Of a stretch of DNA of 36,532 bases, positions 1 through 36,532 are shown piece after piece. The stretch comes from Lysobacterales bacterium. Its GTDB lineage: Bacteria > Pseudomonadota > Gammaproteobacteria > Xanthomonadales > SZUA-36. A program made the position numbers and the translations under genes. Every line of letters begins with the position of its first letter. Within the stretch, counting starts at the first letter, position 1. Location: assembly GCA_021648125.1 (NCBI GenBank), contig JAKITK010000030.1, forward strand, positions 1 to 36,532, given 5' to 3'. The notes below the pieces were generated by a model that saw only the letters and a list, made by a program, of their open reading frames with translations, was not told where the DNA came from and made no database searches.

Positions 1-170
1 CCAATTATCTTACTATCAACGTCGAATGATGAAACTTGGATGGCTTTTTCCATGCGCTCTATAGGAACAAGAGTAATGGGGGCAGATACAATTAAATCTT
101 GACTAACAACTTTGAATGAAAGCACCATCATAGCAATGCTTATTAAGACAAATGAGTAGTTTTTATACAT
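1..170 (-). CDS. N-terminal fragment of a secreted protein (cut by window edge)
   Basis: Reading leftwards from an ATG at 170, 56 codons are open to the window edge. An SD-like GAAGGA lies about 9 bases upstream of the ATG. The product starts with a short basic stretch (MYKNY), followed by a hydrophobic run (FVLISIAMMVLSF) and a plausible signal-peptidase site near residues 22-24, so it is probably exported. The visible mature part (LIVSAPITLVPIE and on) matches nothing I recognise, and no function is assigned. The rest of the gene lies to the left of this window. Confidence 0.6.
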   Translation of the reverse strand, partial: MYKNYSFVLISIAMMVLSFKVVSQDLIVSAPITLVPIERMEKAIQVSSFDVDSKII

Positions 171-270
171 GCGATTATTCCTTCAGAATTATGTTGATAA
201 TAACTTATTATTCGAAAGAGTTGAATAAACGGGGCTATTTAATTCAATTTCCTATAAGAGTCTATAAACA

Positions 271-564
271 TTGAAGGGTTTACTAGAACGCGATACCGGC
301 AATATTTACCTCACCCCGGAAGCCGTGGATTCCTCAGATGAAGAGCCTTTGAATCAACTGTTAGGAAGCGCAATTACCTATCGCATTGCAGTAGGGCCAC
401 AGCAAGGCCGTAAGGTATTTATGTTACAAATGTTGCCAGACTGTGGATCAGATGACCCGTATTTAAAAATCAAAAATCAAGCACGAGATTATATTAAAGA
501 CTTTTATTCAATTCTTGATGATCCCAAGCGTTTCCAGCGTGAAGTTATTGACAAGTGCCGATAA
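271..564 (+). pseudogene. IS91-type transposase remnant
   Basis: About 62 codons encode a segment like the central part of IS91-family (HUH, zinc-binding) transposases: LLERDTGNIYLT, EEPLNQLLG, then ITYRIAVGPQQGRKVF and LQMLP. Full transposases run to roughly 300-500 residues. Here the frame is closed immediately upstream by a TAA at 265-267, and the usual GFSLHAGVA-type segment after the LP motif is absent. After about residue 62 the sequence changes to an unrelated lysine-rich tail (LKIKNQARDY and on), so a rearrangement breakpoint is likely near 455. The TTG at 271 is not a convincing start. The 3' end overlaps the end of the convergent phosphatase gene by 20 bases. The family call comes from remembered motifs, not from a search. 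Confidence 0.55.
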
Positions 565-1777
565 CCGCCACTTCTTCTGTCTCCTCTGCGCTGGCTTCTT
601 CCGTGCTGGTTTTTTCTACAAGCTCCGGGGCCAATAATTTTTCCAAGCGCTTTTTAAGTTTCGCATTATCAGGCTTAACTTTGATAACCGCGCGTAGATA
701 ATCTATCCGCTCGGAGGATGATTCAGGTATCTGAATTCTTTGATTTGCATAGATTGCAGTCGCCACACCGCCTTGTAGTTCAAGGATGCCCGTATTCCTA
801 CCATAATAAGTCGCAATACCGGTATCGTTGACGATAACCCGTTGATCAAAGCGCGGCCAAACTATTCCTCCTGTAGGGGTATGGCCGACAACAATCCTTT
901 TGACTTTATAGCGCTTGAGTACATTATCCAGGGTCTGGCTATAGACACCACCCTCAGCTTCTTGGGCAAGCCCCCGATACCAAATCGGTCCAACAGGGTC
1001 ATTCACGATTGAGGGAATCTCAGCATCATAGTTACTCAAACCTTCGTGCATTAGCTTAGAGAGCGAACGCAAGCTGTACCTGCAAAATTTCGAACTGATA
1101 CCACCGTGTAGGTAAATAGTCTCATTAATGCGAATGGCCGCCGGGTTGTTTAGCACCCATTTTCCGTACTCACCATCGGTTGCCCATGCAGCACGGTGCT
1201 CTACCCAGCCCAGCGGTATTTTTTTCTCCCACTTACTCCGCGCAGCAACCAGGTCCAGTGAGGCAAAGGCCTCCGCATCAATTGACTGCACCAATTCCAG
1301 CTGCCGTTGCCACTGCTGCTCTTGTAGATGTAGTGATTTCGAGTCTGCGAATGCCGCGTATTCCCCAGCGTGCACATAGCGTAAATCACCACCAACATTC
1401 ATCGCCTCGTGGTTGCCAATAAGCATATGGATATAACCACCTTTTTTCTTCGCCTGTTTGGATAATTTAATTAAATGATCTATAATTTTGCGGCTGTCTG
1501 CTCCCCGATCGGTGATGTCGCCAGTTTGCACCAAATGGGTTTTACCACCCGTCCATTTACCCTTAGTATTCATCAAGCCAGCCGACTGCATGATCTTAAC
1601 GAATTGCTGATAATCTCCATGCAGGTCGCCGATTGCAATAACCCGCTCTACCCCGCTCCAGTGATAATCATTGAGCTTGGTTGCGGCCGACTGAGATACC
1701 CCGGCCAGCAGGAGTAAACAAACGCCCAAAATGGCGCGAGATACAATACCTTTGTGATTGGATTTAAACATTTTCAT
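545..1777 (-). CDS. Exported SLP-type metallophosphatase
   Basis: A calcineurin-like phosphoesterase carrying the full dinuclear-metal signature: GDLHGD (50-55), GDITDRG (86-92), GNHE (121-124) and VGHTPT (297-302). The spacing and the LHGGIS motif resemble Shewanella-like protein phosphatases, which dephosphorylate phosphotyrosine or phosphoserine/threonine peptides. A hydrophobic stretch at residues 11-32 ending in SQSAA is a signal peptide, so the enzyme should act outside the cytoplasm. I chose ATG 1777, which has GAGA just upstream and gives 410 residues. The open frame reaches a TTG at 1831, but that would place 18 charged residues before the signal sequence. The C-terminus (about 50 residues) is a charged, Glu-rich tail. 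The substrate is unknown. Confidence 0.8.
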   Translation of the reverse strand: MKMFKSNHKGIVSRAILGVCLLLLAGVSQSAATKLNDYHWSGVERVIAIGDLHGDYQQFVKIMQSAGLMNTKGKWTGGKTHLVQTGDITDRGADSRKIIDHLIKLSKQAKKKGGYIHMLIGNHEAMNVGGDLRYVHAGEYAAFADSKSLHLQEQQWQRQLELVQSIDAEAFASLDLVAARSKWEKKIPLGWVEHRAAWATDGEYGKWVLNNPAAIRINETIYLHGGISSKFCRYSLRSLSKLMHEGLSNYDAEIPSIVNDPVGPIWYRGLAQEAEGGVYSQTLDNVLKRYKVKRIVVGHTPTGGIVWPRFDQRVIVNDTGIATYYGRNTGILELQGGVATAIYANQRIQIPESSSERIDYLRAVIKVKPDNAKLKKRLEKLLAPELVEKTSTEEASAEETEEVAVIGTCQ

Positions 1778-1845
1778 TCTGTTCTCTTTGCGATCTTTGC
1801 GCCTCTGGGAGATATAATATTTCGTAGCCAAATTTAGCGCCGCTA

Positions 1846-3672
1846 TCAGTCGGAATTTTTACTCTTACTAACCCAGCTCTTAATATTGGCTTCAAGTACG
1901 CTCAGTGGCAACGAGCCCTTACCCAACACTTCATCGTGAAAAGCGCGAACATCAAATTTATCACCTAATTCTGCAGTTGCATAGGCGCGTAATTCTTTGA
2001 TTTTCAATTCCCCGATTTTGTATGCCAGTGCCTGCCCCGGCCAGACAATGTAACGGTCAATTTCAACAATTACATCATGTTCCGACTTCCCGGCGTTTTT
2101 CATAAAATAATCGATCGCCTGCTGGCGTGACCAGCCCAGTTGGTGCATGCCGGTATCTACCACTAGGCGAATAGAGCGCCACATTTCATAGGTCAGCTGG
2201 CCAAACTTTGAATAAGGATCAGTGTAAAACCCAATTTCTTCACCCAGACTCTCTGAATACAAACCCCAGCCCTCAATAAAGGCGGTATGCCCACCTGTTT
2301 TACGGAACCATGGAACATCTTCAAGCTCATCCGCAATTGCCAGCTGGAAGTGGTGACCCGGCACGGCCTCATGCAATGTCAGTGCTTCCATCTCCCAGCG
2401 CGGACGGGTTTCCAATGCATAGGTATTGGCAAAGTAAAATCCGGCACGCCCGGCTTTAACAGAGCCTGGTTGGTAGTAAGCGGTGGTTTTTGATTTTTCT
2501 GCATACGATGGCACAGCTATTATCCCGTAAGGTGTGCGCGGTAGTTTATAGAATAATTTCACCATCTCGGGATCGGCGCGTTTGGCAATATCACGATATT
2601 CACGCAATAAATCTTCTTTGCTGGTGTGGTAGAACTGAGGGTCGGTACGCAGGAATTTTAAGAATTCTTCAAAACTGCCTTCAAAACCACTGTCTTTAAT
2701 GACAATATCCATTTCAGCACGGATTCGTTTTACTTCAGCCAAGCCAATTTCGTGGATTTCTTCCGGGCTTAAATCCGTTGTAGTTGTTTGTTTTACCTTA
2801 TGCGCATACCAGGCTTTGCCATTGGGTAGATCACCCATGGCAATTGATTTACGCGCAGCCGGAAGATATTCATTTTCCATAAACTCTAGCAACTTTTCCA
2901 GCGCCGGGGCTACCCTACCACTATAGGCCGCTACCGCCTGCATTTTTAGCGATTCGCGTTGTAAAGCATCAACACTTGCTGGAAATGTTTTAAATGAAAC
3001 CAACATCGGGCTTTGCTCAGGTTTATCCACCAATTGATTACGAATTTGTTGGGGTACATCGCGCAAGGTAATTGCTGGTGGGGTGATTCCTGCTTCTATT
3101 CCTTTGCGCATCCAAGCAATGGTGTCATTGATGACAGCTGGGGTTTTTTCCAAGCGACTGATCATATTGTTGTAATCTTGGATATTTTTTGGCTGTACAA
3201 CCGCCAGTACTTGAGCGATATCCTGATGTACACCGCCCATTTGGTTAATCGGCAAGAGCTGTTCTGGAAACTGCTGGGAATCAATGTCACTTTGTATTCT
3301 TTCTACCAGCAAGTCATAATTCAGCTGGTTATCATCCGATAGTTTCTCACGCGCAATGGTTTTTAACCCAACCATGAATGTTTTTTGATCCAAGTTTCGT
3401 TGCGCAAATGCAGCCTCAGAGTTATCACTCCAACGATCTTGCCCGCGCGGATCACCTAAAAAAGTTGCGAACTCCGGAAAACTCAACATGGTGTAGTCAT
3501 AAGCAATAGCCACCATTTCGTTGAAGCGTTCAGTATCACTCAAGCCGGTCTCATCTCCGGCAAGTTCCTGTGTGCGATCGGTTAATGTTTTAATCTCTTG
3601 CTGATAACCCGCAACCGCATGGGAGGAAAAACCAAGGCCAGTAAATATGATGAAAATAAGAACTTTATGCAT
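1846..3672 (-). CDS. DUF885 family zinc hydrolase, exported
   Basis: A 608-residue protein with a signal peptide (residues 1-21, ending SSHAVA) and the DUF885 hallmark HEAVPGHH at 434-441. This is an inserted variant of the HExxH zinc motif. FIEGWGLYSE at 465-474 supplies a likely third ligand, Glu467. Members characterised elsewhere behave as metallo-carboxypeptidases or dipeptidases, or as ester hydrolases, so a periplasmic peptide-trimming role is plausible but not shown. It is a full-length family member. It lies 68 bases upstream of the phosphatase start on the same strand, and the two may be co-transcribed. Confidence 0.85.
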   Translation of the reverse strand: MHKVLIFIIFTGLGFSSHAVAGYQQEIKTLTDRTQELAGDETGLSDTERFNEMVAIAYDYTMLSFPEFATFLGDPRGQDRWSDNSEAAFAQRNLDQKTFMVGLKTIAREKLSDDNQLNYDLLVERIQSDIDSQQFPEQLLPINQMGGVHQDIAQVLAVVQPKNIQDYNNMISRLEKTPAVINDTIAWMRKGIEAGITPPAITLRDVPQQIRNQLVDKPEQSPMLVSFKTFPASVDALQRESLKMQAVAAYSGRVAPALEKLLEFMENEYLPAARKSIAMGDLPNGKAWYAHKVKQTTTTDLSPEEIHEIGLAEVKRIRAEMDIVIKDSGFEGSFEEFLKFLRTDPQFYHTSKEDLLREYRDIAKRADPEMVKLFYKLPRTPYGIIAVPSYAEKSKTTAYYQPGSVKAGRAGFYFANTYALETRPRWEMEALTLHEAVPGHHFQLAIADELEDVPWFRKTGGHTAFIEGWGLYSESLGEEIGFYTDPYSKFGQLTYEMWRSIRLVVDTGMHQLGWSRQQAIDYFMKNAGKSEHDVIVEIDRYIVWPGQALAYKIGELKIKELRAYATAELGDKFDVRAFHDEVLGKGSLPLSVLEANIKSWVSKSKNSD

Positions 3673-3698
3673 TATTTTTTCCTCGGTTTAAATAGAAC

Positions 3699-4544
3699 TC
3701 AACTGGATGCTGAGGCTTTTAGCGGGTTTTCCTTGCCGTGAACTAGCCAGTCCGGATACCAGTTGTTAAACATTGGTTTTAAATATCTGGAGGGTTTAAA
3801 TGGCTTCCATTCACCTTCAGGCTGAGACAAACGATCGGCCAGTGCCACCAGCACCCTAGGGTTAAAGCCCAGTCCCAGATGTGCGCCGCCTACATGGATG
3901 TTTTCCACATCAAATCTGTCGGATAATTCTACCGTTGACTGCCATGCAACTATCCCATCACCACGCGTGTATAAGGCGGTAGTCGGTACTGGTGGGGCTG
4001 TCGCCATATGCTGAAGAAATTCATTGGGAATTTCTTCATAGGGTAGATCACTAATCATATTGAAAATATGATGGACATTACTGGAACTGGGATGGCCACG
4101 AAACGGGCTGCCCATGGTAATTACCTGACGGACAATGTCCGGCATTTCGCGCGCCAGTTCACGCGCATACACACCGCCTAGACTCCAACCTACTAGGCTA
4201 ATTTTTTCGCCGTAACGATCTACCAATTCAAGAATTCGGTCGCGCATACCATCGTGCAAGCCATGGCTATAACCCATGTTGTAACCGAGCTTCCACCGAT
4301 GCGAACGGTAACCCAGGTCAGCCAAGTATTTCCGCAGAGGGCGGGTTGATTTAGAGCTCGCGAGAAAGCCGGGCAATACCAGCACAGGATGGTTATCGCC
4401 CTGGGGCAAAAAACGCTTCAAACCCAGCATCGGCAGCATGCTAGCGGCATCATATATTGCCCTCCCCTCAAGTAACATGAGCAACTTGGAAGGACGGTGT
4501 GAGTGATCTATTAAGTCTATATTGTCACTGCAATCAGCTTTCAT
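3699..4544 (-). CDS. Alpha/beta-hydrolase, lipase/acyltransferase-like
   Basis: A 281-residue alpha/beta-hydrolase. The nucleophile elbow is GWSLGG (119-124, Ser121), preceded by the oxyanion strand VLVLPGFLASSKST (about 54-67). Asp196 in TRGDGIV and His222 in GGAHLGLG complete a plausible triad. There is no signal peptide. The start at ATG 4544 overlaps the last 11 bases of the upstream WS/DGAT gene, which implies translational coupling; the frame is open back to 4649, but that would overlap the neighbour by 116 bases. The pairing suggests hydrolysis or remodelling of the esters made by its partner, or of a related lipid. That role is inferred from context. Confidence 0.8.
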   Translation of the reverse strand: MKADCSDNIDLIDHSHRPSKLLMLLEGRAIYDAASMLPMLGLKRFLPQGDNHPVLVLPGFLASSKSTRPLRKYLADLGYRSHRWKLGYNMGYSHGLHDGMRDRILELVDRYGEKISLVGWSLGGVYARELAREMPDIVRQVITMGSPFRGHPSSSNVHHIFNMISDLPYEEIPNEFLQHMATAPPVPTTALYTRGDGIVAWQSTVELSDRFDVENIHVGGAHLGLGFNPRVLVALADRLSQPEGEWKPFKPSRYLKPMFNNWYPDWLVHGKENPLKASASS

Positions 4545-6099
4545 TTTTGTTTTCCGGTTCTTTGGACTGCAAATTATTAATTGCTTCAAACGCCTGATCG
4601 AGTGCCAGTCTGGCCGCCGCCAGAGGGTTAGAATCAACCCGTGGTTCAAGCTCGTTGGCCTGTGAGTTCATATTCTCCGCCGGCGAATCCAGCTGCAGCG
4701 CAGCAGCTTCCAATTCATCCAAAGATTGGCCCAAGCAATCCGCCAAGAATTTCGGGTCGGGGATAATTTGTTCGCAGGAATTTATACCAATGGATATTTG
4801 ATCCTGATAGCTTAGCACAACCAGCAACAAGCCGAGACCATCTAGAATGGGTGCCATCCCATATACGCTGTTGATTTTCGCACCCGCCAAATAAAATGGT
4901 ACCGGTGGTCCAGGAACATTGGTAATGGTGACATTGAAAAAGGGTCGGTGACGGCCACCAAGACGGGTACGAGTATAGACACGAGCCGCCGCCGCCAGCG
5001 TTTCTGATGGCAAAAAATCTGTCAACTCACTGGCAGGCATTGCACTGGCGTGAATTTTAGAGCGACTGGTATTGGCATGAATATTCAATAAGCGTTTGAG
5101 CGGGTTGCTGACATTGGTTTCCAAGCCAACCAGCATCGCTGACACCTGATTTCCGCTATCGTCTCCCGGCGTATCTTTGCGCACAGAGATGGGCGCCATA
5201 GTCACCAGTTGTTTCTCAGGCAGTTGGTTTTTTTCCAATAAATAATGGCGTAAGCCTCCGGCACATATGGCCAGAACAACATCGTTTATGGTGGTCCCCG
5301 GGACTGCCTTGCGGATCGCCTTGATCCGACGGAAATCAAAATCTCTGCCCCAGAAGGTTTTAGCGGAACTAAGTTGCTGATTAAAGATGGTTTTTGGCGC
5401 GCTCAGTATTCTTGGGGGAGCATTTAACTGACGCAGACGTTTGTCGGTATACACATGCGCAGCTCCAGCTACTGTCTTACCAATAAAACCAGGTAAAGCC
5501 ATTGCCTTACGGGCGGCTCCCGACCAGGCCTCAGTAATAACTTCCCAACTAGAAGGGATTTCTTCCGGCTCCCAGTTATCCTTACCCTTCAACTGGCGAA
5601 TTTCCGGGCTGAGATCCATTAGGCTGGACATCATTTCGCCCCCGGCTTTGCCATCTACTGCCGCGTGATGCACTTTTGTAATCAGCGCGAATGAGCCTTT
5701 GGAAATCCCTTCAACCGTGTCAAGGCCTTCAACAAAGACCATTTCCCACAGCGGCCGAGAACGATCCAATACCTCACTCCAGTTCTCAGCCGCCAATTGC
5801 ATAAGCTCTGTCATTCCGCCTGGTTTTGCCAGTGTTTTTCTGGGCAAATGCGATTTCAAGTTAAAATTCGGGTCGCGAATCCAATAAGGGAAAGACATTG
5901 CCCAGGGAACCTCCACCAGACGCTCACGAAAGACCTTAGACCCCCTAAGGCGACTGGCAACCAGTTTATGCCAGCTAGCGTATGAAAACCCCTCAGGAGC
6001 GTCTTTGGCGTCAATCACATACAACGCCCCAATAGCCATCGGGCTGTGTTCACTTTCGAGATAGATAAAAGTTGCATCTAGGGCAGTTAAAACCTGCAT
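4534..6099 (-). CDS. WS/DGAT wax ester synthase / diacylglycerol acyltransferase
   Basis: A 521-residue O-acyltransferase of the WS/DGAT family. It has the catalytic HHAAVDG at 144-150, the N-terminal LDATFIYLES motif, the PLWEMVFVEGL block (116-126) and NDVVLAICAGGLRHYL in the second half. The family joins acyl-CoA to fatty alcohols or diacylglycerol, giving wax esters or triacylglycerol stored in inclusions. It is about 50-60 residues longer than typical members because of a low-complexity acidic tail (after about residue 460) rich in Glu, Asn and Ala. The ATG at 6099 has AGGTG about 6 bases upstream. The downstream hydrolase overlaps its stop, forming a two-gene lipid unit. Confidence 0.9.
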   Translation of the reverse strand: MQVLTALDATFIYLESEHSPMAIGALYVIDAKDAPEGFSYASWHKLVASRLRGSKVFRERLVEVPWAMSFPYWIRDPNFNLKSHLPRKTLAKPGGMTELMQLAAENWSEVLDRSRPLWEMVFVEGLDTVEGISKGSFALITKVHHAAVDGKAGGEMMSSLMDLSPEIRQLKGKDNWEPEEIPSSWEVITEAWSGAARKAMALPGFIGKTVAGAAHVYTDKRLRQLNAPPRILSAPKTIFNQQLSSAKTFWGRDFDFRRIKAIRKAVPGTTINDVVLAICAGGLRHYLLEKNQLPEKQLVTMAPISVRKDTPGDDSGNQVSAMLVGLETNVSNPLKRLLNIHANTSRSKIHASAMPASELTDFLPSETLAAAARVYTRTRLGGRHRPFFNVTITNVPGPPVPFYLAGAKINSVYGMAPILDGLGLLLVVLSYQDQISIGINSCEQIIPDPKFLADCLGQSLDELEAAALQLDSPAENMNSQANELEPRVDSNPLAAARLALDQAFEAINNLQSKEPENKNES

Positions 6100-6159
6100 A
6101 TTGGCACCTACTGAAGAAATTAGCCTGTAATTACAACCTTATGTCGGCGACAAGTCAAT

Positions 6160-6187
6160 TTGTATTTACGGGGGGGGGGGCTATACT
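6160..6187 (+). promoter_or_regulatory. Putative promoter with G-tract in the spacer
   Basis: TATACT at 6182-6187 matches the -10 consensus at five of six positions. TTGTAT at 6160-6165 is a weak -35 (three of six) at 16-bp spacing. The run of 11 G (6170-6180) fills most of the spacer, so each G gained or lost would change the -35/-10 distance. Transcription would start near 6194, giving about a 53-base leader before ATG 6247. Confidence 0.4.
6170..6180 (+). repeat. Homopolymer tract of 11 G
   Basis: Eleven consecutive G residues lie in an otherwise AT-leaning intergenic region between the divergent WS/DGAT gene and the secreted-protein gene. Tracts of this length are prone to slipped-strand mispairing. 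They are also prone to miscounting during sequencing, so the exact length should not be trusted. Confidence 0.9.
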
Positions 6188-6246
6188 GCTTATGCACCTT
6201 CACAAAACAACTTGGAGAAGGGATTAAACAAGGAAGTTATACACTC

Positions 6247-6999
6247 ATGAAGAAAGTCAAAATATTATTACTGCTGGTTGGTGGTCTAATCATTACTACC
6301 ACTAACTGTCTGGCTAAAAGCAATCTGGAAAAGGATTATATTGGTGATATTTTATATCACCCGCAATCTGCAACAGTATCTAAAAGTACAGTCAGCACAC
6401 AAAACGGCATTCTCCTCTCAAGCGACCTTCAAATTGATCTTAATAGCGGTGTAATTGAAAGAACCTTTACATTGGATACAGGCCAAGGGGTCTATGATGG
6501 TTATACCAGATATATCATCAATGGAGATAGCTTAACTGTAGAAACAAAAACACCATTTAGGCAATCCACGGAAACATTGAATATTAGGAGTAGTCTTGAT
6601 TTAATCGAAAGTGATTCATTCTTGAGTGATCTACTGCAAGCAGGTGAAGTATTAAACACGCTGCGAAAGTCAAACAGCACACCTAATCAAGCCAATATCC
6701 GATTGATAAGCAAGCCAATAAAACAAGGCGCGATAATAACCTCTGATGGAGAATGCTTTGGTGCAAGTTGCCCTGGTGATGAGCCACCCCGACCAGACGA
6801 ACCACCACGTGACACTACAACAATTACCGCTGAATGTGAAGACGCCCTTTTTGCGCTAGTTGATGCACTAGACGCCTTCGCGAGCTGTCGCGGTTCATTA
6901 ATGTCAATGATTACTAACTGTGCACGCGAAGCGGGTAGCGTTGTCGGTACCACACTTATCGTAAAAAGAGAATGCCCTAGACCAAAGCCCAAGCCGTAG
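6247..6999 (+). CDS. Unknown secreted protein with Cys/Pro-rich C-terminus
   Basis: A 250-residue protein of no family I recognise. MKKVKILLLLVGG and the following hydrophobic run to about residue 23 form a signal peptide. The TTNC around residue 20 is not a good lipobox, so secretion is likelier than lipidation. The middle (about 30-170) is Ser/Thr/Asn-rich and probably beta-structured. It is followed by a proline-rich hinge (GDEPPRPDEPPRD) and a C-terminal helix-like segment with several cysteines (ECEDALFALVDALDAFASC, NC, EC) that could form disulfides. ATG 6247 is preceded by AAGGAAG about 10-12 bases upstream. The frame is open back to a TTG at 6160 through the G-tract, but that would bury the signal peptide. 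It is convergent with the sulfotransferases. Confidence 0.65.
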   Translation: MKKVKILLLLVGGLIITTTNCLAKSNLEKDYIGDILYHPQSATVSKSTVSTQNGILLSSDLQIDLNSGVIERTFTLDTGQGVYDGYTRYIINGDSLTVETKTPFRQSTETLNIRSSLDLIESDSFLSDLLQAGEVLNTLRKSNSTPNQANIRLISKPIKQGAIITSDGECFGASCPGDEPPRPDEPPRDTTTITAECEDALFALVDALDAFASCRGSLMSMITNCAREAGSVVGTTLIVKRECPRPKPKP

Positions 7000-7039
7000 A
7001 TATCCTCAGCTCGAAATTCAGGTTGTTACAAACCGCGGG

Positions 7040-7086
7040 GCAGGCCGGTATCCAGTAAGCTTTTAAAATACTGGATTCCGGCCTGC
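7040..7086. repeat. REP-like palindrome, probable bidirectional terminator
   Basis: GCAGGCCGGTATCCAGTA (7040-7057) pairs with TACTGGATTCCGGCCTGC (7069-7086): 18-bp arms with one mismatch and an 11-base loop. The GCAGGCCGGaATCCAG type of arm, followed here by GCTGTAATGACG, resembles dispersed intergenic palindromes common in proteobacteria. It sits between two converging genes, where it could end transcription in both directions or stabilise the mRNA 3' ends. Confidence 0.65.
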
Positions 7087-7116
7087 GCTGTAATGACGAA
7101 AAAGGGCTGTCAATAT

Positions 7117-8694
7117 TTAATTTATACCAATACCAGCTGCCCTGAGATATTCCTTCAAAGGCTGAAGCTCAGCAGCAAAATATTTCCATTTATTGACTGA
7201 CCGACTATGCATCTTTTCGCGCACCTGCAGAGTACTGGCAGAAGCACTGGCGGTTGGGTTTTTTTCAAAACTCAAACACGCTGGTTCAAATTCTAGCCCC
7301 AACTTATCCAACAGCAAGCGTGTTTGGTTTTCCTGATCGCTGACTAGGGATTCATACTCAACTTCAATTAGGCGATCGCCCAATACAGACTGCCAATGGC
7401 GCCGTAAGCGGTCCTGAGCTACAAAATACTGCCCAAGATTATCCAGTGAATAGGCGAACTTGAAAAATGACTGTTTATACATCGCAAAACAGGCATCCAT
7501 AGGGTTGCGCCGCAAATAAACAATACGCGCCTTAGGAAATGCTTTGGCGATAAAACCAAGGTATAGAAAGTTATATGGATACTTATCAATAAACAGCGGT
7601 CGGTCAGTTAGTCGATAAGTGACTTCTTGCATATATTTTTGGGCGATTTGGCGAATATTTTTCCTTGCTGCTTTCTCAATTATCAGCTCGTTCACATCGC
7701 CAATACCACCAACGCCTGCGGCATGACGAATGGCAAGTTGCATGAAAAATGTTTCATCGGCACTCTCAACTTGGGAATGACTGGAGATAATTCGTTCCGT
7801 CAAGGTAGTGCCAGTGCGCGGTAAACCGACAATGAAGATAGGTGTTTTAGTTGACTTATCGGAAGCTCGCAAACCCGCGTTATTGACCAGCCAGTCTGCG
7901 TTGCAAACTTTTATAATTTTTTCGATCACAGCGATATCATCAGCGACATCATAGTCTGCCACTTTCGCCACTGCATCACCTGCCAGTTTGTAATAGTGAA
8001 AAGACTCCTGCCAGCGTTCAAGGTCTTCCAACTCTTTGCCAATGGCGTAATACAAAAAAATATTTTTTTCAGCCGGTAATTGCGTTTGCTTTAGAACAGT
8101 TTGCATCTGCTCTAGGTGGGCTGAATCATTTGTAGTTTCAAGTTTGGATAATTCATAATGATTTTTTTGATGTTGCGGGTATTTTTCCAATAACTGCCGA
8201 TACAGCGCTTTGGCATCATTTACTTTGCCTAAAAGAACGCTACAGGCTGCCAGATTGGCGCGAAACATATCCACGCCCGGCTGTAATAGATTGGCTTGTT
8301 GAAATAATGGCCAGGCGCGGTTGTGCAAACCCAGCGCTGAGAAAACCCTAGCAGCCATATCAAGGTACAGAGGGCTATTGGTAAGTGACTGTTGATAACG
8401 TTCAAGTAAGCCAAAAGAATCACTATGGCGTTGTGATAGCAAATAGAGGTCAGCAAGCTCTATGGCTGCATCATAACGTTGCGAATTCAGGCTCAGGGTT
8501 TTAATAAAGGCCTGGATTGCGCGTTTGACTTGTCCCTTGCCCTTTTCTGCCAGACCGGCGAGAAAATATGCTTCTGGTTCTTTTTTATCCAATTTCTGAA
8601 TTTTATTCGCGAAAGCGGCAACACTCACCCAGTCGCGTCTTTGTGCCGCTACTCGCGCAGCCTGACTCAGTTGTCTCAGCTGATCATTCTGCAT
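7117..8694 (-). CDS. TPR-containing sulfotransferase (copy 1)
   Basis: A 525-residue cytoplasmic protein with no signal peptide. Residues about 1-250 are TPR repeats (EAYFLAGLAEKGKGQ, AIQAFIKTLSLN, AWPLFQQANLLQPG). Residues 285-520 are a PAPS-dependent sulfotransferase domain: the 5'-phosphosulfate loop FIVGLPRTGTTLTER (287-301), the 3'-phosphate region RIVYLRRNPMDACFAMY (390-406), and VEYESLVSD (445-453). The family transfers sulfate from PAPS to hydroxyl groups; TPR-bearing members are often compared with tyrosylprotein sulfotransferases because the TPRs could present a peptide substrate. It follows a paralogue on the same strand after 54 bases. No strong SD precedes ATG 8694. The substrate is unknown. 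Confidence 0.85.
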   Translation of the reverse strand: MQNDQLRQLSQAARVAAQRRDWVSVAAFANKIQKLDKKEPEAYFLAGLAEKGKGQVKRAIQAFIKTLSLNSQRYDAAIELADLYLLSQRHSDSFGLLERYQQSLTNSPLYLDMAARVFSALGLHNRAWPLFQQANLLQPGVDMFRANLAACSVLLGKVNDAKALYRQLLEKYPQHQKNHYELSKLETTNDSAHLEQMQTVLKQTQLPAEKNIFLYYAIGKELEDLERWQESFHYYKLAGDAVAKVADYDVADDIAVIEKIIKVCNADWLVNNAGLRASDKSTKTPIFIVGLPRTGTTLTERIISSHSQVESADETFFMQLAIRHAAGVGGIGDVNELIIEKAARKNIRQIAQKYMQEVTYRLTDRPLFIDKYPYNFLYLGFIAKAFPKARIVYLRRNPMDACFAMYKQSFFKFAYSLDNLGQYFVAQDRLRRHWQSVLGDRLIEVEYESLVSDQENQTRLLLDKLGLEFEPACLSFEKNPTASASASTLQVREKMHSRSVNKWKYFAAELQPLKEYLRAAGIGIN

Positions 8695-8748
8695 AGGCTT
8701 TATTTAACGCTGCTGAGTGCCGCTTTCATAATCATTAGGGTAAGTGAT

Positions 8749-10332
8749 TTATTCAACTTTTATACCGGCATTTTCGAGATGTGTCTTTAAGGGTTGTAAC
8801 TGGTCGCGGAATCGTTGCCAACGCTGGATAGAACGGCTGTGTGTTTTTTCTCTAACTTGGACTGAACTGGCCGTCGTGCTAGGTGCAGTATTTTTATCAA
8901 AATTCAGGCAATTTTGTTCAAATTCAAGACCCAATTTATCTAATAAAATACGCGTCTGGTTTTCAGTATCGCTAACCAGCGACTCATATTCCACTTCGAT
9001 CAGACGATCCTCTAGCACTTCACTCCAGTGTTGATGCAAGCGTTGATAAGCTACATAATACTTGCCTAGATCTTCCAGTGAATAGGAAAATTTATAGGCC
9101 CAAGTGAAAACTTGTTTAAACATGGAAAAACAGGTATCAAGCGGATTTCTATCCAGGCGAATAATGCGTGCATCAGGCCAAGCTTTGACGATAAAACCTA
9201 GGAACAGGAAGTTAAACGGTAGCTTGTCGATAAAAAAAGCTGATTCGCCGAGGCGGTAGTCTATTTGTTCAAGGTATCCCGTTGAAATGAGCCCCGGGTC
9301 AACCTGAGCCAATGATTCTATCATTTCTGGATTCATATTTTCGATGCCGTGAACGCCACTTTCACGACGCAAAACCATTTGCAGGAATAGTGTTTCACCA
9401 ACACTTTCCACTTGCGAATGGCTGGAAACAATGCGCTCGGTCAAAGTGGTGCCGGTACGCGGCAAACCGACGATAAATATAGGTGTTTTTTTAGAGTTTT
9501 TCGCGCCTGATTCTACAGTATTATCGCTGATCCAGTCGGCATTACAAACCTCAATCACTTTATCAATCAGCGCTATGTCGTTGGCAACATCATATTTGGC
9601 CACGCTACAAACAGCGTCACCCGCCTGTTTGTAATAACGGAATGACTCCTGCCATTGCTTAAGATCTTCCAGTTCCTTAGCCAGTGCATAGTACATAAAT
9701 ATATTTCTATCTGCCGTGGCATCTGATTGCTTCAAAATTTCCTGCATTTGATCAATATGTGCTCGGTCTTCAGCCGTAGCCGTACGCGCGAGCTGGTAAT
9801 GGTTTCGCTGATGATTCGGAAAGCGTTTTAGTAAGGCCCGGTAAATATCACGGGATTCTTCAACTTTTCCGAAATAAAGGCCACAGGCAGCAAGGTTTGC
9901 CTGAAACAAGTCCACCCCTGGTTGTAGTTGATTGGCTTTTACAAAAAGAGGCCAGGCTTTCTCTGGCAAGCCTATTTCGCTGTAAATGGTACCGGCAAAA
10001 TCCAAATATATAGGGCTGTTATTCAATTTTTCGGTATAACGCTCAAGTAGCTCAGCCACCTCTTTATTCCGCCTCGAAATGGAATACTGGCTAGCTAGCT
10101 CAACCGCAGCATCATAACGATTAGCATCTAAATCAAGTGTTTTTTCAAATGCTTGGATGGCGATGACGAGTCTCTTATTTACTTTTTCGACCAAACCAGT
10201 CAAAAAATAGCCCTCTGCACTGTTGGCATTATGCTGCAAAATCGAAGTTGCACAAGCCGCAACAGTTTCCCAGTCCTGGGAAGTCACAGCTTTACGCGCT
10301 ATAACGCTCATTTGTGAGATATTAATTGGCAT
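8749..10332 (-). CDS. TPR-containing sulfotransferase (copy 2)
   Basis: A 527-residue paralogue of the downstream gene with the same architecture: TPR repeats over about 1-250, then the PAPS-binding loop FIVGLPRTGTTLTER (286-300), the 3'-phosphate region RIIRLDRNPLDTCFSMF (389-405) and VEYESLVSD. Long blocks are the same in both copies (KTPIFIVGLPRTGTTLTER, SSHSQVES, YYK.AGDAV), while the middle of the sulfotransferase domain (about 315-365) and the region around 405-415 diverge. This indicates an old tandem duplication with altered acceptor specificity. It is divergent from the methyltransferase operon over a short gap (10333-10428), so the two sides may be co-regulated. Confidence 0.85.
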   Translation of the reverse strand: MPINISQMSVIARKAVTSQDWETVAACATSILQHNANSAEGYFLTGLVEKVNKRLVIAIQAFEKTLDLDANRYDAAVELASQYSISRRNKEVAELLERYTEKLNNSPIYLDFAGTIYSEIGLPEKAWPLFVKANQLQPGVDLFQANLAACGLYFGKVEESRDIYRALLKRFPNHQRNHYQLARTATAEDRAHIDQMQEILKQSDATADRNIFMYYALAKELEDLKQWQESFRYYKQAGDAVCSVAKYDVANDIALIDKVIEVCNADWISDNTVESGAKNSKKTPIFIVGLPRTGTTLTERIVSSHSQVESVGETLFLQMVLRRESGVHGIENMNPEMIESLAQVDPGLISTGYLEQIDYRLGESAFFIDKLPFNFLFLGFIVKAWPDARIIRLDRNPLDTCFSMFKQVFTWAYKFSYSLEDLGKYYVAYQRLHQHWSEVLEDRLIEVEYESLVSDTENQTRILLDKLGLEFEQNCLNFDKNTAPSTTASSVQVREKTHSRSIQRWQRFRDQLQPLKTHLENAGIKVE

Positions 10333-10428
10333 CGTATGTAGCTTTATTGCATATACTTAAAAAGTTGAGAGTATTATTATCGAATTGTGATTGTTATACT
10401 ACCTTTTTCACCAAGACTTCCCCTAAAA

Positions 10429-11400
10429 ATGAACAAACAGACTGAAATTCAAATAGAAGAAAGTAGCAGTTGGGATACCTATTGGGAAGGATCTGGTGAT
10501 GCCACAGCACTTACTGATGGCGGCGCCAACCACCCGGCAATCCTACATTTCTGGGATACAGTTTTTTTGGCATTGAAACAAGTTTATAAAGCGCCCAAAA
10601 TACTCGATATAGCCAGTGGAAATGGAGCAGTTCTGGAGCGCGCACTGGCAACATACGAAGATGTTATCGAACTGACTTCAATAGATATATCCCCAGCTGC
10701 AATAAGCAATATCAAGCGCCGCTTTCCCGCGGTTACTGGATTGGTTGCAGATGCAGCCAAAATCCCATTAGAAAGTGCCAGTTTTGATGCCGTTACCAGT
10801 CAGTTCGGACTCGAGTATGCCGGCAAAGAGGCTATCTATGAAGCTGCTAGACTTGTGAAGAAAGATGGCCAACTGGCACTTTTATTACACATTGAAAAAG
10901 GTAGCATTCACGAGGAGTGCCAGCAGAGTCTAGATGCCATCCAGCGGGTACAAGCGAGTAACTTTATTGCTGCAGCAAGTACTATGTTCGATGCAGGCTT
11001 TAAGGCAGTTCGCGGAGCAGACCGTAGCGCCTATGATAAAGCCGCTAAGGAACTGTCGCCTGCCCTAGCTGTACTTGAGGACATTATGCAAGAGCACGGT
11101 CAACATGTAGCCGCAGATACTATTTACCGCCTGTACAATGATGTAGCTAACATTCATCAGAGGATTCAACATTATGAGCCTGATGAAATCCTTAACTGGC
11201 TAAAGACATTGGACACAGAGTTGGAAGCCTATGCAGGACGCATGCAAAGCATGCTTAATTCTGGATTTGATGCAGACAGCTTCAAAGGGGCTTGTACCGG
11301 CTTAGCCGACATGGGGTTTACCATTGCTCAGGCTGAAGAACTTAAAATTCCCGGGCAAAATTCACCCATGGCCTGGCAACTGATTGCAACTAAGCAATAA
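10429..11400 (+). CDS. Class I SAM-dependent methyltransferase
   Basis: A 323-residue protein with a Rossmann-type methyltransferase core: motif I ILDIASGNGA (58-67), acidic residue Asp86 in LTSIDIS, and Asp108 in GLVADAAKIP, followed by FDAVTSQFGLEY (motif IV region, 119-130). The C-terminal half is helical and has no recognisable domain, so the acceptor is unknown. I chose ATG 10429. The frame extends to a GTG at 10387, but a -10-like TATACT at 10395-10400 would then lie inside the gene. It is first in an apparent plus-strand operon with the DUF4826-like and 2OG-oxygenase genes (gaps of 23 and 50 bases) and is divergent from the sulfotransferases. Confidence 0.8.
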   Translation: MNKQTEIQIEESSSWDTYWEGSGDATALTDGGANHPAILHFWDTVFLALKQVYKAPKILDIASGNGAVLERALATYEDVIELTSIDISPAAISNIKRRFPAVTGLVADAAKIPLESASFDAVTSQFGLEYAGKEAIYEAARLVKKDGQLALLLHIEKGSIHEECQQSLDAIQRVQASNFIAAASTMFDAGFKAVRGADRSAYDKAAKELSPALAVLEDIMQEHGQHVAADTIYRLYNDVANIHQRIQHYEPDEILNWLKTLDTELEAYAGRMQSMLNSGFDADSFKGACTGLADMGFTIAQAEELKIPGQNSPMAWQLIATKQ

Positions 11401-11423
11401 TTTTTTACTACTTAGGTTTGACT

Positions 11424-11873
11424 ATGAATGAGAAAACGAAACAAGCTGGCCGTGAAGAGCTGGATGCCTGGGTTAAAAAAAATCTCAATGCTGCTGTGCA
11501 TAAGCTTATGGCGCGCGGTAACATCGACAGTCTGGTGGTTGAAGGTAAAGCTGCTTGGGTGCTACCATTTCAAGTGCTCATAGGTAAGATTCGGGCTAAA
11601 GATCAATCCGGTGATTTTGAGTGGTTTATTTGTGGTGAAGTACCCACAGATTATCTTGAGTCTGCTGTGGCAGAAACACCGCGAGAAATCGCCCGCCATT
11701 TTGCCATGAAGTGGCAATTAAACGCTTCCCGTTTTTTAAGTGAAAGCCCTGAGCAGAACTCCAATCAAATAACCCAGGATACCGTAGCTAAAAACCTTAT
11801 ACGAAATGCTGAGGATTTGTATTCACTAGCTGAAGATGACCGCCTCTGGCTAGAGCAGAAAACAAAGCATTAA
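11424..11873 (+). CDS. DUF4826-like small protein
   Basis: A 149-residue soluble protein without signal peptide or membrane segment. The pattern VEGKAAWVLPFQVLIGKIRA (about 39-58), then FEWFICGEVPTDYLES and IARHFAMKWQLNASRF resembles DUF4826, a family without known function; this recollection could not be tested. ATG 11424 has AGG about 8 bases upstream, and an in-frame TTG two codons earlier is less likely. It lies between the methyltransferase and the 2OG oxygenase in the same orientation and may be an accessory subunit or an immunity-type protein, but nothing in its sequence shows which. Confidence 0.6.
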   Translation: MNEKTKQAGREELDAWVKKNLNAAVHKLMARGNIDSLVVEGKAAWVLPFQVLIGKIRAKDQSGDFEWFICGEVPTDYLESAVAETPREIARHFAMKWQLNASRFLSESPEQNSNQITQDTVAKNLIRNAEDLYSLAEDDRLWLEQKTKH

Positions 11874-11923
11874 TGCCGAGAGCATAGGCTAATTACAAAA
11901 TAATATCTCAACAGGGTATACAC

Positions 11924-12643
11924 ATGATCAATCCAGACTTAGACATCGACAGCCTTGCTAATGCATATAAGCTTGATAAACGCTTAGTCATAAAGAATTT
12001 TTTGAAACCCGAAGTTGCTGAACGCGTGCGTACTGCTTGCCAGAGTTCTGTTCCTTTCAGTGTCCATTATGTTATTGATGATAAATACCAGAGCAAGTCC
12101 CCGGTTGAAGTAAACAAAATGAGCGCGCGGGAAAAACAAACAATCTATGACAGAGTGAGTGCTTCGGCAAGTCAGGGGGTTGGCTTTTTATATGATGGTT
12201 ATCTTCGCAGTCGGGCTGAAAAGACCTCCGCTACTACGGATGTTAAAGAGCTGGATTTTTTACACAGTGTTTTTGACTATATCGATAGCGAAAATGTTAT
12301 TAATATCATAAAAAGCATTACTGGAAAACAGGATATTACCGCTGCCGATTCACAATTCACCCGCTTTACTTCGGGACACTTTCTTACCCGTCACCTTGAT
12401 GTAGTACCGGGCAAAGGTAGACGCATCGCTTTTGTTCTCGGACTCACTAAGAATTGGCATCCTGACTGGGGCGGCTTACTCCAATTTTACGAAAAGAACG
12501 GCACACCTAGAGATGCCTGGATGCCGCAATTTAATGTTTTGTCTATTTTTGAAGTTAGTCATATTCATGCTGTTACTTATATAGCACCTTATGCAACTGA
12601 ACCACGATTATCGCTTACCGGTTGGTTTGTAGCCAAAGCCTAA
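11924..12643 (+). CDS. 2OG-Fe(II) oxygenase, prolyl-hydroxylase-like
   Basis: A 239-residue non-haem iron dioxygenase. FTSGHFLTRHLD supplies His157 and Asp159, HIHAV gives the distal His215, and RLSLTGWF places Arg228 to bind 2-oxoglutarate. WHPDWGGLLQFY (178-189) matches the core strand of the Tpa1/proline 4-hydroxylase type (COG3751). Such enzymes hydroxylate prolyl or other side chains using O2 and 2-oxoglutarate. There is no signal peptide, so the substrate is cytoplasmic, for example a protein, peptide or small molecule. An AGGGT precedes ATG 11924. It is last in the short operon and converges on the TonB receptor gene across a tandem-repeat region. Confidence 0.8.
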   Translation: MINPDLDIDSLANAYKLDKRLVIKNFLKPEVAERVRTACQSSVPFSVHYVIDDKYQSKSPVEVNKMSAREKQTIYDRVSASASQGVGFLYDGYLRSRAEKTSATTDVKELDFLHSVFDYIDSENVINIIKSITGKQDITAADSQFTRFTSGHFLTRHLDVVPGKGRRIAFVLGLTKNWHPDWGGLLQFYEKNGTPRDAWMPQFNVLSIFEVSHIHAVTYIAPYATEPRLSLTGWFVAKA

Positions 12644-12668
12644 AGCGCCGTTAAATCTTTCCTAGAGG

Positions 12669-13037
12669 ATAGGCTTTGCCTCGCACATCCTTTGGAGCTA
12701 TTTGGAAATACCCGTTAGCCTGATAGGTTCGCATCGCACATCCCTGTGCTCTATCGCGAAATACCGTTCATCCTATGAGGCTTTGTTCTATCATCGTGTT
12801 TAGCTTGAAGTACCGTGCATTCTTATAGGCTTCGCGCCGCACATCCTTTGGCGTTATTTGGAAATACCCGTTAGCCTGATAGGTTCGCATCGCACATCCC
12901 TGTGCTCTATTGCGAAATACCGTTCATCTTATGGGGTTTTGTTCTACCTATGTGTTTACCTTATAACTCTGTGGTTTCTGATAGGCTTCGGATCGCACAT
13001 CCTTGTGCTCTATTCCGAAGTACCGTACTTCCTGTAC
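12669..13037. repeat. Seven ~52-bp units with 156-bp higher-order period, several hairpin-forming
   Basis: Units begin at 12669, 12723, 12775, 12825, 12879, 12931 and 12981, with lengths 54/52/50 repeated exactly, so the array is two copies of a 156-bp super-repeat plus part of a third. The first unit of each super-repeat differs at about 5 of 54 positions and the second at 2 of 52; the third has diverged more. The second-type units fold: TTCGC and GCACA pair with TGTGC and GCGAA around a TCCC loop, and the last unit pairs CTTCGG with CCGAAG. The array fills the gap between converging genes (12644-13096). I see no coding sense in it. Confidence 0.85.
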
Positions 13038-13039
13038 AT

Positions 13040-13067
13040 AAAAAAAGGGCCGCTATATTAGCGGCCC
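13040..13067 (-). terminator. Intrinsic terminator of the TonB receptor gene
   Basis: On the minus strand GGGCCGCT (13067-13060) pairs perfectly with AGCGGCCC (13054-13047) around a 5-base loop, followed by seven T (13046-13040). It lies 30 bases beyond the receptor stop codon. It may also stop plus-strand read-through, though less efficiently, since only TTCTTC follows on that side. Confidence 0.85.
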
Positions 13068-13096
13068 TTCTTCATACAATAGCGAAAACTAAACTA

Positions 13097-16096
13097 TTAG
13101 TAAGACCACTTAAGACGCGCATAGTAACCTATGCCAAATAAGCGGTATGTAGAAGGGTCAGTGTGAGCATTAAAGCCAGCATTGATATATGGAGGTGCTT
13201 CATCGGTGATATTTGTTACACCAGCTGAAATCATCATATTACTGTTCATAGCACTGAATGTGTAGCTACCTACAATATCATGATACAACGCAGCATCAAT
13301 TTTCTGGGTATATGCAGCAAAAGGTGCAGCAGCATCTATACCGCTGATAAATTCACCTAAATAGCCAAGTGAGAAATCACCCTTACTCCATTGGATAGAG
13401 ACATTTGCTTTGTCTGTAGCATAGGCAGCACCACGATCTCCATCATAAGTACCTTCTAGTTCTTCAATAGGGTTTCCATCAAACTGACGGATTTCACGAG
13501 AAAGCAAGTGAGTCCACAGTATAGATGTTCCAAATTGACCATAGTCAGTAGACCAATCCCAACCAAACTCGAAATCAATACCACTAGCTTCTTCAGTAGC
13601 AATATTCGACTGTGAATCACTGATATTATTGATGGAATAATCAGCATTACGCGTAATCAGTGCACAAGACTCCGGGTTCTGTTCGATATAACAGTCATCA
13701 AGAGTAAATTGAACACCCACTCTATCAATTCCATCTTCCAGATTGATTTGCCAGTAATCGGAAATGAAGGTAAAGCTATGGTCGCCAAGCACTGGTGTCC
13801 AAACTACACCAGCAGTGAAAGTATCACCTGTTTCTGGCACCAAGAACGGGTTACCACCAGCACGAGCCAATACCTGACTATCAGTCTGAACACCCAACCG
13901 ACCACAACCTGGTGGTAGTGGCTGTGGGTCGTCGTCATCAGGTACACAAGGATCGTTGTAAGTTGGGAAATCATCAACTACGCCACCGAAGAGATCGGTA
14001 ATGGTTGGAGCGCGGAATACTGTACCGTAAGTAGATCTTAACTTGAGGGTATCAGTCACGCCGGCTTCAATACCGATTTGATAGGTAGTATCACTACCGA
14101 ATGCATCCCAGTCATCGTAACGCACACCACCTTTGATAGCGACACTTTGTGAACCGTTATCGAATACAGGCGCATAGAATTCAGTGTAAAGCGCATTATT
14201 GGTCAGTGAACCTTCGGTGCTTGACCCAACACTACCGGTTACCGCACCAATGGTTTTGGCAGAGTCAAAAATTTCTGCGAAATCTCGCTTCCAGTAGCTC
14301 CAACCAACAGACCAGCCCAGCTCACCGCCTGGTAGTTCAAATGCAGAGCCTGTAAGGTTAGCACCAGCAGTACGCTGATTTTGAACGATGGAGTCAACAG
14401 TATCCAGAGAGACATAATCTAACATTTCCTGAGTTAATGTAGTGACTACTGGATTACCACTCGCATCAACTGAACCACCACCAAATAAATTTAATGGTAC
14501 ACAACCAACAATCAGTGTACCCGGGGTGTTAACATCAGCATAACATTCCGGTACACCATCTCCATCTAAATCGGCTGATGGGCCCAAAGCGTTAAATAAA
14601 CGGGATCCGGCAAATTGGCCAAAGTTACGAGTTGTAATACTACGATGTCCTTCGTTTATGAAGACATCCCAGCTTATATCATTGTCAAGATCGCCTTCAA
14701 GACCAGCTGTCCACTGATACTGAGTGACCTCTTGTTCAAAGCGACGATTGGTTTCAATCATACGCCGACGAGGGTTAACTACTGGCTCATATGCAAGAGA
14801 AGTACCATTTGCGGCATTGTAAGCATCAATCGCTTGGCGCAAATAGTAGTTGTCTTGCGAAATACCTGTAAAAGCAGTTGTTACTCCTGTTACCGGGTTC
14901 TCAAAGAAACCATTATACATCGGATCACCACCGGTAAATGGCAGCGGCGCTAGTTGCTGCGCTGATGTACGGTTGTTACCACGGAATTCTGCTTTGAAGC
15001 GTACATTATCGGTAAGATCAAACTTCGCTTCACCGAAGATATTGGTCCGCTCATAGGGGGTTTGAAGGTAGTTAACCGGCGCATAGTTATATGTGCGACC
15101 ATCATGCGGTACCATCAGACCAACTTCGTTTGGAGAAGTTGCCGGGTTGCCGATCAAAAACAGGCCTAGCCCAGGATAATCGTCGGGGGCAGGTATAAAG
15201 TTGCCATCTGCGTCTACTATAGGGGCGCCTTCTGCGTCAAGTAGAAAACTACGAGCTGAGAAGAAAGGCAAACGGCTTTCTGGGATTCGTGATGAACCAA
15301 TTGGAAAACAACCACCCTGAGGTGTTCCATCATATGGGGCTGTTATTTGGTTTTCACAACCACCGGCGTCACCTAAAATATAGAATGAATCTTGCATGAA
15401 GTCCCAAGGCACATCGCGCTGGAAAGCTTCTTCCTGAGTTACAAACTCAGCACCAAACACAAAGTTACCGCTGTCAAATTCACGACCGGCAATTAGAGAG
15501 TAAGATTCCTGACCACCTTTTGAGTCAAACCAGTCTGCCGTTTGCGCGGTAACTTCAATACCAGTGAAATCGGAACGGGTGATGATGTTTACAACACCAG
15601 CAACAGCATCGGCACCATAAATAGCTGATGCACCATCTTTCAGGATTTCAACTCGTTCGATCATGGTAGATGGAATTGCCTGATAGTCACCACCGTCAAC
15701 AACGCGTTTGCCGTTAACCAAGGTTAATGTACGGTCTGTGCCCATACCACGGAGGTCGATTAATACCGAACCGTCACCACCATTATTGGTAGTAGTACCG
15801 ATTGGAGAGCCGGACATTGAAGGGATGCTTTGCAGCAGGTCGCCAATATCTGTTAAACCGGTGATTTCCATATCAGCGCGATCGATGACTGTAACCGGGC
15901 TGGCGCTATCGATATTGGCACGCCTGATGCGCGAACCAGTAACAATTACTTCTTCAAGTGCATCTTCTGCATCTTCTGTAACTTCATTAGCTACATCTTC
16001 GGCATCTTGCGCAAAAACATTTGGAACCAACGCAAATGCGCTAATACCAAGTGCAAAGCGAATGGCCTTACTTAGTTTTGAATTATCAGTGGACAT
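13097..16096 (-). CDS. TonB-dependent outer-membrane receptor
   Basis: A 999-residue receptor. It has a signal peptide with cleavage after PNVFA (residue 29), an acidic linker rich in Asp/Glu (31-49), a TonB box LEEVIVTG (47-54), and then a plug domain (SASPVTVIDRADMEITG, LVNGKRVVDGGDY, VEILKDGASAIYGADAVAGVVNIIT). The C-terminal barrel ends in an aromatic residue (RLKWSY). Several loop cysteine pairs occur (GCENQI...GGCFP, CVPDDDD...PGCGR), and a loop contains a Ca-binding-like DLDGDG. The SRIRRANIDSASPVTVI signature is typical of a large gammaproteobacterial family whose ligands are mostly unknown. ATG 16096 follows GAGGAA by 8 bases. The energising ExbBD/TonB operon is encoded just upstream on the same strand. 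Confidence 0.92.
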   Translation of the reverse strand: MSTDNSKLSKAIRFALGISAFALVPNVFAQDAEDVANEVTEDAEDALEEVIVTGSRIRRANIDSASPVTVIDRADMEITGLTDIGDLLQSIPSMSGSPIGTTTNNGGDGSVLIDLRGMGTDRTLTLVNGKRVVDGGDYQAIPSTMIERVEILKDGASAIYGADAVAGVVNIITRSDFTGIEVTAQTADWFDSKGGQESYSLIAGREFDSGNFVFGAEFVTQEEAFQRDVPWDFMQDSFYILGDAGGCENQITAPYDGTPQGGCFPIGSSRIPESRLPFFSARSFLLDAEGAPIVDADGNFIPAPDDYPGLGLFLIGNPATSPNEVGLMVPHDGRTYNYAPVNYLQTPYERTNIFGEAKFDLTDNVRFKAEFRGNNRTSAQQLAPLPFTGGDPMYNGFFENPVTGVTTAFTGISQDNYYLRQAIDAYNAANGTSLAYEPVVNPRRRMIETNRRFEQEVTQYQWTAGLEGDLDNDISWDVFINEGHRSITTRNFGQFAGSRLFNALGPSADLDGDGVPECYADVNTPGTLIVGCVPLNLFGGGSVDASGNPVVTTLTQEMLDYVSLDTVDSIVQNQRTAGANLTGSAFELPGGELGWSVGWSYWKRDFAEIFDSAKTIGAVTGSVGSSTEGSLTNNALYTEFYAPVFDNGSQSVAIKGGVRYDDWDAFGSDTTYQIGIEAGVTDTLKLRSTYGTVFRAPTITDLFGGVVDDFPTYNDPCVPDDDDPQPLPPGCGRLGVQTDSQVLARAGGNPFLVPETGDTFTAGVVWTPVLGDHSFTFISDYWQINLEDGIDRVGVQFTLDDCYIEQNPESCALITRNADYSINNISDSQSNIATEEASGIDFEFGWDWSTDYGQFGTSILWTHLLSREIRQFDGNPIEELEGTYDGDRGAAYATDKANVSIQWSKGDFSLGYLGEFISGIDAAAPFAAYTQKIDAALYHDIVGSYTFSAMNSNMMISAGVTNITDEAPPYINAGFNAHTDPSTYRLFGIGYYARLKWSY

Positions 16097-16140
16097 AAGG
16101 TATTCCTCTAGGATAGTTTGTCTAATATATCTGTTGATTT

Positions 16141-16158
16141 GAAGATCACAAGATCTTC
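16141..16158 (-). promoter_or_regulatory. Inverted repeat in receptor leader
   Basis: GAAGATC (16141-16147) and GATCTTC (16152-16158) form a perfect 7-bp dyad around ACAA, 45-62 bases before the receptor start. It lies downstream of the putative promoter, so it could be an RNA hairpin in the leader or an operator. No poly-T follows, so it does not look like an attenuator terminator. Confidence 0.4.
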
Positions 16159-16188
16159 CGGTTAATTTAACACAATATTAACGATGAC

Positions 16189-16217
16189 AGTATACATCAA
16201 TTAGACAGGCAGTCCAA
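16189..16217 (-). promoter_or_regulatory. Putative promoter of the TonB receptor gene
   Basis: On the minus strand TTGGAC (16217-16212) and TATACT (16194-16189) are separated by exactly 17 bases. The -10 is good (five of six) and the -35 weak (three of six). The start would fall near 16182, giving a leader of about 85 bases that contains the dyad at 16141-16158. Confidence 0.4.
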
Positions 16218-16322
16218 ACATTAAGTAAGCAAGATATATATCAATTTAGCTGCAAACATTCACAATTTTGATGTAAGAAGATGCCATTCGGTATTTTGTC
16301 GGTTTTTTAACCCTAATAACGA

Positions 16323-16348
16323 ACAAACCCCGCAATTGCGGGGTTTGT
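16323..16348 (-). terminator. Intrinsic terminator after the cold-shock gene
   Basis: ACAAACCCCGC and GCGGGGTTTGT pair perfectly around AATT; the stem lies 24 bases past the cspA-like stop. On the minus strand it is followed by a T-rich run (TCGTTATT). It separates cspA from the receptor gene. Confidence 0.75.
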
Positions 16349-16371
16349 AAAGATTAACAAACAGACATTAT

Positions 16372-16572
16372 CTATGCTGTAACATTTACTGCCTGTGGTC
16401 CTTTCGGGCCATCTTCTACATCGAAGTTTACCGTTTGGCCTTCAGCCAATGTACGGAAACCTTCGCTAGCGATAGCAGAGAAATGCACAAATACATCTTT
16501 GCTGCCATCTTCAGGGGTGATAAAGCCGAAGCCTTTAGATTCGTTAAACCATTTAACGGTTCCTGTTGCCAT
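16372..16572 (-). CDS. Cold-shock protein, CspA family
   Basis: A 66-residue single cold-shock domain, full length for the family. RNP1 is present as KGFGFI (13-18) and RNP2 as VFVHF (27-31), together with the N-terminal GTVKWFN and C-terminal GPQAVNV. These proteins bind single-stranded RNA/DNA and melt RNA structure; which paralogue this is, and whether it is cold-induced, cannot be told from the protein. A strong GAGGT lies 7 bases before ATG 16572. A -10-like TATACT on the minus strand (16689-16684) would give a leader of about 105 bases, consistent with the long leaders of cold-regulated csp genes. It has its own terminator and is monocistronic. Confidence 0.93.
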
Positions 16573-16891
16573 GATAATTACCTCATTAAACTATTAAAAA
16601 AAATATTGAGTGTTACAAATCTAACAGGGAAATTAACAGGAGAAATCTTCTGACAAGAACCAGTTGAAAATGTAGCGTAACGCAGTATACCTGTTTTCAA
16701 AGGGAAAATCACCTTGAGCCAAACCTTCACAAGCATGAACATATGAATTTGTAATTATATTAATTCACTTATTCATGGTATTAAATCTGAGACTATCAGT
16801 CATCGCGAGTATTTTTTAACTGTCGGTGAATAAATAAAGCCGCGAAACAATCGCGGCTTTATTTATACTAGTTATTAGTGATGATATGTAT
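16573..16891. other. Intergenic region holding csp promoter and TPR-gene terminator
   Basis: The cold-shock leader and its likely -10 (TATACT on minus, 16689-16684) occupy the left part. The hairpin at 16831-16865 occupies the right. Between about 16715 and 16830 I see only AT-rich sequence with no open frame or clear signal. Confidence 0.5.
16831..16865 (-). terminator. Strong terminator of the TonB operon
   Basis: TAAATAAAGCCGCGA (16831-16845) pairs perfectly with TCGCGGCTTTATTTA (16851-16865) around AACAA. The outer A/T-rich arms supply U-tracts on both strands, so it can work in both directions. It lies 27 bases beyond the stop of the last operon gene. Confidence 0.85.
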
Positions 16892-18268
16892 TTATTCTGA
16901 TGGAGCCTGATTGGCTTTCAGAATATCATCGATTTCACGGGCTTTCATTTCCGGTAGTTTTTGCTCAAGAGTATCACGCCGACGAATTTCACTATCAACA
17001 TACTTGATCCATTGACCCGCAGCACGCTTACTGCGTTTATCCTTACCAGCCGCCTGGAAGGCTCGCTTCGACTGCTCAAGTTTTTTCTGGTTAAACAAAG
17101 CCATACCATACATGATGTTTGCGGTATCTTTACGCTTCACACCACCAATTTCTAAACCTTTTTTAGCTGAATCAGCAGCATTGTTCCATTGCTCTAGGTT
17201 AATATATGATTGTGCTAGGCGAATATAGAGCTCGCCATCGTTACCTACTGCAGCGGCACGCTTTAATGGTGGGATGGCTTTTTTGTCTTCTCTAGCAGAA
17301 TACCAAGCTTGAGATAGTAGACGCAGGTTACGCACACTTTCATCTACATTATTGGCTTTCATTTCAGTTTCGAGTAACTGCGCGGCTTTTATCGGCAGCT
17401 CATGCATCAAGTACAAATTTGCCAGGTTGACCGCATGTTTTTTCTTTTCTATATAGCCTTTCTCAAAGAGCGACTCTGTTAATACCAACTGTTTTTTAGT
17501 ATCGCCCAACTCACTATATACACCCGCTAGGTTTAGCACATAAGTGTCTTTAGGGTAAGATTCAATTAACTGCTCGAGGGTTTTCAGCATATTGGGGTAG
17601 TCTTTCAGCTCATAGTAGCAAAATCGTAGCAGTAACAGCCAGCTTTCCTTAGGTGTTCTACCCTGATCCATATACATATCGATGGCTTTTTTCAGCGGTG
17701 GAATGGCTTTTTTGAAGTCCTCCATCTGGTAATAGGCAGAACCTTCCAAATTATAAACATCGGCGGCAGGTGAAGGCACCACAGCACGGAAGCGTTTTAT
17801 GGTTGCAAGGGTCTTGTTGTAATCTTCAGTGGTGAAATATAACTGAGCCATTGTTTTTAGTGCAGATTGCTGTAGCGCTTCAGGCAAATCAGCTAGCGCC
17901 AAGAGACTCTCATATGCAGAAATGGCTTGTTTATAGTTCTCCTGAACATAATAGGCATAGGCTGTTACATTCCAAATTTGTGCCTTTTCGTAGGGCGAAA
18001 GCTTTTTCTTTTCTTGCAAACTGCGTATTTTAGCTAAAGCCCCATTAATGTCTTCGGCTTCTACCAGCGCCTGAATTTCTTCAAGTCGATCATAAACCTC
18101 TTGACTCATGGCAACGGTAACTTTGGTTTTTTGCTCTTTTTTCGCGCTGGACTGGGCAACAGTTGTGGTGGTGATTAGCGCACACAGCAGTCCGATCAGT
18201 AGCGCAGATAAACTGCGTCTGACAAGAGTCCGGGTAAGTTTAACAAGCGTTAGTGGACTATTAATCAT
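16892..18268 (-). CDS. Periplasmic TPR protein of the TtpC-TonB operon
   Basis: A 458-residue protein with an N-terminal signal sequence or anchor (RRSLSALLIGLLCALITTTTVAQ, ends about residue 39), followed by TPR-type repeats through most of its length (for example IWNVTAYAYYVQENYKQAISAYESLL, VYNLEGSAYYQMEDFKKAIPPLKKAI, LYIRLAQSYINLEQW). TPR proteins at this position are known from TonB2-like clusters of Vibrio and Shewanella and are presumed to scaffold or regulate the energising complex in the periplasm. Its ATG overlaps the tonB stop by 8 bases, so translation is coupled. A strong hairpin closes the operon just downstream. Confidence 0.82.
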   Translation of the reverse strand: MINSPLTLVKLTRTLVRRSLSALLIGLLCALITTTTVAQSSAKKEQKTKVTVAMSQEVYDRLEEIQALVEAEDINGALAKIRSLQEKKKLSPYEKAQIWNVTAYAYYVQENYKQAISAYESLLALADLPEALQQSALKTMAQLYFTTEDYNKTLATIKRFRAVVPSPAADVYNLEGSAYYQMEDFKKAIPPLKKAIDMYMDQGRTPKESWLLLLRFCYYELKDYPNMLKTLEQLIESYPKDTYVLNLAGVYSELGDTKKQLVLTESLFEKGYIEKKKHAVNLANLYLMHELPIKAAQLLETEMKANNVDESVRNLRLLSQAWYSAREDKKAIPPLKRAAAVGNDGELYIRLAQSYINLEQWNNAADSAKKGLEIGGVKRKDTANIMYGMALFNQKKLEQSKRAFQAAGKDKRSKRAAGQWIKYVDSEIRRRDTLEQKLPEMKAREIDDILKANQAPSE

Positions 18269-18920
18269 CAGTCAACTCATAAGTAAATTTATTTTGGACA
18301 CCGGAAACTTCTACGGCCTGACCATCAAGAATCCGTGGCTTATATTTAAATTTCAGTGCGGCACTAACAGATGCACGATGGAAAACGCTGGAAGTACATT
18401 GCGATTCTACAACCACAGGATCTTTGGTTGTGCCCAACTTGGTTACCGTGTATTCAACCACACAGAAACCTTCCAGTCCCCTAGCCGATGCTCTGCTGGG
18501 GTATATGGGAGCAACTTTCACAATAGGCAGGTAATCACCCTCGCCTACTCCAAGACTAAAACCACCAGTCATATCAATTTCTGTTTCAACCGGTACAGCT
18601 GTAATAGCAATTTTATTGGCGCTTGGATTGAGATTGTCCAGCTGTGGGGTTGGAGGCTGTGGTGGCGGAGCTTCAGGTGGCGGTGGCTTCTTAGGCTTCA
18701 ATTGCCGCCGTTCGATAGCTTCATCGCGTTTAACCCTAACGAAATCCAGCACATTACCAGCCGTTTGTTCGTTAAGGGACCGGTCTGCAGTATCGATCAG
18801 GGATTGCATCAACCAGAATAGACTTAGGGTTACAAACGCAGCCAGTACTAAGCCAATGCCCACTCTGAACAAGCCACCTGACTGGTCTGAAGATAATTTT
18901 TGATTAATAGTTGCTGACAT
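18261..18920 (-). CDS. tonB: TonB energy transducer (TonB2 type)
   Basis: A 219-residue TonB. It has one N-terminal membrane segment (about 17-42), a proline-rich linker (KPKKPPPPEAPPPQPPTPQ, 75-93), and a C-terminal TonB domain with PIYPSRASARGLEGFCVVEYTV and FKYKPRILDGQAVEVSGV. It spans the periplasm and transmits the ExbBD proton-motive-force signal to the TonB boxes of receptors such as the one at 13097. Its start is 11 bases beyond the exbD stop, with a poor SD, which suggests reliance on coupling. It is followed by the TPR gene with an 8-base overlap. Confidence 0.92.
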   Translation of the reverse strand: MSATINQKLSSDQSGGLFRVGIGLVLAAFVTLSLFWLMQSLIDTADRSLNEQTAGNVLDFVRVKRDEAIERRQLKPKKPPPPEAPPPQPPTPQLDNLNPSANKIAITAVPVETEIDMTGGFSLGVGEGDYLPIVKVAPIYPSRASARGLEGFCVVEYTVTKLGTTKDPVVVESQCTSSVFHRASVSAALKFKYKPRILDGQAVEVSGVQNKFTYELTDD

Positions 18921-18931
18921 AAGTGTAATAA

Positions 18932-19336
18932 TTAATCTTGAGCGGCAATCGCAACATTATAAACACCGGCTTGTCTGGCCGCGTCCATAACTTGGATCAA
19001 AGTATCAGTTTTAGATTCTTTGTCAGCCTGGATAACAACCGAACCCTGGGGGTTTTCTGCATGTAGGCGCTCAATATTAGGACGCACAGAGCGAATATCA
19101 ATCATCCGCTTATCAATCCAGATATCATTATTAGCACCAATGGCTATCAGAATATTAGCTTTTTCCTTTTTCACTGCCGTGGCAGCATCAGGACGGTTAA
19201 CATCAATACCAGCTTCTTTGACAAAAGTCGCAGTTACAATAAAGAAGATCAACATGATAAATACCACATCCAGCATGGGGGTGATATCAATCTCCGCTTC
19301 TTCTTCGACTTCTGTCTGGTTAAAAAACTGTCTCAT
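18932..19336 (-). CDS. exbD: ExbD proton-channel subunit
   Basis: A 134-residue ExbD/TolR-family protein. It has a short cytoplasmic N-terminus, a single membrane helix MLDVVFIMLIFFIVTATF (21-38) containing the proton-carrying Asp23, and a periplasmic domain (VVIQADKESKTDTLIQVMDAAR). The sequence EAEIDITPMLDVVFIMLIFF is the family signature. Its ATG overlaps the exbB stop as ATGA. It works with ExbB to use proton motive force. Confidence 0.93.
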   Translation of the reverse strand: MRQFFNQTEVEEEAEIDITPMLDVVFIMLIFFIVTATFVKEAGIDVNRPDAATAVKKEKANILIAIGANNDIWIDKRMIDIRSVRPNIERLHAENPQGSVVIQADKESKTDTLIQVMDAARQAGVYNVAIAAQD

Positions 19337-19875
19337 TTAAATTCTCCGATAACCAGGTGATCCGCTAACAATGCGCGTTCCCGGCTAGCTTTGCGTTGTA
19401 AGTAAGTTGCCATAGCCACACCCGAAAGCGCTGCTACCATGCCAGCCATTGTAGGGATGGTCGCCTTTGACACGCCCGATGCCATAGACTGCGGACTACC
19501 GGAACCAGATATCGCCATGACTTCAAAAACTTCTACCATGCCGGTAACTGTGCCTAATAATCCTAAAAGCGGGCATAAAGCGACACAAGTTTTAATCAGT
19601 GGAATGTTTTTTTCCACCTGCGATGAAACCTGAGAAATAATTCGCGTTCTAATTTGGTGCGCACTCCAAGACTTTTGGTCGCCTCGAGAATCCCAAAGCT
19701 CCAGTGCGGTCTGCGCCATTTTTTTATGTGCGCCGCGCATATACACCATTCTTTCGATAATCAGCATCCACATAAACAGGGTGAGGAAGCCTATGATATA
19801 AAGCACATCCCCGCCGAGTTCCATGAAGTCTCGAATGGTTTCAAGAGCCGGCAGATAATAATAAATCTGATCCAT
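19333..19875 (-). CDS. exbB: ExbB/TolQ/MotA-family channel subunit
   Basis: A 180-residue ExbB of the short TonB2 type. The first membrane helix is near 21-43 (GDVLYIIGFLTLFMWMLIIERM). The paired helices with the family motif are LCPLLGLLGTVTGMVEVF and GVSKATIPTMAGMVAALSGVAMATYL. It forms the pentameric proton channel around ExbD. It starts 17 bases after ttpC, with an AGGGT-rich leader, and overlaps exbD by 4 bases. A second MotA/TolQ domain is present in the neighbouring TtpC. Confidence 0.92.
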   Translation of the reverse strand: MDQIYYYLPALETIRDFMELGGDVLYIIGFLTLFMWMLIIERMVYMRGAHKKMAQTALELWDSRGDQKSWSAHQIRTRIISQVSSQVEKNIPLIKTCVALCPLLGLLGTVTGMVEVFEVMAISGSGSPQSMASGVSKATIPTMAGMVAALSGVAMATYLQRKASRERALLADHLVIGEFK

Positions 19876-19892
19876 AAGAAACTACCCTACCC

Positions 19893-21269
19893 TTAGGCTG
19901 CTTTGTTGTCACTTTCAGCACGCTCTGCGAGCATGCCTGCTGCTTCTTCCTGCAGTATTTGGGTCAGCCTTCTGGCACGACCGGAAACAATTGTATGCAA
20001 GAATACCATTGGTATAGCAACTACCAGGCCCAGTACCGTAGTAACCAGAGCCGTCGAAATACCACCAGCCATCAGTTTCGGATCACCGGCACCATACAGG
20101 GTGATTGCCTGGAAGGTTACGATCATACCGGTAACAGTACCCAACAGACCTAACAACGGGGCTACCACTGAAATGATCTTCAATAATGGCAGCATAGAGT
20201 TAAACTTAGGTGTCTCTCTGAGAATAGACTCACCCAGTTTAAGCTCAACAGTTTCAATATCTATGCCGGCTGAATCATCAGCAGTTTTGAGTACACGCCC
20301 TAACGGATTGTTTACATTAGGCTCGCGGAGGTTCTTGATTTGACGGTTAACTTTAGTGCTCACCGCAGAGAGTACCAACAGACGCCAAATGGCAATTATT
20401 AGACCAATGATACCAAGAGTAATAATCACATAGCCTACTTCTTTACCCTGGTTTACTCGTTCCATCAGGCTGGGAGACTGCACCAGCAGGCTGAGTAATT
20501 GACCTCGGGTAGGATCCAAGCCGATGGCAAACTGACCATCAGTGCCGCTTTCTAAATCAGCAATACGACCTGTATAGCGGCTCGCAGGCTGACGTAGCAG
20601 CTCAACCAGACGACCGGTTTCAGGTATGAACTCCAAATATTTACCCTCAGATACTACATTGAAAGCACCAATACGAGTAACTTGCTGCTGATTTTCCTCA
20701 CCGGAAGCATTAACAACATTAGCAGTAAAGGTTGCAACTTTGCTGGTTTCAGTCATTTCCCGTTGTAATTCAAACCATAGGCGTTCAATTTCCGCAATTG
20801 ATGCGAGTTTGTTTGACTGCCCCATTTTCTTGGCAAAACTCAACAGGAAATCGGTACGGTCAGGAAACTGCGCCTGGGTCAGGGAAGACTCAAACTGACC
20901 ACGAGCGTCACCTGAGGCCTGTTGCAGCACACCAAACAACTCTTTAAGACCACCGAGGCGTTCCTGAAAAGCTCTTTCCAATTCGACAATACGGGCATCG
21001 TTAACTTCAAACTCGGCTTCCATACGGACGGAATTTGCTTCTTGACGCTTTTGCTCGGCTTTTTCGGCATTCAGTTTAGAGACCTGCTGTGAACGGTTAG
21101 AACGAAACTGTTTCAGTCTAGCTTCATTGGCACGGGCATCGGCAACCCGACCTGACTTGACCTGTTTCAACAACTCATCTAGTGAAATTGCTGTTGCAGC
21201 CTGTGCAGAAAAGGATACTGCCAAGACTAAACCGCCTGCTAAGCTAATTTTTTTAATCATGCTAATCAT
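19893..21269 (-). CDS. ttpC: TtpC-like MotA/TolQ/ExbB protein with periplasmic domain
   Basis: A 458-residue protein. It has a signal peptide (1-24, ending SAQA), a long charged coiled-coil (about 30-115), a periplasmic domain (about 120-270) and a membrane helix (279-300). An ExbB-like pair of helices follows (about 359-385 with VAPLLGLLGTVTGM, and 403-428 with GISTALVTTVLGLVVAIP). This architecture matches TtpC, the extra component that Vibrio TonB2 systems need for uptake. Its ATG overlaps the DUF3450 stop as ATGA. The symbol is assigned by architecture and operon position. Confidence 0.85.
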   Translation of the reverse strand: MISMIKKISLAGGLVLAVSFSAQAATAISLDELLKQVKSGRVADARANEARLKQFRSNRSQQVSKLNAEKAEQKRQEANSVRMEAEFEVNDARIVELERAFQERLGGLKELFGVLQQASGDARGQFESSLTQAQFPDRTDFLLSFAKKMGQSNKLASIAEIERLWFELQREMTETSKVATFTANVVNASGEENQQQVTRIGAFNVVSEGKYLEFIPETGRLVELLRQPASRYTGRIADLESGTDGQFAIGLDPTRGQLLSLLVQSPSLMERVNQGKEVGYVIITLGIIGLIIAIWRLLVLSAVSTKVNRQIKNLREPNVNNPLGRVLKTADDSAGIDIETVELKLGESILRETPKFNSMLPLLKIISVVAPLLGLLGTVTGMIVTFQAITLYGAGDPKLMAGGISTALVTTVLGLVVAIPMVFLHTIVSGRARRLTQILQEEAAGMLAERAESDNKAA

Positions 21270-22054
21270 TGCATTGCCCCTGTAGATGCGGCAACCGGGA
21301 CAATAAGCAAATCCGGTGCGATTTGTTTACGAGCGATCCTGATACCTGCAGCAATTTGCTTTTTATAGGTTGCAGGTGGTAGTTCCACAAAAGAACCGAC
21401 TTTAGCATCCCACGCGCCGGTGGTTCCACCGCCAACAGTCTGATACATCAGCGCTACGCGCCCTACACGCAAAAAGTCAACTTCCAGCTCGTTACCGCCT
21501 ACATCGGTTGAGCCTTTATAAGCTTCAATGGTGCGACCGTAATCATTTTCGATCTGGTAACCCTCGATCACACGACGGAATTTTTCTGCTGCTGTGACAT
21601 CAGAGCGCTCCATCATTTCACGCAGACGGGCAACCCGTTCGGTACGCTCTTTCATCAAAAACGGTGTGTCTAGCTTGATAAATTCTTCAAGCCCATCGAC
21701 CATCCGCACCATCAGTGGGACGATCTGGCGTTCAATCAATGCGACATTGCCAATAGATGTAGTTAATGACTGCATTTCTGCATTCTGGTTATTCAGCTGG
21801 GTCTGCAATAACGAGTTATAGATTTTCAAGCCATCTACAACCTTGGTCACAGACCTGTAGTCATTAACGATATTATCAGTCTGGTCGGCGACTGAATCAA
21901 CCTTTTTTTGTGCAGAAGCTCCAGCATCTGCGCGGCGTTCACCTTCTTTAATGACGCTATTAATACCCTGCGCAAATGCCTGTGTTGAAAGGCTGGCGAA
22001 AGTAACAATAACGACAGAAGACAGTAAGCAGGTAATCTTTCTATTATTTAGCAT
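21266..22054 (-). CDS. DUF3450 family periplasmic coiled-coil protein
   Basis: A 262-residue protein with a signal peptide (about 1-28, ending TQAFA) and a helical coiled-coil region (AGASAQKKVDSVADQTDNI, NSLLQTQLNNQNAEMQSL). The C-terminal part contains VDFLRVGRVALMYQT and TGAWDAKVGSFVEL, typical of DUF3450, a family found first in TtpC-TonB operons. Its role is not established; a periplasmic adaptor for TtpC is a reasonable guess. I chose ATG 22054 over a TTG four codons upstream. It is the first gene of the operon and overlaps ttpC by 4 bases. Confidence 0.85.
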   Translation of the reverse strand: MLNNRKITCLLSSVVIVTFASLSTQAFAQGINSVIKEGERRADAGASAQKKVDSVADQTDNIVNDYRSVTKVVDGLKIYNSLLQTQLNNQNAEMQSLTTSIGNVALIERQIVPLMVRMVDGLEEFIKLDTPFLMKERTERVARLREMMERSDVTAAEKFRRVIEGYQIENDYGRTIEAYKGSTDVGGNELEVDFLRVGRVALMYQTVGGGTTGAWDAKVGSFVELPPATYKKQIAAGIRIARKQIAPDLLIVPVAASTGAMQ

Positions 22055-22104
22055 GCGTAGTCTCAATGGATTGAAAAATATGTTGATAGTTTTATTAGAC
22101 GGAA

Positions 22105-22135
22105 CACTCTAATATACAGAGTGGCTTTTAGTCAA
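22105..22135 (-). promoter_or_regulatory. Putative promoter and operator of the TonB operon
   Basis: On the minus strand TTGACT (22135-22130, five of six to the -35 consensus) is followed by a dyad CACTCT-N7-AGAGTG (22123-22105). The dyad covers the expected -10 area (TATTAG at 15-bp spacing). A 19-bp dyad over a -10 element suggests a repressor site. It does not look like the Fur box consensus. The start codon is about 50 bases downstream. Confidence 0.35.
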
Positions 22136-22211
22136 CAGTTCTGAATCTATTCGTCTAAAATTTATTTCTTCAGATTAAAAATTATATGGTTAAAATTGCT
22201 CATTATCACGC

Positions 22212-22580
22212 CTATTTCGGTGCGCGCTTAAACTTATCCCAGAAAGTTTTGTGCACAATATCGGTAAACTCACCGGCATCAAGATAAATGCCGTGGCCGT
22301 TGGGGCAACTCTCATAAATAATGTGGGATTGTTCCTGATCAGATTCTTTCAGCATCTTATCGTTGCAATCAGGACAACGATAATCTCTTTGTGTATTGGC
22401 TTTTTTACCAGCTGACTTCTCGCCGCTGTCGATAATATAGTCAGCCATCCAGATATCATCCCGTAATGCACGGAGTTCTTCTGGCTGAAACCACAAGCCA
22501 CCACAGTCGGTACACCAGTCTACTTCAATTTTATCGTAGGAAACCAGTTCCATACTGCCTGAGCATTTGGGGCATTGCAT
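22212..22580 (-). CDS. Zinc-ribbon (zf-TFIIB type) protein
   Basis: A 122-residue protein with two zinc-binding knuckle sets: CPKC (3-6) with CTDCGGLWF (23-31), and CPDC (69-72) with C92 and H96 in SCPNGHGIYLDAGEF. The CxxCGGLWF and GIYLDAGEF motifs are characteristic of bacterial zf-TFIIB proteins, whose role is poorly known (nucleic-acid or protein binding is assumed). I chose ATG 22580, which starts directly before the first knuckle and has AAGGTG upstream. The frame is open to 22655, with another ATG at 22607. It is upstream of the TonB operon on the same strand but has its own 157-base gap, so joint transcription is doubtful. Confidence 0.75.
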   Translation of the reverse strand: MQCPKCSGSMELVSYDKIEVDWCTDCGGLWFQPEELRALRDDIWMADYIIDSGEKSAGKKANTQRDYRCPDCNDKMLKESDQEQSHIIYESCPNGHGIYLDAGEFTDIVHKTFWDKFKRAPK

Positions 22581-22918
22581 ATAGGTCACACCTTGGTAAA
22601 TGTTCATGTATAGGCGCTTGATATCGCCGTTGGTATACACCCATTGTAGGTGCAAACCGGAAAGGTGGTCAATCCAAAAATCACTCGAATAAAATATTTT
22701 GTCATAGTCTGGACAGTTTCAGGCTGTTAATACCACTGTTAAAACAGTGTTTTTTTCCCGCCCAAGATAAGCTATCTCACTGATTTTGCGTAAATAAAAT
22801 GCCTTGCAACTAACTAGAACAGAAAGGCGTTGAGGATCATTACCCCCTATCAACAAATTAGATTAATTTCCTGTATTCTTAGCCACCCAATATCACCTTA
22901 GCTAGCATAGGACTCACC
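22581..22918. other. Intergenic region with orphan terminator
   Basis: This holds the leader of the zinc-ribbon gene (left, minus strand), a plus-strand terminator hairpin at 22734-22756 and the nitroreductase promoter area. There is no open frame of note. A weak plus-strand promoter-like pair (TGGTCA at 22666, TAAAAT at 22690, 18-bp spacing) lies ahead of the hairpin. Confidence 0.5.
22734..22756 (+). terminator. Orphan plus-strand intrinsic terminator
   Basis: CACTGT and ACAGTG pair around TAAA, followed by seven T (22750-22756). The polarity is plus-strand only. No plus-strand gene precedes it within the region, so it would terminate either antisense read-through from under the zinc-ribbon gene or a short transcript starting nearby. 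Confidence 0.6.
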
Positions 22919-23581
22919 ATGACAATTACAAAAATACTGACAAAGCGGTCTTCAATTAGAGCCTTCACTGATAAAGAAATTCCAGCTGATCAATTAGCCT
23001 CTATATTTACACTGGCGCAGCGATCGGTATCCAACTGCAATGTTCAGCCATGGCAATCATTGATAGTTTCCGGAAATACCCGAGAAAAACTAAAAACTGC
23101 TTTTATGAAAACTCTAATGTCTGGCCAGCAACCCAATCCGGATTTTGACTGGACACCAAAATATCAGAACGAGCACCGAGAACGCCAGTTCGGTTCAGCC
23201 AACGCCTTATATGGGGCAATGGGGATCGAGCGAAAAGATAAACAGGCACGCATGCAATCCATGGCCAGGAACTGGGCTTTTTTTGATGCCCCCCATGTGG
23301 CGTTTTTCTGCATGCAGAAATACCTGGGCATAATGGGCGCGGTGGATTTAGGCGTGTACGCACAGACTCTGTCAATGATTATGCGCGAAGCCGGTATAGA
23401 CAACTGCATGCAAGGCGCTCTCGGTCAGTTTCCGGACCCTATCCGAGAAATACTGGAGTTACCCGATGATCTGGGCGTTTTATTCGGCATGTCTTTTGGT
23501 TATGCCGACCAAACAGCAGCCGCAAATCAGGCGCGAACCACCCGAGTAGACTTAACCGAGGCGGTAAGCTTTTTCGATTAG
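22919..23581 (+). CDS. Nitroreductase-family flavoprotein
   Basis: A 220-residue FMN-dependent nitroreductase-fold protein. The N-terminal KRSSIRAFTDKEIP supplies the FMN phosphate-binding Arg/Ser cluster. SNCNVQPWQSLIVSG is the usual ligand loop, and AGIDNCMQGALGQFPDPIREILELPDDLGVLFGMSFGY is the C-terminal signature. Such enzymes reduce nitro groups, quinones or related substrates with NAD(P)H; the natural substrate is unknown. The ATG at 22919 is preceded by AGGACT. The gene ends with a 4-base overlap with the convergent metalloprotease gene. No regulator is adjacent. Confidence 0.88.
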   Translation: MTITKILTKRSSIRAFTDKEIPADQLASIFTLAQRSVSNCNVQPWQSLIVSGNTREKLKTAFMKTLMSGQQPNPDFDWTPKYQNEHRERQFGSANALYGAMGIERKDKQARMQSMARNWAFFDAPHVAFFCMQKYLGIMGAVDLGVYAQTLSMIMREAGIDNCMQGALGQFPDPIREILELPDDLGVLFGMSFGYADQTAAANQARTTRVDLTEAVSFFD

Positions 23582-24357
23582 TCGTATAAAAAACCGACCT
23601 CAGCAGCGGTTTCTGAACCCACCATAGTTTGGCCGATATTAGCCGGGCTACGCCAACGACTGGAAGATAGCGGAATCTGCGCAGCCATAATTTCGGCGAC
23701 TTTCTGTGGATACAGCGGCTTGCGCTGAGGATCTGCCAGGCCTTGCGGCACCAGTGGTTGCCCACTGCTCAAATTATATTTGTCACTGGCACCGAGCGTG
23801 TGTAATAGCTCGTGGACGATGATAATATTATTTTTTGCATTGCTGCTACGACTGGCTCTGGCATTTACCAGGCCAATATAGCCTTTTCTGAGAGCAGTAG
23901 ATCTTTCGAGCAAATCCTGACCACCGGCTGGATGGTAACTGACAAAGATGCGTACATCCCCGGCAACCCCCTCCACAGAGCCAGCGGCCCTCCAAGCCCA
24001 GTAGCGCATCTTTAGGCTCCAGATGCCGACTGCAAGACGACCGGCGGCGTTTTCAAGCACAGGTGGCTGTGATTGAACCACCGAGTGCAGGGTAATTACC
24101 ACTGGTTGCTCAAGATTTTTCCCGTAGCGCTTTAATTCACGGACAAAATACTGCTCTACTGGTTTGAAAGTACGGGGTTTTAACTGTTGCACGAAGCGTA
24201 AGGATCCTGCGTTGTTATTGCCGGCCGCTAACAGGGGATAAATACTGACATACAGGGGGCGTTCCCAGTCGGTAGCCCGTGAGTTATCCATAAGTGTATT
24301 GACCGCGACTACCAAGAGAATCGTCAGAAGAACAACTATTCGGATTAATTTGAACAC
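23578..24357 (-). CDS. Membrane-anchored zincin-like metalloprotease, unknown family
   Basis: A 259-residue protein starting at GTG 24357 with an N-terminal membrane anchor (about 5-22). HELLHTLGASDKY at 182-194 gives an HExxHxxGxxD zinc site, and AEIMAAQIPLS at 221-231 provides a Met that could serve as a Met-turn. The arrangement is metzincin- or archaemetzincin-like, but I cannot place it in a named family. Most of the protein would face the periplasm. It lies 56 bases downstream of pmbA on the same strand and may be co-expressed with that peptidase. The tail overlaps the nitroreductase stop by 4 bases on the opposite strand. A peptidase role is inferred from the motif alone. Confidence 0.7.
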   Translation of the reverse strand: MFKLIRIVVLLTILLVVAVNTLMDNSRATDWERPLYVSIYPLLAAGNNNAGSLRFVQQLKPRTFKPVEQYFVRELKRYGKNLEQPVVITLHSVVQSQPPVLENAAGRLAVGIWSLKMRYWAWRAAGSVEGVAGDVRIFVSYHPAGGQDLLERSTALRKGYIGLVNARASRSSNAKNNIIIVHELLHTLGASDKYNLSSGQPLVPQGLADPQRKPLYPQKVAEIMAAQIPLSSSRWRSPANIGQTMVGSETAAEVGFLYD

Positions 24358-24413
24358 AGGCTTACCATGGGTTAATTCCTATCTTATAGCGCTAGAGCGG
24401 ATGGATTGTGTAG

Positions 24414-25775
24414 CTAAGAGCCTGCCACCATCATTTCGCGGATTAGTATCGAGGGAGTCTGAATTTTTCCGCGGCTTTCGATGTCGGTGCCCAGTCCAAT
24501 CAAGTTCATAAACATATCTTCAAGGGAGGCGGCGATTGTGATTTCATCAACTGCATGAACGATCTCACCATTACGCACCAAAAAACCGGCCGCCCCGCGG
24601 GAATAATCACCAGTAACAATATTAACCCCCTGCCCCATGACTTCGGTAACCAACAGACCGTCGCCCATCTCGGTTAACAAGTTGCTGCTGGTAATCCCAC
24701 TAGCTTTGAGTTTAAGGTTATGTACACCACCGGCGTGACCACTGGTTTTCATGCCCAGCTTGCGCCCGGCATACGAACCGAGCAGATAAGTATCGAGAAT
24801 GCCCTTGCGGACAATTTCTCGCTCGCGGGTGGCAACACCCTCCGCATCAAAACTGGCGCTGGCAGCAGCGCCGACTAATAAGGGTTGCTCATGCAAGCTG
24901 ACGCTTGTGGGAAAAACCTGTGAATTAAGCCGTTCTGTAAGGAAGCTCGCATTGCGGTAAAGGTTGCCTCCGCTAATAGCTGCAACAAAGTGCCCGATAA
25001 GGCCAGCGGCGACTTCAGCCGAAAAGATTACCGGCATGCTTGCGGTTTTTATCGGCTTTGATCCCAGTCTAGCGAGGGTTCGTTTTGCCGCTGTTTCTCC
25101 GGTGACTTTAACCGTATCTAATTCCGCCATTGAGTGTTTAGCGTCATACCAATAATCGCGCTGCATGCCCTGTTCATCTTCACCAATATAAGAGCAGGAC
25201 TGACTGTAACTGGTTTTCCAGCGGTCGCCGCTAAAGCCATCGCTATTGGCCAACAAAGAAACCCCCTGACTGACGCTAAAACTGCCACCCTCGGAATTTA
25301 CAATGCGGGAATCATAGTCGAGCCCAGCGGCTTCTACTGCCTTGGCGCGTGCAATCACATCATCAATAGCAATATCTTGTTGATGCCAGAGGCCGAGGTC
25401 GGGAAACTCAGTTGCCAAGTCTTGTTTTTCCGGCAATCCAGAAAATTCATCTGCCTGGGTAAAGCGGGCGATATCCGCAGCCCGGCTTACACAGTCACGC
25501 ACAGAGTCACTGCGCAAATCACCGGTACTGGCAGTGCCCCGGGCCTGATCGCGATATACAGTCACGGACAAACCACGGTCGCGATGGTATTCCAGCGTCT
25601 CAATTTCACCCAGACGGGCGTTCACAGACACGCCCTGCTGCGCGTGCAGATTGACAGCACTGGCTGCACATCCCAAACTCTTCACCTGGGCCAGCACTGT
25701 TTCAGCGATGGCATTTAATTTATCCAGCTCAACGCTGGGAATAAGTGGACTATTTACGGTTGTTACTGATGACAT
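24414..25775 (-). CDS. pmbA: PmbA/TldE peptidase subunit
   Basis: A 453-residue TldE/PmbA. The sequence follows E. coli PmbA closely in pattern: VSVNARLGEIETLEYHRD, LNSQVFPTSVSLHE, SFDAEGVATREREIVRKGIL, GHAGGVHNLKLKASG and MGQGVNIVTGDYSRGAAGF. PmbA pairs with TldD in a heterodimer that trims unfolded peptides (microcin B17 maturation, CcdA degradation). PmbA itself lacks the zinc motif, as expected. I chose ATG 25775 because its N-terminus matches the family length; it overlaps the start of the divergent yjgA by 7 bases. tldD lies just beyond yjgA. Confidence 0.92.
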   Translation of the reverse strand: MSSVTTVNSPLIPSVELDKLNAIAETVLAQVKSLGCAASAVNLHAQQGVSVNARLGEIETLEYHRDRGLSVTVYRDQARGTASTGDLRSDSVRDCVSRAADIARFTQADEFSGLPEKQDLATEFPDLGLWHQQDIAIDDVIARAKAVEAAGLDYDSRIVNSEGGSFSVSQGVSLLANSDGFSGDRWKTSYSQSCSYIGEDEQGMQRDYWYDAKHSMAELDTVKVTGETAAKRTLARLGSKPIKTASMPVIFSAEVAAGLIGHFVAAISGGNLYRNASFLTERLNSQVFPTSVSLHEQPLLVGAAASASFDAEGVATREREIVRKGILDTYLLGSYAGRKLGMKTSGHAGGVHNLKLKASGITSSNLLTEMGDGLLVTEVMGQGVNIVTGDYSRGAAGFLVRNGEIVHAVDEITIAASLEDMFMNLIGLGTDIESRGKIQTPSILIREMMVAGS

Positions 25776-26335
25776 TTCAAAAACCTGAAGATACTGGTGC
25801 ATCGATAGATGCAGCCGAAGAAATTAGCAAATCACAGCGTAAGCGTGAAGCGCACGATATATTTTTACTCGCCCGCGAGTTGGTCGAGATGAAAATCAGC
25901 ACGCTGAAAAAAATACTTTCTAGCGTAGATTTAGACGAAGACATCATCTTTGAAATCACCAAAGCCCGCAAAATAAAGTCCCATGGTGCGCGCAAGCGGG
26001 AAACCATGTTTCTTAGCAAACAATTACGCCAGCTTGATCTCGGTTCACTTCGCATGGCTATTGAACAACCAAAGGAATTTGCCCGCGGAGAAGCCTTGCG
26101 CCAACATCGCTTGGAACTATGGCGCGACAGTTTAATTGCCACTGGCGACCCAATGGTAAATTGCTTATGCGCTCTGAATCAAAGCTTTGACCGCCAGCAA
26201 CTACGACAACTAGTCCGCAATGCCCGCCGCGAAGCCGCGCATAAAAAACCGCCCGCAGCCGCCCGCAGCCTGTTTCGACTGCTCGCCGAGTTTGATCTGC
26301 AACAGGAATTACCAGCAGTGTCCGGCGCAAGCTAA
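25769..26335 (+). CDS. darP: DarP/YjgA ribosome-associated protein
   Basis: A 188-residue DUF615 protein (YjgA, renamed DarP), a factor of 50S subunit assembly that binds pre-50S particles. The visible pattern matches the family: EEISKSQRKREAHDI, SHGARKRETMFLSKQLRQLD, SFDRQQLRQLVRNARREAAHKKPPAAARSLFRLL. ATG 25769 lies within the first codons of the divergent pmbA, and no good SD precedes it. An in-frame GTG at 25745 would lengthen the overlap. It is convergent with tldD, 33 bases away. The pmbA-yjgA-tldD arrangement is also found in Pseudomonas. Confidence 0.9.
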   Translation: MTFQKPEDTGASIDAAEEISKSQRKREAHDIFLLARELVEMKISTLKKILSSVDLDEDIIFEITKARKIKSHGARKRETMFLSKQLRQLDLGSLRMAIEQPKEFARGEALRQHRLELWRDSLIATGDPMVNCLCALNQSFDRQQLRQLVRNARREAAHKKPPAAARSLFRLLAEFDLQQELPAVSGAS

Positions 26336-26368
26336 AAAATAATTTAACTAAAAATAAAGACATAAGCA

Positions 26369-27808
26369 TTAACCGGTACCACCAACCGTCATAGCATCGA
26401 TGCGAATAGTGGGCTGACCTACACCAACTGGAACACTCTGCCCGGCTTTGCCACAAACACCTACACCATTATCCAGCGCCAGGTCATTACCTACCATACT
26501 CACCAGATTCATTGCCTCCGGGCCATTACCGATGAGGGTTGCGCCTTTCACCGGTTCACACACCTTACCCTTACGAATGCGATAGGCCTCAGATGCTGAG
26601 AAAACAAATTTTCCTGAAGTAATGTCAACCTGTCCACCGCCAAAATTTACGGCATAAAGCCCATCTTCAACACTGGCAATAATGTCGCCCGGTTCACTTT
26701 TTCCGGCGAGCATATATGTATTGGTCATTCGCGGCATTGGCAGACAGGCGAAATTTTCCCGCCGACCATTTCCGGTACTTTCAACCCCCATTAACCGGGC
26801 GTTAAGCTTATCTTGCATATAACCTTTGAGAGTACCGTTTTCAATCAATGTATTATAGCGACTGGCAACGCCCTCATCATCGATAGACAAAGACCCCCTA
26901 CGATCAGGCAAGGTACCGTCATCCACTATAGTGACCAACTTCGAGGCAACCTGCTCGCCAATACGACCGCTGAATGCCGAACTACCCTTGCGGTTAAAAT
27001 CACCCTCAAGACCATGCCCAACGGCTTCGTGCAACATGACACCTGGCCAACCCGGCCCGAGCACTATCGGCATCATTCCGGCAGGGGCATCTACAGCCTC
27101 CAGATTCACTGTTGCCTGACGAACCGCTTCGTTAGCCTGCTCTTTCCAGGCCTCATTCTGCAGCAAGCGTTGGTGACCAAAGCGCCCACCGCCGCCCGCC
27201 GCCGCCGATTCACGCCGGCCATTTTCTTCAACTATCACACTGACATTTAAACGGATCATTGGGCGTATATCACCCGCATAAGTACCATCACTACCAACGA
27301 TTAAAATATTTTCATAGCTAGCTGAAATTGACACGGTAACTTCTTTAATTCGGGAATCAAGTGCCCGCGTATATACATCTATCTCCCGTAATAGCTCAAC
27401 CTTGCTGCTTGCATCAAGTCCCGCATAAGGGTCAGCCGCTGAGTAGAGTGCGGGAACAACTTGCCGCTGCCAGCTCTGTACTTGTCGATTTTGACCCTGT
27501 CGGGCAATCGCACGCGCGGTTCCTGCCGCCTGAATTAATGCCGCAGGCAGCAGCTCGTCGGCATAGGCAAAGCCGGTTTTTTCCCCAGAGATAGCGCGAA
27601 TTCCAACGCCCTGATCTACAGAGTGAGATGCAGCCTTAACAATACTGTCTTCCAATACCCAGCTTTCTGACCAGCTTTTTTGAAAATACAGGTCACCGAA
27701 ATCAATCGCCGGCCCCATTAATTTCGCCAATACTTGCTCCAGATCAAGCTGCCCAAGCCCGGTAGGCTGAAGTAGTTGTTGCTCGGCAATTTCTATCATT
27801 CCACTCAT
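26369..27808 (-). CDS. tldD: TldD metalloprotease subunit
   Basis: A 479-residue TldD, the catalytic partner of PmbA. The zinc motif [11 protein letters not shown] is at 260-270, and Cys452 in [19 protein letters not shown] is the conserved third ligand. LRLIVEE-like and GGGGRFGHQ segments and the C-terminal [10 protein letters not shown] complete the family pattern. The complex degrades unstructured peptides passing through its cavity. The ATG overlaps the yhdP stop as ATGA, so it is translated in series with yhdP. Its partner gene pmbA is on the same strand but separated from it by the oppositely oriented darP. Confidence 0.95.
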
Positions 27809-30800
27809 TGTGTTCTTTTCCTGATGCGAGAATTTTTACTGTTTTGATTCCCGGATTTATTAGTAGATTTTCTAGGGTTTTTGGGCGCTTTGTCAATTTT
27901 TTTGATCTGCGGGTCATCCCAACTCCCGCTCACTTCATAAACGGCTTCAGTTGCCTCACCTAAGGCTTTTTTGAACAATCCCTGCAATGCAAGCCCAGCA
28001 GCAGCACCACCTGGGCCACCGGCAATTGCACCGATAACCGGCAAGGCAGAGCCTACACCGGGGCGCACCCGGATCAGCTGATTGTACTCACGCGCCTGCA
28101 TATCGGTTGAGCCGGAAATTAAAATATCGGCCGCAGGAGACTTTATCTTTACATCATTGGTGCTGGCGACACCATTTTCAATCTGAAACGAACCTTTCGC
28201 TGAGTCAAAGTGAAAACCCTCGGTGAAAACATCGCGAAAATCCAGCATTAACCGCCGTGGCAAAGCCTGCAGATTTACCAGACTTAACAACCGCCCTGCA
28301 CCTGGATTGGCTTGTTTTAAGCTGCCACCCTTTAAATCCAGTTGCATGCTGCCATTCAGACTCTTAAAGTCAATATCCAGTGGTGTGCCACGCCAGCCTA
28401 AATCAAAACGCACCATCGACTGACTACCGGTGATGCCTGCACTAAAATCGAACACTTGGAGTATTTCCTCAAAATTCTCTGCGGTAATATTGACATTAAA
28501 GCTTGTATTTTGACCGGCAATAGTTTCTAGCCAGTCGCCGGAAGCACTTAGGTGTACGCTACCGGAAGTTCCCTCTAGGTGTTCAATGTGCAAACCGTTA
28601 CCTAAGGGATAGGTTTCGATTCGGGTCTCTTTTAACTTCAGGTGACCCCAGGAAAATGCTCTTGCATAAAGGTGCATTGGTGGTAGGGAAGCCGGGTTCA
28701 GCTCCAGTATTTTTTCCTCCCCATCTGTACCTATTTCTAAGTCTTCTGGTTCGTCTACAACCGGAAGGTATAAATGTTCAAAATCAGCAACCAGTGCTTT
28801 GCGCTCGCCGCCGGGCAGGTGCAGCCGACCTTCAATAGCCGGGCCGGAAAAGTCGGCAATATAACTGTCGCCCGATTTTGTTAGTTTCAGCCGGGTATCC
28901 GGAATCTCAGCACCAAGGAATCCAAGCTTTAAGGCTTCTAAAGAAAAATCACCCAACTTAAGTGACATCCTCGAGGAGGAATCTTCCTGCCCGGACAACA
29001 AAGCCAGCCATCCATCCAGGTTGAACTCTCTAGTAAGCCCGCCAAGGCTAAAAAACCCCCGCCTAGGTTCAGTCACTTTGTCATCGCCCAATAACACTCT
29101 AAAGGCTTCTACTCGGCTACGGCTTTCATCAAGCGTTAGTTTAAACCCAAGTTGGCCTTCCATGCGAATAGCTAACTGGCGATCTGCTCCCTGAATTGGC
29201 ATATGGATATGCGTTGGCCAAATTTCTGCCGCTGTTTTTTCCAGCGGTGCGGGTAAATTTATGCTCAGGCCTTCAAGCTCGGAACGAATATCCAAGCTTA
29301 GCGGAAGGATACCATCCTGGTCCTTTTTCTCAATTAGCACACTGATGTCCCAATCCGTTTCTCCCTGCAAATATCGGGGGGAAACTAATTGATCGGCTAA
29401 ATCTCCCGGCAACAAGGTTTCCGTCGGGGCCTTCAGCTTTAAATTCGCCTCCAGAATATTACCTGCAGCAAGCACCGGCCCGGCCCGCAACTGCAAAACA
29501 CCCGCGGCTTCATTCAGCTTTATCTGTATGCCTTCTGCAATAATCCCATGCTCTGACCAGCTAAGGCTACCCTGAATATTATCCAGCTTAATTTGCCAAT
29601 CGGGTAACTCAAATAGAGCATCAAGGAAATCAACCTGACCATTTACATCGAACCAGTCTTTGCGGCCATCAAAATAAAACTTAAGGTGACCACTGACATT
29701 TACAGGCCCGACTACCGTGAAGGCGTTCAGGTCAAGACCCATGATTTCTTCCAATGGTGATGCGTGGATGTAGCCAAGTAATTCTGCGGCGTCAATATTT
29801 TTGCGAAAATCAGTAGTTACCTTTAAGCGCCCACGCATGTCAATCACTGAACTGGCATTCTTTATGCTAATTCCATTCGTGCTAAAGCTGCCATCTACCA
29901 ACAAGCGCAACTCTTCAAGATGTATAATTGCATCTGTATGTCGCAGATTGGGCCAGTCAGGATGAAAGTCCACGCGCATATCATACACTGGCAATATTGC
30001 ACTGAAGACCCCGCCACCCTGTCTAAAGGGGAAACTGTCGAGTTCCCCTAGCACCTGGATTTGACCCCTGCGAATCTCGCCGGCAGAAAAAGCTTTTTTT
30101 AACCAGCTCACTCCTTTTTTACGCATTATTTTTTCCGGCCAGTAATACTTCAGGCTGGAGGCCTGAGCTTGGTGGAGGACTACTTGTGCATCTACCAGTG
30201 GAGAATCATCACTGTCCGCTGGCAGTAACATACCCAGTTGTAAGCCGAGCTTAAAATCATTATTTTGCAACTCACACAATTGCGTCTGTACCTGCCATGC
30301 GGTTTCGGTTCGGGCTGAAAAATCAAGATGACAATCGAATTGCGACCACCGCTGTGAGCTAGAAAAAATCGGTTCCCATGAAAACTCAAACTCAGCCCCA
30401 TGCAGCTGGACAGAACCGTTACCTGCCTGAAAATTAGCCTCTAAGTTCAAAGGTCCGATTGTGGAAAGCCCGGTTGAATTAGCCAACTGAACATCCTCAG
30501 CACTGAGTTCCAGCCAATTGATGTCACCAGCAGTATCCGTTGCTAACAACAAGTGATTCAATTTGCCTTTCAGCTCACCTGAAAATTTCGCTGCTAAATC
30601 AAATTTTTGTAACAACGGCATTAATAAAGACTGGGTAAAACCAAGATCAAGCTGTTCGGTTTCGAGGTGAAAACCGGTGGTATCATCCGGGTTAAGCAGC
30701 ATCGTTAAAGAACTGCCAAACATGCTTTCACCATCGCTAAGGGCTACAACATCCGCTAGCCACAATGACCATCGCTGTTTGTTTTCAAAGCGCAATCGCC

Positions 30801-31737
30801 AGTTTGCTGATAGTTCATCAAGTCGCGCCAGCTGATTATCAGATTGCATTTTCCAGCGCAACTGTGAAGCATTTACCCTGCCTTGTGCCTGTAAAGGCTC
30901 CCCTGCCCGCCATTCCAGCCAAGTTTCCAACTCTAGATGACCACTGGCAGTATTCCGCCATTCTTCCGGCAGTAAGGTTAGCAGTTGTCCGGGGTTATTT
31001 ATGGAAGACTTCGCCCATACCCTTAAAGACTGCGGTTTACTCTCACTCAAGCGCAGGCTTAAGCGTCCATCAACTTTTTCTGCTTTAGACTCAGCAGGGA
31101 ATAAACTGGATTGTTCTAATTTTTCACCCAGCACAGCTTGCCAGCGAGCTAGAAAAACTTTATCCCGGTACTGAATTTCTATACTGCTGGCGGTTAACTT
31201 GTCCCTAAAACCGCTGATTTCATCAACAATAGCCAGGCCGGTATCATTGAGATGGATCTCTTCAACTGCGGATAACAGCTCGAGTGCTTTACTGAACTCC
31301 ATCGGCTTTTCTGAGTACATTCCGGATATTTTAAGCACCCCCTGCCGATCTCGAAGCAATTCCAGCTCAGCACCGACAACCTCAAACCGGGCGAACGGGC
31401 GGTTGGGTCGTAAATAGTCCAACAATGAAAACTTCACCCTTGCCTGATCGATCAACAGCACCGGTTTTGAGTCTTGCCTAGATTGGGGGAATATCCCCAA
31501 ATTTCTCAGGATAAACTGCGGACCGGTAACATCCCAACTACCGCTAATAGAATCGAAATGAACCGGCTGACCTACCAATTCACTAAGTTGGGTTTCTATC
31601 TCATCTTGATACTTATCGGTATATGGCAGCAATAACTCTGCCAGACCAGCCAGTGTCGCCAGCAATACCAGAACAATGGTTGCGGCTGTCCAAAAAATTG
31701 ACAGACTACGGCGATATAGACGATAGAGGGGTTTCAT
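27805..31737 (-). CDS. yhdP: YhdP, AsmA-like bridge protein
   Basis: A 1310-residue protein with one N-terminal membrane helix (about 14-36) and a long periplasmic region of beta-rich AsmA-like (DUF3971) repeats. It ends with an AsmA-C-type segment ([35 protein letters not shown], then [33 protein letters not shown]) and a basic tail. E. coli YhdP is of similar length and, with TamB and YdbH, moves phospholipids to the outer membrane. It lies 32 bases after rng and is coupled to tldD by a 4-base overlap. Confidence 0.93.
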
Positions 31738-31769
31738 CGATAAGGTTTCATCGGGTGATTAATGCAGTT

Positions 31770-33251
31770 TTAGAGCAAAACTACATCGTAGGTTTCCTGA
31801 CCATACTGGTCTTCACGTTGAAAATGTATGCTCTTGCCCAGAATTTCTTCAAGATCGGCAACTGTGGTTGATTGCTCGTCAAGAATAACATCAACAACGG
31901 CTGAGGATGCCATTACCATGATTTTGCTGGCCTCAAACTGCCGGCCTGAGCGCATAATTTCACGGATAATTTCCAAACTGACCGTTTCAGCTGACTTGAT
32001 CACACCCCGGCCCTCACAAGTTGGACAAGGCACACAAAGCCTGTGTTCAAGACTTTCGATGGTGCGTTTACGAGTCATTTCGACCAACCCGAGGGGGGTA
32101 ATATCGGAAACCGTAAACTTGGCATTATCCCGTGCCAGCGCGCGTTTTAGTGTTGCAAGAACCATGTCGCGGTGTTGCTCAGAGAGCATATCGATGAAAT
32201 CTACAATAATTATTCCGCCCAAATTACGCAGTCGTAACTGCCTGGCAGTAGCTTCTGTCGCTTCAAGATTGGTTTTATAAACTGTTTCTTCGAGATTCCG
32301 GTGGCCGGTATAAGACCCCGTATTAACATCAATGGTGGTCATCGCCTCGGTCTGATCAATCACCAAATAGCCCCCCGACTTAAGCGAAACCGTGCTGACC
32401 AATGCCCGTTCTAATTCATCTTCTACCCCATAGAGATCGAAAATGGGTCTTTCATTAGAATAAAACTCCACCCGGTCGAGCCAGTCAGGGATGAAACGGT
32501 GGGTAAAGCGGCGCACCTGATTTGTTACTGCTAGGTCATCGATCCTAACTTTTTCGATATCTACATGCATTAAATCTCGCATGGCGCGTACCGGCAAGGA
32601 AAGGTCATCATAAACACACACACCCGGCACCGCCTGTCGAATGCGCTCTTGAATATCCTGCCACAGACGCCCGAGGAAAACTTTGTCGGTGGCCAAGGCA
32701 TGCGCTTCAACACCATCAGCGTTAGTGCGCACAATATAACCGTGCTCATGTTCACTACCGCAAAGATCGTCCATCATTGAACGCAGGCGATCGCGTTCAT
32801 CTTCTTCGTCAATTCTTACCGACACGCCGATAGATTTAGTGCCTGGCAAAAACACCAGATAACGCGAGGGGATTGAGAGGTTGGTAGTCAATCGCGCGCC
32901 TTTGGTGCCCAGCGGGTCTTTGATAACCTGAACAACCACTTCTTCACCGTCTCGAACCAAATCTGAAATTTGCGGCTCAGGTGTTTCTTCTAGTGCATCG
33001 GTGGTCTCTTCAATTTCCGGACTCTTACGGGTGATATCTGAGACATGTAAAAAAGCCGTTCGCGACAGACCAATCTCGATAAATGCTGCCTGCATCCCCG
33101 GTAACACCCGGGAGACTTTACCTTTATATATATTTCCCAAATAGCTGTCTTGCGACACGCGCTCCAGGTAAACCTCCTGTAACAAACCATTTTCAACTAG
33201 CGCAACTCTGACTTCACTGGGGGTTACATTGATTAATATCTCATCACTCAT
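31770..33251 (-). CDS. rng: Ribonuclease G
   Basis: A 493-residue RNase E/G-family endonuclease of RNase G length, with no long C-terminal scaffold. It carries an S1 domain (about 38-125, LGNIYKGKVSRVLPGMQAAFIEIG), catalytic Asp308 (TTIDVNTG) and Asp351 (IIVDFIDM), and the zinc-link CPTCEGRG (409-416). It processes the 5' end of 16S rRNA and degrades some mRNAs. ATG 33251 is 100 bases past the maf stop, with no clear independent promoter. Order maf-rng-yhdP-tldD is conserved in gammaproteobacteria. Confidence 0.95.
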   Translation of the reverse strand: MSDEILINVTPSEVRVALVENGLLQEVYLERVSQDSYLGNIYKGKVSRVLPGMQAAFIEIGLSRTAFLHVSDITRKSPEIEETTDALEETPEPQISDLVRDGEEVVVQVIKDPLGTKGARLTTNLSIPSRYLVFLPGTKSIGVSVRIDEEDERDRLRSMMDDLCGSEHEHGYIVRTNADGVEAHALATDKVFLGRLWQDIQERIRQAVPGVCVYDDLSLPVRAMRDLMHVDIEKVRIDDLAVTNQVRRFTHRFIPDWLDRVEFYSNERPIFDLYGVEDELERALVSTVSLKSGGYLVIDQTEAMTTIDVNTGSYTGHRNLEETVYKTNLEATEATARQLRLRNLGGIIIVDFIDMLSEQHRDMVLATLKRALARDNAKFTVSDITPLGLVEMTRKRTIESLEHRLCVPCPTCEGRGVIKSAETVSLEIIREIMRSGRQFEASKIMVMASSAVVDVILDEQSTTVADLEEILGKSIHFQREDQYGQETYDVVLL

Positions 33252-33351
33252 AACAGTTTATGTAATTCTCGTTTGCCACTGAACAATTAAAACCCAGATT
33301 GGCTATGGTCTATAAGTCGCGCATATACGAAGCGCCATCGCTCAGGGCATC

Positions 33352-33945
33352 CTACCATGCGACACCAGCTTGCCGAAGCAAACTCGCGGTTTCATACAAC
33401 GGCAGTCCCATGACCCCGGAGTAACTACCCTCCAGACGCTCAATAAAGGCTGCGGGTTGCCCCTGGACTGCGTATGCGCCGGCTTTGTCCATGGCATCAC
33501 CGCTGGCACAGTAGCTGCGAATAAAATCGGGCGGCATATCGGCAAAACTAACCTGACTGACGCTCATGGCCTGCAGGCAGTCGCCCTCCGGCAAAACCAG
33601 TACAACAGCGGTAGCCACCTGATGGCTGCGAGCCGACAGCAGCGTCAACATTTTTTCAGCAGCGGCGCAAGACTCTGGTTTGCCCAAAACTTTGTCATCA
33701 ACAATCACAGAAGTGTCAGCACCAAGAACCGGCACTCCGGCGGTACTCATCAGCACACCCGCACGGGCTTTTTTCAACGCTATGCGGACAACATAATCCT
33801 GCCAGGCTTCAGCAGCAAACTGTGATTCATCAACATCAACCGCTATTACCTCAGGCATAATCCCGAGCTGCTGCAATAGTTCTAACCTACGCGGTGAAGT
33901 TGAAGCCAGAATAAGCTTGGGAACGAAATTCTTAGCCCCGGTCAT
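33352..33945 (-). CDS. maf: Maf-family nucleotide pyrophosphatase (YhdE type)
   Basis: A 197-residue Maf protein with the N-terminal STSPRR substrate loop (15-20), LGADTSVIVDDKVLGKP (74-90, catalytic Asp77) and DKAGAYAVQG plus GSYSGVMGLPLYET near the C-terminus. The features fit the YhdE branch, which hydrolyses dTTP, UTP and modified pyrimidine nucleotides to monophosphates. I chose ATG 33945, 7 bases after the rlmH stop. The frame runs further upstream into rlmH, but the product would gain 23 non-conserved residues. It is transcribed together with rlmH and rsfS. Confidence 0.92.
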   Translation of the reverse strand: MTGAKNFVPKLILASTSPRRLELLQQLGIMPEVIAVDVDESQFAAEAWQDYVVRIALKKARAGVLMSTAGVPVLGADTSVIVDDKVLGKPESCAAAEKMLTLLSARSHQVATAVVLVLPEGDCLQAMSVSQVSFADMPPDFIRSYCASGDAMDKAGAYAVQGQPAAFIERLEGSYSGVMGLPLYETASLLRQAGVAW

Positions 33946-33952
33946 GTTTACA

Positions 33953-34420
33953 TTACTCACGATGGTAGGGATGGTTAGTGGTAATTGTCCAGGCACGGTA
34001 CAGCTGTTCAGCAAGCATTACCCTGACCAATGGGTGCGGCATGGTCAACAGCCCAAGCGACCATTTTTGCCTACAGCTCTGCAGGCAGTCGCTACTGAGG
34101 CCATCGGGCCCGCCGATTAAAAACGCAATGTCTTCACCCTGCATTTGCCAGTGCTCGAGCTGCCCTGCCAATTGCCGGGTAGTCCATTGCTTGCCGTTCT
34201 CATCCAGTGCAATTCGATAACAACCGGCACTGGCTTTTAATAAGGATTTGGTTTCTTTGTGTTGCAGGCGCTCAAGGGTATGGCCACTTTGCCGCGAAGG
34301 CATAGGCAGCGCGCGAATCTCAAAATCAAGATGTCGGGGAAATCGTTTCTGATATTCCATTATCCCCTGATCTACCCAGGCTGGCATTTTCTGGCCAATA
34401 GCCGCTACCAGAAGGCGCAT
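33953..34420 (-). CDS. rlmH: 23S rRNA pseudouridine-1915 methyltransferase RlmH
   Basis: A 155-residue SPOUT methyltransferase, full length. It shows FLIGGPDGL (the AdoMet-binding knot), LVRVMLAEQLYRAWTI and the invariant C-terminal PYHRE. It methylates N3 of pseudouridine 1915 in helix 69 of the assembled 70S ribosome. The start is 3 bases after the rsfS stop, typical of the conserved rsfS-rlmH pair. In many gammaproteobacteria mrdA follows; here maf follows. Confidence 0.96.
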   Translation of the reverse strand: MRLLVAAIGQKMPAWVDQGIMEYQKRFPRHLDFEIRALPMPSRQSGHTLERLQHKETKSLLKASAGCYRIALDENGKQWTTRQLAGQLEHWQMQGEDIAFLIGGPDGLSSDCLQSCRQKWSLGLLTMPHPLVRVMLAEQLYRAWTITTNHPYHRE

Positions 34421-34423
34421 GGC

Positions 34424-34795
34424 TCAGCCCTCGTTTCGCTGTGCTTCGCTGGCGGACCAAAGTTTTTCAAGATTATAAAATAATCTGGCACGCGGCAGCA
34501 TTAAATGCACAATCACATCATTTAGGTCCACCAATACCCAATCTGAGCCATTTTTACCTTCAACACCCAAAGGTGGTACGCCGGCTTGTTTGGCTTTTTT
34601 AACTAAATCATCTGCTAATGCAGATAAGTGGCGACTGGATGTGCCCGAAGCAATCACCATTTCATCGGTCAAGCTGTTCTTACCTTTAACATCAATAATA
34701 CTGATATCGACGGCTTTCATGTCTTCAAGCACGCTGATAACCAGATCGTGTACTTGCCGGGAGTTCAGGCCGGCCGAGGGGGTAGCGGTAGTCAA
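34424..34795 (-). CDS. rsfS: Ribosome silencing factor RsfS
   Basis: A 123-residue RsfS/YbeB/Iojap protein that binds L14 (uL14) and blocks subunit joining when nutrients are scarce. Recognised by VISVLEDMKAVDISIIDVKGK, DEMVIASGTSSRHLSALADDL, GVEGKNGSDWVLVDLNDVIVHLM and PRARLFYNLEKLW. It is the first gene of the minus-strand series rsfS-rlmH-maf-rng-yhdP-tldD. The frequent upstream partner nadD is absent. A dyad and a perfect TATAAT lie in its upstream region. Confidence 0.95.
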   Translation of the reverse strand: MTTATPSAGLNSRQVHDLVISVLEDMKAVDISIIDVKGKNSLTDEMVIASGTSSRHLSALADDLVKKAKQAGVPPLGVEGKNGSDWVLVDLNDVIVHLMLPRARLFYNLEKLWSASEAQRNEG

Positions 34796-34822
34796 GTTAT
34801 TGCTCTCATTAAATAGGTTCGC

Positions 34823-34859
34823 TTAGTTTATAGATATCGATAGATATATTATAAACTAA
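34823..34859 (-). promoter_or_regulatory. Dyad and -10 element upstream of rsfS
   Basis: TTAGTTTATA (34823-34832) and TATAAACTAA (34850-34859) are perfect 10-bp inverted arms. A further ATAT pairs after a one-base bulge. On the minus strand the dyad contains a perfect TATAAT (34853-34848), and TTGAGA lies upstream (34879-34874) at a long 20-bp spacing. It could be the rsfS promoter with an overlapping operator. No gene start other than rsfS uses it. Confidence 0.45.
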
Positions 34860-35049
34860 TTCAGGATTACAGCTCTCAATTGATAGATAAAAGATCGAAT
34901 ACTCTCAGTAGTTGTTCCAGATCAATGACGATAAGCCACCCGGAGGTGAAACTAGTTCAATAACACGCATTTCAAGGAGCAGGTTTTTTGCCAGCTCAGC
35001 GCGCGTGTACTAGGATGACTTAATATACTCGTAAAACAGGTGATAGATT

Positions 35050-35964
35050 ATGGCTACACATAAAACCGAGAATATTCGCAACCTTGCTTTGGTCGGCCAG
35101 AGCGGGGCCGGAAAAAGCACTTTGATTGAAGCACTACTGGCAAAGACCGGCACTATCAAAACAATGGGTAGTCATCAGCGTGGCAGCCTAGTAACCGATT
35201 TTGATCCACTCGAAAAACTCCACCAACACTCACTGGATTCTGCCATCGTCGGTTTTGAATACGATGGAGTGCACTGCAATTTCATCGATACCCCCGGCTA
35301 CCCGGATTTTCGTGGGCCAACATTGGCGGCCATGGCAGCCGTTGAAACCACAGCCATCGTCATTAACGCACAGTCAGGCATAGAACTATCTACCCGCAGG
35401 CTTATGCAACGAGCCGTGGATCGCAAGCTCTGTCGGATGATAATCATCAATAAAATCGATACCGACACGGTTGATCTGACCCAGCTGGTGCGGAAAATAC
35501 GCGCAGAGTTTGGCAATCAATGCCTACCGATTAATCTACCGGCTGACAATCATTCTACTGTACGCGATTGCTTTTTCCATACTGAAGGTGAAACCGATAT
35601 TTTTTCACTCAGCGCAGCGCACGATGAAATCAACGATCAGGTAGCCGAGGTCGATGATGAATTGATGGATATATACCTCGAGCAGGGAGAACTTAACCGC
35701 GAGCAACTGCATCAAGCTTTCGAAATCGCCTTGCGTCAAGGACATCTGGTGCCTATTTGCTTCGTGTCCGCCAAAAGCGGTGCCGGTATTGATGAATTAT
35801 TGAAATTCTGTAAACGCCTGGCACCCAACCCATTCGAAGGAAATCCACCGCCATTCCTCAAAGGTGAAGGCGAGAATGCGGTTGCGGTCAGTGCAGAGCC
35901 GGATGCCGATGCCCATGTCATTGCCCATGTGTTCAAAATCACCAATGACCCCTTTTCTGCTTAG
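35050..35964 (+). pseudogene. Truncated EF-G2-like GTPase (G domain only)
   Basis: 304 codons encode the G domain of an EF-G paralogue of the FusA2 type: G1 GQSGAGKS (16-23), TDFDPLEK in place of the usual switch I, G3 DTPGYPDF (80-87), G4 NKID (134-137) and G5 SAKSG (240-244). The sequence then enters domain II (HVFKITNDPF) and stops at a TAG after Ala304. Full EF-G proteins have about 680-700 residues, so domains II-V are missing. No continuation was seen in the other frames before the opposing OsmC gene begins 26 bases on. The G-domain frame itself is intact, so a stable GTPase fragment could still be made. Expression is possible from a TATACT at 35024-35029. Confidence 0.75.
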
Positions 35965-35990
35965 AAGAGGACAGTTACTGTTGCACGAGG

Positions 35991-36416
35991 TTAGGTCGCC
36001 TTGACCGGCACACCGGAGAGGGTATCTTTCACAGGGCAGGCATCGGTAACGTGTTGAGTCAGTTCTCTTATTTTTTTTGGAGACGAAGGTGAATCAATTT
36101 TGAGATTGAAACGAATTTCGCTGAAGCCTCTACGTGCGTCGGATTTTCCGAACATGCCATCCGGGTCGAGATCGCCCTCTACCTCCACGACCACATCTCT
36201 TACCTCCACATCGTGGGCAGGGGCAAAGGCATTGACCAGCACAATCAGGCAACCGCCCAGAGCGGAGAGAATTAACTCGACAGGGTTGGAGCCGGTATCC
36301 TCGCCCCCGAGATATTTTGGTTCATCAATGCGCAAAGTATGGGCACCAGAAACTGCATCGGAACTAACGCTATGGCCTGTCCATGTAACCTTGCTTTTAA
36401 ATTTCATCTTTGGCAT
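35991..36416 (-). CDS. OsmC-family protein
   Basis: A 141-residue OsmC/Ohr-fold protein. The two conserved cysteines are Cys56 in ALGGCLIVL and Cys127 in ACPVKDTL. GGEDTGSNPVELILSALGGC is the family core. OsmC/Ohr members reduce organic hydroperoxides through this Cys pair; the YhfA branch to which it seems closer is less well defined. AAGGAG precedes ATG 36416 closely. It converges on the truncated EF-G gene. Confidence 0.88.
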   Translation of the reverse strand: MPKMKFKSKVTWTGHSVSSDAVSGAHTLRIDEPKYLGGEDTGSNPVELILSALGGCLIVLVNAFAPAHDVEVRDVVVEVEGDLDPDGMFGKSDARRGFSEIRFNLKIDSPSSPKKIRELTQHVTDACPVKDTLSGVPVKAT

Positions 36417-36532
36417 AAAATACTCCTTTTTTTAATTTAAAATTCTCCCGTCCCTCCGAGAACAGCAATCATATAGAGGCTAAAAGTAAAGTAAAAGGGT
36501 CAAGACGCTTTTCTTGTCATTTCAGATCATCC

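Follow-up and report, generated by a model that had tools for sequence, protein, structure and literature searches.

A conserved block of TPR-sulfotransferases, a methyltransferase and a 2-oxoglutarate oxygenase beside a TonB-dependent receptor, and what its enzymes may modify

When genes for sulfation, methylation and hydroxylation sit beside a single receptor gene, one may ask whether the enzymes and the receptor belong together and on what the enzymes act. Here, we address both questions for a 36,532-nucleotide stretch of a Lysobacterales genome (the window), in which an earlier reading made without database searches (the sequence-only reading) had seen a candidate modification-and-uptake island. 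The source bacterium is of a marine type, and its cassette combines sulfating, hydroxylating and methylating enzymes with one outer-membrane nutrient receptor.

The block and the adjoining TonB operon

The block begins with two sulfotransferase genes on the minus strand, STa (7117..8694, 525 aa) and STb (8749..10332, 527 aa, sharing about 57% identity with STa), both of which have Pfam matches to TPR and to Sulfotransfer_3 (E values of 5.6e-44 and 6.9e-44 for the latter). Divergent from them, on the plus strand, are MT, a class I SAM methyltransferase (10429..11400, 323 aa from ATG; Pfam Methyltransf_11, 5.7e-14), a DUF4826 protein (11424..11873, 149 aa from ATG; Pfam PF16108, 7.5e-24), and 2OG, a PHD/OGFOD1-like 2-oxoglutarate oxygenase (11924..12643, 239 aa; Pfam 2OG-FeII_Oxy_4, PF13661, 3.3e-23). 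This trio converges on the minus-strand gene of a TonB-dependent receptor (13097..16096, 999 aa; Pfam plug and barrel), the constant partner of the cassette. MT probably starts at the ATG at 10429, not at the GTG at 10387 of its ORF, and the DUF4826 protein probably at the ATG at 11424, not at the TTG at 11418. Comparison of gaps with relatives covered the intergenic region with repeats between 2OG and the receptor (12644..13096); this gap is shorter in the nine relatives with listed gaps, and in one of them (L099) it holds an extra sulfotransferase gene.

All the genes named in the sequence-only reading lie where it had placed them, with their families matched by Pfam. It had also called the five enzyme-side genes cytoplasmic, and a hydrophobic N-terminus, which the receptor possesses, is found on none of the five proteins (0/5).

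Ahead of the block, on the plus strand, is the gene of a secreted protein without any Pfam or NCBIfam family (about 6247..6999). Beyond the receptor lies a cold-shock protein gene (16372..16572, minus strand; Pfam CSD, 3.9e-33; 98% identity in L096) that is absent from the earlier account of the locus. The TonB operon that follows, entirely on the minus strand, encodes a TtpD-like TPR protein (16892..18268; TPR matches, compared with TtpD2 of PMC6957404), TonB (18261..18920; Pfam TonB_C), ExbD (18932..19336; Pfam ExbD), ExbB (19333..19875; Pfam MotA_ExbB), and two proteins named by their place in the operon, a TtpC-like long MotA/ExbB protein (19893..21269; Pfam MotA_ExbB) and a TtpB-like DUF3450 protein (21266..22066; Pfam DUF3450, 4.3e-81). 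These are the gene kinds of the Vibrio vulnificus TonB2 system, which is described as TtpB2, TtpC2, ExbB, ExbD, TonB2 and TtpD2, with a TtpB of about 255 aa and a TtpD of 425 aa with TPRs; the passages of that source describing the system name no modifying enzymes, unlike the case here, where the operon adjoins a cassette of them (PMC6957404).

By sequence, the TPR part of STb is nearest to OGT and its catalytic part to TPST2/TPST1. In the AF2 model of STb (pLDDT 90), TPR repeats are joined to Sulfotransfer_3. The first Foldseek matches fall on the TPR part (an OGT-like superhelix), and in a Z-scored fold comparison the seven best matches are all TPSTs, human or tick (Z 19.8–20.2; rmsd 2.6–3.3 over 235–246 residues, the top Z of 20.2 going with an rmsd of 2.6 over 235 residues), followed by the next sulfotransferases at Z 16.1. 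The PAPS 5'-binding loop GLPRTGTTL aligns over GVPRSGTTL, and Glu313-Thr314, invariant in 21 aligned group-I sequences (STa among them), aligns with ‘GEET’ of TPST2, the region of the catalytic Glu of TPST. Judged by sequence and model together, STb is an OGT-like TPR superhelix with a protein-tyrosine-sulfotransferase-like catalytic domain, its putative reaction being tyrosine sulfation. With TPST1/TPST2 (3ap1, 5wri), STb thus has in common the fold of the catalytic domain, the PAPS-loop motif and the region around the catalytic Glu. Unlike the TPSTs, which are membrane proteins of the Golgi, STb is cytosolic and TPR-fused, with a putative tyrosine acceptor. An APS kinase is present in the genome, so PAPS can be made. 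The suggestion that these sulfotransferases are of a protein-acting type is borne out insofar as the nearest enzymes, by both sequence and fold, modify proteins.

In 2OG, residues H157, D159, H215 and R228 are invariant in 5 sequences and correspond to the HxD...H triad and the 2OG-binding Arg. Its PDB profile matches include 4iw3, the prolyl hydroxylase of P. putida, 4nhx and TPA1. With 4iw3, OGFOD1 and TPA1 it shares the iron triad, the C-terminal Arg and an RLSLTGWF-like end, but the C-terminal half alone aligns and the scores are modest. The enzyme resembles protein hydroxylases, which are nearest to it by sequence, in keeping with the earlier label of prolyl-hydroxylase-like; prolyl hydroxylation itself is putative. 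For MT, the PDB matches are weak only.

Conservation of the enzymes with the receptor

The two TPR-sulfotransferases, MT, the DUF4826 protein, 2OG and the receptor are a conserved unit. The order ST-ST, MT, DUF4826, X357, 2OG, receptor is kept in four relatives over three genera, with 55–91% identity per gene (G034 and G033 in the window's genus, G012 and G027 in two others); in G033, which is about 60% complete, the contig ends before the receptor and the DUF4826 frame is short, and several of the G genomes are incomplete. The flanks of the cassette in G012 and G027 differ from those in the window. Receptor orthologues 69–76% identical adjoin the cassette in L046, L048 and L049. Among 299 genomes of the order, a close receptor (identity at least 56%) and a close STb (at least 67%) are found in the same six (G000, G003, G012, G027, G033 and G034), while the remaining genomes sampled from genera g1, g7 and g12, incomplete ones included, have no close version of either. 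The co-occurrence beyond close relatives that the sequence-only reading proposed to look for was therefore found when the check was run: enzyme set and receptor occur together across genera. The DUF4826 gene is present in many group-I loci and absent from L101, L102, L103 and L143.

The secreted-protein gene had been counted as a border member of the island. It is absent from that spot in the close relative L046, where STa directly abuts a WS/DGAT gene, and was rejected as a member of the unit.

X357 (about 357 aa) is an extra conserved gene of the block in G034, G033, G012 and G027, that is, in four of the five other genomes with a close receptor and STb. It is present neither in the rearranged G003 nor anywhere in the window's whole assembly, and relatives occur in 39 of the 299 order genomes. 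The protein has no Pfam family match, a PDB sequence search gave one non-significant match, and hhalign against the TPR-sulfotransferase profiles gave a probability of 0.5% (not significant). Its model is poor (pLDDT 60); all 50 matches listed for it are sulfotransferases, with Z at most 7.1, and Foldseek returned no significant match (best E 0.046). On the fold comparison, X357 could represent another, divergent sulfotransferase fold, a placing without support from sequence comparison. Of one set of 20 stretches, 17 are anchored on X357, two of which (L186 and L187) already had a known receptor match on the contig; among the 17, a receptor is present in 9/17 and a strong TPR-sulfotransferase match in 6/17.

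A wider view is given by the neighbourhoods of the oxygenase. One patterned search of species genomes with the 2OG alignment yielded 209 relatives, of which the best 80 were kept; close kin are included (e.g., L129–L131 and L133), so that counts are not independent. With profiles built for this analysis, loci were scored for a modifying enzyme within 6 kb and a receptor within 9 kb. Of these best 80 of 209 loci, 32 contain one or more further modifying enzymes, and 27 of the 32 also have a receptor, against 5 of the 48 loci without another enzyme; in the five of the 32 that lack a receptor (L097, L110, L114, L117 and L174), less than 0.75 kb of contig lies beyond the oxygenase. When only those of the best 80 that are flanked on each side by at least 4 kb are considered, the receptor is present in 19/19 loci with an enzyme versus 2/24 without (Fisher 2.6e-10, the relatives not being independent), and the plug profile gives the same totals. 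One locus with a halogenase (L149) was scored as ‘no enzyme’. The TBDR profile errs on the conservative side, having failed to pick up two receptors annotated on plasmids, one of which the plug profile still missed.

A sulfotransferase of the window's type (above 560 bits) occurs in 16 loci, every one of which has both MT and 2OG (16/16); the receptor is found in 12, and the contigs of the other four end early. Distant homologues of the oxygenase (28–36%) in the window's own family lie mostly apart from receptors.

Elsewhere, the enzymes of the cassette are joined or replaced by others. Besides a TPR-sulfotransferase and two 2OG genes, Colwellia polaris (L170) carries a TPR-fused 2OG oxygenase (PF13759) and an Asp/Asn hydroxylase (PF05118). 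Alteromonas gracilis (L175), where no TPR-sulfotransferase was seen, carries MT, TPR-2OG and 2OG. The receptor precedes the enzymes in both loci, and the TonB operon comes directly after. SapC (PF07277) is added in HTCC2148 (L125) and in a Halieaceae genome (L128).

TPR-sulfotransferases at other loci

At E 1e-20, TPR-sulfotransferase matches are found in 37 of the 39 genomes of the window's family. Outside that family, the best matches in 20 order genomes were taken (G105 and G096 were passed over), on stretches of about 20 kb except for one of 11.7 kb, and control stretches were drawn from the same contigs at hand-chosen offsets. A receptor lies in 16/20 of the sulfotransferase stretches versus 1/20 controls (Fisher p 2e-6); a repeat with the plug profile gives the same totals, and the single positive control also holds a TPR-sulfotransferase. 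With neither the TBDR nor the plug profile was a receptor detected near the remaining four (L218, L222, L224 and L225).

Within the window's genome, all three TPR-sulfotransferases matching at E 1e-20 are near receptors (3/3), the third being about 60 bp from another receptor. The genome's second TPR-sulfotransferase locus (C111) is a module of receptor, TPR-sulfotransferase, beta-lactamase-like and MFS genes that looks like small-compound uptake, and counterparts of its four genes, 33–56% identical, occur together in another genus (G021).

Among plasmids, a match was found in 47 records, from which 16 regions, 15 of them annotated, were picked by hand and opened; this sample carries no background rate, its gene table is incomplete, and H21/H22 and H11/H12 are near-duplicates. 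The plasmid TPR-sulfotransferases come from Alpha-, Beta- and Gammaproteobacteria. A receptor is the neighbour in 6/15 regions (Pseudoalteromonas twice, Novosphingobium twice, Asticcacaulis and Komagataeibacter), the Asticcacaulis region also holding an Asp/Asn hydroxylase and additional sulfotransferases. An autotransporter is present in 4/15 (Enterobacter sp. 638, Lelliottia, Kluyvera and Pacificitalea), accompanied in the first three by a family 8 glycosyltransferase, and the Comamonas region (1/15) holds a giant adhesin-like cadherin-domain protein, TolC/ABC/HlyD type I secretion and cysC. No surface protein is named in 4/15 annotated regions. An exported surface protein is the common theme of these plasmid neighbours. 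The looser pairing of TPR-sulfotransferase and receptor likewise holds up, across the order and in Alphaproteobacteria.

What the enzymes may modify

The sequence-only reading had put forward a system that modifies a protein or peptide tied to the receptor or its ligand. Its core stands in that the linkage of enzymes and receptor is conserved; the secreted-protein gene and a fixed TonB operon do not belong to it. We infer that either the receptor or its ligand could be the substrate, since the linkage fits both.

The reading we prefer, to which we give somewhat better than two chances in five, is that the cassette modifies the cytosolic precursor of the neighbouring receptor before export, with substrate and chemistry inferred. 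That the enzymes travel with the receptor points to chemical decoration of such a receptor by bacteria ahead of its export. Using their TPR superhelix, STa and STb would bind the unfolded receptor precursor in the cytosol and sulfate it with PAPS as donor, at a tyrosine or another hydroxyl; 2OG would hydroxylate a residue of the same receptor, perhaps a proline, and MT would methylate it. The modified precursor would be exported by Sec/Bam and then energised by a Ton complex. A changed extracellular loop would be the likely gain, leading to a different choice of ligand or to escape from phages or bacteriocins that use the receptor.

Two known systems resemble such an arrangement in part, with sugars where the cassette would add sulfate, hydroxyl and methyl groups. 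The account of HMW1C and ApHMW1C in PMC3983070 presents them as cytosolic glycosyltransferases, one category of which is encoded beside the surface protein that is modified ahead of its export by Sec; ApHMW1C has a preference for autotransporters and other proteins of the outer membrane (PMC3983070). As in the cassette, cytosolic enzyme genes lie beside an exported surface partner, but HMW1C adds sugars, its N-terminal helical domain is not a TPR domain, and its partner is a two-partner adhesin (PMC3983070). In the description of FlmG of Caulobacter, a TPR N-terminal domain binds the cytosolic flagellin precursor and the catalytic domain is C-terminal (PMC7591256). STa and STb have the same arrangement, with docking putative in their case, whereas FlmG is a glycosyltransferase with flagellin as its substrate (PMC7591256).

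In ten group-I loci, only enzymes, X357 or DUF4826 are encoded from the sulfotransferases to the receptor, and none of the small ORFs (18–110 aa) in the gaps is conserved beyond the window/L096 pair; the matches of that pair lie in flanking genes, the 2OG–receptor gap or the cold-shock gene, and other matches lie outside the block. The receptor is therefore the one recognised constant non-enzyme partner, and a clustered peptide precursor is unlikely. In the ten group-I loci with listed gaps, no inner-membrane importer and no exporter was recognised within the block. Since the receptor is the constant partner and the cassette resembles HMW1C and FlmG, modification of the receptor before export is favoured over ligand synthesis, processing of an import or modification of the Ton complex. 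Counting against it are the want of a consistent acceptor motif and of a clean signal-peptide signature in the receptors, the distant and plasmid TPR-sulfotransferases near which no receptor or surface protein was detected or named, and the C111 module.

The enzymes might instead make or finish a secreted ligand (a small peptide, a siderophore-like compound or a signal) that the receptor takes up again, which we regard as unlikely. There are precedents in which a secreted peptide, such as RaxX, goes together with a sulfotransferase, and a receptor as constant partner would fit. The methanobactin operon, with its receptor MbnT and sulfotransferase MbnS, is like the block in combining a receptor with a PAPS-dependent sulfotransferase; its precursor peptide and MbnB core (PF05114), however, are missing from the block, and the genome's two MbnB-family genes are found elsewhere, on contigs C11 and C73. 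The want of a conserved precursor ORF in the gaps of the ten group-I loci (beyond the window/L096 pair) and of a recognised exporter inside the block also counts against a secreted ligand, as do the related TPR-sulfotransferases that adjoin autotransporters and an adhesin-like protein.

Slightly less probable still is that the enzymes detoxify or tag a compound imported by the receptor, the block being an uptake-and-catabolism island. Conservation of the C111 module in G021 places less weight on receptor modification and more on such a role, and tryptophan-halogenase and receptor neighbours in other loci point the same way; against this, the ten group-I loci with listed gaps show no recognised inner-membrane importer within the block, and the nearest solved relatives are protein-modifying enzymes.

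That the substrate is a protein of the Ton complex, for instance the proline-rich TonB, rather than the receptor, we consider very improbable. The operon lies next to the cassette in the window and in eight other loci (L102, L103, L143, L158, L163, L167, L170 and L175), which would favour it. Among the best 80 of 209 oxygenase loci, the operon is found at 8/32 of those bearing an enzyme and, with full flanks, at 6/19 with versus 0/24 without an enzyme (p 0.0045). In G012 and G027, however, the close TonB operon and the cassette are on different contigs, and beside 20 close TonB operons of the window's family (13 stretches of about 20 kb and 7 shorter ones, through contig ends or the range fetched) a modifying enzyme was detected in no case (0/20) and a receptor in one (L286). 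On these grounds the operon was rejected as a fixed part of the cassette: the full TonB operon noted earlier after the receptor does have its complete gene set, but is an occasional neighbour. Outside the window, operons adjoining such cassettes occur in Alteromonadales relatives.

Chance or house-keeping neighbours that merely share a location can be set aside with little hesitation, for although relatives share descent and the counts are not fully independent, the flanks differ, gene order varies, and the 16/20 versus 1/20 comes from other families.

Modification of the receptor precursor could be one case of something broader in Gram-negative bacteria, in which sulfation, hydroxylation and methylation (elsewhere perhaps halogenation) by TPR-docked cytosolic enzymes would form a modular means of decorating TonB-dependent receptors, autotransporters and type I-secreted adhesins while these are still precursors awaiting export; this extension we offer tentatively, with roughly one chance in three in mind. 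The parts belong to known families; what appears to be new is their association, together with the cassette as a unit, as a variant of the modification of surface proteins before export. In the portions of the full-text literature covered, most subscription journals being outside that scope, we found no description of an association between a sulfotransferase and a TonB-dependent receptor, and no paper assigning a substrate to a TPR-sulfotransferase in an outer-membrane context.

If TPR-sulfotransferases modify neighbouring receptors or adhesins, they would represent an overlooked layer of surface-protein modification; in mass spectra, sulfate is readily taken for phosphate. Bacterial outer-membrane receptors would then be subject to protein sulfation that tunes the choice of ligand or hides them from phages and bacteriocins. 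The neighbourhoods now name candidate pairs of enzyme and substrate, so that the question can be put to the test in relatives that grow in culture.

The receptors themselves were compared in three ways. The nearest solved receptors match the window receptor over the plug region only. A signal-peptide pattern, considered as a recognition signal, is present in 18/67 linked versus 3/18 unlinked receptors, and a looser one in 42/67 versus 6/18, without a clean separation; these patterns were picked post hoc, the groups are related, and some ‘unlinked’ receptors are near an oxygenase or X357, so the patterns were not taken as evidence. Enrichment of tyrosines in an acidic context was considered as an acceptor motif and rejected, as the window receptor has 5 and five other receptors of the genome have 3–7. 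Among five linked autotransporter or adhesin sequences, such tyrosines number 0, 0, 0, 10 and 2, the 10 being those of the Pacificitalea autotransporter.

Variant cassettes and related modules

A rearranged form of the cassette is found at L050 (G003:C108, another genome of the order), where a gene with vanadium-chloroperoxidase-like domains lies between one of the sulfotransferases and the MT methyltransferase. Tryptophan-halogenase-type genes occur near the receptors of three loci (L061, L062, and L149), and in the first two of these, TPR-sulfotransferases and Asp/Asn-hydroxylase genes are also present.

The genome from which the window derives (G000) possesses a second TPR-sulfotransferase module (G000:C111:15255-22198, L252), in which genes for a receptor, a TPR-sulfotransferase, a weakly beta-lactamase-like protein, and an MFS protein are grouped. 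Counterparts of these are found together in another genus (L065, G021), with identities of 54, 44, 33, and 56%, respectively. Elsewhere, G000 encodes two members of the MbnB/TglH/ChrH family (PF05114), at C11:12984-13769 and C73:7735-8520.

Plasmid-borne sulfotransferases beside exported proteins

In three enterobacterial plasmids (L273, L275, and L276), the adjoining genes encode a TPR-sulfotransferase, a family 8 glycosyltransferase, and an autotransporter, and in Pacificitalea (L279) an autotransporter likewise adjoins the TPR-sulfotransferase; these arrangements suggest that surface proteins are decorated at all four loci. A plasmid of Comamonas endophytica (L277) carries what appears to be an operon for secretion of a sulfated adhesin, in which consecutive genes encode a giant cadherin-domain protein, a TPR-sulfotransferase, TolC, an ABC exporter, HlyD, and adenylyl-sulfate kinase.

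Sequences flanking the receptor gene

The gap between the 2OG oxygenase and receptor genes holds five copies of a 47-nt repeat (12669-13033), which are contained in two 156-nt units and a part copy that fill it; a pattern search of the window returned no match outside this gap. A cold-shock gene (16372-16572; Pfam CSD) is situated between the receptor and the TonB operon, and its counterpart in the related locus L096 is 98% identical.

A second contig of the window's own assembly, C107 of G000 (positions 1-12000, L301), matches window positions 19961-31917, including part of the TonB operon, with 87% identity across approximately 12 kb. This match likely reflects strain mixture or contamination.
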